Assembly (NCBI RefSeq): GCF_002723935.1
Contig: NZ_BEWM01000004.1
Span: 310,001-374,000 of the forward strand
Origin: Gluconobacter cerinus
GTDB taxonomy: Bacteria; Pseudomonadota; Alphaproteobacteria; Acetobacterales; Acetobacteraceae
Length of the DNA: 64,000 nucleotides
Direction: 5' to 3'
Made by a program: the position numbers and the translations under genes. Shown here piece after piece: positions 1-64,000 of this stretch. Within the stretch, counting starts at the first letter, position 1; each line of letters opens with the position of its first letter. The notes under the pieces are model-generated. The model did not search any database, was not told the DNA's origin, and saw only the letters and a program-made list of their open reading frames with translations.

Positions 1-1012
1 TTTCCGGGTCAGAGGCGGCACTGATGGCAGTCCCGTAAACGTCGATTGTGGCTTCAACGCCCTGTGTCAGTGCTGCGCCCTGCAAGGTTCGCCTCGCGCT
101 CGCAGTAAGGCGGCTAAGACCTTCATGAGTTGACGCCCGCAATTCAAGCTCGAGATAGGCATGGTCCGCAATGACGTTCCGCGTTCGGCCGGCCTGCAAA
201 AGCCCCACGTTAATTCGCGTGTCCGACTGGCCATCTCGGGGCAGGGCATAGAGACCGGGAATGGCTATTGCCGCAGCGAGAAGGGCGTTACGACCTTCTT
301 CCGGACACATGGCCGCATGCGCAGCTTGCCCCGTGAAGGTTACGTTCCATTTTTCGGCCCAGAGAAAGCCGTCTGCTGTCAAAGCAATCTGCCCACTCGG
401 TAACTGACAGCCGACATGGGTTGCGAGAAAAATGTCTACATCATCCAGAAGGCCGCTTGAGACTACAGGCTGCGCTCCTCGGCCACCTTCCTCTGCAGGC
501 TGGAAAATAAGCCTGAGTGTTCCTTTCCATTCGGCATTGGGATGCGACAGTTTTTCCGCAACTGCCAAGCCAATTGCCGTATGGCCATCGTGCCCGCATG
601 CGTGCATCCGACCTTCGCATTCGGATGCGAAGCCATCCACAACAGGACGATGGTTCCCGGATGCACTTTCGTGAACAGGGAGAGCATCCATGTCAAAGCG
701 AAGGGCCAGAACGGGGCCTGCACCACGCTTGATTTCTCCACAGACAGCGGTCTGCCCATCTGGCATTTTTTCGAGCCAGCAAGGGGCGGCCCCATTTGCT
801 AATGCTGCATTTTGGGCGGAATGAATATCCTCTTGCGACGGAAGTCCACGCACATCATCCATGCACATGATTTCGGGACCTACTCTGACAGAATATCCCA
901 GTTCTGTCAGACGCGCTGCGACGATCGAGGCAGTACGGTATTCCAGGAATGCCGTTTCAGGAAAGCTATGAAGATCGCGCCGCATGGCTATGACTTCAGA
1001 GGGAAATGTCAT
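1..1012 (-). CDS. AbgA-like M20 amidohydrolase (3' end cut by window edge)
   Basis: This minus-strand frame starts with ATG at 1012 and stays open to base 1, giving 337 codons of a family that usually runs about 430. Metallopeptidase M20/amidohydrolase signatures are visible: RFDMDALPV near residues 105-113, MHACGHDGHT at 136-145 and QPAEEG at 171-176, which supply the usual two-metal ligands and catalytic Glu. The stretch around HRPVVDGFAS resembles AbgA, a subunit of p-aminobenzoyl-glutamate hydrolase, more than ordinary hippurate hydrolases. The likely reaction is hydrolysis of an amide or N-acyl amino acid bond in the cytoplasm. The start overlaps the ade stop (TGATG), so it is the last visible gene of the purine operon and probably translationally coupled. 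The substrate is unknown; an N-acyl amino acid or a pterin/folate fragment is possible. Confidence 0.85.
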   Translation of the reverse strand, partial: MTFPSEVIAMRRDLHSFPETAFLEYRTASIVAARLTELGYSVRVGPEIMCMDDVRGLPSQEDIHSAQNAALANGAAPCWLEKMPDGQTAVCGEIKRGAGPVLALRFDMDALPVHESASGNHRPVVDGFASECEGRMHACGHDGHTAIGLAVAEKLSHPNAEWKGTLRLIFQPAEEGGRGAQPVVSSGLLDDVDIFLATHVGCQLPSGQIALTADGFLWAEKWNVTFTGQAAHAAMCPEEGRNALLAAAIAIPGLYALPRDGQSDTRINVGLLQAGRTRNVIADHAYLELELRASTHEGLSRLTASARRTLQGAALTQGVEATIDVYGTAISAASDPE

Positions 1013-2787
1013 CAAATGGTCTCCATGACCATGTTCGTGATGATTTCGCCTGTCATGCCGTCTGTAATGCCGAGATCTGTGACATGCGGTCCAGGATTAC
1101 AGGCGAGGGAAGCACCAGTCACAAGTTTGATCATGGCGGTCGGGCCGTCCCATGTCGTCGCTGCTGCGGCTGCATCACGTACTGCCGCAAATTGCTGACT
1201 GACAACATCCAGTTTTTCCGGAGATAGCAGCCCGCAGACAGGAAGTGGAACATGAGCGACAATTTGGCCATTTCGTGCAACGGCCATACCGCCGCCACTC
1301 GCTATAAGAGTATTGGCCACAAGCGCCATATCCTCGGGGTTTCGACCGAAAACTGCGAGGTTGTGACTGTCATGCAGGATGGTCGTTCCGATTGTAGCTG
1401 ACCAGTCTCCCCACCCTTCAAGAACTCCAAGCCCGGGGGCACTATTTTCTCCGTAACGATTAAAAACAGCCATCAGAGCGGTATCGGGCGGCAGCGTGAT
1501 GTGACCGTCTTTCACAGCGACGTCACGTTCTCCCCACTGGGTCGTCCGTGGAGTACGAACGGTCCGAATGCGGGCTTTGGAAGCATCAGGTACGGGCACT
1601 TGAAAATCTTCAGCTGTGACTAAAGAATGCTTCACGGTCTTGAGCGGGAGACCTGAAAGTTCGGCAGGAAGATCTGCCAGAAGTGTTCCGTGGGAGGCCG
1701 CATGGACGCCTGATGTGAACACTTCTAGCGGCGTGAAATCAGACAGGTTGTCGAAAATAACCAGATCAGCGCGGCGCCCAGCTGCCACCAAGCCGAGATC
1801 CCTACGTTCAAGGCGCATTGCTGCGTTAAGGGTGGCGCATCGCAGCACATCCAGCGGACGCATTCCCAGAGACACAAGGCATCTCAGGTGATGGACCATT
1901 CCGCCGCGGCGTGCCAAGTCATCCGGGAAGACATCGTCTGTGCAGAGGGTAACGGTTTGAGGAACGCAGCCCAGTTCCTGAAAAGCAGCAACGGCTTCAG
2001 GCAAAATATTTTCATGCGAAACACGCAGTTCCAGCGTCATGCCAGACCGGAGCTTTTCCAGAATATCGGCTTTGCTTGTCAGTTCGTGATCTGACTCAAT
2101 GCCTGCCGCCATGAAAGCTTGGAGATCCTGGCCCTTGAGGTTCCGGGCATGACCACACACAAATTTTTTACTGCTAAGGCCAGCACTGACGATGCTGCTC
2201 ATACGGGGTGAGCCATTGATGACGCCGCGCATGTCCATCACTTCAGCAACGCCAATAACTTCGGGCCAGGACAGCATTTCTGTCATGGCCGTAGCGTCAA
2301 AGGCTGCGCCTGACCGTTCCAGTCCCGGCGCAGATGGAACACAGGAGGGAGCTTCAACCAGAATGCGCAGAGGCAGGCCTTTGGTGGCTTCAATAGCCCA
2401 CCTGACCCCGGCCAGGCCGCTCACATTCCCGATTTCGTGCGGGTCCCAGCAAATGGTTGTCGTTCCTTGCGGAACTACGGTTTGCGCATAGACCCGGGGC
2501 GTGACCATCGAGCTCTCGATGTGCATGTGAGAGTCAATGAGGCCAGGCGCAATAACCGCGCCTGCGAGATCAAAAATTTTGAGAGCGTCGTTCCGCTGGC
2601 CAGTTGGATGGGTGCTGGCAATCAGCGGACCCACTAATCCAACATCGGCGTCACGAAGCTCTCCGGTAGCCACATCAGCAATTTTGCCATTCCGGAGCAG
2701 AACATCAAATGGAGCCCGACCAGCTGCGGCATCCACCGCGCGTCTGCGCAACTCAGGTGAGGTGAGAGGTACCGTTACATCAACCAT
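1012..2787 (-). CDS. ade: Adenine deaminase
   Basis: The 591-residue protein has the usual length for bacterial Ade and converts adenine to hypoxanthine plus ammonia in the cytoplasm. The amidohydrolase-superfamily metal motif is seen as GLIDSHMHIESSM at residues 82-94, followed by the family segment WDPHEIGNV. The Ade-specific C-terminal domain is present, including the IGTTILHDSHN region and the GGGMAV segment. The start overlaps the end of the nucleoside hydrolase gene by 8 bases, and the stop overlaps the downstream amidohydrolase start. In context it would deaminate adenine released in the periplasm and imported by the NCS2 permease. I see no truncation or missing metal ligand. Confidence 0.95.
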   Translation of the reverse strand: MVDVTVPLTSPELRRRAVDAAAGRAPFDVLLRNGKIADVATGELRDADVGLVGPLIASTHPTGQRNDALKIFDLAGAVIAPGLIDSHMHIESSMVTPRVYAQTVVPQGTTTICWDPHEIGNVSGLAGVRWAIEATKGLPLRILVEAPSCVPSAPGLERSGAAFDATAMTEMLSWPEVIGVAEVMDMRGVINGSPRMSSIVSAGLSSKKFVCGHARNLKGQDLQAFMAAGIESDHELTSKADILEKLRSGMTLELRVSHENILPEAVAAFQELGCVPQTVTLCTDDVFPDDLARRGGMVHHLRCLVSLGMRPLDVLRCATLNAAMRLERRDLGLVAAGRRADLVIFDNLSDFTPLEVFTSGVHAASHGTLLADLPAELSGLPLKTVKHSLVTAEDFQVPVPDASKARIRTVRTPRTTQWGERDVAVKDGHITLPPDTALMAVFNRYGENSAPGLGVLEGWGDWSATIGTTILHDSHNLAVFGRNPEDMALVANTLIASGGGMAVARNGQIVAHVPLPVCGLLSPEKLDVVSQQFAAVRDAAAAATTWDGPTAMIKLVTGASLACNPGPHVTDLGITDGMTGEIITNMVMETI

Positions 2788-3856
2788 GCGTATTCATCCG
2801 GTTGGCTGCATCGACAAACGTCTGAATGAAACGCGGCGTATCGACTGCTGTGACAATCTTGACGGGGCGCTCACCAATATGGGGGCGCGTGCTGTCAGGC
2901 CACACATGGGCATACCCGTAATTGGGGCCATGCGTCAGATCAACCGTCATGTAAGCCGTAACGCTTTGTGTAATCAGAGCGGGATCTACAGCGATCGCGG
3001 CAGCCAGTTCGTCCCACATGGGCTGCGGGTGGAAATAGTGCTTCAGGTAGTCTGACAGCGGTCCCGGACGCTGGGTCGCGCGATCGCGGATTTCTGGTGT
3101 CATACGAATGGGGTTGGCGACCGAACCCACGGAGATGACTTCCGGAAAGGGAGCTTCCAACGCGATGCTGGCAGCTTCAGGGTCAAACATGAAGTTAAAG
3201 TCGGTGTAGTAATCGGCGCTCTCTGTCACTTGGGAAAGATTGCCGTCCACGATGGCTCCCATGAAGACCAGCCTGCGGCAGAGCGATGCGAATTCAGGAT
3301 CAAGCTTGATGGCCAGAGCAATGTTTGTCATGGGACCAGCCGCAAGGACTGTGACCTCATGAGGATGTTCATGCACCTGTTTAATCAGGAAAAGTGCGGC
3401 AGTTTCCCGGGAGACAGCACGGGTCGGCTGTCCTTCTTTCAGGACTTTGACCGGAGGCTGGAGATCAGGAGCATTCCCGCGCCATGCACCTTTCCATGGC
3501 ATTTTCCCGTTGGATTTCTCCCATGCCAGAAGGCGTGGACGTGAATTAACCAACGGTTGGGTCGCACCCGGTACGACCGGGAGCTCTGCTGGAGCGGAGG
3601 CGACTTCCAGAAAGCGGGACAGATGGGCAACGGCCTCATTTTCCCAGCCATCTCCCACGACAACCGTAAACCCTAGAAGGGTTACTTTATCCGGCTGACC
3701 CAGTAGCGGAATGACCGACTGGATATTTGTTCCGCCTGGTCCGGCAAAATCATTGTCGATAATGACGTAATTCGGAGCAGATGCAGCGTGCGCGTGAATA
3801 GGTGCCAAGGCGGAGAGGCCAGCCAGAAGAACTGAAAGGCAAAGTCTGGGAAACAT
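2780..3856 (-). CDS. Exported nucleoside hydrolase with variant metal-binding motif
   Basis: This is a protein of 358 residues in the inosine/uridine nucleoside hydrolase family (PF01156), expected to split ribonucleosides into base and ribose. The ATG at 3856 is chosen because AGAGG lies 9 bases upstream and a clean Sec signal peptide follows (hydrophobic core, then AHA around residues 22-24), placing the enzyme in the periplasm. The canonical DTDPGxDDA motif is replaced by DNDFAGPGGT around residues 34-43, so the second acidic pair is lost. The family segments MTNIALA and DFNFMFDPEAA are kept, and a WDELAAA segment stands where HDPLAVA is usual. It would feed free adenine or hypoxanthine to the permease encoded just upstream. 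A related alphaproteobacterial subfamily with this variant may exist; activity is inferred. Confidence 0.85.
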   Translation of the reverse strand: MFPRLCLSVLLAGLSALAPIHAHAASAPNYVIIDNDFAGPGGTNIQSVIPLLGQPDKVTLLGFTVVVGDGWENEAVAHLSRFLEVASAPAELPVVPGATQPLVNSRPRLLAWEKSNGKMPWKGAWRGNAPDLQPPVKVLKEGQPTRAVSRETAALFLIKQVHEHPHEVTVLAAGPMTNIALAIKLDPEFASLCRRLVFMGAIVDGNLSQVTESADYYTDFNFMFDPEAASIALEAPFPEVISVGSVANPIRMTPEIRDRATQRPGPLSDYLKHYFHPQPMWDELAAAIAVDPALITQSVTAYMTVDLTHGPNYGYAHVWPDSTRPHIGERPVKIVTAVDTPRFIQTFVDAANRMNTHG

Positions 3857-3869
3857 GGGAGTTATCCTC

Positions 3870-5222
3870 TCAGCCATGGTGGCCGTGCATCTGGGCGGAA
3901 ACGACGAAGAACATGATGAAAATTACGCAAAGCCCCCACACAACTGGCGAAACGGCTCGGCCCCGGCCTGTGGCGAGAGCCATGGTCGCGTAGGAAAAGG
4001 TCCCTATGGCCATGCCGTTGATGAGGTTGCCTGTCAGGAGGGCAATGATGAACGTCAAAGCAGCAGGAGCGCTTTCTTTGAGATCTGACAGGTCCAGATG
4101 ACGAACGCCCTGGAACATCATCATTCCCACCATAAGAAGCGATGGCGCTGTTGCCTGCGGCGGAATGATCATGAACAGGGGCCAAAGGAAAAGTGCGGTG
4201 AAGAACCCTCCTGCTATCACCAATGCCGTCAGGCCTGTTCGGCCCCCGGCATGAACCCCTGTGATGGACTCTGAGTATACCGTTACGATGGACGTCCCCA
4301 GCATGGGGGCCAGAATACTGCCTGCTGCGTCCGTTATGAACGCCTCTCTGGCTCGAGGAATGCGACCGTCTTCGGACACCATTCCTGTAGCCGTAACAAC
4401 ACCCAGCAGGTTGGCAAGCGTTCCAAAGAGTTCAGTGCACAGGAAAAAGAACAGCATCGGCAGCACGTAGAAAATGTGATGCAGAAGGTAGAGCGGCTCA
4501 AGCTGAAACGCTGTCTCATGGGGCCAGCGAGGCAAGGCAAAAATATGCGCTGGCCAGGTGGTGATGGTTCCACCTTTCCCGTTGGGGAGGAATAGGCCCA
4601 CAATCGTTAGCGCAATGATCGAAATGATCAGAGATCCCGGTACCCGTCTGGCAACAAGGACAGGCGTGAGGATAAACCCAGCCAGTGTCATAAGCACTTT
4701 AGGGCTGGTAATCGGACCCATTGTGACGAACGTCGATGGGCTCGGCACGACAAACCCAGAGTTGCGCATTCCGATGAACATAATCACCAGACCGACCGCA
4801 ACCTGAATACCGATCCGAAGGGTGTCAGGAATGTCGTGGGCAATACGCTCGCGGATGCGCGTCAGGCTCATGACCATGAAAATCAGGCCGGTCAGGCAGA
4901 CGAGGGCGAGGGCAGCCTGCCAGGGAACGCCCATCTGTTTGACCAGAATGATTGCGAAGACGACGTTTGATCCCATGGCGGGCGCTACACCAAGGGGCAG
5001 ATTTGCCAGAAGGCCCATCAACGTCGTGCTGAAGACTGCAATCAGACATGTGGCACTCAGGACGCTTGCGCGGTCCATGCCAGCTTCTGCCATGATCATG
5101 GGATTGACTGCGACACAGTAGACCATGGCAGCGAAGGTTGTCAGGCCAGCGATGATCTCACGGCCAGCAGTTGTACCGCTGGCCGTGAGCCCGAAAAAAC
5201 GATCCAGACGGGCTTGAAGCAT
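3870..5222 (-). CDS. NCS2-family purine permease, AzgA-like
   Basis: The product is a 450-residue inner-membrane transporter with many hydrophobic segments, matching the AzgA/PbuG (adenine, guanine, hypoxanthine) branch of the NCS2 family. Family motifs include TFAAMVYCVAVNPMI near residues 28-42, the APAMGSNVVFA segment, and ESITGVHAGGRTGLTALV, which carries the conserved Glu-Ser and GGRTG. The start at 5222 is preferred over longer in-frame extensions, which would run into the upstream receptor gene. The receptor stop and this start are 4 bases apart. The next gene, the nucleoside hydrolase, has its own ribosome site. Purine base import is the most economical role given adenine deaminase two genes downstream. 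Confidence 0.92.
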   Translation of the reverse strand: MLQARLDRFFGLTASGTTAGREIIAGLTTFAAMVYCVAVNPMIMAEAGMDRASVLSATCLIAVFSTTLMGLLANLPLGVAPAMGSNVVFAIILVKQMGVPWQAALALVCLTGLIFMVMSLTRIRERIAHDIPDTLRIGIQVAVGLVIMFIGMRNSGFVVPSPSTFVTMGPITSPKVLMTLAGFILTPVLVARRVPGSLIISIIALTIVGLFLPNGKGGTITTWPAHIFALPRWPHETAFQLEPLYLLHHIFYVLPMLFFFLCTELFGTLANLLGVVTATGMVSEDGRIPRAREAFITDAAGSILAPMLGTSIVTVYSESITGVHAGGRTGLTALVIAGGFFTALFLWPLFMIIPPQATAPSLLMVGMMMFQGVRHLDLSDLKESAPAALTFIIALLTGNLINGMAIGTFSYATMALATGRGRAVSPVVWGLCVIFIMFFVVSAQMHGHHG

Positions 5223-5226
5223 CAGA

Positions 5227-7578
5227 TCAAAGGTCAATCTTGGCCGTGACCAGAGCCGCAAAGCTTCCGGCGACGTAGTATGTCGGTGAACCCTGCGATG
5301 CGATGGTGCTGCCATAGATCCCACGCGCTGCGCGTGAGGATGCGGCGACCCCGGCGACACCTGACAGGTACTTGTTATCGCCAACATTCATGAGGTTCAG
5401 CCTGATTTCCGGGTGTGTATGGAAGATCTTCGGAGCCCGATAGCCGAAGTTCATGTCTGCGTTGACATACCCTGGCATGGCCTGGTCATTCATGAAAGTT
5501 GAGAACTGTCGGCCTACGTACTTGACGGCAAATCCTGCGAAATATGTGCCGTCATCATAATCCAGTCCGACGGAAGCCTGCACACTTGGGCTACGCACAG
5601 CGGTTTTTCCGGCAGTGGGCAAGTAATCCGATCCCACCTGATAGTTGTTATCGATCGTCGCGTGCAGATATTCCGCCGAAACATATGGCCGCAGATGATG
5701 CCACGGGCGCAGTCCAAGTTCGATGTCTACACCGCGGGACGTTTGGCCGCCCGCGTTGATGTTCTGGGTGATCTGCGCGTTGTTAATCGTAACCTGCGTA
5801 GAAACCTGACGGTTGGTGAAGTTGTAATTGAAAAAGGTGATAGACCCACTCAGGATATCACCCTGATAACGGTATCCCAGCTCTTCCGAGATCGAATATT
5901 CGGTCTTCTGGGCAGGGTTCGCCTGCGTCGCCACTTTGCCGGTTGATGCACTGTACGTGTTGTAAAGCGCATTTAACGTCGGTGTACGGAAATTGGTCGC
6001 GACATCTGCAAAGATCTGGTTGTGACTGTCGATGCGATAACGCGCGCCAAGGTTTGGCGTTGCGACTGCCGCATTCATGCTGGTGCGATACTGCGCTCCG
6101 GGGAGGTAATTGTAACCAATACGGGTTACCATGGACTCCTTGATCCCCGCTTCAACGCGCAAACGGTTGTGCAGTGCGTTAAACGTGTCGCCGAAGAACA
6201 AGGTATTGACGCGGGTGATGGTCAGGTTGTCATAGCTGGCAAGACGCGTGCCATCGGATAGCTTCACATTCCCCAGATATCCCCAGACATTCGCCGGGCC
6301 ACCATTTTCTCCCACCGCGCTGTAGGGATTGACCATGCGCTGTCTGGACCAGTCAAACCAGTATCCAAAGACAAGAGTGTGCTTGCCCACCGTATAGTGC
6401 ACTTTGGAAACAAGGCCCGGACGATAGACGTAAGGCGTGCCGAATGGCGTATACATCATCACCTTGTCATTGGTGGTGCCGTTACCATTGAGGTCGATGC
6501 TGTATCTCTGCGTGCCGGAATAGATGGCGTTCTCAGACAGAAGAGATGCTGAGGCGATCGTGCCTGAGTTCCAGTAAAAATATGGGGTGAAATCAAAGCC
6601 AAGCTTGTCATTAACCACAATATTCTGTGGCGCACTCAGGATCAGGACCCGATATGGGCTCTGATGGAGTTTCCAGTATTTGGTGTCGGTCGGTGAAAAA
6701 TCTTCGGTGTAGTTGGCACCACGCCCATACTGCTGCCAAGCAGCCAAAGACGGGCTCAGATAAGCAACCTTCATGGAATCATCGAATGTCAGCGCCACGG
6801 TGCTGCGGCTTCCATTGACCCAGTCTTTGACCAGTTTTGCATCAATGTGCTGCTTGTGATCGTCACCGGCGCCGCGGAAGTGCGGTTCTTCAAGATGAGA
6901 CCAGGCCACGAAAGCCCGCATACCAGTGTTGCCAATGTCACCGCTCTGAAGCCGGACATATTCGCGGTGCGTATTGTAGGAGCCGAACGAGCCCGCAATC
7001 GTTGCACCCATTTTGTGTGACGGATCGATCAGGTTCATCGTCACGATCCCCCCAGATGCACCAATGACCGGGGAGTCCAGATTGGCAGAGCCCTGCTGCA
7101 TCGTCACTTCATTGAGGTTCTCGGAATCTACCCATTCCGTTGGGAACGCCATGTAAGACCCGATGTCGTTCAGAGGCGCGCCCTCAACAGTGAAGCCGAT
7201 CTGGTCACTGTTCATGCCACGGATCGTCATGTTGCCGCTGACCATGCCAAAGGGGTCAGCGCTTGCGACATTGGCGCCTGGCAAGTTACCCAGCAGTTTG
7301 AAGACGTTGGGAGTAGGAGCCTGCTTGGCGATGTAAGCCTGTGTGATCTCGCTGCGTGATTTCGTGCCGTTCTGAGGAACCATGCGGCCACCAGCAACGG
7401 ACTCTGCCGCCACCCGGATGACTTCAGGTCGGGAAGGAGCGGCTTTTACAGTCTTGCGCGTGGCTGGAGAATGGCGCTTCTCCCCGTCGTGTTTTGTATC
7501 TGCAACAGGAGCAGCGTAGGCTGCAACATAGAACATGTTGCCGATAAGGGCTGTACTCAGGAAGGTTGAAGCACGCAT
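5227..7578 (-). CDS. TonB-dependent outer-membrane receptor of the purine operon
   Basis: The 783-residue protein starts at ATG 7578, where a signal peptide (MRASTFLSTA onward, ending near AYAAP) begins; a longer upstream extension lacks one. A TonB box, PEVIRVAA, lies at residues 51-58. The plug domain follows, with the conserved MTIRGMNSDQIGF and SGGIVTM segments, then a 22-strand barrel ending in KIDL. It is the first gene of an operon encoding purine permease, periplasmic nucleoside hydrolase, adenine deaminase and amidohydrolase, so the likely ligand is a nucleoside, nucleotide or related purine compound. It is clearly paralogous to the receptor at 22639-25059, sharing AYIAKQAPTPN / DFIAKQSPSSN and the plug pattern. 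The ligand is inferred from context only. Confidence 0.93.
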   Translation of the reverse strand: MRASTFLSTALIGNMFYVAAYAAPVADTKHDGEKRHSPATRKTVKAAPSRPEVIRVAAESVAGGRMVPQNGTKSRSEITQAYIAKQAPTPNVFKLLGNLPGANVASADPFGMVSGNMTIRGMNSDQIGFTVEGAPLNDIGSYMAFPTEWVDSENLNEVTMQQGSANLDSPVIGASGGIVTMNLIDPSHKMGATIAGSFGSYNTHREYVRLQSGDIGNTGMRAFVAWSHLEEPHFRGAGDDHKQHIDAKLVKDWVNGSRSTVALTFDDSMKVAYLSPSLAAWQQYGRGANYTEDFSPTDTKYWKLHQSPYRVLILSAPQNIVVNDKLGFDFTPYFYWNSGTIASASLLSENAIYSGTQRYSIDLNGNGTTNDKVMMYTPFGTPYVYRPGLVSKVHYTVGKHTLVFGYWFDWSRQRMVNPYSAVGENGGPANVWGYLGNVKLSDGTRLASYDNLTITRVNTLFFGDTFNALHNRLRVEAGIKESMVTRIGYNYLPGAQYRTSMNAAVATPNLGARYRIDSHNQIFADVATNFRTPTLNALYNTYSASTGKVATQANPAQKTEYSISEELGYRYQGDILSGSITFFNYNFTNRQVSTQVTINNAQITQNINAGGQTSRGVDIELGLRPWHHLRPYVSAEYLHATIDNNYQVGSDYLPTAGKTAVRSPSVQASVGLDYDDGTYFAGFAVKYVGRQFSTFMNDQAMPGYVNADMNFGYRAPKIFHTHPEIRLNLMNVGDNKYLSGVAGVAASSRAARGIYGSTIASQGSPTYYVAGSFAALVTAKIDL

Positions 7579-7754
7579 GGAAGAAGCTCTCAAACACTGC
7601 GGAGACGCCAGAAAGGCACGAAAATCCTGCAGACTGGCCACAAAACAGTGACTGAATCGGCAAAGACGTATTAGGTTGTTATAAGACGTCTTGGTATCGG
7701 GTTTTGATGCGCTCTTCAATCCAAAAGTGAAACGTTTTCTGGAATTTTTTCTCT
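7579..7754. promoter_or_regulatory. Divergent promoter region with candidate GntR operators
   Basis: This 176-base gap separates the purine operon (minus) from the GntR regulator (plus). It holds a perfect 10-base palindrome AAGACGTCTT at 7683-7692 and a near copy AAGACGTATT at 7663-7672. Their centres are 20 bases apart, about two helical turns. Such paired sites between a regulator and its divergent target are typical operators. No strong sigma-70 boxes are obvious. Operator assignment is inference from position and symmetry. Confidence 0.5.
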
Positions 7755-8519
7755 ATGCGTAACGCCGTCTTCTCGTCAGCCCTCGATACGAATGGCCCGA
7801 CGCCGCTTTATCTTCAGGTCGGGCATCATATTTCCGGGCTGATTGGCAAGGACAGCCGTTTCATGGAGCGGCTTCCGTCCGAGGCTGAGCTGTGTCTGAT
7901 GTATGGCGTAAGTCGCATCACCATTCGGCAGGCGTTATCCTATCTTGCGGAGAGGGATGTTGTTGTCCGCCAGCACGGGCGCGGGACTTTTGTGGGGGCT
8001 TTGCATCGTCCGGGACGCCAGAAAACCATCCATTCCTTTTTCGAAATTCTGGCTGGCAAAGGCCTAAGCCCCGAGATGACGCTTCTGGACTATCAGATGC
8101 GTCGCCCACCAGAAGAGGTTGCCTCGGCTTTGTCGGTCAATGACGAGACATTGTTCATCCGGCGCGGCTATCGTTCTGACGAAGGGCCTCTAGGCGTGAC
8201 AGAAGTTTTTTACCCGGGACGGCTTGCACCACTCGTAACGCCAGAACTCGCAGCTTCCCTGACATCGACAGCAATCCTGCGGGATATTTTCAAGTTCCAG
8301 ATTGCTCATGCAGATATTTCCATCGGTCTGTCTTACGCGTCTCCGGATGTCGCTCAATGGCTCGATGTTTCCGAGAAATCCGCGCTGATGCGTATCAAGC
8401 GTGTGACAACATGCCTTGGAGAAGGTGTCTGTGAGTATAGCCGACTGCTCGTGACGGAAGGGACTGCGGATTTTCGTATCGGTGCGGATGGTGAGATGCT
8501 GAGCGAAGGCGTGCTGTGA
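7755..8519 (+). CDS. GntR/HutC-type transcriptional regulator with UTRA domain
   Basis: The 254-residue protein has an N-terminal winged helix-turn-helix (about residues 15-85) with LPSEAELCLMYGVSRITIRQ and the wing HGRGTFV, followed by a UTRA ligand-binding domain (about 100-245) rich in the typical FIRRGYRSDEGPLGVTE pattern. It belongs to the HutC subfamily, whose members sense small metabolites. It is transcribed divergently from the TonB receptor/purine operon, so it most likely represses that operon and is released by a purine or breakdown product. The ATG at 7755 has no strong ribosome-binding site, but the HTH needs a start in this area. The inducer is unknown. Confidence 0.92.
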   Translation: MRNAVFSSALDTNGPTPLYLQVGHHISGLIGKDSRFMERLPSEAELCLMYGVSRITIRQALSYLAERDVVVRQHGRGTFVGALHRPGRQKTIHSFFEILAGKGLSPEMTLLDYQMRRPPEEVASALSVNDETLFIRRGYRSDEGPLGVTEVFYPGRLAPLVTPELAASLTSTAILRDIFKFQIAHADISIGLSYASPDVAQWLDVSEKSALMRIKRVTTCLGEGVCEYSRLLVTEGTADFRIGADGEMLSEGVL

Positions 8520-8589
8520 GGGCAGGCCGAGGTCTGCTACGTAACAAACATATTGTGCATAGCGCATTGGCATTTGCTATGAATGTCTC

Positions 8590-9234
8590 ATGAAACGGCG
8601 TCCGACCCGCAAGAAAATTCCTGCCAAGAGAGCTGCCGCCCCTTTGCGGCAGGACAGAAAAGCTCTTGTCCTGATGGTCAGCATTACATTCGCGTTGCTC
8701 GTGGGCGCTGCAGCATTCAGGACCTTCCTGACCTCACATCATACGACAGCAGTTGGCGGCCCTTATGCATTGTTTGATGGGCAAGGGCGGCGCATTAGTC
8801 AGTTAGATTTTGCAGGGCGTTATACCCTGATTTATTTTGGCTACACGCATTGTGTAGATGTCTGCCCTTTGACGCTTGAAACAGTTTCATCAGCTTTCGA
8901 TGAACTCAGCGTGCAGGGTGAATCTGTAACTCCCATTTTCATCTCCGTTGATCCGACACGCGATACCCCGAAAGTCGTTGAGGATTACGTAGAGAATTTT
9001 TCCCCCAGGATTATCGGGCTGACAGGCACGGCTGACCAGCTTCAGCCTGTTATGGAAGCCTTTCACGTAAAGATGCAGCATCATTCTGGCATGGGGCCTA
9101 AATACCTTATTGACCACAGCTCGTTGCTCTACCTGATGGATGGTCGGAACCATCTGGTCGGAATGATACCGGTTGATTCCAGCGCACATCAGATAGCGAG
9201 AGATTTAAAGCGTCTATTGCCTGCTCACTCGTGA
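8590..9234 (+). CDS. SCO1/SenC/PrrC-family copper chaperone
   Basis: This 214-residue protein has a basic N-terminus, one membrane anchor (about residues 25-47) and a periplasmic thioredoxin-like domain. The copper motif CVDVC (Cys88, Cys92) and the distal ligand His176 in IDHSS are all present, as are the YFGYTHC and SVDPTRDTP segments, so metal binding should be intact. SCO proteins deliver copper to the CuA centre of cytochrome oxidase or act as thiol reductases. The 3' end overlaps the convergent PepSY gene by 21 bases. Its location next to a TonB receptor, a PepSY protein with a Met/His-rich segment and a DUF2946-like protein suggests a copper-related cluster. Acetic acid bacteria often lack CuA oxidases, so the partner is uncertain. 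Confidence 0.92.
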   Translation: MKRRPTRKKIPAKRAAAPLRQDRKALVLMVSITFALLVGAAAFRTFLTSHHTTAVGGPYALFDGQGRRISQLDFAGRYTLIYFGYTHCVDVCPLTLETVSSAFDELSVQGESVTPIFISVDPTRDTPKVVEDYVENFSPRIIGLTGTADQLQPVMEAFHVKMQHHSGMGPKYLIDHSSLLYLMDGRNHLVGMIPVDSSAHQIARDLKRLLPAHS

Positions 9235-10569
9235 TGCTTTCAAACGCGAGAGCTTTCCAGCCACTGCTATGCAGATCAGAGATATGCCCAACTCGGGTAA
9301 CAGAATGCCAAGGATGCAGAGTACCCCGATTGCAATCAGACCCATTTTGGACGATGGAAGAACGGGCGGCGCTCCAAATTTCTCCTCGGGCCGACGTTTG
9401 AGCCACAGGACCGTTGCGGCACAACTCATCAGCAGGAGGCCGAGGGCGACCAGAAGGTTGAGTAACTGGTTTGCCCAACCGAACAGATGCCCCTCATGCG
9501 CTGCAACGCCATATCCTATGACACGGTCAATGGCTGCCTTGTGAGAGAACGGTTCTTTCACAATAATATGCCCGTCTCCCATCACTTTCACACTTTCTCT
9601 GAGAGGCCGGTTTTGGGCGTCCGATCTAATGGTCCAGACATCATCAGAGTTAGCCGGGGGCGTGATAAGAACAGGAGCAGCAAGGGACAGCTTTTCTGCT
9701 GTTCGGGTCACATTATTCAGGCCATCCAAGTTCACCTGTGACGGCATATCCTCTGACATGTCCATTCCGGGCATATCTTCATGATGTGAGACCATTGGGT
9801 GACCGGCTATCGTCTCTTGGGCTGGCACCGCTCCAATTTCCCAGTCTTTCACTGATGTGATGTGGCCGACAGTATTCTCGACAGAAAGAAGGGCATGTCC
9901 CCAGACATAAGACCAGGGAAGACCCGATACCAGAAACAGTGTCAGCACAATGGAAACCCAGACGCCCGTCACAGCATGAAGATCCCTCCAGCGTGCCCGC
10001 CCAGTCTGGGTAAGGCGGGGATATAGCACACCAGCTAGGCCACGTTGATTTCTCGGCCACCATAACCAGAGGCCCGATACCACAAGCACGATCGTCCATG
10101 ACGCAACCATCTCCATGATAACTGAGCCCAGATTGCCCAGTAAAAGCTGCCCATGGAGTTTAAAAACCAATCGCTCAAATCGATCCTCTTCGAGCACGGT
10201 TTTCAGGACGGCATGGTGGTTCTGTTCCACATAAACTCGCACGGCCTCACCATTGGCACCATTGACCAGAACGCGGGCAGCACTGTGTGGGGATGTAGGA
10301 AGTTCATATGCGAGAAAACTGCCACCGGGCACAGCTTTCAGAGCAGAATTGACGTCCTCCTGAGGCGACGAGGATATTGCTGCTGGAAGGTGATCGTATT
10401 TCCAGTCAATCCATCCCTCAATTTGTGGTTTGAACAGGTAAACGCTTCCTGTGAGACACAAAAGAGCGACAAAGGGCAGACAAAACAGTCCCGCAAAGAA
10501 ATGCCATCGCCATACTGTAAGGCGGTCTGGCCCAAGGGAAGCCAGATAATGTTTTATATTCGTGCGCAT
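9214..10569 (-). CDS. PepSY-associated transmembrane protein
   Basis: The 451-residue protein belongs to the PepSY_TM family found beside TonB receptors and proposed to act in periplasmic metal reduction. It has an N-terminal TM (about residues 22-46), a periplasmic PepSY region, a central membrane pair including VASWTIVLVVSGLWLWW, a second periplasmic region and C-terminal helices. The second periplasmic region contains a run rich in Met, His and acidic residues (HHEDMPGMDMSEDM), typical of copper-binding proteins. ATG at 10569 overlaps the receptor stop (TGATG), so the two genes are coupled; a GTG one codon upstream is the alternative start. The 3' end overlaps the SCO gene tail to tail. 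Metal preference is inferred. Confidence 0.88.
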   Translation of the reverse strand: MRTNIKHYLASLGPDRLTVWRWHFFAGLFCLPFVALLCLTGSVYLFKPQIEGWIDWKYDHLPAAISSSPQEDVNSALKAVPGGSFLAYELPTSPHSAARVLVNGANGEAVRVYVEQNHHAVLKTVLEEDRFERLVFKLHGQLLLGNLGSVIMEMVASWTIVLVVSGLWLWWPRNQRGLAGVLYPRLTQTGRARWRDLHAVTGVWVSIVLTLFLVSGLPWSYVWGHALLSVENTVGHITSVKDWEIGAVPAQETIAGHPMVSHHEDMPGMDMSEDMPSQVNLDGLNNVTRTAEKLSLAAPVLITPPANSDDVWTIRSDAQNRPLRESVKVMGDGHIIVKEPFSHKAAIDRVIGYGVAAHEGHLFGWANQLLNLLVALGLLLMSCAATVLWLKRRPEEKFGAPPVLPSSKMGLIAIGVLCILGILLPELGISLICIAVAGKLSRLKASRVSRQ

Positions 10570-12908
10570 CACAGTTTTATCCGTACGCCGCCGAAATATG
10601 CCCGGGGGGAGCCCGCATAAATCGATCCAGTGCTATTCATCAGTGTGGCTGCCGTCGCTTCTTGCCCGTTTGCTTGTAACTGATCGCTGATATTTGTAGC
10701 ACCTGACACATAGGTCTGGTTCGTGACGTTCTGTACTTCGAAATACCAGTGCAGGCGATGCGCCCATCCCATCCGCGCGGGGGGATCGTAATGCATCTCC
10801 AGATTTAGAAGGGCATATCCAGGCGCTTTCAGGCGGTTGGCATTGTCTAGCCAATAGGCATCACGCCAGGTGACTTCTGCATATCCCCCAACGCCTTCTA
10901 AAGGGCCAGAAGGCTGATCGTAAAGAAAACGGGCGTTTAGGAAGTTAGGAATGACGCCCGGGATGTATTTTCCACTCCGGCTGAAACGCTTTGAGGCAGT
11001 GCTATTGGAAAGAACTTCCGTGTAGTTTGTGTAGACCTGATTATCATAGGTATAGCTGAGCGAGATCCGTCCACCCGGCAGGGTATGGGGAAGAGGCGCC
11101 CAGTCAGCCCCCAAAACAATGCCGCGATGCTGTGAGGCAGGAGCGTTGAATGTGTAGGCCCCAACGGCGTTGACGCCTGCAGACTGATTGACGAGTTCAT
11201 TGTTATAAAACTCGTAAAATCCCGTGACCTGAAGATGTGTTGTGGCCGTAGGGCGCCAGTCCGCGCCGAGGTCAACTCCGACACTCGTCTGGCTCTTCAG
11301 TTGCGTATTATTTCCATATTGCCCTTGGGGCGTGATAAAGAAATTGGAAGATGACGGTGTGCCATAAGCCGTGCCAACGCGTGTATGGAAAGTCCAGTGT
11401 TCGCTCGGATCATAAATCAGAGCACCTTCAGGCGCGAGATTGAAGTAGAACCGGTTGGCGGTGACGTATTGGCTGTTCATGCCAGATGCTGAATATCCGT
11501 ATAACGTCTCAGTGGCACCGATATCTGAGTATGTACCTCCTAGTCCAACAACAGCATGCCAACCGGGCGCAAAGTGCCAGTCTTCCTGGAAACGTGCGCC
11601 GATATTTGACTGATGTCCGTAGGAAGCAGAACTCATGGCACCTCGCGTGGCACCGCCTAACGGCATGATGTTGTACGTCTGATATCCATAGTCGAGATAA
11701 TCAAAACTCAGTCCGCCGAATGTATCGAGGGATGTTGCCCCGATCCGGGCGTGATTGGTGACGTCGCTGCTGACGTTATAGGAGTTGTAGGGGCCAACGA
11801 AAGACGTTGGTGAAGTGGGTTGGTCTACGTGGCGCTGATCGTATGTGAACTGGTTGCGCCAGGTCGTCTGCTTGTTAAAATCATGCTCCCAACGGAGGCC
11901 TGTAACGGTACGGCGATCAAAGCGACCCAGACCAGCAGCCTCGGGACTCATGGCAACTTTACTGCCATACCGGCCATTCACCAGCAGGTTGACGGAAGCG
12001 CACCCAGCGCGGGAATTGGATGTATTGTAACACCCATTCTGATAAGGATTTGCGCTATACTGGTTCAAAGACAGGCGAACAGGTAGGGACGCGTCTGTCA
12101 CGTTGTTGACGAACTTCAGGATGAGACGGTCTGAAGACGTCAGATTGACCCGAAGTCGGACGTTTTCTGTTGACGTATTGTAGCGACTGTTAGCGATGAA
12201 CCCATTTCCACGGACATCGCTCGCGAATACCATAAGGTCATAACGCTGGTTACCAAGTCCGAGCGTTGCGTAGTTGTTAAACATACCGAAGCTGCCGAAA
12301 TCCGATCCTAATTCCAGCCCGTGCATGTCCGTGCCCTTGCGGGTTCGGAAATTGATTGCACCATTGATCGCATAATTTCCGTAAAGGGTAGACGCTGGCC
12401 CTTCAAACACGTCCACCCCCTGATAAGCATGAGGGTCAATCAGATCGGCTCTTGCTGTGCCGTCTGGTTGCGTCATGGGAAAGCCGTCTTCCAGCACCTG
12501 CAGGTTTTTTAGCCCATAGGATTGTCGATCTCCCGACCCGCGGACAGAAACGACTGTATCACGCGGGCCATTGCCTTGGGTGAAACTGACGCCTGGAATG
12601 GTAACCACCATGTCTGCGACGCTTTGTCCCACCTGATTACCAAAGTTGCTGCGGTCTGAACTGTAAGTCGTCTGCCCGGCCGGATGGCTCGTCGCCGGCG
12701 CATGATTGGTTGCCGTGACGGTAATAACTTCTGGTTTGGTAAGAGGTGAGGATTGTTTGGGGGGAGAGTGAGGTTTGCGGCGATTGTCTTTGAGAGACGT
12801 ACCTCTCTCATGCCGGAAGGGGGCAGATATGGCAGGAGAGAAGCAGAGGACGGCGCAGGTCATCACGCCTGCAAGCAGGTGAGAAGAGCGATACATAGAG
12901 TGAGGCAT
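10569..12908 (-). CDS. TonB-dependent receptor linked to PepSY protein
   Basis: The 779-residue outer-membrane receptor has a signal peptide of about 29 residues (cleavage near PAISA), a TonB box PEVITVTA at residues 59-66, a plug domain with VSVRGSGDR and GPASTLYGN, and a barrel ending in VRIKL. It resembles siderophore/metal receptors of the FecA/YncD class more than the sugar-type receptors elsewhere in the window. It is co-transcribed with the PepSY protein downstream and probably with the DUF2946-like gene upstream (71-base gap). With SCO next door, a copper or ferric-chelate ligand is plausible; the sequence alone does not decide it. Confidence 0.92.
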   Translation of the reverse strand: MPHSMYRSSHLLAGVMTCAVLCFSPAISAPFRHERGTSLKDNRRKPHSPPKQSSPLTKPEVITVTATNHAPATSHPAGQTTYSSDRSNFGNQVGQSVADMVVTIPGVSFTQGNGPRDTVVSVRGSGDRQSYGLKNLQVLEDGFPMTQPDGTARADLIDPHAYQGVDVFEGPASTLYGNYAINGAINFRTRKGTDMHGLELGSDFGSFGMFNNYATLGLGNQRYDLMVFASDVRGNGFIANSRYNTSTENVRLRVNLTSSDRLILKFVNNVTDASLPVRLSLNQYSANPYQNGCYNTSNSRAGCASVNLLVNGRYGSKVAMSPEAAGLGRFDRRTVTGLRWEHDFNKQTTWRNQFTYDQRHVDQPTSPTSFVGPYNSYNVSSDVTNHARIGATSLDTFGGLSFDYLDYGYQTYNIMPLGGATRGAMSSASYGHQSNIGARFQEDWHFAPGWHAVVGLGGTYSDIGATETLYGYSASGMNSQYVTANRFYFNLAPEGALIYDPSEHWTFHTRVGTAYGTPSSSNFFITPQGQYGNNTQLKSQTSVGVDLGADWRPTATTHLQVTGFYEFYNNELVNQSAGVNAVGAYTFNAPASQHRGIVLGADWAPLPHTLPGGRISLSYTYDNQVYTNYTEVLSNSTASKRFSRSGKYIPGVIPNFLNARFLYDQPSGPLEGVGGYAEVTWRDAYWLDNANRLKAPGYALLNLEMHYDPPARMGWAHRLHWYFEVQNVTNQTYVSGATNISDQLQANGQEATAATLMNSTGSIYAGSPRAYFGGVRIKL

Positions 12909-12979
12909 TGGTCTGAACCTGGATAGACAGCACGAAAACCCGCGTGCGTTTTGCAGGCGAGTGGCTTTTGCAGTTCAGA

Positions 12980-13363
12980 TCAGACGGGAGGGCCCTGGGG
13001 GCATTGAGAGGTGCGTTCGGGAGCAGGTGGCCCGCGAATTGGCGCAAACATCCAGACGCGGTGAACGAATGCCATGCTCAACGCTATGAGCGTGCAGAAA
13101 GCGATTGTTAGCTGGAAAAGATCCAGAGCATCAGACAGCAGGAACGCATCGTCCTGTTGATTGTTCTGATGATGTGTGTCTGGATCGGACGAGGCATCCT
13201 GCGGCGCACAGAAAATGCTTAATTTTTTGAGTTCGTTTAAGGAATCGTCAACGACTGACGACGTTGTAACAAGGCTACCAAACGTTAGGCGTGCCAATAA
13301 GGCAAGCAGCACCAAGGGCCAAAAGCCCAATAGATATGCTGAGTTCCTGATCCGGCGATCCAT
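12980..13363 (-). CDS. Small DUF2946-like membrane protein
   Basis: A 127-residue protein starting at MDRRIRNSAY has one N-terminal hydrophobic helix (about residues 10-30), a hydrophilic middle with a single Cys and a DPDTHHQNNQ stretch, a second helix near residues 84-104 and a Pro-rich tail (IRGPPAP). This layout matches DUF2946 proteins, which sit beside TonB receptors in metal operons, although the usual paired cysteines are not seen. The frame could extend upstream to 13552, but that part overlaps the flippase gene and looks non-genuine. It is probably the first gene of the DUF2946-receptor-PepSY set. The family assignment is tentative. Confidence 0.5.
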   Translation of the reverse strand: MDRRIRNSAYLLGFWPLVLLALLARLTFGSLVTTSSVVDDSLNELKKLSIFCAPQDASSDPDTHHQNNQQDDAFLLSDALDLFQLTIAFCTLIALSMAFVHRVWMFAPIRGPPAPERTSQCPQGPPV

Positions 13364-13421
13364 ACCGGATGTGCTACTCTCTCTTTCCGGCTCTGACCAG
13401 ATGGCTGAGTAAGATTTCCGT

Positions 13422-14750
13422 TCAAGGCCTGTTGGTGAGCGTATCAGAGAGTTTCTGAGCCTTTGCCAGCGCCTTTCTGGTTGTAATGGCAGAAAGCCCA
13501 AGGCCAAGAATTGCTGAAGCCACCATGCCCAAGGCGGCGCCCATAGTGCCAAGATATGGCATCAGAATAGCAAGCGTTGCGAACAAAACCCCTGTTCGGG
13601 CAATGCGAACCTGAAGTGCCCGGCCTGCGTGGCCAGTCGCAATAAGGGCGGGTTCAAAGCTTACGCCTATAAGGTCCAGCGAGGCGGCAATGCCAAGGGT
13701 CACGAGTAGAGGGAACGCCGTTAAATAAGCATGTCCGGCCACTAACTGCAGAACCGGACGCCCGCCGGCCGCTAGAGCTACTGCTATAACCACCGTTACG
13801 ACGATTGCGAGACCCGTCGAACGGCGAAGTAATAGTCTTATATTATCAGCTTCCTGACTGGCATGAGCACGGGCAAGCTCTGGCAATACCGCTCGGGAGA
13901 ACATTTCTGATACGCGGACAAGTGCCTGGCTGAGCTGATAAGCCAAGCGGTAATGGCCTGCGTCAGTGGCACCTGTAAAAATACCAACAAGCAGTAATAC
14001 GATATTATTGCAGCCTGTCCCGATGATTGAATTCAGATTTGTAAGCCAGGTGAAACGCCAAATCCCCGGGTTCTCTCGCGGGGCTTGCCACCCTTGCCGG
14101 AGATCACTCATGCGAAGAGATCGTGGCATGGTCCACAGGACGCACACCCAGTAAGCAATCGCTGTAATAATATCGGCGATAGCCCAAGCGATAAGAAAGC
14201 CTGTGACTGTTGGATTCCACAAGGTTGCGGCAATCGCACCAATAAACCGTGCGATCGGGGTAACAGCATCAGCCATGGCTCCTACACCGAAACGGTCGTG
14301 CAGCCGCAACAGACCAACAGCGGTGGACCGGACTGACAGTAGGATAACAAAGCAGAACGCAAGTGCGGCATTGGACAGGGCGTTGGACCAACCAAGCAGT
14401 GGGCCCAGAAGAGTAACCCCGCCCCATGAAATGAGGCATCCGGCTATGCCCCCAGACACATCAAGGCCGATACAGAACCCTGTAAGGCGCGAAAGGGCGC
14501 TTTCATCCTGTGCCGTTACATGACGCACACCATACCGGATAATAATTTGCCACGTCTGAAAACTGACGAACGCAGCGATGGCCTGGGCTGTGCTGAACAC
14601 GAGGGTGAACTGGCCAAAACCTTCGCTCTTCAGCGTTCGAACGGCCAGTCCTAGATAAATCAGACTCAGAACTGCGCCAACGCCTTTGCCTGCCAGGAGC
14701 CATGCAAGATTTGACAGCGTACGTTTCAGTAATCCGTTTTCTCGTGACAT
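13422..14750 (-). CDS. Wzx-like lipopolysaccharide/polysaccharide flippase
   Basis: The 442-residue protein has about twelve to fourteen hydrophobic helices and the N-terminal pattern LSNLAWLLAGKGVGAVLSLIYLGLAVRTL-like of the polysaccharide transporter (MOP/PST) family. Such proteins flip undecaprenyl-linked oligosaccharide units across the inner membrane. ATG at 14750 is preferred; a TTG three codons upstream is possible. It is divergent from a GT-B glycosyltransferase gene with 51 bases between the starts, so the pair may serve one surface polysaccharide. No other capsule genes are in the window. The substrate is unknown. Confidence 0.85.
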   Translation of the reverse strand: MSRENGLLKRTLSNLAWLLAGKGVGAVLSLIYLGLAVRTLKSEGFGQFTLVFSTAQAIAAFVSFQTWQIIIRYGVRHVTAQDESALSRLTGFCIGLDVSGGIAGCLISWGGVTLLGPLLGWSNALSNAALAFCFVILLSVRSTAVGLLRLHDRFGVGAMADAVTPIARFIGAIAATLWNPTVTGFLIAWAIADIITAIAYWVCVLWTMPRSLRMSDLRQGWQAPRENPGIWRFTWLTNLNSIIGTGCNNIVLLLVGIFTGATDAGHYRLAYQLSQALVRVSEMFSRAVLPELARAHASQEADNIRLLLRRSTGLAIVVTVVIAVALAAGGRPVLQLVAGHAYLTAFPLLVTLGIAASLDLIGVSFEPALIATGHAGRALQVRIARTGVLFATLAILMPYLGTMGAALGMVASAILGLGLSAITTRKALAKAQKLSDTLTNRP

Positions 14751-14801
14751 GGTATTCAATGGTGCTTGCTTACCAAATGAGAGAAAACTATATATTTAGA
14801 C

Positions 14802-15914
14802 ATGAAGAACGTTGCATTTCTGTACATTGCTGAATCTTATCAGTGTTATCACGCTGCGGCAATTGCGCTGGAATTAGCTCAATCTGACAAAGTCAATATT
14901 ACAAACTTTTACAACGATCCGGAAACGCCTTATCACCTAGAAAGAGTTCGTTACGCTGCTGGAGCTCCTGAAATGGAGTATCGGCCACTTCGTCGATCGT
15001 TGCCGACTGCAGCGATGCAGTCCATCCGCATCCTAGGAATGTTCAAGGATATGGTGCTGCGCGATAATGCTGCAGAGCTGGATCGATACGATGCCATTGT
15101 AACGGTTGAGGATACTGTCGCTTCCGCGAGGCGACTTGGCATTTCGTCTCCTCAATTGATCTATATTCCACATGGCTGCGGTGATCGCGCGCGTGGCTTC
15201 ACCAGCGAAGTCAAAGCATTTGATCATGTTCTTCTCTCGGGCCAAAAATCGGCTCAAAGAATGCTGGATAACGCACTGATCAAGCCTGAAAATCATTCAG
15301 TGATCGGATCAGTCAAGCTTGAGACCTGCAAGCTCTTCCCGGATGTAACACGGTTCTTTTCCATTCAACGCCCAACGGTGCTTTACAATGCTCATAAGGC
15401 GAGGGGGCTGTCGTCCTGGAAACGGTTTATTGAGCCTCTGCTTGAGCAGTTTTCCAAGCAGTCTGATTTTAATTTGATTGTTGCACCGCATACAAAGATG
15501 TTCAGGCGGCGCAGACAATTAGTTCGAGATGGCTGGAACGGGCGAAGCAATTCTCAAATACTGATCGACACCGGATCTGAGCGGTGTGTCGATATGACGT
15601 ACACGTCTGCCGCTGATATTTACGTAGGAGATGTGAGTAGTCAGGTTTACGAATTTTTGGAAACACCTCGGCCGTGTGTTTTCCTGAATGCTCATCAGAT
15701 TGATTGGCGAAACAACCCTGATTTTGCGCACTGGCACTTCGGAGATGTCGTTGATGACCCTAGGGATCTTTTGAATATCATCCGCGCCGCGCCCGAGCGC
15801 CATATACTGTACCGTGACCGACAGAAAGAAATGGCTGACAAGTCGCTCGGCGATCGTTCTCCGGGGGCAGCGCGTCGTGGCGCAAATGTTATCCGAGGGC
15901 TCTTGAACCGCTAA
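14802..15914 (+). CDS. GT-B fold glycosyltransferase, CDP-glycerol phosphotransferase-like
   Basis: The 370-residue soluble protein begins with a Rossmann-like strand (MKNVAFLYIAES) and has a central IYIPHGCGDRARGF segment and a C-terminal DIYVGDVSSQVYEFLETPRPCVFLN segment. The latter matches the D-x-x-S-S motif region of CDP-glycerol:poly(glycerophosphate) glycerophosphotransferases and related GT-B enzymes. I therefore infer transfer of a sugar or polyol-phosphate unit to a surface glycan. It is divergent from the flippase gene and its stop is 9 bases from the convergent ndh stop. Base composition is slightly more AT-rich than in its neighbours, common for surface-polysaccharide genes. Exact donor and acceptor are unknown. 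Confidence 0.68.
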   Translation: MKNVAFLYIAESYQCYHAAAIALELAQSDKVNITNFYNDPETPYHLERVRYAAGAPEMEYRPLRRSLPTAAMQSIRILGMFKDMVLRDNAAELDRYDAIVTVEDTVASARRLGISSPQLIYIPHGCGDRARGFTSEVKAFDHVLLSGQKSAQRMLDNALIKPENHSVIGSVKLETCKLFPDVTRFFSIQRPTVLYNAHKARGLSSWKRFIEPLLEQFSKQSDFNLIVAPHTKMFRRRRQLVRDGWNGRSNSQILIDTGSERCVDMTYTSAADIYVGDVSSQVYEFLETPRPCVFLNAHQIDWRNNPDFAHWHFGDVVDDPRDLLNIIRAAPERHILYRDRQKEMADKSLGDRSPGAARRGANVIRGLLNR

Positions 15915-15923
15915 TGGCGGCGT

Positions 15924-17216
15924 TTAGTCCAGTCGCACAGAAGGTCGTACGAAACCCTCCACCCAATCCGAATAACAAGAGATCAGACCGCGATAGAGGC
16001 CAAAAATTTCGACTTGATGCTTTCTGTAGAGCATCAGGTGTCCAAGCCTAGCTGACAAACCATGAGACACACCGCCACCCCACACGGTGCCTCCGGGGAG
16101 CGCTGCCCAGCCGTTGTATTTCCCCAAGGCGACAATGGCGCCCTTATTATGAAAAATACAGGCTGGAACCTTCTGGCCCTTTTCGATCCAGGCAGGCAGA
16201 TAACGTGCGAGATGCCGAGCCTGCTGTCTGGCAACCTGCGCGGTTGCGGGAAGGGGATCATTCTCGATGAATGAGCAGTCTCCCATGGCAAAAATTCTGT
16301 CATCTGCGATTGAAGACAGGTTTGGATTGACCAGGATCTGCCCAGTTTTATTCAGAGCAAGCCCACCATAAGTTGTCGTAACTTCGGGAGCCTTTACACC
16401 TGCAGCCCAGACCCGAAGTTTTGCCGAGACTTGAGAGCCGTCTTTCAGGATAAATCCTGTTGAGTTTGCTCCCGCAACGCGAGCTGATGTTCGAACCGTT
16501 ACCCCAATCCGTTCCAGTTCCTGTTGGGCGGCTGCGGACACGGATTCCGGAAAGGCCGGAAGAATACGTGGCCCTGACTGGAGGAGAGTTACACGCAGTT
16601 TTGGTGGCGGTTTGCCAAAAGCATGGAGGTTATAGGGCCCGACTATTTCGAGCGCTTTGTGTAATTCTGCGGCGAGTTGGGTGCCCGTTGCGCCGCCGCC
16701 AACAATTGCAATATCCAGTTCCGAATTGTTCGCGAATGATCGCAGAAGCTCCATTCGAAATTTTTCATTGAAAGCATTTGCTTCGACTAGGTTATCAATG
16801 GAAAGACAGTGTTCCTTGACGCCTGGTGTGCCGAAATCATTGGCGCAACTGCCAATAGCGATGACTATGGTGTCATACTTAATGGTTCGGCTTTCCAATA
16901 CCACCGTCCCATCGGAAGCATGAAGAGGGCTGAGGACAACTTCATGCTTTTCTCGATCAAGTGATACAACTTCTCCCGGCCAGAACTCGAAATGATGACC
17001 GCTGGCCTGAGTGATGAAATTGATACGATCGTTTTCGTTTCCCACCGTGCCTGACGCAAAGCAGTGGAGCATTGGCTTCCAAACATGGGAAAAGCTTTTG
17101 TCGATCAGCGTGATGCGGGCTTTTCCCGGTTTTCCCATGGCTTTTCCAAGCCGCGTCGCCAGAGCCAGGCCTGCAACGCCACCACCAACAATCAGAATTT
17201 CAGATTTAGACGCCAT
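15924..17216 (-). CDS. ndh: Type II NADH:quinone oxidoreductase
   Basis: The 430-residue flavoprotein has an FAD-binding GGGVAGLALA near residues 10-19, a second dinucleotide motif IVGGGATGTQLA near 165-176, and the quinone-site AQVARQQ segment near residue 320 typical of NDH-2. It oxidises NADH on the cytoplasmic face of the membrane and passes electrons to ubiquinone without pumping protons. ATG 17216 is chosen because an AGGGGGCGAG ribosome site lies upstream and the Rossmann fold starts here; a longer upstream frame is unlikely. NDH-2 is a main respiratory entry point in acetic acid bacteria. It appears to be a single-gene unit. Confidence 0.92.
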   Translation of the reverse strand: MASKSEILIVGGGVAGLALATRLGKAMGKPGKARITLIDKSFSHVWKPMLHCFASGTVGNENDRINFITQASGHHFEFWPGEVVSLDREKHEVVLSPLHASDGTVVLESRTIKYDTIVIAIGSCANDFGTPGVKEHCLSIDNLVEANAFNEKFRMELLRSFANNSELDIAIVGGGATGTQLAAELHKALEIVGPYNLHAFGKPPPKLRVTLLQSGPRILPAFPESVSAAAQQELERIGVTVRTSARVAGANSTGFILKDGSQVSAKLRVWAAGVKAPEVTTTYGGLALNKTGQILVNPNLSSIADDRIFAMGDCSFIENDPLPATAQVARQQARHLARYLPAWIEKGQKVPACIFHNKGAIVALGKYNGWAALPGGTVWGGGVSHGLSARLGHLMLYRKHQVEIFGLYRGLISCYSDWVEGFVRPSVRLD

Positions 17217-18128
17217 TGATTTTCTCGCCCCCTTTATAGGAGTCAGGCACAAGGAAGTGATACAGAACATTTCCGGGGAGAGTAGAAGCCGGATGAACTG
17301 GCCACGAACGTTGTGCTGGACATTAGAATTTTTTGAAATTCTAGAAAGTAATATTCTGGTGATTTCATATTTATGGCGTGAGGCTTATTGCGGATACACA
17401 ATTATTTACTTTGCTTAAGTCAAAATATAAACCAATTTTTTTGGTAAAATATATGTGAAATTAGAATATATATTTCTATTATTTGCGATTATTTTTGTGC
17501 AAATTCATCGTGGGTGATTGTTTTATCGATAAAAGGCAGCATTCTTTTCCATCTTTGACTGTGCAAAGGGTTGCCTGTCTTTCCTTCCAAAGGAAACATG
17601 TCGCGAGAATGATTTCCCTGATTCAAAAATCATACATCTTCGTTTTTCTACAGGCAGCGCTCTCATGCTGAAGCGAGGAGGATTATCTTTTGAGTGGAGC
17701 AAACGACTAATGAAAAACGATGGATGCATCGTTTTCTAAGTCATCCACGAGCTTCAAAATTGTGGTGTGTGTGTGAACCTAAATAGGGCTTTGAGAGAGG
17801 CTTTATCCGCTCTTGATTAAGTTTTTCGCCTAAACAATCTTGGCATCGTTAATGCAACATGAAAATCTATTGACAGAGATTTAATTCCTATCCCGTAATA
17901 AGAATACAAAAAATCTTTCGGGGGAGTAGTGAAGAGATGACGTCGAATGAGAGACTTTGCTCTGAATTATGGCCGAAGTTTTTCCCTTTTTAAGCCCCCC
18001 CGACTGCATCGATGAGCCTGACGCATTGATGCAGTTATGACGTCTTCGGATCACCGCCCCGAGACCCTGTCTCATGAAGTTTTATGTGAACCGCGAAAAT
18101 CTCTCCTAACTGATCAGGATAACAGTTT
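17217..18128. other. Long AT-rich intergenic region between ndh and hexosaminidase
   Basis: No convincing gene is present in these roughly 900 bases. Short frames at 17483-17671 and 17523-17729 lack ribosome sites and recognisable composition. The first 250 bases upstream of ndh are strongly AT-rich. A TTGACA at 17870-17875 with TAATAA at 17896-17901 has too wide a spacing (20) for a good sigma-70 promoter, but the hexosaminidase promoter should lie in the last 300 bases. I see no mobile-element ends. Confidence 0.5.
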
Positions 18129-20345
18129 GTGAAAAAACGCCTTCAGCACGCTCTCGCACTTTCTGGGGTCTTGCTCAGTAGTGTCTGCGCATTTTCCTTG
18201 TCTCAGGCGCATGCGCAATCCCAGGAGGCATTGTCTTCCAGCCCGGTTTTGCTGCCTGTTCCCGCCCACGTGAGTTTGAGCAGTCGATCCGTTCCCTTCC
18301 AAGGCGTGAAGGTCGTTTGGGACGGAAAAGCCACAGCTCTTGAGCAGCGAGCCGTGGCCCGGTTTCTCGGTCGGCTGGAAAAATTACAGGGCGGTTCAGA
18401 TAACACTGAACCCAAAACCGTCCTGCATATTCGAGCCGGGCAGGACCCTGCTTATCTGACGGTAAATGAACGGGAAGGATACAGTCTGTCCGTAAAAGGC
18501 CAGAATATTCAACTTGAGGCAGGTGGGCCGGCAGGGGTAATCCACGGCCTCGCTACTCTTCTGCAACTTGTGCACGCAGGTCCGTCAGGTCGCCAGATTG
18601 CTGAGGGTGATATTCAGGATGCCCCGCGGTTCTCCTGGCGTGGTCTCATGATTGATGTCTCCCGACATTTCATGTCTGTCGAGACTATGGAGCGCCAGCT
18701 TGATGCGATGGAGCTCACAAAGCTCAACGTTCTACACTGGCATCTGAGTGATGGAACCGGCTTCCGGATCCAGAGCCTTCGTTACCCGAAGCTTCAGGAT
18801 GTTGGCGCGCATCACCAGTATTATACGCAATCCCAGGTCCGGAGCATTGTTCAATATGCTGCCGATCGTGGGATCAGGGTGGTTCCTGAGATCGATATTC
18901 CCGGCCATACGCTTTCTCTCTTGCAAGCCTACCCAGAGCTAGCCGCGCAGCAACCCGTGCTCGTGACTGATGCTGCGGGCAGAGCATGTACGACGAATTC
19001 GGCAGATGGGCAGACAACGACGAACTGTAGCCGCAGGCCCAATCTGAATAACGCGGCACTGAACCCGGTTAGCCCGCAGGTCATTGATTTTGCGGCAAAT
19101 CTCTATGCCGAAATCGGAAGGCTTTTTCCGGATCGCTACATCCATTCGGGTGGGGACGAGGTTCAGGATCAGCAGTGGCTGGATAACCCGGCGATCGTCT
19201 CTTACATGAAGGCCAATGGCTATAAGGATGTCCCGGCGCTTCAGGCAGCCTTCACGGCCAAGATTGAAAAGGCTTTGGCCGCGCAAGGCAAGATCATGAT
19301 GGGTTGGGACGAAGTTAGCGAAGCGCCCATTCCGAAAGATGTTGTGGTTGAAGTCTGGCGAAACGCGAAATGGACCGGATCTGCCACGAAGGCTGGTCAT
19401 CCGGTAGTAGTGTCTGCCGGATACTATCTGGATCTTCTGTACTCCTCAGCCAATCACTATGCCGTCGATCCGGATGCGACGCGCCCGGCTAATATAAGCG
19501 CTGAAGATGCCGAGCGGCTGCGTCATCAAACGTTGGATCGCCTAGAACGTGCTTTTGCTCCAGATCCGGATATGGCGCCTCTGGACGAAGCCCAACGCAA
19601 GCTGGTCCTCGGCGGGGAAGCGCCGTTGTGGGCGGAAATTGTCTCTGATGAGATGCTGGATGCACGGCTATGGCCGCGTTCGGCAGCGATTGCTGAGCGC
19701 TTCTGGTCGCCGGAAACAGTTCAGGATGTTGACGATCTGTATCGTAGGCTTCCCGTTGTCATGAATGAACTCGAGAGCACGGGCCTTCTCGCGCGCGAGC
19801 ATACGGACCGGATGATTGCAGAACTTACGCCCAGCAACATTACTCCACTTACGGTGCTAACGTCCGTAACCGTGCCGGTACAGAACTACGCGTTGAACCA
19901 TTTGGCAGGCCCCACAGGGGATGCGATGCTCAAAAGTCCAGCCGCTATTGCTTCGCCGGATAGCTTCAGCGCCATAGAATTCAACGCTCTGGCGAAGCGC
20001 TATGCCGCAGGCGACAAGAGTGCCGCCGCTCAGCTTCGAGCTTCCTTGAGTGTCTGGGCAGCTAATGATGCAGCTTATACACAAGTTGCGACGACGCCTC
20101 AGCTCCAGTTGGCTGAGCCTGTCTCCAAGCAGCTCTCTCAATTGGCACAGATCGGGCTGGAGGCAATGGAACCTGGAGCTCATAATCGTGCCTGGCACAA
20201 AAAGGCTCAGCAGTTGCTGGCGGAACAGGATTTGACGTTGATCGACCCGACAAGCTTTGCAGGAAAGGAACGCGTTATTCCGCCGAGCGGTTTGCTGATT
20301 GCTATCGTTCCAGGAATTCACGCACTGGTTCAAAGCGCAAGGTAA
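18129..20345 (+). CDS. Beta-N-acetylhexosaminidase, GH20, secreted
   Basis: The 738-residue enzyme starts at GTG 18129 behind an AGGATAACA ribosome site and carries a Sec signal peptide (MKKRLQHALAL to AHAQS, cleavage near residue 30). A GH20b-type N-terminal domain (about 40-160) precedes the GH20 TIM barrel, which opens with WRGLMIDVSRHFM. The catalytic Asp-Glu pair is seen in HSGGDEV at about residues 339-345. It removes terminal GlcNAc (or GalNAc) from chitooligosaccharides or glycans in the periplasm or at the cell surface. It faces the convergent nagB-transporter-receptor operon and would generate the GlcNAc that operon handles. A C-terminal extension of about 150 residues after the barrel is helical and of unknown role. 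Confidence 0.94.
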   Translation: MKKRLQHALALSGVLLSSVCAFSLSQAHAQSQEALSSSPVLLPVPAHVSLSSRSVPFQGVKVVWDGKATALEQRAVARFLGRLEKLQGGSDNTEPKTVLHIRAGQDPAYLTVNEREGYSLSVKGQNIQLEAGGPAGVIHGLATLLQLVHAGPSGRQIAEGDIQDAPRFSWRGLMIDVSRHFMSVETMERQLDAMELTKLNVLHWHLSDGTGFRIQSLRYPKLQDVGAHHQYYTQSQVRSIVQYAADRGIRVVPEIDIPGHTLSLLQAYPELAAQQPVLVTDAAGRACTTNSADGQTTTNCSRRPNLNNAALNPVSPQVIDFAANLYAEIGRLFPDRYIHSGGDEVQDQQWLDNPAIVSYMKANGYKDVPALQAAFTAKIEKALAAQGKIMMGWDEVSEAPIPKDVVVEVWRNAKWTGSATKAGHPVVVSAGYYLDLLYSSANHYAVDPDATRPANISAEDAERLRHQTLDRLERAFAPDPDMAPLDEAQRKLVLGGEAPLWAEIVSDEMLDARLWPRSAAIAERFWSPETVQDVDDLYRRLPVVMNELESTGLLAREHTDRMIAELTPSNITPLTVLTSVTVPVQNYALNHLAGPTGDAMLKSPAAIASPDSFSAIEFNALAKRYAAGDKSAAAQLRASLSVWAANDAAYTQVATTPQLQLAEPVSKQLSQLAQIGLEAMEPGAHNRAWHKKAQQLLAEQDLTLIDPTSFAGKERVIPPSGLLIAIVPGIHALVQSAR

Positions 20346-20356
20346 GGTTTGCTATT

Positions 20357-20389
20357 TCCGGCGCAACGGGGCTCATACCCAGCGCCGGA
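20357..20389 (+). terminator. Hairpin terminator of the hexosaminidase gene
   Basis: An 8-bp stem TCCGGCGC / GCGCCGGA with a further inner GGG/CCC pairing lies 11 bases after the stop and is followed by a T/A-rich run. The shape is that of a rho-independent terminator. Confidence 0.75.
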
Positions 20390-20436
20390 TATAATTATTC
20401 TATTTCTATTATGGTCGAGAACCTGATGAAAATTGA

Positions 20437-20464
20437 CGGGGCAGAGAACAAAAATCTTGCCCCG
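20437..20464 (-). terminator. Hairpin terminator of the nagB operon
   Basis: A 7-bp GC-rich stem CGGGGCA / TGCCCCG lies 7 bases beyond the nagB stop on the minus strand and is followed there by a T-rich stretch. It ends the transporter-nagB transcript coming from the right. Confidence 0.7.
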
Positions 20465-20471
20465 CTATGAC

Positions 20472-21269
20472 TTATAAACAGTCCATCAAAGCCATCAGTT
20501 CAGGATCGTGCTTCATTTGCCAATCGATTGCTTCTCGCAAAGCGAGCGCGGATGCAGCGTCCTCATCTAAAATGACCAGGCACGATGGATGGTATTGCAA
20601 TGCTGATCCTGGCACAGCTGCAGTAACCGGCCCTTCAATCATTTGTGCTGCAATTTGCGCTTTAGCTGGGCCAGTGACGACCATGAGAGCCATATGTGAC
20701 TCAAGGATGGTTGCTGTTCCCATCGTGATGGCCCGAGAGGGAACGCTGTCTGGGTTGCCCCCGAACATCTCGGCGTTCTGCTCAAGCGTGGTCTGAGCAA
20801 GAGTGATGGCGCGTGTTCGGCAGTTCAGTGAAGAAAGTGGTTCATTAAACCCGATATGCCCGTTTTGGCCTAACCCAAGAAGTTGAAGGTCGATACCTCC
20901 AGCCCGAGCAATAGCGGCTTCGTAATTTTTGGCTTCTGCATCTACGTCACTTGCCGCACCATTAGGAACGTGCGTGCTGTTCGGCGAAACATTAACTTTC
21001 GAAAACAAATGCTCTTGCATATAGTAATGGTAAGACTGCTCGTTCGCAGCATCTAGCCCGATATATTCATCCAGATTGAATGTTGTTACGGACGAAAAAT
21101 CCAAATTGCTTTCACGGTGTTCCGTGACAAGAAGCTTATAGATTGCTTCCATTGTGCGCCCAGTTGCGAGCCCAAGGACGGATGCGGGTTTCTTTACTAT
21201 CTGACGCTTCAAAACATGGGCGGCGACAGTTCGAGCGGATGCCGCATCCGGGCGAATCAAGATTTTCAT
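20472..21269 (-). CDS. nagB: Glucosamine-6-phosphate deaminase
   Basis: The 265-residue protein matches NagB in length (E. coli 266). It isomerises and deaminates glucosamine-6-phosphate to fructose-6-phosphate and ammonia. Signatures seen are GLATGRT near residue 33, the base-bearing FNLDEYIGL (about 69-77) and LGLGQNGHIGFNEP with the catalytic His and Glu. Asn replaces the Asp seen before GH in E. coli, as in many Gram-positive NagB proteins. The start overlaps the transporter stop (ATGA). It closes the GlcNAc catabolic route in this locus; the preceding deacetylase NagA is not encoded nearby. Confidence 0.95.
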   Translation of the reverse strand: MKILIRPDAASARTVAAHVLKRQIVKKPASVLGLATGRTMEAIYKLLVTEHRESNLDFSSVTTFNLDEYIGLDAANEQSYHYYMQEHLFSKVNVSPNSTHVPNGAASDVDAEAKNYEAAIARAGGIDLQLLGLGQNGHIGFNEPLSSLNCRTRAITLAQTTLEQNAEMFGGNPDSVPSRAITMGTATILESHMALMVVTGPAKAQIAAQMIEGPVTAAVPGSALQYHPSCLVILDEDAASALALREAIDWQMKHDPELMALMDCL

Positions 21270-22576
21270 GCCTCGGGAGCTCCTGCAGGCGTTTTGACAA
21301 GGTTAGCGAGCGTTGGTTGAGTTTTTATCAGGATAACAGTCATCCAAAGCCCGATGAAGAGGTAGGATGGGATTACTAGTCCCATAAAGGCCGATGTTGT
21401 TCCGAGTTCTGGGATCAGATGAACAAAGATCTGAGGGAGCACAGCGCCTCCGGAAAAAGCCATGACAAGGAAGGCTGTTGCCTTTGCGCCGTCAGCACCG
21501 GCTTCCGCGAGTACAATGGGGAAGAGGGCGGGTAGGATCATGGCGTTGGTGAAGCCCAGTAATGCTACACACAACACTGGTGCAATCCCATGTGTTGTTA
21601 GCGCTATCAGGCAGATAAGGATCCCAACAATGCAAGACACAATCATGTAGCGTTCCTGGCTAATAAACCGCGGAACGACGACCATACCAACAAGATATCC
21701 AGCCATCATTGATGCGAGGGTCATAGCCGTCAGGTACTTGGTTACATCGAGAGAGAGACCATGAGAACGCCCAAAAAGCCCAATCGCATCCCCTGCCAAA
21801 ACCTCGATACCCACGTAGAGGAACATGGCGAGTACCCCAGTGGCTAGTCTCAGCGAATTCCTGCGACGCCCTGAACTTTGTGCCAGAACGTCTTGCTCCA
21901 TCGTAATTTCAGGGAGAGGGGATCGCGCAACAAGAAATGCCAACAGCGCCAGCAGGCCAGCCATCACGCGGTAAGGCGTGTGTACGGCATTGGTAAAGCC
22001 TGTAAGTATAGCGTCGCGTTCCGGTCCGGCAGGTGTGTTATGGATGCTTGCTGCAACGTCTCCGACGTGCGGCATGACAATAATCGCGAACAGGGCAGGG
22101 GCTACAATGCCTGCGAACTTGTTCGCCACCCCCATAATGGCAATTCGCTGAGCCGCACGGTCGTGATCGCCAAGGAAGCTGACATAGGGATTGATTGTGA
22201 TTTGAAGGAGGGAGAGACCTGCGCCAATCACAGTCAGCCCACTGAGCGCCCCTGCATACCAACGTGCGTTAACACACTCCCCGAACAGGCCGGTGCCAAC
22301 GGCCATGATGGCCAGCGATACAACCAGGCCATGTCTCAAGCCAATCCGCTTGGATAGCAAGGTCGCCGGAAGGGGAAAGACAAAATATGCAAGATAAAAA
22401 CACACGGGAACAAGAAAGGACGCCACGTCACTAAGGTTGAAAGCAACCTGTACAAAAGTGATAAGGGGCCCATTCAGCCAGGTAACAAACCCTATGCTGA
22501 AAAAAAGGGCGGCCATGATAAGAACAGGCCGCCATCCATAAGCCCCGGCAGGGCTCGATATGGGAAACTTGAACAA
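21266..22576 (-). CDS. FucP-family MFS sugar:H+ symporter, probable GlcNAc transporter
   Basis: The 436-residue protein has twelve predicted membrane helices and FucP/GluP family features, including GFVTWLNGPLI near the N-terminus and LLQITINPYVSFLG near residue 130. Members bring fucose, glucose, galactose or GlcNAc (NagP type) across the inner membrane. TTG at 22576 is preferred because AGAGGG lies 7 bases upstream and no ATG precedes the first helix. It lies between the TonB receptor and nagB in one operon, with a ROK repressor upstream, so GlcNAc or a chitin disaccharide is the most likely substrate. Substrate is inferred from context. Confidence 0.88.
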   Translation of the reverse strand: MFKFPISSPAGAYGWRPVLIMAALFFSIGFVTWLNGPLITFVQVAFNLSDVASFLVPVCFYLAYFVFPLPATLLSKRIGLRHGLVVSLAIMAVGTGLFGECVNARWYAGALSGLTVIGAGLSLLQITINPYVSFLGDHDRAAQRIAIMGVANKFAGIVAPALFAIIVMPHVGDVAASIHNTPAGPERDAILTGFTNAVHTPYRVMAGLLALLAFLVARSPLPEITMEQDVLAQSSGRRRNSLRLATGVLAMFLYVGIEVLAGDAIGLFGRSHGLSLDVTKYLTAMTLASMMAGYLVGMVVVPRFISQERYMIVSCIVGILICLIALTTHGIAPVLCVALLGFTNAMILPALFPIVLAEAGADGAKATAFLVMAFSGGAVLPQIFVHLIPELGTTSAFMGLVIPSYLFIGLWMTVILIKTQPTLANLVKTPAGAPEA

Positions 22577-22593
22577 AAGATCGCCCTCTCAAT

Positions 22594-22628
22594 AGGCTGC
22601 TGACCAATATTGATGTGATCAGCAGCCT
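22594..22628 (-). other. Intra-operon RNA hairpin between receptor and transporter genes
   Basis: A perfect 10-bp stem AGGCTGCTGA / TCAGCAGCCT with a 15-base loop sits 11 bases after the receptor stop and about 18 before the transporter start. No T-run follows on the minus strand, so it is more likely to stabilise the receptor mRNA or reduce read-through than to terminate fully. Confidence 0.6.
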
Positions 22629-22638
22629 GTCGTGGGAA

Positions 22639-25059
22639 TTAGAAGCCTGTGGAAAGCGAGACCATCGCCGCGAATACGCCACCAACATAATAAACTGGCG
22701 CGCTAGCATTTGCGGTCGCACCTGTGGAGGTCAGGTGGGCCTTGGCGTTGGAGGTGTAGCTCGAACCGGATAGATAATGGTTGTCGCCAAGATTGGTGAG
22801 GTTCAACTGAATCTGTGGGTGCTTGATACGCCCATAAGAGTTCATACGGTAGCCAAGTGCGATGTTTGACGTAATGTACGATGGCATCTTCTGGTCGTTC
22901 ATGAATGTCGTGTACTGGGAGTCCACATATCGCAGATCAAAATTGCCGAAGAAGTGCCCGTCATCATAGTTCAGGCCGACTGCAGCGGTGAACTTCGGGG
23001 CGCCAACTGCAATCTTGCCAGCCGTCGGTAGGAGGCCGCTGCCTGTGTTGAAGTCATTATCGAACGTTGAGTGCAGGAACTGACCAGATACATAGGGGCT
23101 GAAGTGATGCCAGCGCGCCAGTCCAAATTCGGCCTGAACACCACGAGACGTCTGGCCACCGATATTGATCGGGGACGCAACCATCATGTTCGTACCCGGG
23201 ATGTAGCCCGTTGATGTAACCTGATGGTTCGTGATGTTGATGTTAAACAGTGACATCGCAAAGTTGTAGAGTTTGTCCTGATGACGATAGCCAATTTCTT
23301 CGCTGATCGAATATTCAGGTTTCAGGCTCTGCGGCTGCATCACAGCGTGGGCGGAGTTCGGATCGAAAATCTGGGAATAGGCTTCAACAGATTCTGGCGC
23401 ACGGAAAGATGTGGTGCCGTTGATATAGATCTGGTCCTGCTTGGTGATCTGATAGCTGGCAGAGAACTGCGGCAGCGGCTCGAAATAGTTGCCCTGCATC
23501 TTGTAAGGATCAGCGCCTGGGATCAGGTTGGTACCCTGACGTGACACCATAGCAACCCGGAAGCCTGCGCTAAGCGTGAGCTTATCGTTCAGAAGCTTCT
23601 GGGTGTCAGCAATAAACAGCGTGTTAACCTGCTGCATGAAATTCAGGTCGTAACCGGACAAGATCTTGCCGTTCAGTCGGATTACGCCACCTGAGAGACC
23701 CACACCGTTTGCGTTGACAGGCGTGAAATCTGAAAGCTCTTCATGTGTTGTATACGCGTACCACCAGCCGAACGAGAACGTATTGCTTCTGCTGATGTTC
23801 CAGTCTGCAGAAGTATTGAGGCCACCAGTTTTCTGATTCCAGGGGTCACGGCTGGACGTCAGAATGTTGCCATTCACAACCGTCCCACGGTCAAGATTAC
23901 CGTATTGCTGTGTTCCGTAATATCCGCCACTCGCAGGAATGTTCTCGCCACCAAGAGAGGGGCCGAACTGGTGCACATAGTAGGGTGTTACCTGGAGATG
24001 CAGGTGATCTGAGAGTGTGAAGTGCATCGGCACGACGACGAGCTGCTGATTCAGGTTCTGCTGGTTCAGCTTGTAATAAGAGGCATTTCCCGGAGAGAAA
24101 GTCGGGGAGTAGGCAAAGCCGACGCCGTATTGCTTCCACTGCGCCATCGTTGGCGACCGCCATGATGTTGCCTGCTGACGGTTATAGGAGAACATTGCAG
24201 AAATACTGTTTCCGTCGCCCCATTCTTTTACGAATTTTGAATCGACGTGATACCGGAATAGGCCACCGGGTCCACGGGCACCATTATTATAGCTGGTGTG
24301 AGAGAACGACACGAACCCACGGATGCCCGAGTTTCCAATATTGCCTGTTTCGAGGCGAAGAAATTCTTTGTTAAAGCTGTGCGTACCACCAGCAACGTCG
24401 ATGAAGCCACCAGCCTTCCTGGAAGGATTAAGGGCTGACGCCGTGATCTGGCCACCAACGGCATTGTAAAACGGAGCATTCAGGTCAGGCGAGCCCTGAG
24501 AAACCGTAACAGCCCCAAGGTTCTCTGTATCAACCAGCGTACTGGTATAAGGCGCGTAGTTAATCGGATCGGCGAGGGGGGCGCCTTCGAACAGATAACC
24601 GATCTGCGTCTCATTCAATCCGCGCATCTGGATATGATCGCCAGTCATGCCATAAGGATCCTGACTCGAGACTGTAACGCCAGGAAGATCCGCAACCAGT
24701 GACGTAATATTGGAAGACGGCGACTGCTTGGCGATGAAGTCACGCGTGACACCACTCTGCGACCGCGGAGCCGTCTGGTGCGGCATGAGACCGCCGCCAG
24801 GAGTGCGGTTCGTAACGCCCGTTGCTGACAGAGAATGGGTTGTAACGGAAATCTCTTCTACCGACGGGGTGAATTGCCCCAGAACGGAAGGGCCTGGGCT
24901 TGAAGAGTTGGAATGTCGCGACGTGGCAGAAGCCTTGGTTGTTGAGGAGCCCTTGGATGAGGCGGGGGCAGCTTTGTTATCCTGTGCATTTGCACTTACG
25001 CTCACGAGGCTGGCCATCGTGACACAGGAAACCAAAAGCTGACGGAATGTTATGCGCAT
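22639..25059 (-). CDS. TonB-dependent receptor of the GlcNAc locus
   Basis: The 806-residue receptor has a signal peptide (to SANAQ near residue 26), a Ser/Ala-rich linker, a TonB box VEEISVTT at 68-75, a plug with IQMRGLNETQIGYLFEG and a barrel ending in LSTGF. A TGGAG ribosome site precedes the ATG. It heads an operon with the FucP-type transporter and nagB, and the NagC-like ROK gene upstream is in the same orientation. It probably imports chitooligosaccharides or GlcNAc-containing glycan fragments. It is a paralogue of the receptor in the purine operon, so plug similarity does not reveal the ligand. Confidence 0.93.
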   Translation of the reverse strand: MRITFRQLLVSCVTMASLVSVSANAQDNKAAPASSKGSSTTKASATSRHSNSSSPGPSVLGQFTPSVEEISVTTHSLSATGVTNRTPGGGLMPHQTAPRSQSGVTRDFIAKQSPSSNITSLVADLPGVTVSSQDPYGMTGDHIQMRGLNETQIGYLFEGAPLADPINYAPYTSTLVDTENLGAVTVSQGSPDLNAPFYNAVGGQITASALNPSRKAGGFIDVAGGTHSFNKEFLRLETGNIGNSGIRGFVSFSHTSYNNGARGPGGLFRYHVDSKFVKEWGDGNSISAMFSYNRQQATSWRSPTMAQWKQYGVGFAYSPTFSPGNASYYKLNQQNLNQQLVVVPMHFTLSDHLHLQVTPYYVHQFGPSLGGENIPASGGYYGTQQYGNLDRGTVVNGNILTSSRDPWNQKTGGLNTSADWNISRSNTFSFGWWYAYTTHEELSDFTPVNANGVGLSGGVIRLNGKILSGYDLNFMQQVNTLFIADTQKLLNDKLTLSAGFRVAMVSRQGTNLIPGADPYKMQGNYFEPLPQFSASYQITKQDQIYINGTTSFRAPESVEAYSQIFDPNSAHAVMQPQSLKPEYSISEEIGYRHQDKLYNFAMSLFNINITNHQVTSTGYIPGTNMMVASPINIGGQTSRGVQAEFGLARWHHFSPYVSGQFLHSTFDNDFNTGSGLLPTAGKIAVGAPKFTAAVGLNYDDGHFFGNFDLRYVDSQYTTFMNDQKMPSYITSNIALGYRMNSYGRIKHPQIQLNLTNLGDNHYLSGSSYTSNAKAHLTSTGATANASAPVYYVGGVFAAMVSLSTGF

Positions 25060-25265
25060 TGTGACAACTCCACTCTACGGCCCGTCTCAGCGCCGATCTT
25101 TCGTTTCTTTATGGCAATCATCATGCAGAGCCGTGTTTTAGTACGCAATAGGTCTCAAAGAAGCGAAACTTAATTCATAATGCGAACAAAACAATTTTCG
25201 ATCTGCATTCAAAACTGTTGCTAAAAAAGCACGAATTTTGGTGGTTTCTTTTGTCTAGGGTGGCT

Positions 25266-26405
25266 TCAAACGTCGTCTTGGCCAAAAATGAAATATCGCG
25301 CGGCCAAACTTGCTGCCCCTCTCGCAAAGCTATCTGGCTCAAAATCGCGGAAATGGATCATGGTCCGAGCGCCAACGCGGTTCAGAATGTGGGATTCTGC
25401 TTCGTGGAGAAGTGCATGCCCGTAGACCCCGTTTCTCAGTGCTGTGTCGAGCATGACCACAACGTGGCTTGGATCCAGCATCTGGATGAGTTGCGCTGTC
25501 GCGATACCCATGGCCGATCCTGCGCGATGCAGAATTGTCAGTGCTTCAGGGTTGCCGCTTGTAGCCAAGGTTGTGAGCTCCTGAGCGGTGGTTGGAAGCC
25601 CGATCTTTCGCGCTGAATTGGAGATGGCGAGCAGGGAAGCAACTGTCTCAAGGCACCCTTTGTTACCGCATCGACAGGGAAGGGCATCAGAATTTTCCAG
25701 CGTTACCGGGGCGTGTGAGATTTCTCCGGCTCCTCCTGAGTTGCCCCAGAGTAGTTTCCCGTTGACGATATGCGCGCAGCCGATGCCATGGCTGACGAAA
25801 ACCATGCTGAAATCGGGGCTCCCTCTAAGCGGCCCAAAGAGTTCCTCACCAAGAATCAGGGCCTTGGCATCGTTTTCAACCCATGTCGGTAGCCCGGTCT
25901 TCTCTGCCATGGCTGTGCCGATGTTGACGTCCCTCCACCCCAGGGCAGTGCAAGCGACGCAGGTATGTCTGTCTCGAGAGACGAACCCGGGAAGCGCAAT
26001 TCCAATCCCGGAAAGCTTGTCTCCGGCTTCTCCCATGGTCTGCCGTAGTTGCTCAGTTGCTCTGGCAAGGGCATTGATGCACTCATCTGGATCTGTAGGC
26101 CGAGGCAGTTCTACACGTGCATGTACTGTGCCGTGTAGATCGGTCAGCACGAGCACCATCGGGTCGTCCTGCATGGAAATGCCTATGAACCATGCAGCAT
26201 CCGCTCTGACGGCGAGGGAGACAGACGGCCGACCTACTCCGAAAACGAGTTCCCGTTCGGAAAGAATGTCTTTGTCGAGGAGATCTCGGACCAATCCGGA
26301 AATAGTCGCTTTGCTGAGCCCCAGGAATTGAGCCAGCTCGGTTCGACTTTTTGAGCCTTCACGACTGAGAGTGCTAAGGATCTGGTAGTGGCCAGCTGAA
26401 AGCAT
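25266..26405 (-). CDS. ROK-family repressor, NagC-like
   Basis: The 379-residue protein has an N-terminal winged HTH (residues 5-65, with SRTELAQFLGLSKATISGLV) and a C-terminal ROK sugar-sensing domain. The ROK zinc motif is seen as CRCGNKGCLE near residue 245. NagC-type members respond to GlcNAc-6-phosphate. It sits immediately upstream of and co-directional with the receptor-transporter-nagB operon, and divergent from the ROK kinase gene, so it most likely controls both. An inverted repeat just upstream of its start is a candidate operator. Confidence 0.9.
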   Translation of the reverse strand: MLSAGHYQILSTLSREGSKSRTELAQFLGLSKATISGLVRDLLDKDILSERELVFGVGRPSVSLAVRADAAWFIGISMQDDPMVLVLTDLHGTVHARVELPRPTDPDECINALARATEQLRQTMGEAGDKLSGIGIALPGFVSRDRHTCVACTALGWRDVNIGTAMAEKTGLPTWVENDAKALILGEELFGPLRGSPDFSMVFVSHGIGCAHIVNGKLLWGNSGGAGEISHAPVTLENSDALPCRCGNKGCLETVASLLAISNSARKIGLPTTAQELTTLATSGNPEALTILHRAGSAMGIATAQLIQMLDPSHVVVMLDTALRNGVYGHALLHEAESHILNRVGARTMIHFRDFEPDSFARGAASLAARYFIFGQDDV

Positions 26406-26621
26406 TGGTTTTCCTGCTCGTCTCGCAGGAGACGCTAGGTGTGAGATAATTTTTTATCTAAATTATAAACCGTAGAATTACATCAACATATTTACAAAGA
26501 ACGTCTCGCTCTTTAACCGGATAACGAACGTGGTGAATCTGCCTCACTAAAATCGCTTCGCCGACGAGACTGCTACTGCACGTTTCAGACGGGGCTGCCT
26601 CATTCTTAAGCGGACGCATAT
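26406..26621. promoter_or_regulatory. Divergent control region of ROK repressor and kinase genes
   Basis: The 216-base gap contains an AT-rich inverted repeat AGATAA-TTTT-TTATCT at 26444-26459, resembling in composition the A/T-rich operators of NagC-type regulators. It lies 39 bases upstream of the repressor start. No clear sigma-70 boxes were identified on either strand. The operator role is inference. Confidence 0.4.
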
Positions 26622-27530
26622 ATGATTCTCTGTGCAGACATAGGTGGTTCATTCATCGATTTTGCCGCTGTGAGGCCAGGGGGTAAACTAGAGTATAGAA
26701 CCGCGGTGCCGACGCCAGTTAATGACCTGACCGCGTTTGTAGACGCTCTCGTCGAACTATGTCGGCCATGGCCGGGAGTTCCCCTGCATATCGCTATTGC
26801 AGGTGTTGAAAATCCTGAAACTGGCATTGTTCACGCTGCCAATATTCCCTGCCTTAAGCAGGCGTCTCTAGGGGAGTTTTTACAAGCCAAGGCCAATAGG
26901 CGAGTTCTGATTGCCAATGATGCAGATTGTTTTGCTCTTGCGGAAGCAAGATTTGGTGTCGCGAAGGGGCATCAAAACGTATTCGGCATTATTCTGGGAA
27001 CGGGTATTGGTGGCGGCCATATACTCAGCGGGAAAATCGTAACTGGCCTGGGCGGAATCACAGGTGAATGGGGGCATTCTCCTACTGTGCTGCCACCGCC
27101 ATTCATGAATTGTGAGCCTGATCATTCAAATATTGTTCCACTCTTTAAGTGTGGATGTGGGCAGGCAGGGTGCCTGGACACAATAGCAGGAGCCCGCGCG
27201 CTTGAGCGCCTGCACCTCTGGGCTGGAGGAGACGTTTCCGATAGCCGCAGCATTCTGACCGCGTGGGAAGGAGGAGACCTTCAAGCTGAAAGGACGATGA
27301 CGGTTTACCTGTCTTACGTTTCTGCTGCTCTCGCGCATGTCGTTAACATTACGGGATGCACGATCATTCCGGTGGGAGGCGGCTTGGGCAACTCCAAGAG
27401 CCTTATAGCGGCGATCGATCGTGCTGTGAGAGAGAAAATTCTTTACCCGACTGAAGCGCCACTTCTCATTCAGGCAACACTCGGGACGGAAGCCGGATTG
27501 CTGGGGGCAGCCTGCCTCGCGGACGTGTAG
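26622..27530 (+). CDS. nagK: ROK-family N-acetylglucosamine kinase
   Basis: The 302-residue protein has the ATP-binding ADIGGSFIDFA segment at residues 5-15, the sugar-site NDADCFALAEA segment and the zinc motif CGCGQAGCLDT. It lacks the HTH found in ROK repressors, so it is a kinase. Length and motifs fit NagK/fructokinase-type enzymes; the GlcNAc assignment rests on the adjoining NagC-like repressor, NagB and hexosaminidase. It would phosphorylate GlcNAc brought in by the FucP-type transporter, giving GlcNAc-6-phosphate for a deacetylase encoded elsewhere. The gene is divergent from the repressor. Confidence 0.82.
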   Translation: MILCADIGGSFIDFAAVRPGGKLEYRTAVPTPVNDLTAFVDALVELCRPWPGVPLHIAIAGVENPETGIVHAANIPCLKQASLGEFLQAKANRRVLIANDADCFALAEARFGVAKGHQNVFGIILGTGIGGGHILSGKIVTGLGGITGEWGHSPTVLPPPFMNCEPDHSNIVPLFKCGCGQAGCLDTIAGARALERLHLWAGGDVSDSRSILTAWEGGDLQAERTMTVYLSYVSAALAHVVNITGCTIIPVGGGLGNSKSLIAAIDRAVREKILYPTEAPLLIQATLGTEAGLLGAACLADV

Positions 27531-27739
27531 GCGAACCCCCATTACCTATAAGGGCTTGTCTCTTGTATTCGAGGAATCTCATCATGGTTCATTCTCGCCT
27601 GATTATGTGCGGCGGAAGACCAGTTGAGTTTTTGGTATAGACAAAAGACACGATTGCGCGCCCAAGCCACTAAACCCAGTTAGACCCGCCCTGACTTTCA
27701 GCTCATTGTGTCCGCAAAATTGCAGTGACGTGCCTTATG

Positions 27740-27751
27740 GCAAACGATTGC
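27740..27751. promoter_or_regulatory. LacI-family operator-like box upstream of the GMC sugar operon
   Basis: GCAAACGATTGC is a CG-centred near-palindrome (only the base pair flanking ACGA breaks symmetry) of the kind bound by LacI/GalR proteins. It lies 91 bases before the first gene of the 27843-31844 operon. The rest of the 27531-27842 gap shows no gene, no clear hairpin and no obvious sigma-70 promoter. The only LacI-family gene in the window is at 57760, so the binding protein may be that one or one encoded elsewhere. Confidence 0.45.
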
Positions 27752-27842
27752 ACACAGTCCGTTCCTTCTTCATAATGAACTTCACCTCAAGTGCGTCTAT
27801 TCCTATCCTCAGCTTTAGAGAGCGGCAACAGAAAGAGCCTGT

Positions 27843-28787
27843 ATGAAAACCGGGACTGATCTGATCACGTTTTATAATCCCGAGTTCTGGGGGGTAAATT
27901 CCGAAGACGAAATCGCACGTCTCGCAGAAAAAGACCCTTTCGTCTTCTGGACAAAAATTCTGGATACTCAGGCAGGAACGGGTGTAAGCGGGATAGAGCT
28001 GACATTTCCTCCATTTGACTGGAAAAGTGCGACTAAAGCCTTCGGCTCCAAAAAAAATCTGGCGCAGGAACTAAAAAATAGAGGTCTTTCTATATGGTCC
28101 AGCTTTTTCGCAGACCTCGACCGTATTCCACTGTCCGAACACCGCGCGGCAGAAGAGCAAATTCTCACATCGGTTGCCGAAGCAGCAGAATTCCTGTCTT
28201 CCGTTGGCGGAAAAGTGCTGGTTGTCGGACTTCCTTGCCGTACGACATGGCTTTCTGAGCCGGTTCAGTTTGTCGATATGGCACTTGCCCAGCCTATGGC
28301 GGATCTGTTGAATCGTATGGGGGCTGTGACTGCTCGTTCAGGCGTAACTCTCGCATTGCACACCGAAGCAAATTCCGTCTTTTGCGCTCCACGGGATGTG
28401 GATCTGTTTATGCTTCTAACTGACCCACGCTATGTTTCTCTCTGTCTGGACCCGGCGCACATTACCATTGAGGGTGGAGATCCGGTTAAACTCCTGGAGC
28501 GACATCTTGAGCGTGTGGTAGCGATGCATTGGAAAGATGCGTCAGGTTTGATGCCGATCTCAGTTGAAATCAATGAGACCATTTATGCCCAGCATCGACC
28601 GTATTTTCGTCCAATAGGACAGGGAAGCGTCAATTTTGCAGAGTTGGCCACTCGGTTAAAAAAATCTCCCCTAAAATGTGGCCCAATTCTGGAGATGGAT
28701 TCCTGCGCTAATCCTGAAGAAGCGCTGAAAGACGGCGCTCAATTCATCAACACGATTTATGACGGCCTTGAAGGGGCGTCTGCATGA
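27843..28787 (+). CDS. Sugar phosphate isomerase/epimerase-like TIM-barrel protein
   Basis: The 314-residue protein belongs to the xylose isomerase-like TIM barrel family (AP_endonuc_2 fold). Metal-ligand segments typical of the family are visible: LALHTEANS near residue 178 (Glu), CLDPAHITI near 202 (Asp, His), AMHWKDASG near 228 (His, Asp) and a late Glu in ILEMDS. It is probably a cytoplasmic isomerase, epimerase or keto-sugar lyase. Its stop overlaps the start of the GMC oxidoreductase (ATGA). TIM-barrel proteins of this type often process 3-keto sugars made by GMC dehydrogenases, which fits this pairing, but the reaction is not proven. Confidence 0.82.
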   Translation: MKTGTDLITFYNPEFWGVNSEDEIARLAEKDPFVFWTKILDTQAGTGVSGIELTFPPFDWKSATKAFGSKKNLAQELKNRGLSIWSSFFADLDRIPLSEHRAAEEQILTSVAEAAEFLSSVGGKVLVVGLPCRTTWLSEPVQFVDMALAQPMADLLNRMGAVTARSGVTLALHTEANSVFCAPRDVDLFMLLTDPRYVSLCLDPAHITIEGGDPVKLLERHLERVVAMHWKDASGLMPISVEINETIYAQHRPYFRPIGQGSVNFAELATRLKKSPLKCGPILEMDSCANPEEALKDGAQFINTIYDGLEGASA

Positions 28788-30451
28788 CCCGCACCGCGTA
28801 TGATGTGATCGTTGTGGGATCCGGTGCAGCCGGAAGTTTGGCCGCGAAAGAGCTCGCCGAACAGGGTCTATCGGTGTTGGTTTTGGAGGCTGGCCAGCGG
28901 CTTAGGCAATCTGATGTCGAGCCACGTTCTGGTCGAAACTGGTCTCATACAGCTCTTTTTCCTCGTGTGAAGGCAACGCTCTTGGGGCAGCCTATTCAGG
29001 CCCGCGTTGCATTTTTCAAAGAGCAGCTCCGGCATCTTTTCGTCAATGATTGGGCACATGGCTACACGACACCAAAAGGCAGGCCGTTTCTCTGGATCCG
29101 CGGCAGGCAGACAGGGGGGCGATTACACGTCTTTGGGCGCGTTTTATTTCGTTGGTCCGATACCGACTTTAAAGGGCGAAGTCTTGGAACGGGACCTGAA
29201 GACTGGCCATTGTCCTACGCTGACATTGCGCCGTTCTATGAGAAGGTTGAGCGTTTCCTTGGAATTTGCGGGAATGATGACGGTGTAGAGACCGCGCCCG
29301 ACGGAATCATGGCAGAGCCTGCGATCCTAACGCCGGAAGAAAAAGGATTTCGAGCTGCTCTGAAGGCACGGTGGGCAGATCGACACACAGTGGCGTGGCG
29401 GTTCAACCGTTACAAAAGCTCTCCTCTGCCTGCTGGCGTGGAAGCAGCTCTCGCGAGTGGCCGCACGACACTTCAGTCTGAAGCGATTGTGGAGAAGATT
29501 GAAAGCGATTTAGACAGCGGAAGAGCGACAGGCGTAACATTTGTCCATCGCCGCACTCGCAAACGGCACACGATCTCCGCAAAAGCCGTCGTTGTTTGCG
29601 CATCCCCCATTGAAAGTGTCCGGCTGCTTCTGAATTCCCGTAGTGCACGACATCCTTCCGGGCTCGGAAACAGTTCAGGCGTCCTGGGCCGATATTTTAT
29701 GGATCAATGTGCCAGCCTGATGTTCGGGCGCTGGCCTGCGATCGCGCGTGAAGGGCAGCCGGAAACTCTTCCAGAACATCCGCTATTTGGCGCGACCGGG
29801 GGAATGTATGTGCCTCGATATGAAAATACTGCCAATCATCACGATGCTTCTTTCACCGGTGGCTATACCTATCAGGGGTCGATTGGGCGTTATGCTGGAC
29901 CGGATGCACAGGGATATCTGCCTGTCACCATGATGTGCTTCGGTGAAATGCTTCCTTATGAAGACAATCGGATTACGCTGAATTATTCCAGAGAGGATCG
30001 ATGGGGTATTCCTCTCCCTCACATCAGTTGCGGCATCCATTCCAACGAGCGGGCGATGTTAAAGCGCCAAATCCAGGATAGTGTCGACATGATAGAAAGT
30101 GGCGGCGGATTGGTTGATTTCTGGGCTTCCCCCTTAGGTTTGGGGCAGAAAGGCACTGGGATGTATCCTGCACAGGTTTGGCCAATCCGGTGGTTCATGC
30201 GCAAGATGTTTCCAAAAAGTCTGGTAGTGGGGGCTGCCATACATGAAAGTGGTGGCGCAAGAATGGGAAGCGACCCAGCGACTTCATATCTGAATCCGTA
30301 TGGGCAATGCTGGGAAGTCCCCAACCTGTATGTCACGGATGCATCCAGCTTCCCGACAGGCGGATCACTCGGCACTACGTTAACAGTTATGGCGCTCAGT
30401 ATTCGGGCGTGTGAGCATCTGGCTACAGAATTAAAAGCGGGGCGGCTCTAA
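28784..30451 (+). CDS. GMC-family FAD oxidoreductase, possible sugar 3-dehydrogenase
   Basis: The 555-residue protein has the N-terminal FAD motif VVGSGAAGSLAAKELAEQGLS-type around residues 9-30 and the C-terminal GMC_oxred_C domain with HESGGARMG near residue 487, holding the active-site His. The position that normally carries the second catalytic residue in an NP pair reads GGSLGTTLT, so Asn is replaced by Gly. No signal peptide is evident. The genetic triad of TIM-barrel protein, GMC enzyme and GPH sugar symporter suggests oxidation of a glycoside or disaccharide to its 3-keto form. A separate cytochrome or small subunit is not encoded here. Alternative roles include polyol or keto-acid oxidation. 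Confidence 0.85.
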   Translation: MTRTAYDVIVVGSGAAGSLAAKELAEQGLSVLVLEAGQRLRQSDVEPRSGRNWSHTALFPRVKATLLGQPIQARVAFFKEQLRHLFVNDWAHGYTTPKGRPFLWIRGRQTGGRLHVFGRVLFRWSDTDFKGRSLGTGPEDWPLSYADIAPFYEKVERFLGICGNDDGVETAPDGIMAEPAILTPEEKGFRAALKARWADRHTVAWRFNRYKSSPLPAGVEAALASGRTTLQSEAIVEKIESDLDSGRATGVTFVHRRTRKRHTISAKAVVVCASPIESVRLLLNSRSARHPSGLGNSSGVLGRYFMDQCASLMFGRWPAIAREGQPETLPEHPLFGATGGMYVPRYENTANHHDASFTGGYTYQGSIGRYAGPDAQGYLPVTMMCFGEMLPYEDNRITLNYSREDRWGIPLPHISCGIHSNERAMLKRQIQDSVDMIESGGGLVDFWASPLGLGQKGTGMYPAQVWPIRWFMRKMFPKSLVVGAAIHESGGARMGSDPATSYLNPYGQCWEVPNLYVTDASSFPTGGSLGTTLTVMALSIRACEHLATELKAGRL

Positions 30452-30503
30452 AACAGAGTTCTGCAACACATTCAGAGTTTCTTTCTGCCATTGGAGAGTC
30501 GTG

Positions 30504-31844
30504 ATGACAGGCCAGCTAAACGAGATCTCTCGTCGTGAAAAAGTGGCCTATGGCTGTGGAGACCTGTCTTCCAATCTGATGTGGGGTCTGACGTCAGCAT
30601 ATCTGATGTTTTACTACACCGATATCTACGGTATTCCGGCAGCCTCTGTCGCCTGGATCCTACTCATTGCACGCGTGTTCGATGCATTCTGCGATCCAGC
30701 AATCGGCTGGGTGGTGGATCGAAAAGGTGGACTTTTTATCCGGCCACTGATCCGGAATTTGGCAATTCCGCTCGGTATTGCTGATTTTTTTTGTTTCCTG
30801 CCGTTACCGCTTTCGCCCACGGGAAAAATACTGTGGGCAGGGGGAACGTATATTATATTCGGCGCCGTATATTCCTGTATCAACACGCCTTATGGTGCGC
30901 TCGCTCCCATGATGACCAAATCAGCGCGCGAACGGGTTGATCTGAATTCGTTCAGAATGATGGGCTGTCAGGTTGGGCAGTTCTGTATTGCCGCGTTAAC
31001 CATTCCCGCCATTACGTGGCTGGGCGGGGGGAGCAGCATAGCTCATCGGCAGCGGGGAATTACGATATTCGTCCTGCTACTTTCCTGCGTAGGTATTGTT
31101 CTATGGCGGATGGTATCCACAAATTGTGTCGCGCGTTATCCGACAACTCCTGCGCACCATGACATCCGTAAGACCTTGAGATTACTGTTTAAAAACAGAC
31201 TTTGGCTCATTTGCAACACTATCGTATTTCAACAGTTTATTGTCATTGCCGCACTCTATGGGTTTGCAATTTACTATGTGAAATGTGTGCTCGGTGGAAC
31301 TGATGCCTTGGGCGGAGCGATCCTGACGCTTGCAAGCGTCTGCAGCTTTACAGGAGCATCATTCTGTCCAATGAGCTCGCGCCGTTTCGGAATCATGAAG
31401 ACAGCTTTCGCGGCAACAGTTGTCCAGGGCCTAGCTTATGTAGCCATGCTCGTTTGCGGAGTATGGTTGCCGGGATTTTTGATAGCTTTTGTGGCGTTGG
31501 CTTTAGGGCAGGGGCTAATGTCCCCCATATCGTATGTTTTTCTCGCAGCAGCAATTGATAATGGCCGTGCGGTCGACGGGACCGGGGCTGCAGGTCTGGC
31601 GTATTCGATCAATACATTGATTTCAAAAGTGTCTATGGGCGTCACTGGCTTCGTTCTGGCACTCTGCCTGTCCTATGGTCGTTATGACGCTACATCTCTG
31701 GTGCTGAGCCGAAGCACCGCCGCGTGGGTCACCGCAGGATTTGTTATTCTACCGCTGGTGTCCGTCATCATACAGTATGGCCTTTTACTGCTATGGAAAT
31801 CAGTTCGAGGAACGGAGAACGAGCTTCTTGTTACTTCTCTTTGA
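30504..31844 (+). CDS. GPH-family glycoside/cation symporter
   Basis: The 446-residue transporter has twelve predicted helices and clear GPH (glycoside-pentoside-hexuronide) features: YGCGDLSSNLMWG and YYTDIYG near residues 15-45, ARVFDAFCDPAIGWVVDR near 60-77 and CINTPYGAL near 130. Members such as MelB and XynB co-transport a glycoside with Na+ or H+. ATG 30504 is chosen over the adjoining GTG 30501 because the GGAG site then sits 7 bases away. It lies 52 bases after the GMC gene and probably supplies the substrate of the two upstream enzymes. Confidence 0.9.
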   Translation: MTGQLNEISRREKVAYGCGDLSSNLMWGLTSAYLMFYYTDIYGIPAASVAWILLIARVFDAFCDPAIGWVVDRKGGLFIRPLIRNLAIPLGIADFFCFLPLPLSPTGKILWAGGTYIIFGAVYSCINTPYGALAPMMTKSARERVDLNSFRMMGCQVGQFCIAALTIPAITWLGGGSSIAHRQRGITIFVLLLSCVGIVLWRMVSTNCVARYPTTPAHHDIRKTLRLLFKNRLWLICNTIVFQQFIVIAALYGFAIYYVKCVLGGTDALGGAILTLASVCSFTGASFCPMSSRRFGIMKTAFAATVVQGLAYVAMLVCGVWLPGFLIAFVALALGQGLMSPISYVFLAAAIDNGRAVDGTGAAGLAYSINTLISKVSMGVTGFVLALCLSYGRYDATSLVLSRSTAAWVTAGFVILPLVSVIIQYGLLLLWKSVRGTENELLVTSL

Positions 31845-31942
31845 TCATGTCTTTACGGCAAAAAAACAAAGTTTGTGTCAGAAGCTACGAATTTTCCGTC
31901 AGCCGTGATTGATGGTATATGTATGAAATAATCAGATAGTAA

Positions 31943-31984
31943 AGCAGTGAAGATGCGAAAAGTTAATTCTGCATCTTCACTGCT
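31943..31984. terminator. Bidirectional hairpin terminator
   Basis: A perfect 14-bp stem AGCAGTGAAGATGC / GCATCTTCACTGCT with a 14-base loop lies between the convergent GPH symporter gene and the efflux operon. It can end transcripts from both sides; a strong T-run is absent, so efficiency is uncertain. Confidence 0.75.
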
Positions 31985-32022
31985 ACTGGGACAGGTCTTC
32001 TGATACTGAGCCCCGCCGCAAC

Positions 32023-35000
32023 TCAACCTGCGGAAGACGTAGGTTTCGCGCCTTTCAAATCTGACCGACGGCTGAAAAAGAACGCATAGAGGGACGGAAG
32101 GACCAGAAGCGTGAGCAGCGTTGACGACACCAGTCCACCAATCACGACGGTTGCCAGCGGCCGTTCTACTTCAGCTCCGGCACTCCCGGAAAATGCCATG
32201 GGAAAAAAGCCCAGGCTCGCCACGGACGCGGTTGCGATAACGGGGCGCAACCGAACCCGAGCAGCCTCGAATGCTGCTTGAGCGGCCTCCATGCCTTCAT
32301 CCCGATAGGTCCGGATCTGGGACACCAGAACCACACCATTAAGGATGGCAACGCCAAACAGGGCAATGAAACCAATACCGGCTGCAATACTGAAAGGCAT
32401 ACCTCGTATGGCGAGTGCCAGAATGCCGCCTGTTGCGGCTACGGGCAGGTTTACGAACACCAGAGCTGCCGTACCCAAAGAAGAAAGTGCTGCCACCAGA
32501 AGGATAAAAATAAGGGCAAGCGCGATTGGCACGACGATAGCAAGCCGTCGGCTGGCGGATTCAAGGTTCCGGAACTGACCTGCCCAGGACATTCGGTAGC
32601 CCGGGGGCAGGACAACCTGCTTTTCAACTGCTGTCTGCGCGGCCTTTACAAAGCTCGCGACATCGCGCCCGCGGACGTTAGCCTGTACAATGATACGTCT
32701 GCGCAGGCTGTCACGATCTATGCGGGACGTCCCATCAACGAGCGAAATATGGGCAACTTCGTTGAGCAGAACCCAGCCGGCTCCATCTGCGCGTCGTACT
32801 TGGAGCCTGCCCACGCGATCCATGGATTTTACAGCGTCGCTCGCAAACTGGACCTGAGCCGGAATAATGGCGTTTTCCAGAGTAATGAACGTGCCTGTAT
32901 GGCCGCCAATGGCCTCTATGGTTTGAAGAATGTCCGAGACATTCACACCCAGACGAGCCGCTGAATCCCGATCTACGTCAACATGCATGTAGGACATCGT
33001 GCCCTCACTGGCGGAGTTCACATCCGCTGCACCCGGAACGCTGTTGATTGCCTTGATCGTTGTATTGGCCAGCCGTGACAGTGTCTCCAGATCATCTCCG
33101 TAGATTGAAATTGCAAGCTGCGTTCTAACGCCGGAGAGGAGGTCGTCCATTCGCATCTGGATAGGCTGCGTCCAGGAGTAATCTGCGTCTGGCAGGCGCT
33201 CATTCAGGGCGGCGCTCATCTTTTTGACAAGTCCAGCTTCAGTCCCGGCCGTCGTCCATTCCGATCTGGGCTTGAGAAACACGAACGTATCTGTTTCAGC
33301 GGTACCCATAGGATCTGTGGGAATGGCCGAGGTTCCCGTGTTGCTGACCACAGTCGCAACGTCAGGGAAGCTCTTGAGAATACGCTCTTCCTCAGTCACG
33401 CCCCGTAAAACTGTATCCAGCGAGGCGCTCGGAAGCCGTAGCGATGTGACGAGGAGAGACCCTTCATCAAGCTGGGGAACAAACTCACCGCCAAGGCGTG
33501 ACGCAACAAGTACAGCTATGGCGAATGTTGTGAGTGTAATGCCAGTCAGGAGTTTTGCGTGGTGTTCGCTCCAGGCAAGTGCGGGTTCGTAGTAGCGGCG
33601 TACAAATCGCACAAAGCGCGTTTCCCGATCAACCAGACCAAACCGCATGACCAATGCCGCGAGTGTCGGGATGCAGATGACGCAGTAAAGAAGGGACGCA
33701 ACCAGCGCCATGATGACCGTCTGGGCCATTGGCCTGAACATCTTTCCCTCAATTCCCTGAAGGGTAAGGATGGGAAGATAGACGATAATGATGATGAAAA
33801 TTGCGAAGCTGACAGGACGGATAACACTCAGAAGTGCATGATGAGCGAGTGTTTTGAAGTCGTTCTTGTTGGTGGCTTTGTCCCGGGTGGCCAGAAGATG
33901 CTCCACGACAACGAGCGAACTGTCGACGATCATCCCGAAATCTATCGCACCGAGGCTCAGCAGATTGGCAGAGACGCCAAACCACCGCATACCCGCCATG
34001 GCGAATATCAGGGCTGCCGGGATAACAGACGCAATGACAAAAGCAGCTCGCCAGTCGCCCAGGACAACAATCAGAACGCCAATTACCAGAATGGCGCCGA
34101 TCACCAGGTTTTCCTTGACCGTTCCGATTGTTTCAGAGGTCAGGCTGGCCCGCGTATAAAACGGGTCAAGCTTGATGCCGGGTGGAAGAGACTGCCGAAT
34201 TTCTGGAAGGGCTGCATTGATCGCGTCCAGAGTGGCATTTGAGCTGGCCCCATTCTGCATCAGAACGACGCCATTGACGATCTCGCCCTTACCGTCACGC
34301 GTCACGGCACCCAGACGCGTACGGGAGCCGAGAGCAACTTTCCCCATATCGCGGATCCGAATGACATGGCCACGGGGGCCCGTTTTGACGGGTATCAGGC
34401 CGAATGCGTCGAGGCCCGTCACCCGCGCACGAGCGACGATCACCTGCTGCTCATCATGATGAGCAATCCAGCCTCCGCCGGACGATGCGTTATTGGTCTC
34501 GATAGCCTGATCGATGTCCTGGATAGATACGCCGTATGCAACCATTCTGGACGGGTCGAGCGTCAGTTCGAAGGTCTCTTCCGCGCCACCATTGACATTG
34601 ACGTCAACGACGCCCGGAACGAGCTTCAGCTGGGGCACAACGGTCCACGTCATGATCCGATTCAGATCAGTGAGAGAATAGCCTGCTCCCATGATCTGAA
34701 TCTGCATGATCTCGCCCATACCGGTGGCAAGAGGGCCCATCGTGATGGATATTCCGGGAACCGAGATCGTATCCCGCGCCTGCTGCAGACGCTGACTGAC
34801 GCGTGTCCGATCCAGATCAATGTCTGTTGCATCCGAGAACTGCAGATAGACAGCGGACACACCCGTACGAGACACAGACCGAAGATCAGTGACCCCGGGT
34901 ATTCCTGTGAGGTTTGTCTCAAGCGGGAAGGTGATAAGTTTTTCAACTTCCTCCGTTGCGAGACCCGGTGCCGTGACAGAAACCATGACCTGACGAGGAG

Positions 35001-35115
35001 AGATGTCTGGCACTGGTTCCACGGGCAAACCGGGAATAGTGAGAAGACCACCGACCAGCATTGCGGCGACAAGGCCGAATAGGAGAAAGGTATTTTTCTG
35101 AATGAACGCCAGCAT
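32023..35115 (-). CDS. Heavy-metal efflux RND pump, CusA/CzcA family
   Basis: The 1030-residue inner-membrane pump has the RND layout of twelve helices and two large periplasmic loops. The HME-RND proton-relay motif DFGMIVDSS sits in helix 4 near residues 392-400, keeping both Asp residues. The N-terminus has the family PGLPVEPVPDISPRQV pattern. It exports divalent (Czc/Cnr) or monovalent (Cus) metal ions from the periplasm or cytoplasm through the MFP and TolC-like partners encoded 4 bases upstream. Metal preference cannot be read with confidence; the CsoR-type regulator hints at copper or nickel/cobalt. Confidence 0.93.
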   Translation of the reverse strand: MLAFIQKNTFLLFGLVAAMLVGGLLTIPGLPVEPVPDISPRQVMVSVTAPGLATEEVEKLITFPLETNLTGIPGVTDLRSVSRTGVSAVYLQFSDATDIDLDRTRVSQRLQQARDTISVPGISITMGPLATGMGEIMQIQIMGAGYSLTDLNRIMTWTVVPQLKLVPGVVDVNVNGGAEETFELTLDPSRMVAYGVSIQDIDQAIETNNASSGGGWIAHHDEQQVIVARARVTGLDAFGLIPVKTGPRGHVIRIRDMGKVALGSRTRLGAVTRDGKGEIVNGVVLMQNGASSNATLDAINAALPEIRQSLPPGIKLDPFYTRASLTSETIGTVKENLVIGAILVIGVLIVVLGDWRAAFVIASVIPAALIFAMAGMRWFGVSANLLSLGAIDFGMIVDSSLVVVEHLLATRDKATNKNDFKTLAHHALLSVIRPVSFAIFIIIIVYLPILTLQGIEGKMFRPMAQTVIMALVASLLYCVICIPTLAALVMRFGLVDRETRFVRFVRRYYEPALAWSEHHAKLLTGITLTTFAIAVLVASRLGGEFVPQLDEGSLLVTSLRLPSASLDTVLRGVTEEERILKSFPDVATVVSNTGTSAIPTDPMGTAETDTFVFLKPRSEWTTAGTEAGLVKKMSAALNERLPDADYSWTQPIQMRMDDLLSGVRTQLAISIYGDDLETLSRLANTTIKAINSVPGAADVNSASEGTMSYMHVDVDRDSAARLGVNVSDILQTIEAIGGHTGTFITLENAIIPAQVQFASDAVKSMDRVGRLQVRRADGAGWVLLNEVAHISLVDGTSRIDRDSLRRRIIVQANVRGRDVASFVKAAQTAVEKQVVLPPGYRMSWAGQFRNLESASRRLAIVVPIALALIFILLVAALSSLGTAALVFVNLPVAATGGILALAIRGMPFSIAAGIGFIALFGVAILNGVVLVSQIRTYRDEGMEAAQAAFEAARVRLRPVIATASVASLGFFPMAFSGSAGAEVERPLATVVIGGLVSSTLLTLLVLPSLYAFFFSRRSDLKGAKPTSSAG

Positions 35116-35118
35116 ATT

Positions 35119-36276
35119 TCAGTCGCCGCTCGAAGCTGAAAAAATGGCCGCGCTCTTGAGGGCAAAGCTGCCGCTACTTACAACTTTACTGTCGGGAGGC
35201 AGATCGCTCTGTACGACTGCTTCGTCGTCCGTTGAGAGCAGTATGTGCACGTCATGGGGCTGGAAGAGGGTGCCCCCAGAAGGTGTGTAGACCACATCAT
35301 GGCCATTGAACTGCTGTATGGCGGTGGCCGGTACAATAATTCCTTTGGCGGATTGTGCAGTCTCGAGTGTCGCATCAAGCATTGTGCCGGGTCTGAGATT
35401 AACGGAAGGTTTATCAAACGTACCAATAACCCGAAGCAACCCTGTTTCAGCATCCGCCACATCGTTAATAGTGCTGATCTTCGCAAAGACGGGCGGCTGT
35501 TTCATATGACCTGACGGTCGAACGGAAAAGCGTCCACCAATAACGAGATCCTGCGCATCCTCTGGTCGAATGCTCGCGACGATCCAGACTGATGAGAGGT
35601 CTGTCACATTGGCTACGACATCGCCGCTAGTAACATCGTCAGCAACGGCAACACCAACGTTCTGAACGACGCCATCTACGGGGGAAATCAGCCGGGAGTC
35701 TTCACCATGCCCGATCGTCTCTGTTGCAGAGGTGAATTCTTCCTCAAGACGATGCTTGATGGTTTCACTATCAGCGCGCTTTGCGGCCAATGTAGCCTGT
35801 GCCTGCTGGAGCATAGCCAGACGGCGCAGGACTTCCCCGGATGAGACGGTGGTGCCGCTCAGGGAGCGCCCTCGTTGATAAGCTTTTTCAGCCTCTGAGA
35901 CTGCCGCCCGGGCTGAACTTAATGCCGCATTTGTCTGCCCCTGTTCGAGATAGAGTTCATGCAGGGAATGATCAGTGTATGTAATCAGCACTTGCCCTTT
36001 CTGGACGCGTGCGCCTGGCGTGACGAGAACTTCAGTGACCTTGCCGCTTCCTGCAGGTCTGATCATCACCGAATGCGTTGAATTGGCCATGACACTGGCC
36101 ATTGCAGGCAGGAGCGCGTGAAGTTCGCCGTATCTGACCGGCGAGACGGAGACGCTTTCACTTTGCTGCGCTAGGGCGCTCATGTGGACTGGCTTGAGCC
36201 ACGAAGGAGTTTCCGCCTGACAGGGTACGGACATGATGCCGAACATACAAAGCGGCAAAAAGCGTATGGTTTTCAA
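35119..36276 (-). CDS. RND periplasmic adaptor, CusB/CzcB (HlyD) family
   Basis: This 385-residue protein has a signal peptide (cleavage near QAETP), a lipoyl/barrel-sandwich segment (GSGKVTEVLVTPGARVQKGQVL, split in the motif near residues 75-98), an alpha-helical hairpin with Ala/Gln/Glu-rich helices (about 110-175), a second lipoyl half with SPVDGVVQNVGV near 208 and a beta-barrel domain. It bridges the RND pump and the outer-membrane channel. Its stop is 3 bases from the pump start, and its own start overlaps the channel gene (ATGA), so all three are one transcript. No clear metal-binding Met cluster as in CusB is seen. Confidence 0.9.
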   Translation of the reverse strand: MKTIRFLPLCMFGIMSVPCQAETPSWLKPVHMSALAQQSESVSVSPVRYGELHALLPAMASVMANSTHSVMIRPAGSGKVTEVLVTPGARVQKGQVLITYTDHSLHELYLEQGQTNAALSSARAAVSEAEKAYQRGRSLSGTTVSSGEVLRRLAMLQQAQATLAAKRADSETIKHRLEEEFTSATETIGHGEDSRLISPVDGVVQNVGVAVADDVTSGDVVANVTDLSSVWIVASIRPEDAQDLVIGGRFSVRPSGHMKQPPVFAKISTINDVADAETGLLRVIGTFDKPSVNLRPGTMLDATLETAQSAKGIIVPATAIQQFNGHDVVYTPSGGTLFQPHDVHILLSTDDEAVVQSDLPPDSKVVSSGSFALKSAAIFSASSGD

Positions 36277-37544
36277 GGCAGTGTCCCTGTGGAAATACAG
36301 ATACGCACGATGGCGCTATGCCAGGCAACCTCGGCCTGATTCAAGGTTAGAAGAGCGCGCCACGCATCCGTTCTGGCGCGTAGTGCTTCAATAAGGGGTG
36401 TCTCACCAAGGCGCCATGAATGTTCCATGGCATCTGCACGCTTCATGGTCTGGGATGCACTTGTCTGCGATTGCAGCAGCATTTCATGAGCAGCTTTCAC
36501 CCGCGCCATGACCTGAACAAGTTCCGTATGAACGGCACGGCGTGCCTGAACTTCAGCACGCGTCGCTGCGGCGAGACGGTCCCGAGCAGCAGAGAGAAGG
36601 GGCGTATGTGTAACATCGCTGGGAAGAGGGACGCGCACATTCACGCCAACCTGTGTCGCCCACGGGCTGCCGTATTGCCCCTCATCAATTGCATCGATCC
36701 CTATTTCAGGATTGGGCATGAAGCTGGACCGGGCCAGATGCATGTCTTCCTCCGCAGCTACAACAGCGCGGTGAGCTGACTGTATGCGAGGATCAAGGCT
36801 TTCCAGAGCCTGAAGATTGCCCGTCGGGATACGGGCAAGCCACGGCGCCTGTGCAGACAGAATATCAGGAAGACCTGGAATGCCCAGCAGAGACAGTAAC
36901 TCGGCGCGGGTCCGGGTTTGATTTTCTTCCGCTTCAGCGAGTTCAGAGCGAATATCCGCGAGCTGAGCATTGACTGCTTGCATCTCAACGCCGGTCGTTT
37001 CGCCTTGCGCCTTTGACTGGGATGTTAAAGACGCAATATGTTCCATCGACCGCACCAGCATATGCGCGGCTATGACGCGACGATCAGCCAAAATGGCCGC
37101 ACCACTCTGTTCCAGCACGCGTACAGCAATTGCCATTCGCTCCACTTCAACGCGAGCAAGAGCGGCTTTGGCATCAGCCTGAGCCAGGTGCTCGGTGGCA
37201 CTTCCCTGGCCAGGAAGCCAAAGCGGCACTGACACGCCCCCCTGCCACGTGATGTATCCCAGATTTGTTCCGGACGCCCGATCATCGCTGTAGCTTGCCG
37301 TCAGGATGGGGCCTCCCGCAAACCAGGACTTGGCTGCTGCTGCGCGAGCATCGGCAGATTGAGCATTGGTAGCCAGCTCCTGGCGCACCGGATCGTTGTC
37401 CCAGGCAGCGCCCAGAGCCGTATGGAGCGGAATAACTGTGTCGTCTGCACTGAGGGCAAGCGTTGGAAACCAGCCGACTGAAAGCAGGCAGGCGAGTGCC
37501 ATCCTGCGCGGCACCACGAAGCAGAGATGTGCTGGAAACCGCAC
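36273..37544 (-). CDS. TolC-family outer-membrane efflux channel, CusC/CzcC-like
   Basis: The 423-residue protein shows two OEP repeats with long Ala/Gln/Glu-rich helices (about residues 50-130 and 230-330), typical of TolC-type trimers. A signal peptide ends near ALSAD. GTG at 37544 is supported by an AAGGA site 9 bases upstream; ATG at 37502 is the alternative and gives 409 residues. It is the first structural gene after the CsoR-family repressor, 12 bases away, and forms the outer-membrane exit duct of the metal efflux system. Channel genes first, then adaptor and pump, matches the usual cusC/czcC order. Confidence 0.88.
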   Translation of the reverse strand: MRFPAHLCFVVPRRMALACLLSVGWFPTLALSADDTVIPLHTALGAAWDNDPVRQELATNAQSADARAAAAKSWFAGGPILTASYSDDRASGTNLGYITWQGGVSVPLWLPGQGSATEHLAQADAKAALARVEVERMAIAVRVLEQSGAAILADRRVIAAHMLVRSMEHIASLTSQSKAQGETTGVEMQAVNAQLADIRSELAEAEENQTRTRAELLSLLGIPGLPDILSAQAPWLARIPTGNLQALESLDPRIQSAHRAVVAAEEDMHLARSSFMPNPEIGIDAIDEGQYGSPWATQVGVNVRVPLPSDVTHTPLLSAARDRLAAATRAEVQARRAVHTELVQVMARVKAAHEMLLQSQTSASQTMKRADAMEHSWRLGETPLIEALRARTDAWRALLTLNQAEVAWHSAIVRICISTGTLP

Positions 37545-37556
37545 CTGTCTCGTTCC

Positions 37557-37829
37557 TTAAAAGTATTTTACAAGGAAAGAAAATTCCTGAATAGCGTCCT
37601 CACGGCTCATCTTGCCATCGGCGACGGCATCAACGATGCATCGTTCAAGATGATCCTGCACGAGCAGGCGCTTGGCACCACGGATGGTGCTTTCGATAGC
37701 CGCAAGCTGTTGAGCAAGCTCAGAGCAGGAGCGACCTTCCTCCATCATCTCTATAACTTTGGCGATATGGCCGTGAGCCTGCTTGAGGCGAGGTTTGATG
37801 AAAGTGTGTGTTTCGTGTGCCATGTCCAT
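37557..37829 (-). CDS. CsoR/RcnR-family metal-sensing repressor
   Basis: The 90-residue all-helical DUF156 protein carries the metal-site residues Cys35, His60 and Cys64 (in GRSCSEL and QDHLERC), the Cys-His-Cys set used for Cu(I) by CsoR, plus His residues near the N-terminus (HETHTF) that could give an RcnR-like site. It would bind DNA when metal-free and release the efflux operon upon metal binding. It is the leader gene of the operon and its probable operator sits 4 bases upstream of the start. An internal ATG two codons in is an alternative start. Copper is the leading ligand candidate; nickel/cobalt remain possible. Confidence 0.9.
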   Translation of the reverse strand: MDMAHETHTFIKPRLKQAHGHIAKVIEMMEEGRSCSELAQQLAAIESTIRGAKRLLVQDHLERCIVDAVADGKMSREDAIQEFSFLVKYF

Positions 37830-37832
37830 TCC

Positions 37833-37855
37833 CTACCCTGAGGGGGAGGGGGTAG
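37833..37855. promoter_or_regulatory. CsoR/RcnR-type operator
   Basis: An inverted repeat CTACCC - 11 bases - GGGTAG with a G-rich core overlaps the 5' leader of the repressor gene. TACxxG-tract sites of this form are the known operators of CsoR/RcnR proteins. Placement supports autoregulation of the whole efflux operon. Confidence 0.7.
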
Positions 37856-38135
37856 TAAAGTCCAACTTTCGCTTGTAGGCACAAAATTTATTAAGCGTGA
37901 CTCTCCATGTTCTTGCCGCCTCCATGCCTGAGGATAGCTCTCCAAAAACATGGGTAAGCCGTCGTTTTAGCGACTTTCCGTTGGGAGTTAGGGGCCACGC
38001 AGCAGGGAGGCATACACAAGGATGGAGCCAAGTATGATCAAGACCGATCATCTTAAGGTGTCCAAGCTCTCGCTCTTGTGAAGACTGTTATCGCTTTGCG
38101 TCAGATTGGTTTTTATTCTCCAATCGGCTCGGAGT

Positions 38136-38161
38136 GGGGCAGACGGTCTCCGTCTTGCCCC
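38136..38161 (-). terminator. Hairpin after the 38170-40458 receptor gene
   Basis: A GC-rich stem (GGGGCAGACGG / CCGTCTTGCCCC, one bulged base, 3-base loop) lies 9 bases beyond the receptor stop. No T-run follows directly, so termination may be partial. The remaining bases 37856-38135 hold the promoter area of the metal repressor but no recognisable gene. Confidence 0.6.
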
Positions 38162-38169
38162 AACACAAT

Positions 38170-40458
38170 TCAGAAGCCGACTGAGACACCGCCAAAGAGG
38201 CCGAAACCATCTCCCGGCTGCATGACCGACAACTGCTTACCTCCCGCAATATATTCAGGCACTACGATGGAGGCATAATGTTTATTGGTCAGGTTGTTGA
38301 ATGACAGAAATACCTGACGATGCTTTCCGGGCCATTCATAGCCAACATTGGCATTATAGATATGATAGGACGGCGCGAAATAGGTATCGTCATAAGATCC
38401 GGAAACCTTTGACGAAACCTGTGCATTGAACCCCGCATAGAAACCATTTTTCAGATCGAGGCGGACTTCCCCCTGATAAAAATGCGCTGGAATTCCCGGA
38501 AGTTTGTTGCGCCCGAACACAGCATCATTTTTGAAATGAAAATCCTGGTAGGTATAGGACTGTCGCAGACCTAATGTTCCGCCGGACCATTTATACAGGT
38601 CGGTCTCCAATGACGCTTCTACCCCCTGATGCACAGTTGGAGAGGCGTTTGAGTAGGTCGCATTTCCGTAAAGCTGTGACAGCGGGGTCATAACTGACAG
38701 AAGTTCGTTCCTGACGGAGGAATAGTAGTACGTTAGGCTCCATTTATTGTGTAGCCAGTCACCTGTCGTGCCGATTTCGTATGTTGTTGCCGTCTGATTT
38801 TCGAGACTGGCCCCCGTTGCTGTCAAACCTGCGGCAGGTCCGGTCGTGTAGTTGGCACCAGACAGAAGTTGCCAGTCATTAGGTGGCTGAAAACTGCGAC
38901 TGACGTTTCCATAAACAGAGACATGCGGACTGATGACATACCGAAACCCTCCGCGCGGGGTAAAGCCCACGGCCGAGGTGCCGAGAGAGCTTTGCGTTGG
39001 ATACGTCACGGCCGTAGAGCGCTGTACAAAGTCCAGTGCTCCAGCGGCGGTCAGCCAGAAATTATGAAAGAGCTCGAAGTTATCTCTGATATGGAAATAA
39101 TTGTCCGTTCCGCCGTAAGTAGCGTGCCGGAGCTTTGTTCCAAGAGGAATTCCGGCATACGTGCCCGTATATGTTCGTGTACGGGTGGTTTGCCAGGCAT
39201 CCAGGTCACTATAGGTGTCAATCCCGAACAATGCGTCGTTGCTATGTCCCCACAGCTTGTCTTTGCGGCTGTAGCGGATCACGCCAGCGATCGTCTTGTA
39301 TCCCCAAACACCGGCGGTCGTACCGTTTTCAATATCAATCGGAGCATCCTGATAATCAATTCCCAATTCAAGCTTGGAATGATCGTCAATGCGGATGGTT
39401 GTCATGTTTCCATACCATTTTGAGCCCGGCTGAATGCGTTTGGAATGTAGCGCAACGTAAGTTGATTGTGCCTGTTTTGGATTATCAATGATCTGATCGC
39501 GTGTCAGGAAGCCCGGATAGCCGTTTTGCGTCTGCCGATACCGGAAGAAGAACCGTGTGGAGACCTTGTCATTGAAGCGGTATCCATAGTTTGCGTTTAC
39601 ACCAAAACTGCTTGCCGCAGTCTGCTGCTGGTATCCGCCTCGATAGGATTTGGTGATACTGACATAGTAGTCAGACTTCCCGATCACTTTTCCTGAACTG
39701 ATCTGTTGCTTGTTATAGTTGAAGCTTCCGGCTTCTGCCCGAACCTGGAATACGTCTGCATCGTAACCCGTCGGGGTCACGTAGTTAATGGCGCCCCCTA
39801 ATTGCAGGCCTCCATAATCGAATGCATTGGCTCCACGGAGTACTTCGGTATAACGAACCCCAAGTGCCTCAAAGAGTTCGTATGGCGTACCGGCAGGGGT
39901 CGTGACAGGTAGTCCATCGAACATCATCAGGATGCCTGAGCGAAAATAGTTCGTACCAGTTTGAATCCCCGATCCACGGATAGAGAGACGCAATCCATCG
40001 CCGCCGCCCGAACTCTGGGCAAAAACACCAGGCTGAAATGCAAGAACGTCAGCATTCGTGAAGTTCCGACCTTTCAGAACTTCATGCGCGTCAATCACAC
40101 TAACCCCGCCAGGAATAGTGCTCAACGCTGCCTTCGATTGGTCCACAACAGAACGCCGCCGAGTAGAAACCTTGATTGTCTCACTGCTCGGAGCAACAAA
40201 GGGTTTAGGAGGAGCAGGACGATAGAGCGTATCAGGAGACTGCGCACCATTTACGGTAGAGGACTTCGCCGGTTTTTTACTTAAAGCGCCTGTACGATGA
40301 TGGTTCGTGTGGATTTTGTGCTCCGCAGCCTCGCTTACAAGCGGTGTCATGGCAACCGCACTTAACAGGACGGAAGACAGTCGTGCGCGAGACACACCGA
40401 GGCGAAAACCTGTGTGAAAATACACCCGATTTTTCATGCTCTTCATTTTCAAGCTCAT
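38170..40458 (-). CDS. TonB-dependent receptor, left flank of the organosulfur island
   Basis: The 762-residue receptor has a long N-region with a signal segment (about residues 26-44), a Pro-rich linker, a TonB box SETIKVST at 92-99, a plug domain with LAFQPGVFAQ, SIRGSGIQTG and GGAINYVTP, and a barrel ending in GGVSVGF. It is a paralogue of the receptor at 50231 (same plug patterns, e.g. RGANAFDY / YGANAFDY), and the two bracket the sulfonate operon. It lies downstream of the operon but 420 bases away, so it likely has its own promoter. FecA/CirA-like features do not identify the ligand; an organosulfur compound is inferred from context. Confidence 0.92.
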   Translation of the reverse strand: MSLKMKSMKNRVYFHTGFRLGVSRARLSSVLLSAVAMTPLVSEAAEHKIHTNHHRTGALSKKPAKSSTVNGAQSPDTLYRPAPPKPFVAPSSETIKVSTRRRSVVDQSKAALSTIPGGVSVIDAHEVLKGRNFTNADVLAFQPGVFAQSSGGGDGLRLSIRGSGIQTGTNYFRSGILMMFDGLPVTTPAGTPYELFEALGVRYTEVLRGANAFDYGGLQLGGAINYVTPTGYDADVFQVRAEAGSFNYNKQQISSGKVIGKSDYYVSITKSYRGGYQQQTAASSFGVNANYGYRFNDKVSTRFFFRYRQTQNGYPGFLTRDQIIDNPKQAQSTYVALHSKRIQPGSKWYGNMTTIRIDDHSKLELGIDYQDAPIDIENGTTAGVWGYKTIAGVIRYSRKDKLWGHSNDALFGIDTYSDLDAWQTTRTRTYTGTYAGIPLGTKLRHATYGGTDNYFHIRDNFELFHNFWLTAAGALDFVQRSTAVTYPTQSSLGTSAVGFTPRGGFRYVISPHVSVYGNVSRSFQPPNDWQLLSGANYTTGPAAGLTATGASLENQTATTYEIGTTGDWLHNKWSLTYYYSSVRNELLSVMTPLSQLYGNATYSNASPTVHQGVEASLETDLYKWSGGTLGLRQSYTYQDFHFKNDAVFGRNKLPGIPAHFYQGEVRLDLKNGFYAGFNAQVSSKVSGSYDDTYFAPSYHIYNANVGYEWPGKHRQVFLSFNNLTNKHYASIVVPEYIAGGKQLSVMQPGDGFGLFGGVSVGF

Positions 40459-40877
40459 TCGGAGGCGAAATTTTGCCTCATGTTTGTTGATGCTTTAGCT
40501 CGCTTGGGGAGCTCTGTATTTTATGTGTGAAGACTGCGATCGCACCTGTATTGACGATTTATGATTTTCTCCATTCTCGCGTTGTTTGACGCAAGATACA
40601 GCTACAAAACGTCTTTACCTGTGATGCGCCCGACGCAACTTCACAACAAGGCTTAATGCCTCTCAGGCATCACAACACTTACATCGCATCCAAGTATTCC
40701 TTGCCTGAAAATATATCACCAAATATGATGGTTGATATTATTATATTACTTTTCAGTTTTGATTTATATAGAGGTAAATATGAGTTTGATTCACGTCTTA
40801 TATGACAAATCCCTGAGTGTTGGGGCGGCAATGAAATGTGAACCTGCCTCCAAAGGCTTCTTCATCAAGAGCTTTGA
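40459..40877. other. Intergenic region between receptor and SsuA-like gene
   Basis: I see no gene in these 419 bases. A small hairpin ATGCCT-CTC-AGGCAT occurs at 40656-40670, and the part near 40720-40790 is very AT-rich. The receptor promoter (minus strand) is expected here, but no riboswitch or operator pattern was recognised. Confidence 0.5.
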
Positions 40878-41819
40878 TCACTTCCAGACCGTTGAACCAA
40901 TATCAACGTGTGACGGTAAAAGTCCTTCCTTTAGAAATCCGTCAGCAACCTGTTGTTGTTCCTGAATAATCTCTGCACTCATAGGCGCATAACTGAAATC
41001 ACGTGTTTTGATTGCAGAATAAACCGTGTCGTATGGCAATCCCGTTTGTGTTGCGAGAAGACGGGACACTTCAGGCTTATGGGCCTGGGCCCAATCATCG
41101 GTTTGCGTGATCTGGTGAAGTGCCTCCCGAAGAAGGTCAGGCTGACTTTCTGCAAATCCACGGCGAGCAAGGAAAAATTCTCGATTGGCGACGATATCCT
41201 GAGCCGTCGTCAGAATGCGCGGGCTGTTGGAGAGCGCACTGGAAAGGTAGGGGTCCCATATTGCCCATGCGTCAATCTGGCCGCTTTCAAAAGCGGAACG
41301 AGCAGAGGGAGGGGTCAGATAGGCTGGTTTGATGTCATGAAAAGACAAACCGGCTTTATGGAGAACCTGAAGAAGAAACCAGTGGACATTGGACGCGCGA
41401 TTGAGGGCAATCCGCTTGCCCTTTAGATCCGCGAGGGTTCGGATCGAACTGTCTTTAGGGACGAGAATGGCTTCAGCCAATGGAGCAGGAGGCTCGTGCC
41501 CTACATACACAAGCGCATCAGGACTTGCAGCCGATGCAAACACTGGCGGAGCATCACCGGTCTGCCCCAAATCGAGGGCTCCCGCTACGAGGGCTTGCAG
41601 GAGTTGTGGACCAGCGACAAATTCTGACCACACGACATTCGCGCGGCCCGCCAATGCTTTTTCCAGGGCACCAGAAGCCTTGAGAATAACGAGAGTGCTA
41701 TAGCGCTGGTAGCCAATACGGATGACAGGCGTGGCCGCATGTGCCGAAGAGGCAAGAGTGAGTGCAAGCCCCCCTGCCAACAGACTGCGACGGGTGATAA
41801 CGGTACGTGGATCAGTCAT
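40878..41819 (-). CDS. SsuA-like aliphatic sulfonate-binding protein, Tat-exported
   Basis: The 313-residue periplasmic protein begins with a twin-arginine signal (TRRSLLAGGLALTL, cleavage near SSAHA) and has the NMT1/SsuA-type fold: IGYQRYSTLVILKASG after the signal, DLKGKRIALNRASN near residue 130 and IDAWAIWDPYLSS near 186. SsuA proteins capture alkanesulfonates or taurine for an SsuBC importer. No SsuB or SsuC gene is found in the window, so the partner must be encoded elsewhere or the protein works another way. The start overlaps the preceding monooxygenase gene (ATGA), making it the last gene of the operon. Confidence 0.88.
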   Translation of the reverse strand: MTDPRTVITRRSLLAGGLALTLASSAHAATPVIRIGYQRYSTLVILKASGALEKALAGRANVVWSEFVAGPQLLQALVAGALDLGQTGDAPPVFASAASPDALVYVGHEPPAPLAEAILVPKDSSIRTLADLKGKRIALNRASNVHWFLLQVLHKAGLSFHDIKPAYLTPPSARSAFESGQIDAWAIWDPYLSSALSNSPRILTTAQDIVANREFFLARRGFAESQPDLLREALHQITQTDDWAQAHKPEVSRLLATQTGLPYDTVYSAIKTRDFSYAPMSAEIIQEQQQVADGFLKEGLLPSHVDIGSTVWK

Positions 41820-43159
41820 GGAGCCGCCGTGTTGTATTGTGGTTCAGATGTTCCGAAAAGTTTTTCCCGCAGAGTTCCGGGCTGATATTCCGTCTTGTAA
41901 CGGCCACGCTTTTGAAGCTCTGGCACGATATATGTCACGAAATCCTCGAAGCTTCCGGGGGTGATGGCATATGCGAGATTGAGGCCGTCAATACCTGTGT
42001 CTTCAATCCAGGTTTCGATCTGATCCGCGACCTTCTGAGGGCCACCAACGAACGTTACGCCCATTCCCCCGATCGCCGCATGTTCTGCGAGTTCCCTGAC
42101 AGTCCAGACCCGTTTGGGGTCTACAACGGTCAAGGCATCGATGGCAGAGTGAATGGCATCGTTGCGGATATGACGGACTGGATCATCAAGATCGAAGGTC
42201 GAAAAATCGATCCCCGTCCATCCTGACATGAGCGTCAGAGCCCCTTCATGGCTGATATATTTTCTATATTCCGCCCATTTTTCCAAAGCAGCCTCATCGT
42301 TTTCGGCAGTGACGATGGTTACGAGTGAGAAAATCTTGAGTGATTTTCGGGAACGTCCCGTGCGTTGAAGCTCTGCTTCCAGCCCAGAAACAGCATGTCG
42401 TGCCACCTCTTTGGACGGACCGGCAATAAAGACGCATTCAGCGTAGTCGCCGGCAAAAGCCCGACCTTTACTGGACGTGCCAGCTTGATAGAGAACGGGC
42501 GTTCGTTGTGGTGAGGGTTCACAGAGATGAATGGCATCGACCTCAAAATACTTGCTTTTGTGCTGAAGACGATAAACCTTTGAAGGGTCTGTAAAAATTC
42601 CGACCTCTCTGTCTCGAAGAACGGCACCATCCTCCCAGCTTCTTTCCCACAAGCCCCTTAAAACCTGCATGTAGTCGCGCGCGACGTCATAGCGCTCATC
42701 ATGAGACGTCTGCTGTTGCTGACCCACGCCTTTTGCCGCGCTGTTTAGATAGCCCGTTACAATGTTCCACCCCATCCGTCCGTTGGTCAGGTGATCCAAT
42801 GTGCTGATACGGCGAGCAAAGGGGTAGGGATGCTCAAAGGAAAGTGTTGCTGTTAGCCCGAAACCCAGGTTCTCGGTCACAGCGGCCATGGCAGAAATCA
42901 GCATGGCCGGGTCATTAACGGGCACCTGAGATGCATTGCGCAATGCGGCTTCCGGTCCGCCGCCATAGACGTCGTAAATGCCAAGAACATCTGCGATAAA
43001 AAGACCGTCGAACAGACCGCGTTCAAGCGTTTTCGCGAGGTTCGTCCAGTATCTGAGGGTGTTGTAATGCCATGATTGATCGTCTGGATGACGCCAAAGA
43101 CCGCTCGCCTGATGGGAGACGCAATTCATATCAAACGCGTTTACGGGGATAAGAGACAC
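41816..43159 (-). CDS. NtaA/SnaA/DszA-family FMNH2-dependent monooxygenase (second copy)
   Basis: The 447-residue luciferase-like TIM-barrel protein has the NtaA/SnaA/DszA pattern: AFDMNCVSHQASGLWRHP at the N-terminus, GLFDGLFIADVLGIYD near residue 50 and GRMGWNIVTGYLNSAAKG near 125. Members oxidise nitrilotriacetate, dibenzothiophene sulfone or related compounds with FMNH2 from a separate reductase. It is paralogous to the gene at 47314-48708. It begins with GTG, 56 bases after the MFS gene, and overlaps the SsuA gene. A desulfurising role is inferred from the operon; the exact substrate is unknown. Confidence 0.9.
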   Translation of the reverse strand: MSLIPVNAFDMNCVSHQASGLWRHPDDQSWHYNTLRYWTNLAKTLERGLFDGLFIADVLGIYDVYGGGPEAALRNASQVPVNDPAMLISAMAAVTENLGFGLTATLSFEHPYPFARRISTLDHLTNGRMGWNIVTGYLNSAAKGVGQQQQTSHDERYDVARDYMQVLRGLWERSWEDGAVLRDREVGIFTDPSKVYRLQHKSKYFEVDAIHLCEPSPQRTPVLYQAGTSSKGRAFAGDYAECVFIAGPSKEVARHAVSGLEAELQRTGRSRKSLKIFSLVTIVTAENDEAALEKWAEYRKYISHEGALTLMSGWTGIDFSTFDLDDPVRHIRNDAIHSAIDALTVVDPKRVWTVRELAEHAAIGGMGVTFVGGPQKVADQIETWIEDTGIDGLNLAYAITPGSFEDFVTYIVPELQKRGRYKTEYQPGTLREKLFGTSEPQYNTAAP

Positions 43160-43215
43160 AGGCGCTCCTTGAAAACGATCAGGATGAAACGGCGAGGAGG
43201 TGGGCTCGGCTGTAC

Positions 43216-44709
43216 TCAGCCCTGATTTACGAGGGCTGAGTGTTGAGGAGATGTGTCTTGCCGGGGAGCTGGCCTCAGCACGGACTTTAATGTGTCGTCG
43301 CCATCTGGGTCATAATTGAAGACATCCCAGCGGATCACCTGATGCAATGTCAGACCGATCAGAGGCGCGCTCAAAATGAACCAGAAAAGGTTCGTCCCGA
43401 AATTCGCATAGAGGCTTGGCAGAGCCCACATGGCCATGGTGGCGCCCAGGCCAGAAATGAGCCGGTTCATACCGATACCGACGCCCCGGATTTCGGTTGG
43501 ATAGGTCAGAGTGGCGTAGATCATCTGCTGGCAGCCGGGTCCGAAACCTTGACCGAAAAGATACCCTGCAAAACCTGCGAGTACCGCTATGACGCCTGCC
43601 GTGGAATGTGGCGTGCCCACAATCGCCAGCGTTCCGATGGAGATCGCCTGCAAGATATATCCAGCGATATTGACCTTACGGGACGACACGTATCGCGCCA
43701 GACGAACCCCAATCAAACCACCCGTAAATGCGAAGACGAGGTTCAGAATGATTGATGTAATCAGAACCTGCTTACGGTCGAGGTGCAGCATTCCTGCAAG
43801 CAAACTTGGCGCCCCGAACGCGATTGCGGCGTAAGAGTAGGCACTGACGATGGAAATGATACTGACAAGAATTCCACGCTTCAGCAGGGGCTGACGGAAG
43901 AGGGGGGCAATCCCGTGAGGTTGTGGTCGGATAGGCGGCGCCTCGATCTGAAGAACCGGGTCAATGCCATGAGACGCCCTTAAAATTTCCGCTGCTTTTT
44001 CCAGATCTCCGTTCCGAGCGATCCAGATAGGGGACTCACTCATGTACCTGTTACGGACAAGGATGATCAGAAGCGCGGGCAGCGCGCCGAATGCCAATGA
44101 CGCGCGCCACAGCCAGTCCGGATGAGTGGCTGGAACGACCGCATCAAGGGCAAAGACAAGGAAAAAGCAGAGCGAGGAAGCCGCATACCAGGTTGGGCAC
44201 CATGCCGCGGCCCGGCTCGCTTTGCTTCCTTTTCCACTCAGCTTTGAAAACTCTGACAGGAATGCCATGGCCACAGGCAGGTCCATTCCGACGCCAAAAC
44301 CCATTGCGAAACGGGCAAGGATCAGGATGGTGGCCGTTGGCGCCATGCCTGCTACGAGGGCTGCGATGACGAAGCAGATCATGTCCGCCATGAAAACAGC
44401 GTATCGACCAATCCGGTCAGTCAACCATCCCCCCGCGATACTCCCGACGATCGTGCCTGCACTCATCGCTGCTGCGACCATCCCTGTGGCGGATGTGGAA
44501 AGACCAAAGTGCTTCTGTACATCGCCGATGCCGTAGGAGAGCGTTGTCAGGTCGTAGGCGTCAAGAAAGACACCACCGAGAGCCAAAGCCACGATGATGT
44601 TTGCATGCCCGCCGCCTTGAGGTCCTGCATTGACGATGGCAGAAACATCATCAGCATGACGGATGACAGGGCGAGGCGTGCCGGATGTGGCAGTTTGAGC
44701 AGACGTCAT
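43216..44709 (-). CDS. MFS metabolite:H+ symporter in the organosulfur operon
   Basis: The 497-residue protein has twelve predicted helices with the MFS signature GGWLTDRIGR near residue 97 and FLDAYDLTTLSYGIG in helix 1, as in aromatic-acid and metabolite:H+ symporters. A cytoplasmic loop of about 60 residues follows helix 6, and polar tails flank the core. It overlaps the YdhS-like gene upstream (ATGA). In this setting it probably brings an organosulfur substrate into the cytoplasm or exports a product. Substrate cannot be read from sequence. Confidence 0.85.
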   Translation of the reverse strand: MTSAQTATSGTPRPVIRHADDVSAIVNAGPQGGGHANIIVALALGGVFLDAYDLTTLSYGIGDVQKHFGLSTSATGMVAAAMSAGTIVGSIAGGWLTDRIGRYAVFMADMICFVIAALVAGMAPTATILILARFAMGFGVGMDLPVAMAFLSEFSKLSGKGSKASRAAAWCPTWYAASSLCFFLVFALDAVVPATHPDWLWRASLAFGALPALLIILVRNRYMSESPIWIARNGDLEKAAEILRASHGIDPVLQIEAPPIRPQPHGIAPLFRQPLLKRGILVSIISIVSAYSYAAIAFGAPSLLAGMLHLDRKQVLITSIILNLVFAFTGGLIGVRLARYVSSRKVNIAGYILQAISIGTLAIVGTPHSTAGVIAVLAGFAGYLFGQGFGPGCQQMIYATLTYPTEIRGVGIGMNRLISGLGATMAMWALPSLYANFGTNLFWFILSAPLIGLTLHQVIRWDVFNYDPDGDDTLKSVLRPAPRQDTSPQHSALVNQG

Positions 44710-46139
44710 GAATGCACCTGTTCAGAATGTGTCGAGATCTGAAGGATATCGGCCAGTCGGGCGGCGACAGATTGAGCGTTCGCTGTTACTTCCGGAAAAC
44801 CCATAAGCTCGCCAAAGGTCCCACGGGAGAGTGGTCCGGCAATAAATAGGCCCGATACCGGGCGTCCGCCAACAAGGGCCGCGTGGTCTTCACCGGTCCA
44901 GAGCCCGAGACCAACGGGATCTTTCTGCACAAAGCCATCCTGAGCCAGACGAGAGAGAAAACCGGGCTTCGTCAGAATTCCGGCATGGTCCGGGCCAGTG
45001 GTATTGATCAGAATGTCTGTCCGGATTGCGCGGGTTCGCCCCCCACGTCCCCGGAGATGCAGAATAATGCCCTCAGGTGTGGCTTCCGCGCGTTCGATCC
45101 GGGCTGCAAGAACCGTGAGTGAGCCAGTTTCTGATCTCAGGTTCAGAGCGCGTTCGACCTGTGGCGCGATCCGAAACCGATGGACATCCCAGAATGGTCG
45201 AAGATGGCGGACAAGCCGACGCTGTTCCGTCGGGGGAAGTGCCGTCCAGATAGCTTTGCCCTGTCGCCGCACAGCATCCAGAACGTCTTGCCACGGGCGG
45301 TCCGGGGCTAAACTAAGTGTCTTACGAATGCGTGTGAGCAAACCTAACGCCGTCTGTTCAGGGTTGGTGGAAAAATCCCCGAAGAGACTGGTAGGCTGAG
45401 GAGAATGCCCCCGGGAGCGCAAGCCACGTCGGGAAACCGCGGTGATAGAACCCAGATGCCCCTGTGCGGTGAGCGTCGCTACAACATCTGCCATTGTGAG
45501 GCCGGTACCTACAATGGCAATCCGTGCCCGAGGATCTATGGTTTTGAAGGCATTCTTCGCCCATGGGTCGGAGATCACGCGTGGATCATGCGCGATTTCT
45601 TCGAGGGGATACGGCAGGGCCGGAGCCGGGTGAGATGTCGCAATGACGACATCCGATACGGTAAATACCGTGCCTTGAGCGGTATGGATCAGCCAGTGCT
45701 GACCATCATGCTGCACGGCCACTACGGCATCCTGAACATGCCTGAGTGTCTCGTTGACGAGAGATGGCGTTATTCTCTCAAAGAGATAGCGGCCAAACTC
45801 TGACCTCGTCGGGTAAACGTCTCCAGACGGCAAAAAGGCCTCCGGATCACAGGTTTCGTGACTGTGCCATTTGAACCACTGCGCAAAGTCATCAGGCTTA
45901 TCCGTATCAATGCTCATCCTTGACGCTGGAACATTGATGCGATGCTGTGGATCTGTGCTGCCATACGCGACGCCCGCACCCAGCCGGGTGCGAGGCTCGA
46001 AGATTACAACGCTACCGACACCCAGATCTCGGCGCTTGCGAAGAAGATGATACGCAATCATCGTCCCTGTCGCTCCGCCACCAATAATTGCCAGGGTGGC
46101 AGAAACGGGAGGGCGGCTGATATGGACTTCCACGTTCAT
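44706..46139 (-). CDS. YdhS-like FAD/NAD(P)-binding protein
   Basis: The 477-residue flavoprotein has the dinucleotide motif [17 protein letters not shown] near residues 17-33, the family segment [20 protein letters not shown] near 56-75 and a second motif [12 protein letters not shown] near 208, as in E. coli YdhS and related PF13454 proteins. It resembles flavin monooxygenases of the ornithine-hydroxylase type but its reaction is unknown. Start and stop overlap its neighbours by 4 bases, so it belongs firmly to this operon. It may act on a product of the monooxygenases or recycle reduced flavin. Confidence 0.8.
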
Positions 46140-47317
46140 GAAGAGGCTTGGGCCGGGCGATAAGAGTTGGCAATCGTCTCACCAAACGGCCCCATATTGT
46201 TCTGACCGCCGGCTGCGCGTGTCGGATGAGCTGTCGGAAGCAGCGGAAGGACCAGTTCGCCGAAGCTGTAAGCTTCTTCCAGATGAGGGTATCCGGAAAG
46301 GATGAAGCTGTCGCAGCCAGCGCGTCTGTATTCATCAATCCGCTCGGCAATGGTGGCTGGATCTCCGACCAGAGCCGTGCCAGCTCCGCCTCTGACCAGC
46401 CCGACGCCAGCCCAGAGGTTAGGGCTGACTTCCAGCTTGTCCCGCCGTCCGCCATGCAGGGCGCTCATGCGGGACTGTCCCACTGAGTCCAGCCTTGAGA
46501 ATACAGACTGGGCCTGCGCGATGGTCGCGTCATCAAGACGGGAAATCAGGCGGTTTGCCGCGGCCCAGGCTTCTTCTGTTGTCTCACGGGCGATGACATG
46601 AAACCTGATCCCGAAACTGACTTCGCGTCCTTCACGCGCAGCGGCCTCGCGAACACGGGAAATTTTTTCCTTAACAAGTTCCGGTGGCTCTCCCCACGTC
46701 AGATACTTGTCGATCCGCTTGGCCGCGACCTGAATTCCTGCCTCAGAAGATCCGCCGAAATACAGAGGCGGCCCCCCAGCCTGATGAGGAGGATAAAGGA
46801 TCTGGCCGTCCGCAATATGAAAGTGCTTACCCTCGTGATTGACGGTGTCGCCCTTCAGAAGACGAGAGTAGATCGATAGGAATTCGTCAGTAATTTCGTA
46901 CCGGGTGGCATGATCGAAAAAGAGACCGTCCCCTTCATTTTCCTTGGGATCTCCGCCCGTTACAACATTAATCAGAAGACGCCCGCCAGATAGCCGATCC
47001 AGTGTCGCTGTCATCCGTGCTGCAAAGGTTGGAGATTGCAAGCCGGGGCGCACGGCTACCAGAAATTTCAGCCGTTCAGTGGACGTAATAAGGGAGGACG
47101 CGACGATCCAGGAGTCTTCGCAACTCCGTCCTGTGGGGAGGAGGACACCGTAATATCCCAAACTATCCGCCGCCCGTGCGACCTGTTGGAGGTATGGCAG
47201 ATCAACGCTGCGGCCACCTTCCTGCGTTCCCAGATATCGGCTGTCTCCATGAGTTGGAAGGAACCAAAGAACGTTGATTTTCTCGGGGACACCCCCGATG
47301 GCGGCATTTGTGCTCAT
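46136..47317 (-). CDS. ssuD: FMNH2-dependent alkanesulfonate monooxygenase
   Basis: The 393-residue protein closely follows E. coli Ssu[15 protein letters not shown] (about residues 18-31), [14 protein letters not shown] near 62-75, [15 protein letters not shown] near 215 and [21 protein letters not shown] near 315 (long motif given in part). SsuD uses FMNH2 and O2 to split alkanesulfonates into aldehyde and sulfite in the cytoplasm. It overlaps both neighbours by 4 bases. The usual flavin reductase partner gene ssuE is not in this operon. This is the most securely identified member of the island and shows that it serves sulfur acquisition. Confidence 0.95.
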
Positions 47318-48708
47318 GAAAAACTCGCTGTCTGGGCGTGAACGGTTAGGGAGGCTTGATGGGCGGGATGGCTTGTTGGAAGGCGGTCAAAACCGAACAG
47401 GCGATGACGGAATGTCTCTAAAGGGGTGTTGCGCTCTGGCAGGCGACCACGCTTGCGAAGCTCAGGGGCGATCAGCTCTCCAAAATCTCTGGCCGTCTCA
47501 AACGTGTGGTATTGGCGGAGGTTAATCCCGTCGATGCCGTCTTCGTCGAGCCAGTCCTCAACAGCATCCGCGATCTGGGACGGTGTGCCAGCGACGAAAA
47601 AGCGGCCCTGTTCAAAACTGGCAATCTGGTCCAGCGCGCTGCCAACTGTTTGATCCGGGCCAAATCGACGTCCCATGTTTCCAAACGGACGCCCCGACTG
47701 TTTAAGCGCCTCACCAATGGTCAGTGAGCGGTCAAAATTCCGCAGATCAATCTCGGCTTGCGCATGGACATGAGCAGCTTCGACACTATAGCGCGCCCGG
47801 TAACGGCTCAGCTTCTCCTGAGCTTCGACTTCCGTATTCCCAGCGATAAGGCCGGCCATGACATAAAACTTCAGGTCGTTGGGGTCTCGTCCATTCAGGG
47901 CCGCCTGTTCGCGTGTCTGTGCAATGTTGTGGCGAATTTCCTCGCGTGTACGGCCCCCAATGAAAACGGCCTCCGCATGGCGGGCTGCAAATTCCAGGCC
48001 ACGCTTGGAGCCGGTCGCCTGGAATAAAACGGGCGTGCGTTGGCGTGTGGGCTGCACAAGATGCGGCCCCTCAACTTGATGATGCCGACCCTTGTGGTTG
48101 ATGTAATGAACACGATCAGGGTGCGTGAAAACGTCCTTCTCGCGATCAATAACCAGAGCGTCTTCGTCCCAGCTCTGCTCCCAGAGCTTGTACAGAACCT
48201 CAAGATATTCCTCAGCCCGCTCGTAGCGCTCGTCGTGCTCGATTTCGTCCGCGAGGCCGAAGTTTCTGGCGGCGTTTGGCAGGTAGGAGGTCACAATGTT
48301 CCAGCCAACGCGCCCTTCGGTCAGAAGATCTAACGTGCTCATACGTCGGGCAAAGGCGAACGGCGGCTCATAAGTCGTTGAAAATGTTGCGGCGAACCCT
48401 AGACGCGTGGTGACAGCGGCCATAGCCGGGACCAGGGAGAGCGGATCGAGGTTCGGGATTTGCACGCCAAGCCGAAGGGCGGGGTCAAGTCCGTTAAAAC
48501 GGTCATAAACCCCGATGACATCGGCAAGAAAAATTGCGTCGAAACCTGCGTCTTCCGCAAGGCGCGCCTGTTCCAGCCAGAATGCCATTTCCCCGAAACG
48601 GTGGCGATTGTTGTCAGGCGCCGTCCACATTCCGTGAACAATGTGACTCACGCAGGCCATCTCGAAGAGATTGACTTTTAACTGCTTCGGGGCCGATGCC
48701 TTACTCAT
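47314..48708 (-). CDS. NtaA/SnaA/DszA-family FMNH2-dependent monooxygenase (first copy)
   Basis: The 464-residue luciferase-like protein carries the family patterns [18 protein letters not shown] near residues 15-32, [17 protein letters not shown] near 54 and [18 protein letters not shown] near 131. It is related to the 41816 gene but clearly distinct, so the operon holds two different NtaA/DszA-type enzymes. It should use FMNH2 and O2 on a C-S or C-N substrate such as a sulfone. It overlaps the DszC-like gene upstream and ssuD downstream by 4 bases each. Substrate is unknown. Confidence 0.92.
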
Positions 48709-49919
48709 GCCGGCTCCTTGGAGAGACTTTTCTTCAGGCCTTCACGGTACGGCGTCCAAAGAGGGGTATCGTTCAAAGCCAGATCCCCGAGTTCCCGACG
48801 GCGCTGGGCCGCAGGGTTGTGTGAGGACAAAACGCGAGCATTGCGCCAATGGCGATCCAGATTTCTGATCTGACTGGTAGCGGACGCCCCGCCAACTTCA
48901 AAAAGCAGATTTGCAGCTTCAAGCGTTTGATCAATAACGATTTGCTGCGCTTTAAAGGCAGCTTCTTCTGCTTCGCTAAACGTCACGCTCTCGGTATCGC
49001 CCCGCAACCAGGCAGGCTCAGCCTCAGTCAATGCATCCGAAACGCGATCGACCAAAGCAGACGTCGAGAATGCAAGGGCCGACAAACGCCCAACAACACC
49101 CTGAACAACGGAGTCTTCTCGTTGAACAACTTTACCGGGAACTCCGAACGTTCGTGTTCTAGGCCGCACAAAGTCAATAGCATCGCGCAGTACGGCAGCT
49201 GAAATTCCTGCCAGTGCTGCAAGATGAAATTGCTGATAGTAGGCGGCGAGATAAGAATGAGCCGGAATATTTCCGGGCTGAGAGCGATCCAGAACTTGTG
49301 TTGGGCCAATTAAGACGTTGTCAAAAACAGTTGTTCCGCTGCCGGTGAGGCGCTGACCAAAGCCATCCCAGTCATCAATACGTGTGACACCGGGGGCATC
49401 TGAAGGGACCAGGACGTGTGCCCGTTGCTCTCCCTCTGCGGCCCAGACAATGATCCAGTCAGCATAGAGCGTGCCGGTGGAATAGTACTTCGTCCCATTC
49501 AGGCGAAACTCATTTCCGTCAGAACTTAACTGTGTAGACACGCCTGTTTCGTCCGAGCGTTCCGCCATGGCAGCGCCAAAAAGTGCGCCTTCACGAACAC
49601 GGTCAAACCATTCGGCAGATTTGTGAGCGTGGCGGAGCCTGCCTTCAATAAATGCAAAATGAGCGCGAAATATTTGCGGGAGGTTTGAATCTGCTGTCGC
49701 CAGATCTCGCAGCAGACTGAAACTCTGCTTGAGAGATGCTCCATACCCGCCAAATCTACTGGGCAGACGTACGCGACCCAAGCCTGCAGTCTTCAAGTCC
49801 TGAACGACATTTCGGACAAGCGCGGGGTCGCGTTCGAATTCCTGCGATGCACGCGTTATCGTTTCAATGATCGGCTGCAAGCGTTCTCTGGCAGAGACGA
49901 AATTGTCGGAAGAGGACAT
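48705..49919 (-). CDS. DszC/SfnB-like flavin monooxygenase of the acyl-CoA dehydrogenase fold
   Basis: The 404-residue protein has the acyl-CoA dehydrogenase fold: N-terminal helices, a middle beta domain (FRLNGTKYYSTG near residue 136) and a C-terminal helical domain. The late motif NLDRHWRNAR...SSHNP (about 362-380) is typical of DszC, SfnB and related flavin-dependent oxygenases rather than fatty-acid enzymes. DszC-type members oxidise a thioether to sulfoxide and sulfone, which DszA-like enzymes then cleave. It is the first gene of the seven-gene operon, behind a 311-base divergent control region. The start has only a weak ribosome site. Confidence 0.88.
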   Translation of the reverse strand: MSSSDNFVSARERLQPIIETITRASQEFERDPALVRNVVQDLKTAGLGRVRLPSRFGGYGASLKQSFSLLRDLATADSNLPQIFRAHFAFIEGRLRHAHKSAEWFDRVREGALFGAAMAERSDETGVSTQLSSDGNEFRLNGTKYYSTGTLYADWIIVWAAEGEQRAHVLVPSDAPGVTRIDDWDGFGQRLTGSGTTVFDNVLIGPTQVLDRSQPGNIPAHSYLAAYYQQFHLAALAGISAAVLRDAIDFVRPRTRTFGVPGKVVQREDSVVQGVVGRLSALAFSTSALVDRVSDALTEAEPAWLRGDTESVTFSEAEEAAFKAQQIVIDQTLEAANLLFEVGGASATSQIRNLDRHWRNARVLSSHNPAAQRRRELGDLALNDTPLWTPYREGLKKSLSKEPA

Positions 49920-50230
49920 ACAACGACACCTAACGGATATAAGGCAAAATCAACTAGAATTCGTAGTTCATGATGCGCACCAAACCGTCAGGAGCGTAAT
50001 TTTTAATTCGTCATCTCTCACATTAATTATTTCAATGTGAACCCCTGGAATGGCTATTTTCCAAGGTATAATAAGGGAAAACTGCACCTGCAAAATACAA
50101 CATTAAAAATACGTTGTTATTAACGTTTATCCATTTGGATATGTGAATAAAGGAATCGCTTGGGGAAAATGTGTCCCACAACGGCTGATTTTATGTTCCG
50201 AGATGTCACCCAAATGTTGAGAAACGAGTC
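49920..50230. promoter_or_regulatory. Divergent promoter region of the organosulfur operon and the receptor/ABC operon
   Basis: TATAAT at 50067-50072 with CTGGAA 16 bases upstream is a plausible plus-strand promoter for the receptor gene. ATTAACGTTTAT at 50119-50130 is a CG-centred near-palindrome (10 of 12 positions) of LacI-operator type, downstream of that promoter as a repressor site would be. ATCCA-TT-TGGAT at 50129-50140 is an adjacent inverted repeat. The minus-strand promoter was not resolved. The regulator may be the LacI protein encoded at 57760. Confidence 0.45.
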
Positions 50231-52489
50231 ATGAAAGCCTTTTACGAGCAGCGCACACGTATCCTCCTCCTTGGCATGACCGTTCTTTCAACATGCACCC
50301 TGATGCCGGCTGCTTTTGCTCAGGATATTGAACGCAACAAAAATCCGAGCCCGCGTGCCCCTCACGCCCGTCCTGGATTCAGTTCCCCGAACACTCATGT
50401 TGCATCTTCACACCCTAAAAACAGCGTTGTGCCTTCTCCAAAGAGTGAGGATATCAGTGTCACTGGGTCAAATGGTGTCCGTACCGCTGAAAAGCGCCTG
50501 AGAAAGGTGCCGGGAAACTTTACAGTTATCAGCAGCAAGGAGGTCGAGAAGGGGCGATCAGCCACACTCGAGGACACTCTGGCCTTCCAGCCCGGCATTT
50601 TTGCGCAGGCAACCAGTGGAAGCACCGGAAACAAGATTTCCATAAGAGGGTCGGGCGCAGGCGTCTTCTACGGAGGTTACAGCCTGGGAATGAAATACCT
50701 CGTTGACGGATTGACTGTCAGCGGTGTGGGAGGATTTCAGGAAGATCGCCTCAATAATACCGGCTACCAGCGCACTGAAGTTCTTTATGGCGCCAACGCA
50801 TTTGACTACGCGGCTACTGCTCTCGGTGGTGGCATCAATTTCGTAACGCATACAGGCGTATCTGCCCCAGGGTTTATGGCCCGCTTTGAAGCTGGCAGCT
50901 ACGGCACTCTCAAAGAACAAGTCAGTCAGGGAGGAACATTCAGCAACAAGAAAGGCGATTACTACGTCACCGCAGCGCGAACCAATCGCCAAGGATTCCA
51001 GAGCTATACGGCAATGCATCGCACTGATGTCGTCGCAAATCTTGGATACCGTTTCACCGACAAATTATCTGCTCGCCTTATTTTCAAGTGGGATGAGGGG
51101 TTCGGCCATTACGGTGGCTTGCTCACACTTGCTCAGCTTCGCAAAAGCCCGAGCATCAACCCAAACGACTGGGGAGGGCGCCCGACCAGAAGCACAATGC
51201 TGGGATTTAAAACCAATTATATTTTGGATGATGATTCCAAGCTGGAATACGGCATTACCTGGAACGATTATCCGCTCTTTAATGGGACGAATACGCAGCA
51301 GTTTAATCTGTGGCGTTCCACGGATATCAACAATTCTATCAAATATAACCGGAACGATCGCCTTCTCGGACGGAGGATCGAAAGCAACTTCATTCTAAGT
51401 GACGTGCATATGGTCTCTGGAGATTCCAGATATTACACATCGTCCGTCCGCTCTACGCAGTCTAATAGTGAAGACTGGACCCTTCATCAGCGTGTCAAAT
51501 ATGGCGGATCACATGATTTGGTTTTTGCAGCTGGGAATAATTTTAACATTTTCAACAGACTTTGGCTGACTAGCGGTTTTTCAGTTATCTGGATTGACCG
51601 CAATATACGCGTTGTTGACCGTCTAATACCCAACTCAGCTCTTCAAAGCCGTGAACACTATAATAATGTCTTCATTACGCCTCGCGTAGGCTTGCGTTAC
51701 GAGATTAATCCTGACGTTGATGTGTTCGCCAATTTCAGTCGTTTGATCGACCCGCCTGTGACGTGGAACTACCATGATGTCAAAGGGAGCAGCCCCTACA
51801 ATGACACAGGAACTGTAGGGCCACTAAAAGCCCAACGGGCTAATTCGGCTGAGATCGGCATCAGAGGCCATGTCGGCATATTCGATGGAAACCTGACTCT
51901 TTATCGGAGCTGGGTCAAAGATGAACTGCTGTCCGTTGTAGTCACGCGCGCAACCAGTACAACAGCAGAAATCACTACAACGTCTAACGCCAGTCCGACT
52001 ATTCATCAGGGGATTGAAGCGGGCCTGTCAACAAAGCTCTTTAATCTGCATCAGTATGGTGCCTTATCATTCCGGCAGGCTCTCACGGTTAATGACTTCT
52101 ATTACAGACATGACCCACTTCTCGGACAGAACAAACTCCCGTCTATCCCAACATGGCAATATCAGGCTGAACTTCAGTATAATAATCCGTTGGGGTTCTA
52201 TGCGAACTTCGATTTCAGATCGTCTTCAAGCTATTATGTTGATTACGCCAACACATTAAAGGCGCCGAGATACGGGATCTTTGGTCTGAAGCTCGGTTAC
52301 GAGGCGAAAAGCAAAATCTGGAGCACTTTTCTTGATTTCCGTAATCTCGGAAACAAGCATTACGCCACAGCCGCTTATACCGCCTACAACCTGAACCATA
52401 CGGATTCCGCAATGTTTTACCCGGGTGACGGGTTCAGTGTGTTTGGCGGCGTGACTGTCCACCTCAGTGACCTCGGGAAGCACCTCTGA
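50231..52489 (+). CDS. TonB-dependent receptor, first gene of the receptor/ABC operon
   Basis: The 752-residue receptor has a signal peptide (to AAFAQ near residue 31), a Pro/Ser-rich linker, a TonB box SEDISVTG at 72-79, a plug with LAFQPGIFAQ, SIRGSGAGV and GGGINFVTH, and a barrel. The usual final aromatic residue is followed here by a short tail (VTVHLSDLGKHL), which is odd for this family. It is paralogous to the receptor at 38170. The ABC importer genes follow 43 bases later on the same strand. Together they form an outer-to-inner membrane import line, probably for a sulfur-containing compound. Confidence 0.92.
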   Translation: MKAFYEQRTRILLLGMTVLSTCTLMPAAFAQDIERNKNPSPRAPHARPGFSSPNTHVASSHPKNSVVPSPKSEDISVTGSNGVRTAEKRLRKVPGNFTVISSKEVEKGRSATLEDTLAFQPGIFAQATSGSTGNKISIRGSGAGVFYGGYSLGMKYLVDGLTVSGVGGFQEDRLNNTGYQRTEVLYGANAFDYAATALGGGINFVTHTGVSAPGFMARFEAGSYGTLKEQVSQGGTFSNKKGDYYVTAARTNRQGFQSYTAMHRTDVVANLGYRFTDKLSARLIFKWDEGFGHYGGLLTLAQLRKSPSINPNDWGGRPTRSTMLGFKTNYILDDDSKLEYGITWNDYPLFNGTNTQQFNLWRSTDINNSIKYNRNDRLLGRRIESNFILSDVHMVSGDSRYYTSSVRSTQSNSEDWTLHQRVKYGGSHDLVFAAGNNFNIFNRLWLTSGFSVIWIDRNIRVVDRLIPNSALQSREHYNNVFITPRVGLRYEINPDVDVFANFSRLIDPPVTWNYHDVKGSSPYNDTGTVGPLKAQRANSAEIGIRGHVGIFDGNLTLYRSWVKDELLSVVVTRATSTTAEITTTSNASPTIHQGIEAGLSTKLFNLHQYGALSFRQALTVNDFYYRHDPLLGQNKLPSIPTWQYQAELQYNNPLGFYANFDFRSSSSYYVDYANTLKAPRYGIFGLKLGYEAKSKIWSTFLDFRNLGNKHYATAAYTAYNLNHTDSAMFYPGDGFSVFGGVTVHLSDLGKHL

Positions 52490-52532
52490 TGATGCGCCGG
52501 TCTTTTCTTGAAGCGACGCATTGGTCAGACAC

Positions 52533-54197
52533 ATGAGCAAACATCATAACCGCAGAAGGGCTTTGATATTTGCTCCGATCATGGCGTTTTTAGCCGTCCT
52601 GTTTTATCGGCATGATACAGACAGTAGACTGCGACATACGAGCAGGCAGCAGAGCTCGTCGCCTCAAAAAGGCGGGACTCTCGTCTTTGCGACGGAACGT
52701 GAGCCTTTGTGCCTTGATCCGCATGTTTATGGGGACATGCCGCAGGTTTATATTGCCGAACAGTATCTGGACCGGCTCGTTTCAATGGACGAACAGGGCG
52801 CTATTCACCCGTGGCTGGCAACGTCATGGGAGATTACGGACGGCGGACTCACATACATCTTTCACCTCCGTCATGACGTGACCTTCACTGATGGGACCAG
52901 GTTCGATGCGGCGGCCGTAAAGCGTAATCTCGACCATATGGTGGACCCTACGACGCAATCGGGGACTGCGGGGGGATACATCCGCCAATACACCCGAACC
53001 GATATTCTCGATCCTTATACGGCAGCGGTACACCTGTCTTCGCCATACTCAGCGTTCCTCAACGTTCTGGCGCAGGGTTTTCTGGGAATTGAGTCCCCCG
53101 CAGCGTTGGCACGGCCTCGCGATGTAAACTGCCAAAGCCCTGTGGGGTCTGGTCCCTTCATTATCAGCCACTGGGATCATCAGAGCGAGGTCGTTCTCAA
53201 GAGAAACCCAGCCTATGCATGGGCTCCTCCTACCTCCCCCCATCAGGGACCAGCATGGCTTGAAGGTATCGTCTGGCGCTTCGTTTCCGAACCGTCAGTC
53301 CGTTTTGCCATGCTTCAGGCCGGTGAGGTTGGTGTGATTGATAGCGTACCCCCTGAGGGCGAAACGCCAGCAAAGGCTAACCCGGACGTATCATTACTGA
53401 TGGCAGATCGACCGGGAAATCCCACTAACGGAACCTTGAACACGCTTCGTCCGCCATTTGACGACATTCGTGTCCGTGAAGCGTTCATTCGGTCCGCAGA
53501 TATTGATGGGGCGTTAGGCAGTATATTTTTCCATCATTATGCGCGGGCGGGTGGCCCGCTAAGTCCGTCCACACCAGATTATAGTCCGGATTTCGAGCAT
53601 ACCAAGAACTACGATCCACAGCGTGCCAATACACTTCTGGATGATGCCGGCTGGAAAAAGCGCGATTCCGATGGATATCGGATCCGGGACGGTAAGAGAC
53701 TGATCGTACATATCCCGATCTCTACGGTTCTTGCACCTGCAGATCGCACTCTTTGGGAGCAGGTACAGGCCACAGCACGCCAGACAGGCTTTGATGTTCG
53801 CCTGGAGCCTTTAAGTGAGACTGCGAATATCGCGCGGAGTGACGCCTGGGATTATGATGTGCGAATTGGGTATTGGAATACAAATACCCCGGATGTCCTT
53901 CGCATCGTTTTCGGATCGGCTTTTACCAACCATTTCCGGCACGGCATCCATCAGAATGCTTCAGGCTATAGCAGCCCGCTCTTCGACGGTGTCGTGGAAC
54001 AGGCATTGGCCACGCAAGACCAACAGCAACGGAAAGCGTTTTACCAACAGGCGCAAGAGATCATCGCCAAGGCACAGCTTCAGATCACAACGTATTCGCA
54101 GACCACGCGTCTAGGGGTGTTCAGCAATGTCCACGGTGTACGCATCGAGCCATCATTACGCGTCATCAATTTTCATGATGCCTGGATGACGCCGTGA
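52533..54197 (+). CDS. ABC transporter substrate-binding protein, Dpp/Opp family
   Basis: The 554-residue protein has a basic N-terminus and one hydrophobic segment (about residues 11-25) acting as signal or anchor, then a SBP_bac_5 domain with GGTLVFATEREPLCLDPH near residue 46, WLATSWEITDGGLTYIFHLR near 90 and the late PSLRVINFHDAW. Such proteins bind peptides, nickel complexes, glutathione or other oligomeric solutes. ATG 52533 is preferred over a TTG four codons upstream. It is followed directly by two permeases and an ATPase. Ligand is unknown; a sulfur peptide or sulfonate is inferred from location. Confidence 0.88.
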   Translation: MSKHHNRRRALIFAPIMAFLAVLFYRHDTDSRLRHTSRQQSSSPQKGGTLVFATEREPLCLDPHVYGDMPQVYIAEQYLDRLVSMDEQGAIHPWLATSWEITDGGLTYIFHLRHDVTFTDGTRFDAAAVKRNLDHMVDPTTQSGTAGGYIRQYTRTDILDPYTAAVHLSSPYSAFLNVLAQGFLGIESPAALARPRDVNCQSPVGSGPFIISHWDHQSEVVLKRNPAYAWAPPTSPHQGPAWLEGIVWRFVSEPSVRFAMLQAGEVGVIDSVPPEGETPAKANPDVSLLMADRPGNPTNGTLNTLRPPFDDIRVREAFIRSADIDGALGSIFFHHYARAGGPLSPSTPDYSPDFEHTKNYDPQRANTLLDDAGWKKRDSDGYRIRDGKRLIVHIPISTVLAPADRTLWEQVQATARQTGFDVRLEPLSETANIARSDAWDYDVRIGYWNTNTPDVLRIVFGSAFTNHFRHGIHQNASGYSSPLFDGVVEQALATQDQQQRKAFYQQAQEIIAKAQLQITTYSQTTRLGVFSNVHGVRIEPSLRVINFHDAWMTP

Positions 54198-55156
54198 TGA
54201 AACGCTTGGCTTCTCAGCGGCTGATCGGTCGGATTGGTTTGAGTCTCGGCATGCTGTTCGCATCTGCCACGCTGACATTTCTCGCGGTACGTATGATGCC
54301 AGGTGATCCGGCAACGATCATTCTCGGCGGAGCGCTGGCCAACCCCACACCGGGTGCGGTCGCAGCGATCACAAAGGAGTACGGCCTCGATCGCCCCCTT
54401 ATCGTGCAATATGGTTTCTATATATGGCGCCTGCTGCACGGGGATTTGGGCGTCTCCTTCAGCCAGCATCTGCGTGTTGCGGAAGTTTTACGCCAACAGA
54501 TGCTACCCACGCTGGCACTGGCATCCATTTCTCTGCTCCTCGCATGGACGCTCGCACTGCTATCAGTGTTCTGCACAGTGCGGCGCGGAAGAGTACTCTC
54601 GACCATTGGAGCCTCTTTCGACATCTCGGCTGCGGCGCTTCCACCATTCTGGCTTGGAATTGTGCTGCTCTGGATATTCGCATTCAGATTACATCTGCTA
54701 CCGCCTGCTGGAAGCTCATCGCTAGCCTCACTCATTATGCCGGCATTTTCTCTCGCCATTCCCTTGGGCGGATTTCTGGCACAGGTCACGCGTGAGTCTT
54801 TGGAAATTGCCCTCGATCAGCCGTTCATTCTCAGCGCAAGAATGCGAGGGCTTAGTCTGGGGCAGGTTTTGCGTCGTCATGCCCTGCGTCACGCGCTTCT
54901 TCCGGGTATCGCACTCTCAGCGTGGGCTCTCGGCGCTCTTCTTGGTGAGACGGCGGTCATCGAAGCCATATTTTCGCGTAAGGGACTTGGACGCACCTTG
55001 GTTTATGCCGTTTCCGCGCAGGATATGCCCTTAACAACGGGCATCGTTCTGTTCGTCACGGTCGCATACATATTCGCCAGCCTGGGTATCGAGCTCATCC
55101 ATGAACTGGTTGATCCGCGCCTCGCAGCATCTCGTGGGCGGAGAGACTCGCCATGA
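54197..55156 (+). CDS. ABC permease, DppB/OppB family
   Basis: The 319-residue membrane protein has six helices, a DppB-type N-terminus with GLSLGMLFASATLTFLAVRMMPGDP near residues 17-41 (given in part) and the EAA loop around LGQVLRRHALRHALLPG near 225. ATG 54197 overlaps the binding-protein stop (TGATG). It pairs with the next permease to form the importer channel. Confidence 0.92.
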   Translation: MKRLASQRLIGRIGLSLGMLFASATLTFLAVRMMPGDPATIILGGALANPTPGAVAAITKEYGLDRPLIVQYGFYIWRLLHGDLGVSFSQHLRVAEVLRQQMLPTLALASISLLLAWTLALLSVFCTVRRGRVLSTIGASFDISAAALPPFWLGIVLLWIFAFRLHLLPPAGSSSLASLIMPAFSLAIPLGGFLAQVTRESLEIALDQPFILSARMRGLSLGQVLRRHALRHALLPGIALSAWALGALLGETAVIEAIFSRKGLGRTLVYAVSAQDMPLTTGIVLFVTVAYIFASLGIELIHELVDPRLAASRGRRDSP

Positions 55157-55992
55157 CCATAACCGCAAAAAGACTCATGGCATGGAAGCAGATTCCCATT
55201 GCAGTGCTTCCTGCCTCTGGCTTTCTGGTGTTCCTTTTGGTGTCAGCCATCATTCCCAATGCGATCAGCGCAACTGATCCCTATGCCATCGCACCACGGC
55301 ACGCTTTCTTATCCCCAGACTGGAGCCACCCTTTCGGAACAGACCAGTCTGGCCGGGATATTCTGACACGTGTCATCCACGGTACACGCCAATCTCTGCT
55401 TGTGGGGGCAGGGGCTGTCGCAATCAGTTTTTCCGGTGGGATTATCCTAGGATTGGCAGGCGGGCTTGGCCCTAGATGGCTTCAGAAAAGTATTGGCGCG
55501 ATCATAGATGTGCTGTTTTCGTTTCCCGCCCTGATACTGGCGCTTCTCTTCTCTGCAAGTCTAGGAACCGGAGCAGGACCGCTGGCTTTAGCCATCGGGA
55601 TCGCTGCGACGCCCGGCTATGGCAAGATGGTTTTCAGTCAGGTTTTATCAGTCAGATACTCCGGATACGTTGAGGCTGCTCGTGCCCTTGGTCACACGCC
55701 GTTCTCCATCGTTCAGCGGCATATTCTCCCCAATGCACTTCGCCCGCTCATAGTGACCGCCACCATGGGCGTAGGCCAGACAATAGTCTGGGCGTCAGGA
55801 TTATCTTTTCTGGGGCTCGGAGCACCGCCACCCACTCCGGAGTGGGGAACCATGATGTCCATGGGCCGCGACTTCATCGCTGATGCCTGGTGGCTCACTC
55901 TCTTTCCCGGCCTTTTCATCGTGCTGACTGTGCTGTCCACAACAATAGTCGGGCGCTTCTTGCAACGTCGCCTCGAAGGCAGACCCTCGTGA
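55153..55992 (+). CDS. ABC permease, DppC/OppC family
   Basis: The 279-residue protein has an N-terminal helix, the DppC motif HPFGTDQSGRDILTRVIHGTRQSL near residue 58 (given in part), and an EAA loop around EAARALGHTPFSIVQRHILPNA near 176. It overlaps the first permease gene by 4 bases (ATGA). Together with the partner permease it forms the transmembrane channel of the Dpp-type importer. Confidence 0.92.
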   Translation: MTITAKRLMAWKQIPIAVLPASGFLVFLLVSAIIPNAISATDPYAIAPRHAFLSPDWSHPFGTDQSGRDILTRVIHGTRQSLLVGAGAVAISFSGGIILGLAGGLGPRWLQKSIGAIIDVLFSFPALILALLFSASLGTGAGPLALAIGIAATPGYGKMVFSQVLSVRYSGYVEAARALGHTPFSIVQRHILPNALRPLIVTATMGVGQTIVWASGLSFLGLGAPPPTPEWGTMMSMGRDFIADAWWLTLFPGLFIVLTVLSTTIVGRFLQRRLEGRPS

Positions 55993-56002
55993 GGTACTCA
56001 CT

Positions 56003-57622
56003 ATGACCGGACAGGACCTGACGGTTGAAAAGCTTTCCATATCATTTGGTGGAAAGCAGGTCGTACACGACCTCTCTTTTCAAATAACGCCTGGCAAAAT
56101 TCTAGCCATGGTGGGTGAGTCCGGATCGGGCAAAAGCGTAACCGCGCGCAGTCTCGTCGGGTTAGCGGGCGACCGGGCTCAGGTTACAGCAGCGAGCCTT
56201 CGCCTCGGTGATGATGAGATCCTGCGGCTGGATGACGCTGCCTGGGGGGTGATCCGTGGGCAGAAGATAGGGTTCGTTCTTCAGGATGCGCTGACATCAC
56301 TCGATCCGTTACGAACAGTCGGGCAGGAAATAGAGGAATCGCTGACGGCAGATGGTAAGTGGCGCGGCTGGCGTAATCGTGCAGCGCGTCGAAAGCAGGT
56401 GCTGGAGCTTTTGAAAAGCACATCTGTGCCGGAGCCTGAAATACGTGCACGGCAACGGGCCGATGAACTCTCTGGAGGACTTCGGCAAAGAGCGCTCATC
56501 GCCTCTGTAATAGCTCTGAACCCAGGAATAGTGATTGCGGATGAGCCAACGACTGCGCTGGATGCCAGTGCGGTCTCTCATGTCCTCGGCCTGTTTCGTG
56601 ACCTGAAAAATGCGGGTCATGGAATATTGTTGATCAGCCATGACATCGAAGCGGTGTCTCAGGTCGCTGACTCGATCATCGTCGTCAAGAACGGGCAAAT
56701 GATAGAGCATGGCGAGACTGAGCAGATTTTGCGCCATCCTTCGCAAGATTATACGCGCTTGCTACTAAGTTCGGTTCTGAAGCAAAACCGTAAGTCCCCA
56801 GAGCCTTCAACTCTGCAAGCAAAAGACGAGACCCCGTTACTCGTCGTGAATGATATCGTCAAAAGCTATCCTAATACGACTGGAGCATCGAGGCTCGCAG
56901 TAGATCATGTCAGTTTTACCCTTCAAAGAGGCAAAACACTCGGCATTTTGGGTGAATCTGGCTCAGGGAAGACGACAACAGCACGGATCATCGCCGGGTT
57001 TCTGGAACCTGATGGGGGTAATGTATGGTTTGACGGGAGATTATGGAGCGGAGTTCAAGCGAAGACCAATCGAAGCGTTGAAGAACATGAGCGCCGACCG
57101 TTTCGACATGAAATGGGTATCGTTTATCAGGATCCACTCAGTTCCTTCGATCCGCGCTGGACTGTTCAGCGTATTCTTGCTGATGCTCTAAAAGCCAGTG
57201 CCATCCCACGCGCCGAGCATAATGATCGCATTGTGGCTCTTTTGACATTAGTGCGGTTAACACCAGATATATCCCGCCGGTTTCCTCTTCAGCTCTCAGG
57301 CGGCCAGCGCCAGCGCATCGCAATTGCACGTGCCATCGCGGGAAATCCCAAGTTGATCGTCTGTGATGAACCTGTTTCAGCGCTTGACGTCTCAGTGCAG
57401 ACACAGGTGCTGGAACTGCTCACAGAGCTACAAGAACGCCTCAATATCTCTTATTTGTTCATTTCTCATGATTTGGGCGTCATTCGTCAGATCAGTGACG
57501 ACGTCCTTGTAATGCAGAATGGTCGCGTAGTTGAAGCCGGACCGACACAACAGGTCTTTGAAGCGCCACAGCATAACTTCACGCGGCTTTTACTCAATTC
57601 AAAACTGCCTGATTATGTATAG
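56003..57622 (+). CDS. Fused double-NBD ABC ATPase, DppD-DppF type
   Basis: The 539-residue protein contains two complete ATPase domains: Walker A GESGSGKSV near residue 36 with signature LSGGLRQR near 155, and GESGSGKTT near 317 with LSGGQRQR near 431. Both Walker B/Asp-Glu pairs (VIADEPTTALDA, IVCDEPVSALDV) are intact. A single gene thus supplies both ATPases of the importer, as in GsiA-type systems. Ten bases separate it from the second permease. It is the last structural gene before the LacI regulator. Confidence 0.94.
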   Translation: MTGQDLTVEKLSISFGGKQVVHDLSFQITPGKILAMVGESGSGKSVTARSLVGLAGDRAQVTAASLRLGDDEILRLDDAAWGVIRGQKIGFVLQDALTSLDPLRTVGQEIEESLTADGKWRGWRNRAARRKQVLELLKSTSVPEPEIRARQRADELSGGLRQRALIASVIALNPGIVIADEPTTALDASAVSHVLGLFRDLKNAGHGILLISHDIEAVSQVADSIIVVKNGQMIEHGETEQILRHPSQDYTRLLLSSVLKQNRKSPEPSTLQAKDETPLLVVNDIVKSYPNTTGASRLAVDHVSFTLQRGKTLGILGESGSGKTTTARIIAGFLEPDGGNVWFDGRLWSGVQAKTNRSVEEHERRPFRHEMGIVYQDPLSSFDPRWTVQRILADALKASAIPRAEHNDRIVALLTLVRLTPDISRRFPLQLSGGQRQRIAIARAIAGNPKLIVCDEPVSALDVSVQTQVLELLTELQERLNISYLFISHDLGVIRQISDDVLVMQNGRVVEAGPTQQVFEAPQHNFTRLLLNSKLPDYV

Positions 57623-57759
57623 TAAAAAGGCGATCTCTGCTTTTTTTGGAGGGCCCTTAAGGTGATTCTAGCAATAATAATTTCAATCTAAACGGGATTA
57701 TTATAAGAGCTCATGCAAGGTATGAACCCCCGCGGTAGACGCAGGCATGAGGCAAGGCA

Positions 57760-58773
57760 TTGAACGGGCGCGTTAAGCTTTCTGATATTTCAAAGAAAAC
57801 CGGCCTGAACGTTTCCACAATCAGTCGCGCGCTCTCAAATCCGGAGCGCGTGAGCGAGGAGACACGGCACCTTGTTCAAGAGGTAGCCGCGCAACTGGGG
57901 TACGTCGGCAATGCCGCAGCTCGCAATCTAATCCTTGGAAAAACGGACACCATCATGGTGCTGATCCCGACCTTTCCAGGACAACCGATTTCGCCAGTTT
58001 TTACCGAAGTTCTTCGAGGGATTTGCGAAGAGGCGGAAGCTCATGGATTGAGCGTAATGCTGCAACAAAATCTAAGTCAGGCGATCTCGTCTGACGATGC
58101 CACAAAATTTTTAAGAGCTGGAACGGTGGACGGGGTATTACTTCTCGCAGCAGAGAAATGGACATCGCCTCATGCTTTCAGACCGAAAGAACACGTCCTT
58201 CCTGTTATCAGTGTATTAAACGATTTGACATCTTATGGCCTTGTTAGCGTCGTAGCCGAGGAAAAGCAGGCATTCTCGGAAATCGTGGATCATTTGGCGG
58301 CGCGCGGTCATCGTCATTTTGCTTTCGTCTCCGGGCCACGCGAGACTACCCATGAGCAAATACGATTTCAAGCGACTACCAGTCACCTGAAAAGATTAGG
58401 CCTTTTAGCGGACCTCGTCAGACTGGAAGGGGGGCCATTCGATCTACAATCTGGGAAACGCGCTGCACAAGCATTTCTAAAACTCAAGACACGGCCAACG
58501 GCTGTCATCTGCTGCAGTGATTCATTGGCTTTCGGCTTCCTGCATGAAGTTCAGAATGCCGGACTGAAGGTGCCTGCAGACGTAGCAATAGCAGGCTACG
58601 ATGGCCTTGATTATACGGCGTTCACAACGCCTTCGCTCACAACATCATCACAGCCATCTTCTGAGATGGGATGCGTTGCTGTGCGAATGTTAAATGATAT
58701 TTGGAACAAAAAAATACTGAATCCCACCCTTGCAGCGTTAGTGCCATCCCTATTGGTGAGGCAGTCTACCTGA
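57760..58773 (+). CDS. LacI-family transcriptional regulator
   Basis: The 337-residue protein has an N-terminal LacI HTH (VKLSDISKKTGLNVSTISRAL, residues 5-25, given in part) with the hinge helix at AAARNLI, followed by a periplasmic-binding-protein-like ligand domain. TTG at 57760 is used as start because GAGGCAAGG lies just upstream and no ATG is in frame. It lies 137 bases after the ABC ATPase gene on the same strand. LacI regulators normally sense sugars, so it may control the ABC operon, the GMC sugar operon with its LacI-like box, or genes elsewhere. Target not proven. Confidence 0.88.
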   Translation: MNGRVKLSDISKKTGLNVSTISRALSNPERVSEETRHLVQEVAAQLGYVGNAAARNLILGKTDTIMVLIPTFPGQPISPVFTEVLRGICEEAEAHGLSVMLQQNLSQAISSDDATKFLRAGTVDGVLLLAAEKWTSPHAFRPKEHVLPVISVLNDLTSYGLVSVVAEEKQAFSEIVDHLAARGHRHFAFVSGPRETTHEQIRFQATTSHLKRLGLLADLVRLEGGPFDLQSGKRAAQAFLKLKTRPTAVICCSDSLAFGFLHEVQNAGLKVPADVAIAGYDGLDYTAFTTPSLTTSSQPSSEMGCVAVRMLNDIWNKKILNPTLAALVPSLLVRQST

Positions 58774-58810
58774 GTAGGTATCCGTATTAAGCCGTAGCAT
58801 CTATGTGAAG

Positions 58811-58844
58811 GTGGCATCATCAAGATTGGTCTTGATGATGCCAC
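58811..58844. terminator. Strong bidirectional hairpin terminator
   Basis: A perfect 15-bp stem GTGGCATCATCAAGA / TCTTGATGATGCCAC with a TTGG loop is followed on the plus strand by a T-rich run. It ends the LacI transcript and lies just beyond the stop of the convergent lipoprotein gene. Confidence 0.9.
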
Positions 58845-58851
58845 AAGTTCT

Positions 58852-59559
58852 TTATTTTTTTTCTGTAGGAATAACTGTTGCCCCACTTTTTTTGAATTCT
58901 TCTACTAACAGAGTCGATGCAAGGTGGAATGCACGTTTTGCGTGGGCATATGGTAGCCATTGTCCCATCATGTTCCATGGCATGCCATTATTATACGTAG
59001 CGATAGCAACAAGTGTTTCGTTGTTAGAACCATCTACCGCAATGAGTTCTTCGCTAGCACCGCCTGGGAACGGCGGAGGAATGGGAGGCATACCACCTCC
59101 GGCGGCACCTGCGGCAAACCCTGCAACGACAGGAATAGCGTTGTAGTACCATTTGCTACGACGAATATTGGTAATCGCAGCGCGAATATGTATTGCGTCT
59201 GTGCAAGGTGCGCATGTTGATGCATCGACGACGTTATAGATCGTTCCGACCTGCTTTCTAATTTCTGTAGTGAACGCATCAGTCATACGTGCAGCTACTT
59301 CGGGTTTGAGGTGAGGCGCGTTGGCAACAGGGTGCCATGCAACAGGATCAATCACCGCAATTTTGTATTTAGAAGCCTCCAAGCCAGGCTTTACGTAGAT
59401 ATGATCATCCACATGCCCTTTTTGGGGTGTCATTTCAGTGTAGGTCTCTTCCGGTAGAAAACCTGAATGCGTCACTTTCTGTCCAGCGCAGCCCGTTATG
59501 TCCAGAAATAGGAGTATGGAGGTTCCTAATTGCGCGGTATTTTTTACTGCTCTTAGCAC
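58852..59559 (-). CDS. DUF3313-like lipoprotein
   Basis: The 235-residue protein starts with GTG behind an AAGGA site (8 bases). An N-terminal hydrophobic stretch ends in the lipobox ITGC (Cys24), so it is probably a lipid-anchored envelope protein. The segment HSGFLPEETYTEMTP after the Cys and the later IAVIDPVAWHP region fit DUF3313 proteins, and the GFAAGAAGGG-type glycine-rich stretch near residue 147 is typical of that family. Function is unknown. It faces the LacI gene and shares its terminator. Confidence 0.72.
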   Translation of the reverse strand: MLRAVKNTAQLGTSILLFLDITGCAGQKVTHSGFLPEETYTEMTPQKGHVDDHIYVKPGLEASKYKIAVIDPVAWHPVANAPHLKPEVAARMTDAFTTEIRKQVGTIYNVVDASTCAPCTDAIHIRAAITNIRRSKWYYNAIPVVAGFAAGAAGGGMPPIPPPFPGGASEELIAVDGSNNETLVAIATYNNGMPWNMMGQWLPYAHAKRAFHLASTLLVEEFKKSGATVIPTEKK

Positions 59560-59631
59560 GGATATTTTCCTTCTATTTAGCTCGGTTTTGCGTTTCTATT
59601 TATAAAAAGAGAAAATATTGTTGTTTTCTCT

Positions 59632-59982
59632 TTAAGGTTTCCAGTTGGATTCGCTTACAAATCCTTTTTGGTGCGGATCCATGGCAAAGAAGAAATAGAG
59701 TAGAATAGATTCCTGTTGTGGCCCTGGAAGTGCTTTGAATTCGCGTGCGTTTATACCGTTTTTGCAACGGATGATCGTCTCAAGAGCAATTCTAAATTCT
59801 GGCCAAGAAAGACGACCATCATGATCTGCATCTAAGGACGCAAAGCCTGATTTCTGAACTACTGTTTCAGGGCATTTATCTGGTGATTTAGCATTTACGG
59901 TGAACGCGAAACTCATCGCGTTGATGCAGAACAGATAGCCGAGAAATCGTAAGTAGGCCGCCATGGCGAATTTACAGCGCAT
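59632..59982 (-). CDS. Small secreted EF-hand protein
   Basis: About 116 residues with a signal-like N-terminus (MRCKFAMAAY then a hydrophobic core ending near TVNAK). A complete EF-hand loop DADHDGRLSWPE lies near residues 51-62, and a degenerate second loop (DPHQKGFVSESN) lies near the C-terminus. Such proteins bind calcium in the periplasm. The start is uncertain: GTG 60042, ATG 59994 and ATG 59964 are also in frame and none has a strong ribosome site. It lies 72 bases upstream of the lipoprotein gene on the same strand. Function is unknown. Confidence 0.65.
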   Translation of the reverse strand: MRCKFAMAAYLRFLGYLFCINAMSFAFTVNAKSPDKCPETVVQKSGFASLDADHDGRLSWPEFRIALETIIRCKNGINAREFKALPGPQQESILLYFFFAMDPHQKGFVSESNWKP

Positions 59983-60207
59983 CTGCTCAGCCATTTTTAC
60001 CAAGAAAGGATGAATCAGATAATTCCATTGAATAAACCTCACCAGAATATAGACTACAAGAGAGGATTACCTCAAAGGTAATATCGAGGATCCTCTATGT
60101 CGTTAATCTACAAGATAAGGATTTCTAAAATATCTCTCTATTATTTCAGAATTGAAACACAAGATAATATTTTTATAAAATTAGATTGAATTATATTCGC
60201 AGAGTTT

Positions 60208-61617
60208 TTATTTAAAATTATTTGATGTGGATAAGAAAATAGAATTCTGATTAAGCAGACTGACACGTACTTCAAGGCCGCCTTCGAAATGATTGCAAAC
60301 ATCAATTGAGCCGCCATGAGCCTGAACAATTGACAAAGCCGATGTAAGCCCCAGACCCACGCCACCAGTTTCTCGGTTGCGGGATTTATCGACCCTAAAA
60401 TAGGGCTCAAATATTCGTTCGATTGCACTTTCAGGAATGCCAGGGCCTTTATCTCGAATGGAGACGATGTACCGCTCTTTGGTGCATATTAACTCTATCG
60501 TCGGCGGAGTAGCATATTTGATCGCATTTTCTACCAGATTGGTAAAAACACGCTTGAGAGCAAAGGGTCGACCTTGGCATGTCGCGCGGACTGGACCGAT
60601 GTAGTTTATTGAAATATTCTGGTCCGCAAAATCATTGACAATCGTATGCAAAATTCCGGGAAGATCAAATGTTGTAATATTTTCACTTATGGCATCGTCA
60701 CGAAAGAAAGAGAGCGCGCCGTCAATCATCGCCTGCATTTCATCAACATCACGAAACAGCTTTGCTTGCTGTTCCGGGTCTTCGATGAACTCCCCTCTAA
60801 GACGGATACGGGTCAAGGGCGTTCTCAGATCATGAGAAATCGCCGCAAGCATGGTTGTACGGTCAGCAATGAACTTCTGAATCTGTGCCTGCATGGCGTT
60901 GATCGTTCTCACAACCAACCGTAACTGCCGGGGCCCGGTCTCCGGAATGGGGGCAGTATATGGTTTAGCGCCGTAACGTCCCACGTCTTTTGCAAGTTTC
61001 TCAATTGGGTGAGATAGTTGACGGGAGGCAATAAGCGATACTGCGATGATCCATGACACGAGAATTGTGAGTTCTAAAAGAAGGCGTTCGCGGGCGTAAA
61101 AGCCCCAACTACGCACAAGCGCGGAGCAAAGGAGCCAGCTACCGTCCTGGAGTTGTAGAGCCAAAAAAGTCGCATTCGGGTATTTGCGCTTATCAACACG
61201 AATACCCTCCGCTGCGGAAACAGGGTTTTCTATCGAGAATGCATCAAGACGCCGTGCTGTATTTCCGATGAATGACGAAATCAATTGTTCCCCAGACTGA
61301 ACTTCGGACGGCTTATAATTTGCCGTTTCAAGGGCCTTTGCTGTGTTGCTTCCCGTTTCAAACCACTCAAACGTCAGTCTCTCCGTTGAAGCTGCATTAG
61401 AAAGCTTGACGCGATCAAACTGTGGGGCAGCACTGATTACGCGGCTTACTGTAGCAACTTCCTGTAAAAGTCCGGTTTGTTCAATATTAGGTGCTGCCCA
61501 ATACCCCCCAAACATGAAGAATAACTGGAGAAACCCGATTGTCGTAGCGGCTGCAAGCGCAACAGTGGTGACGAGACGAAGGGTAATGGTGTCTTCAAAC
61601 CATAGGCGGCGTTTCAT
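60208..61617 (-). CDS. Sensor histidine kinase, EnvZ/OmpR-type
   Basis: The 469-residue kinase has two membrane helices (about residues 13-35 and 180-198) flanking a periplasmic sensor region, a HAMP domain, the phospho-acceptor His in AAISHDLRTPL near residue 262, and an ATPase domain with NLVENAIKYA (N box) and GVGLGLTSA (G box). It phosphorylates the response regulator encoded immediately upstream, with which it overlaps by 4 bases. The signal is unknown. It lies near the EF-hand and DUF3313 genes, which could be its targets. Confidence 0.92.
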   Translation of the reverse strand: MKRRLWFEDTITLRLVTTVALAAATTIGFLQLFFMFGGYWAAPNIEQTGLLQEVATVSRVISAAPQFDRVKLSNAASTERLTFEWFETGSNTAKALETANYKPSEVQSGEQLISSFIGNTARRLDAFSIENPVSAAEGIRVDKRKYPNATFLALQLQDGSWLLCSALVRSWGFYARERLLLELTILVSWIIAVSLIASRQLSHPIEKLAKDVGRYGAKPYTAPIPETGPRQLRLVVRTINAMQAQIQKFIADRTTMLAAISHDLRTPLTRIRLRGEFIEDPEQQAKLFRDVDEMQAMIDGALSFFRDDAISENITTFDLPGILHTIVNDFADQNISINYIGPVRATCQGRPFALKRVFTNLVENAIKYATPPTIELICTKERYIVSIRDKGPGIPESAIERIFEPYFRVDKSRNRETGGVGLGLTSALSIVQAHGGSIDVCNHFEGGLEVRVSLLNQNSIFLSTSNNFK

Positions 61618-62336
61618 AAACGCTTGACCGCAGGGGAGAACAAATACCCTCCATTCCGAACAGTACGAATTACGGTCGGGTTTTTAGGGTCATCTTCAAG
61701 TTTATGCCGTAGACGACTGATCTGCACATCGATGCTGCGGTCATAGGCCGTGTGGTTTCGTCCCCGGGCAAAATCCAGAAGCTGATCTCTGGTAAGAACC
61801 CTCTGCGGATGCTCTACCAAAGCTAACAGAAGCTCGAATTCTCCACCTGACAGGAGAACCAGGGCATTATCTTCGGATCGCAGTTCACGGCGCGCGACGT
61901 CCAAGCGCCAGCCCCCGAATGCCAGGAGGGGACGGGCTTCATTCTCAGATGAAATTTCATGCTTGCCGGATGTTCGCCGCAAAACTGCTTTAACTCTGGC
62001 AAGAAGCTCACGCTGATCGAACGGCTTTGTCAGATAATCGTCCGCTCCGATTTCCAAACCGACGACCCGGTCCGTATGTTCTGCCATAGCAGAGAGCATG
62101 ATGACTGGTACATTCGAGGACGTTCTCAGTCGACGACAGAGGCTAAAGCCATCTTCATTGCGTAGCATAATATCTAGAATGACTAGATCAACATTTCCTG
62201 CCGATATTGCGGAGAACATGGCTACGCCATCCTCAGCTATGGACACGGTATAGGAATGTTTACCGAGAAAGTTTGTCAACAAGGCAAGAATGTCCTTGTC
62301 GTCATCAACGATAAGGAGATGAGGCATCACAGTCAT
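61614..62336 (-). CDS. OmpR-family response regulator
   Basis: The 240-residue protein has a receiver domain with the acidic pocket DDD at 11-13, phospho-acceptor Asp55 in VILDIML and Lys104 in LTKPF, followed by a winged-helix DNA-binding domain (about 140-235) containing YDRSIDVQISRLRHKLEDDPKNP-like text and RTVRNGGYLF. It partners the histidine kinase. ATG 62336 is used; ATG three codons later is equally possible. The target genes are unknown. Confidence 0.93.
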   Translation of the reverse strand: MTVMPHLLIVDDDKDILALLTNFLGKHSYTVSIAEDGVAMFSAISAGNVDLVILDIMLRNEDGFSLCRRLRTSSNVPVIMLSAMAEHTDRVVGLEIGADDYLTKPFDQRELLARVKAVLRRTSGKHEISSENEARPLLAFGGWRLDVARRELRSEDNALVLLSGGEFELLLALVEHPQRVLTRDQLLDFARGRNHTAYDRSIDVQISRLRHKLEDDPKNPTVIRTVRNGGYLFSPAVKRL

Positions 62337-62901
62337 CCAGTCTTGATAGCATGTGAGATCATCCTGATGATGTCTCTTATGTGAGCAAATTATTTCAGCA
62401 CGGACATATTCCTCTCATCCACAATTTCCTTTTGCCTTTCAATCCATCAAGTACCGTTTTGATATCTTAAAAGGTATAGCATTTCTAAGCTGACATATTA
62501 CGGACATCTCATCGAAAAAAATCGCTACTACAACGGCTAAAGGTAGTCCTTCCTTCAGGTTGGCCCTAAGAATTTGTAGAAAAAAGGTGCTATTATGCTG
62601 GGGCGAGTTGCGGTTTTTAAGTTTAATTTTGGATACATGGCATACATAGCCTTGTGCATAATGGATATTATAAACAATCCATTTAACGTTTATATTTATT
62701 TTGGAAAAATAGCAGTTATCAGGAATATAATCGGAAAATTTGTTTTTGAATTTTATCAAACCATTGATAAAATGAAGAGAGACGTTTTAGAAATCTACTC
62801 TGTTAATAATTAATATTATACTTGAAAATTTATCCAACGCATCCCCGCAATATGGGCATGTCGCAAGTACGGGAGCGCGTTAGAAATGACCTTACTAGCT
62901 C
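62337..62901. other. AT-rich intergenic region with a doubtful small frame
   Basis: No firm gene in these 565 bases. A 72-residue plus-strand frame at 62595-62813 has an AAGG site 7 bases before its ATG and a mildly hydrophobic, AT-rich product, but no recognisable family; I regard it as unlikely to be real. The promoter of the two-component operon should lie close to 62337. No hairpin with a T-run was seen. Confidence 0.4.
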
Positions 62902-63444
62902 TTACTGCCTCTTGATCGGCAGGTGATGAAAATCACGGGAAAACCACGTGAGGCCATGTTCGGCTTCAGGGTTGTTATATATGGACTGAACTTCGCAAAA
63001 GAGCACATCATGTGTTCCGGCGCTGTGTATCGTTCGTATCACACAATCAAGCGTTACAAGAGCGTCTGACAAAAGCGCAGCACCAGTTTCACCAATTTCC
63101 CATGTTCCGTGAGAAAATTTCTCTTGAGCATCAAGAGACCGGCTCGCAAATACGCGTGCCAGATCGCTGTGATTTGGCGACAACACACTAATTCCTACAA
63201 TACCGTTCTGCAAAAAAGACTGATGCGATCGATTGCTGCGATTCAGGCAAACAAGCACTGTCGGCGGGGTATCGCTGACGCTACTAATGGCTGAAACCGT
63301 GAGTCCTTGGCGTCCACCAGGGCCGTCTGTCGTAACCAGAACGACTGGTGCCCCGAGTAGGCTCATTGCCTCGCGAAACTCTTCCTGACTGACATGGGAA
63401 GAACTGTGCTCGGGAAGCAACGCAGCGGCAGGGTTATGTGGCAT
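62902..63444 (-). CDS. RutF-like FMN reductase
   Basis: The 180-residue protein has the flavin reductase-like domain and closely follows RutF/HpaC: FREAMSLLGAPVVLVTTDGPGG near residue 22 (given in part), SAISSVSDTPPTVLVCLNRS near 51 and THDVLFCEVQ near 146. It reduces FMN or FAD with NAD(P)H and delivers free reduced flavin to two-component monooxygenases. The monooxygenase operon at 40878-49919 lacks its own reductase, so this could be the supplier. An AAAGG site precedes the ATG by 9 bases. A partner oxygenase is not adjacent. Confidence 0.9.
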   Translation of the reverse strand: MPHNPAAALLPEHSSSHVSQEEFREAMSLLGAPVVLVTTDGPGGRQGLTVSAISSVSDTPPTVLVCLNRSNRSHQSFLQNGIVGISVLSPNHSDLARVFASRSLDAQEKFSHGTWEIGETGAALLSDALVTLDCVIRTIHSAGTHDVLFCEVQSIYNNPEAEHGLTWFSRDFHHLPIKRQ

Positions 63445-63555
63445 GAAAACTACCTTTACTAGCTTTAGGGTTCAAGACGGCATATCTGCCGAAGAAATTG
63501 GCAAGGGCCTCACGAGGCACCAGAGAGCCTGCTGCCTGTGGTACCTCGGCTTTAC

Positions 63556-64000
63556 TCATTGGTCAGAAGCTGCCTGCACAAGTAGCTCCGCCAGATCTTG
63601 AGCCGCATCGGGCAGGCCGTTTCTTTGAATCAAAATTGTCTCGATTTCGGGGACTTCGGGAAGTAATCCGGCAGGAAGAGTAGAAAGCCCCTCCGCTGCA
63701 GCAAAGCGACGCGTTCGGCAACTGGCACCCAAGCCGCTCCGGACACCGGCACGCATGGCAGGAAGGTGTGGCGTTTGGAGAACGATGCGATAATCACGGC
63801 GGGCCTTCGCTAGGGTTCCAAGCGCGGCGTCCCTGAAACGGCATGGCGGCTCTAGCAAAACCAGAGGAATTTCAGGCTGATCCAAAGTGCTGGGATCTCC
63901 TATCCAAACCATTTTATCATGCCCGACAATACGCCAGCTTGAGTTGGGTCGATCGCCATGTTGGCCAAGGCACAGGACAATATCCAGCCGGGAACGGTCA
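63556..64000 (-). CDS. LysR-family regulator, C-terminal part (5' end cut by window edge)
   Basis: The minus-strand frame is open from the window edge (base 63999) to a stop at 63556, giving about 147 residues of the C-terminal effector domain. Patterns such as LDIVLCLGQHGD, IPLVLLEPPCRFRDAAL and AGVRSGLGASC match LysR substrate-binding domains. The N-terminal HTH lies outside the window. It is upstream of the flavin reductase on the same strand, 111 bases away, and might control it. Inducer unknown. Confidence 0.82.
   Translation of the reverse strand, partial: DRSRLDIVLCLGQHGDRPNSSWRIVGHDKMVWIGDPSTLDQPEIPLVLLEPPCRFRDAALGTLAKARRDYRIVLQTPHLPAMRAGVRSGLGASCRTRRFAAAEGLSTLPAGLLPEVPEIETILIQRNGLPDAAQDLAELLVQAASDQ

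Follow-up and report, generated by a model that had tools for sequence, protein, structure and literature searches.

A putative modular organosulfur-scavenging locus in Gluconobacter cerinus and other acetic acid bacteria

We read a gene cluster of Gluconobacter cerinus as a modular locus for scavenging organic sulfur that ends in sulfite, an interpretation to which we assign a probability of roughly 0.6 and in which the substrate, the order of the reactions and control by sulfur are all putative. The organosulfur role as such is well supported by homology, because its SsuD scores above the family cut-off with the key residues kept, its oxygenases have relatives in known desulfurisation and its neighbourhood is conserved. 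The combination of genes is common to vinegar and fruit bacteria and matches no textbook sulfur operon. The habitats of acetic acid bacteria include flowers, fruit and insects, and organic compounds are a likely source of sulfur there. The locus would link TonB uptake with stepwise flavin desulfurisation, and it offers, in the FAD protein g4, a concrete gene beside SsuD, SfnB and SfnG. Our literature search, whose scope excluded most subscription journals, brought up no report of this cluster from acetic acid bacteria. In the available text of a study of Novacetimonas hansenii on glycerol, genes for 'alkanesulfonate transport and metabolism' and for sulphate assimilation are reported as mildly induced (PMC12405394); we gave it no weight, as its ssuD may be another gene.

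Layout of the locus

The window, that is, the whole 64,000-nucleotide stretch analysed, contains in its open reading frame listing seven genes (g1-g7) spanning 40878-49919, all on the minus strand and exactly as originally predicted; the family labels given to them also agree with our domain and family calls. The boundary had been drawn too narrowly: the conserved locus also takes in a TonB receptor and, depending on the genome, a Dpp importer. The features are:

48705-49919, minus strand: g1, SfnB/DszC-like group D oxygenase, first gene of the operon (NCBIfam SfnB and PDB matches)
47314-48708, minus strand: g2, NtaA/DmoA-family LLM oxygenase, LadA-like, 464 aa (TIGR03860, 3b9n)
46136-47317, minus strand: g3, SsuD, FMNH2-dependent alkanesulfonate monooxygenase, 393 aa (TIGR03565)
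44706-46139, minus strand: g4, FAD/NAD(P)-binding flavoprotein, 477 aa (PF13454; predicted class B N-hydroxylase-like fold)
43216-44709, minus strand: g5, MFS carrier, 497 aa (PF00083/PF07690)
41816-43159, minus strand: g6, DmoA-like LLM oxygenase, 447 aa, GTG start (6ak1 DmoA match)
40878-41819, minus strand: g7, SsuA-family sulfonate-binding protein, 313 aa (TIGR01728)
38170-40458, minus strand: TBDR1, TonB-dependent receptor (domain call; on the operon strand in relatives)
50231-52489, plus strand: TBDR2, divergent TonB-dependent receptor (domain call)
52521-54197, plus strand: DppA-type (SBP_bac_5) solute-binding protein (closest NCBIfam model TIGR04028, SBP_KPN_01854)
54194-55156 and 55153-55992, plus strand: DppB- and DppC-type permeases (domain and family calls)
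56003-57622, plus strand: fused DppD/DppF-type double ATPase (domain and family calls)
49920-50230, no strand: divergent intergenic region, presumed promoter region of both transcription units
62902-63444, minus strand: RutF/HpaC-like flavin reductase, tentative candidate FMNH2 supplier (below the RutF and HpaC cut-offs)

Six of the seven genes had been counted as overlapping a neighbour by exactly 4 bases; in fact each of the seven shares such an overlap with at least one neighbour, at five of the six junctions, and the chain is interrupted once, by a 56-base gap between the MFS gene g5 and the second oxygenase gene g6, whose GTG start codon is preceded by AAGGAG. The genes do look like a single operon, but the tightly coupled pathway that the original prediction took from these overlaps looks more like separable modules, and 4-base overlaps are nothing special here since 7 of the 23 other same-strand neighbour pairs in a hand-picked gene list of the window have one. 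What stands above chance is the conservation of the order and strand of g1-g5, mostly at near-zero spacing, across genera.

Upstream of g1 we found no convincing shared operator, the inverted repeats there differing between genera; the candidate ATAACAACG was rejected, because of the 16 upstream stretches it is present in 6, and three of these 6 come from the window and two near relatives of it. The scans for promoters and terminators between 38000 and 54500 showed no enrichment relative to shuffled sequence (8 against 12.2 and 17 against 16.0, respectively), and no RNA families or tRNAs were found in the window. A LacI regulator at 57760 was likewise rejected as part of the system, a near relative (G023) giving only a 25% match, well beyond the Dpp genes.

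The oxygenases and their relation to known systems

By homology g3 is a true SsuD: it scores 605.6 bits against TIGR03565 (equivalog cut-off 518.2), is 63% identical to E. coli SsuD and keeps all five of C54, R226, H228, R297 and Y331, which we take to be the catalytic residues. The SsuA-family protein g7 passes TIGR01728 (223.4 bits, cut-off 163.5). In E. coli the alkanesulfonate operon has the order ssuEADCB; the Gluconobacter operon resembles it in its SsuD and SsuA family proteins and the predicted release of sulfite from sulfonates, but retains only SsuA of SsuABC, has no SsuE, and adds a TonB receptor, a group D oxygenase, two LLMs, g4 and an MFS carrier. About 18 kb away from g1, and 26 kb from g7, there is an SsuC/SsuB-like pair that scores below the equivalog cut-offs (SsuC-like permease at C4:378046).

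In sequence g1 resembles the group D S-oxygenases; it scores 235.8 bits against NCBIfam SfnB (TIGR04022), under the cut-off of 430.9, and its best PDB matches are 8cda, a 'Probable monooxygenase' (114.7 bits), the methanesulfinate monooxygenase 6u76 (112) and TdsC (99.2). Its neighbour g2 passes TIGR03860 (449.9 bits, cut-off 279.7) and has LadA as its closest solved structure in the PDB sequence search (3b9n, 406.7 bits), with 47% identity to LadA and 39% to DmoA. The reactions of g1 and g2 are not assignable because both are too distant from characterised enzymes (about 100-115 bits for g1, 47% identity for g2). The match of g6 to DmoA of Hyphomicrobium sulfonivorans (6ak1) reaches 579 bits, with 55% identity over 440 aa, and of the 20 DmoA binding residues listed in the available text of PMC9259527, g6 keeps 16, g2 15 and LadA itself 13; g6 has the Q18 of DmoA where LadA has I. 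Both g2 and g6 had been labelled DszA/NtaA-like: they are indeed NtaA/DmoA-family LLMs, but neither is nearest to DszA, the first being LadA-like and the second DmoA-like. DszA ranks fifth among the PDB matches of g2 and eighth among those of g6, and the NCBIfam scan listed a DszA model for neither. The DmoA-like label of g6 rests on homology and a DMS activity is putative; unlike the Hyphomicrobium enzyme, g6 sits in an assimilatory-looking context. In the available text of PMC9259527 no soluble recombinant DmoA, the Hyphomicrobium one included, yielded methanethiol, which its authors explain by the lack of a suitable reductase.

The original prediction was right that the gene set departs from the standard ssu, tau, sfn and dsz ones: the operon has no SsuBC/SsuE, DszB or SfnG equivalog, its three LLM enzymes scoring at best 152.2 bits (g3) against the SfnG cut-off of 382.95, and no DszB desulfinase was found among the seven genes or the scanned flanking genes. 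The dszABC/bdsABC 4S system of thiophene desulfurisation, as described in the accessible part of PMC3868597, also pairs a group D S-oxygenase with a group C C-S-cleaving oxygenase; it differs in its DszB, as the Gluconobacter locus would exit via SsuD, while g1 reaches no more than 98.8 bits with the DszC model (cut-off 850) and g2 is nearer to LadA than to DszA. In Acinetobacter baylyi and Pseudomonas, group D and group C flavin oxygenases act in series to convert DMS to sulfite, with SsuD as the last enzyme; in the text available, three Acinetobacter group D enzymes oxidise DMS and DMSO, none of its group C enzymes shows detectable DMS oxidation, and promiscuity and redundancy are the rule (PMC13352529). 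The Gluconobacter locus differs from these in having LadA/DmoA-like enzymes, TonB uptake and a single apparent operon, with no SfnG equivalog.

A PDB sequence search with g4 gave no match, and therefore a fold search was done. Its AlphaFold2 model (mean pLDDT 91.1) resembles the class B N-hydroxylating monooxygenases in fold, with an FAD and an NAD(P)H domain: Foldseek places PvdA best, followed by lysine and ornithine N-hydroxylases, with TM-scores to PvdA, SidA and KtzI of 0.52-0.65 over g4 and 0.60-0.75 over the target. With these enzymes g4 shares two dinucleotide-binding motifs, but it is only 13-19% identical to them and adjoins SsuD instead of siderophore genes; its G20/G22/G25 and G211/G213 are invariant in 53 sequences. 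The top 50 also hold thioredoxin reductase and dihydrolipoyl dehydrogenase, at lower TM-scores, and since the general two-dinucleotide-domain fold is shared with them, g4 might also act as a reductase. Among the best 80 of its 317 relatives, a co-oriented SsuD directly adjoins the g4 homologue in 37, an LLM lies within 5 kb in 51 and an LLM or g1-like gene in 77, an association that holds for the closest relatives only. Of these g1-like genes, seven Rhizobiales neighbours chosen for the check all exceed the SfnB cut-off; of two Acetobacter genes also scanned, one exceeds it and the other is a fragment below it. One LLM neighbour is above the SfnG cut-off, and in Hansschlegelia g4 closes an ssu-type operon (permease, ATPase, FMN reductase, SsuA, SsuD, g4). 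We did not find this repeated place beside SsuD, SfnB and SfnG, which many of the nearest g4 relatives occupy in other Alphaproteobacteria, described in the literature searched.

Conservation, modules and carriers

Gene order in other Acetobacteraceae had been suggested as a check, and the first five genes do keep theirs in further genera: SfnB-like/LadA-like/SsuD/FAD/MFS recurs in Asaia, Acetobacter, Komagataeibacter, Neokomagataea and Novacetimonas, in Komagataeibacter also on a plasmid. We drew two samples, which overlap and are not summed (G020 = L076, G023 = L075, G022 = L090, and others). Among 200 genomes of the family, 12 have g2 at 60% identity or above (next match 47%), and its surroundings were read, over 14-19 kb in genomes other than the window's. 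The region around g2 holds g4 and SsuD in 10 of these, g1 in 11 (in G179, where 14 kb of a 23.8 kb contig were read, none appears) and a TBDR1-like receptor of 49-100% identity in 11, the twelfth contig being cut. The MFS gene is found in eight and Dpp in five, so that all 12 have at least one carrier and the window genome alone has both; in the remaining four, DppABC-DF is present instead of g5. The other sample comprises 18 operon loci picked with g4 as query, which is thus present in all by selection; L080 and L110, where SsuD lies at the very start of the stretch and no g2 was seen, stand outside it. A DmoA-like gene occurs at nine of the 18, and SsuA at three, one of them on the other strand. 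In some Asaia records (L080, L081) g2 or the MFS gene reads as broken pieces.

Three observations favour separable modules over a single fixed path. In G119 the stretch around g2 holds the TonB receptor, g1, g2 and Dpp with no SsuD or g4, so that the SfnB-like/LadA-like pair can stand alone. The Asaia loci yielded no DmoA-like gene. Of the loci examined, none but those of the window and two close relatives of it have SsuA inside the operon. As for uptake, TBDR1 homologues in relatives lie on the operon strand, after the MFS or flavin reductase gene. The DppA-type protein scores 218.7 bits against TIGR04028, under its cut-off of 468.5, and the importer has NikA/CntA-type relatives; of its own proteins, the ATPase alone scores above nickel or opine cut-offs. 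In 8 of 18 relatives, the operon is accompanied by a flavin reductase 40-46% identical to the 62902-63444 protein. The available text of PMC12581299 mentions a TonB-dependent receptor for siderophore uptake only.

Proposed route and its alternatives

We propose that the TonB receptor or receptors would import a bulky or scarce organosulfur compound over the outer membrane, with the MFS carrier and/or Dpp-type importer providing inner-membrane passage. Module A (g1 and g2) would oxidise the sulfur and then break the C-S bond, as DszC and DszA do, giving a sulfinate or sulfonate; g6 may cleave further thioethers or sulfoxides. In module B (SsuD and g4), SsuD would, on strong homology, free sulfite from resulting or imported sulfonates, while g4, probably a self-contained NADPH/FAD oxygenase, may perform a first S- (or N-) oxygenation upstream of it, as its fold and neighbours suggest. 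Reduced FMN would come from a separate flavin reductase, here perhaps that at 62902-63444, and the sulfite could be reduced by a sulfite-reductase-family (NIR_SIR) protein that the genome encodes elsewhere. Of the stepwise oxidation and cleavage of a thioether or sulfone to sulfite suggested in the original prediction, the organosulfur role stands; the TonB receptors and exchangeable inner-membrane carrier had been missed, and modules look likelier than one path.

It is possible, if less probable, that each oxygenase serves a different sulfur source and all are co-transcribed because all are wanted in sulfur starvation. The coming and going of DmoA, SsuA, flavin reductase and carriers between genera fits this, as do the promiscuous and redundant Acinetobacter enzymes (PMC13352529); the adjacency of g1 and g2 at 15 of 18 loci and of SsuD and g4 at 18 of 18 (spacing -4 to +29; g4 is there by selection) suggests paired steps instead. 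The enzyme kinds (DmoA-like, group D, SsuD) are also those of the path through DMS, DMSO, DMSO2 and methanesulfonate in Acinetobacter and Pseudomonas. We consider that path improbable here: small molecules such as DMS and DMSO2 are expected to pass porins, so that a TonB receptor in 11 of 12 genomes makes tiny substrates such as dimethyl sulfone less likely, and none of the three LLM enzymes reaches the SfnG cut-off, whence a reading through DMSO2 and SfnG was rejected. A further alternative is that the locus does not serve sulfur but imports and oxidatively degrades some nitrogen compound, for example a metallophore or an opine, and that SsuD was recruited to it. This would suit a TonB receptor together with the Dpp-type importer with its NikA/CntA-type relatives, the N-hydroxylase-like predicted fold of g4 and the NTA and EDTA monooxygenases among LLM relatives, but is very unlikely given a true SsuD, the SfnB/SfnG neighbours of g4 relatives and the ssu-type operon in which g4 follows SsuD.

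Returning to organosulfur scavenging, we speculate, with considerable doubt, that two things hold together: g4 might be the first member of a hitherto unnoticed class of single-component NADPH/FAD S-oxygenases that act beside SsuD/SfnB/SfnG across the Alphaproteobacteria, while the TonB-dependent pathway of the Gluconobacter locus might desulfurise a thioether that is bulky and perhaps peptide-like or plant-derived, using MFS and Dpp as interchangeable inner-membrane doors. Two g4 relatives of about 50% identity (G001, G009) adjoin an aminotransferase-family gene, with no locus genes near.

The operon and its flanking receptor and importer genes

The original prediction of a seven-gene organosulfur operon was in essence right, and ORF reading confirmed all seven genes in the window (contig C4:310001-374000 of the 3.58 Mb G. 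cerinus genome), given here in order of transcription and followed by their neighbors:

48705-49919, minus strand: g1, first transcribed, SfnB/DszC-like
47314-48708, minus strand: g2, second, LadA-like LLM
46136-47317, minus strand: g3, third, SsuD
44706-46139, minus strand: g4, fourth, FAD protein
43216-44709, minus strand: g5, fifth, MFS carrier
41816-43159, minus strand: g6, sixth, DmoA-like LLM, GTG start
40878-41819, minus strand: g7, seventh, SsuA
38170-40458, minus strand: TBDR1, TonB receptor
50231-52489, plus strand: TBDR2, TonB receptor
52521-57622, plus strand: Dpp importer genes

The predicted chain of 4-base overlaps holds at five of the six junctions, the exception being a 56-base gap between g5 and g6. 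Since such overlaps also join 7 of the 23 other same-strand pairs in our gene list for the window, those of the operon suggest co-transcription of g1-g7 and point to nothing further. The locus is bigger than the seven genes: it includes TBDR1, downstream of g7 on the same strand, and TBDR2 with the DppABC-DF importer, divergent from g1. Adjoining TBDR1 (32023-37544) are genes for an AcrB-family RND pump and an OEP outer-membrane factor with an intervening gene; of these three, only the one for OEP was among the queries used on relatives. An OmpR/EnvZ-like two-component pair (60208-62336) lies close to a RutF/HpaC-like flavin reductase (62902-63444).

Oxygenases, carriers and the flavoprotein g4

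By its sequence, g3 is a true SsuD: it scores 605.6 bits against the SsuD model (cut-off 518.2), is 63% identical to E. coli SsuD, and retains all five catalytic residues, C54, R226, H228, R297 and Y331. g1 is predicted to be a group D oxygenase; its top NCBIfam model, SfnB, gives 235.8 bits, under the cut-off of 430.9, and its best solved relatives (99-115 bits) are 8cda, a probable monooxygenase, methanesulfinate monooxygenase and TdsC. In two Acetobacter loci an SfnB gene adjoins the g1 orthologue upstream (L087, 15784-17040, split into two ORFs; L088, 15788-17044, full length and over the cut-off), and this side-by-side occurrence supports the distinctness of g1 and SfnB.

Family models place both g2 and g6 among the NtaA/DmoA-family LLM oxygenases, with LadA the closest to g2 (47% identity) and DmoA the closest to g6 (55% over 440 residues). 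The DmoA binding residues listed in PMC9259527 are a weak test, being kept at 16/20 positions in g6, 15/20 in g2 and 13/20 in LadA; g6 shares Q18 with DmoA, where LadA has I. The same work reports that no soluble recombinant DmoA, including that of Hyphomicrobium, yielded methanethiol, the correct reductase perhaps being missing. The MFS carrier g5 and the SsuA g7 were likewise assigned by family models. No SsuB or SsuC partner of g7 lies inside the operon; an SsuC/SsuB-like pair at C4:378 kb, ~26 kb from g7, scores 242.6 and 242.3 bits and does not reach the cut-offs of 347 and 395.

g4, a PF13454 flavoprotein, is the single component worth biochemical work. A PDB sequence search found no relative, and its predicted model (mean pLDDT 91.1) best matches the N-hydroxylating monooxygenases PvdA, KtzI, SidA and DesB (E from 4e-22; TM 0.52-0.65 over g4, 0.60-0.75 over the target). 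Its top 50 fold matches also include, at lower TM-scores, thioredoxin reductase and dihydrolipoyl dehydrogenase, so the fold by itself is no proof of an oxygenase. Across 53 sequences, both of its dinucleotide-binding glycine motifs are invariant. The nearest named relatives at the locus are those of Gluconobacter sp. Gdi (g4 84% identical) and G. thailandicus F149-1 (g4 82%); a second PF13454-like protein, ~30-34% identical to g4 (e.g. C2:439945-441267 of the window genome), is common across the genus group.

Among the best 80 of 317 g4 relatives, a co-oriented SsuD gene lies within 200 bp in 37, an LLM gene within 5 kb in 51, and an LLM or g1-like gene within 5 kb in 77. The chance of the last in an equal-sized random stretch is ~5% as computed for the window genome (7 LLM and 6 g1-like matches per 3.58 Mb), though rhizobial genomes may carry more. 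All seven hand-picked g1-like neighbors from Rhizobiales exceed the SfnB cut-off, and one LLM neighbor exceeds that of SfnG. In Hansschlegelia a permease, an ATPase and an FMN reductase (all three by Pfam), followed by SsuA, SsuD and g4 (by similarity), form an ssu-type operon ending in g4. Counting against a sulfur link of the family, g4-like genes of ~50% identity in G001 and G009 (L157, L158) adjoin an upstream aminotransferase class I/II gene, and no gene of the locus lies nearby; a second copy in G022 (L159) also has another context, and part of the family may thus have some other role.

Conservation of the locus

Among the same best 80 of 317 g4 relatives, 18 loci, all from Acetobacteraceae by record title, carry g2 at at least 55% identity. 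g1 and SsuD are both present in all 18, TBDR1 in 16 (contigs end in the other two), MFS in 15, DmoA in 9, flavin reductase in 8, DppA in 5 and SsuA in 3, once on the opposite strand. The 4-base overlap recurs at 12 of 15 adjacent g1-g2 junctions and 13 of 15 g4-MFS junctions; in G022 and G012, MFS and DmoA are separated by TBDR1, which is on the strand of the operon. Sequencing error or decay may account for the broken reading of g2 and MFS in Asaia prunellae (L081) and of MFS in L080. A Komagataeibacter saccharivorans plasmid of 217 kb also carries the operon (two records match at 69%), and one of these records labels the genes only as acyl-CoA dehydrogenase, LLM oxidoreductase, ssuD, FAD-dependent oxidoreductase, MFS, flavin reductase and TonB receptor.

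In 200 Acetobacteraceae genomes, g2 occurs at at least 60% identity in 12 (next match 47%), accompanied in the region read around it by g1 in 11, SsuD in 10, g4 in 10 and a TBDR1-like receptor (49-100% identity) in 11, the twelfth contig being cut. Every one has at least one carrier (MFS 8/12, Dpp 5/12), and only the window genome among them has both; two of its close relatives, G020 and G023, which have no g2 entry in this sample, likewise carry the two. That one unrelated carrier can replace the other at this locus suggests a common substrate for both. One genome (G119) has the TonB receptor, g1, g2 and Dpp and lacks SsuD and g4; hence g1, g2 and uptake can stand without the latter pair.

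Possible division of labor and related loci

What is directly established is which genes are present, to which families they belong, and how they are ordered and conserved in that order; an organosulfur role for the locus is likely, and one single seven-step pathway is not established. The substrate would enter via the TonB receptor and then MFS or Dpp. A TonB receptor is an unusual requirement for small volatile sulfur compounds, and because one is present we rank these low as substrates. g4 and/or g1 would oxidize the sulfur, g2 and g6 would cleave the C-S bond, and SsuD, by strong homology, would free sulfite from sulfonates, its reduction possibly falling to an NIR_SIR-family protein encoded elsewhere in the genome. 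FMNH2 may come from the reductase at 62902-63444, as from that beside the operon in the 8 of 18 relatives. PMC13352529 reports that in Acinetobacter group D enzymes oxidized DMS and DMSO, that no group C enzyme assayed oxidized DMS, that a single reductase supplies all oxygenases, and that the genes are strongly induced without sulfate; by likeness to these results the proposed division of labor is plausible.

Related genes occur at other places in the window genome. A second organosulfur-looking group, spanning the window's right end and beyond (C4:371001-391000, 2556-11950), comprises a LysR regulator, an SsuD-family LLM and an SfnB-like gene, each under its cut-off, a class II aldolase-like ORF (from reading of the ORF alone), the SsuC/SsuB-like pair together with a nitroreductase-family gene, and also a TonB receptor. 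Another pair of adjacent SfnB-like (37%) and LadA/DmoA-like (41-46%) genes lies in C3:534001-554000 (8386-10877). In C4:198001-218000 (13096-19285) an LLM oxygenase, 32% identical to g6, is next to another, separate importer of the Dpp type, so that the combination of an LLM with a peptide-type ABC system recurs.
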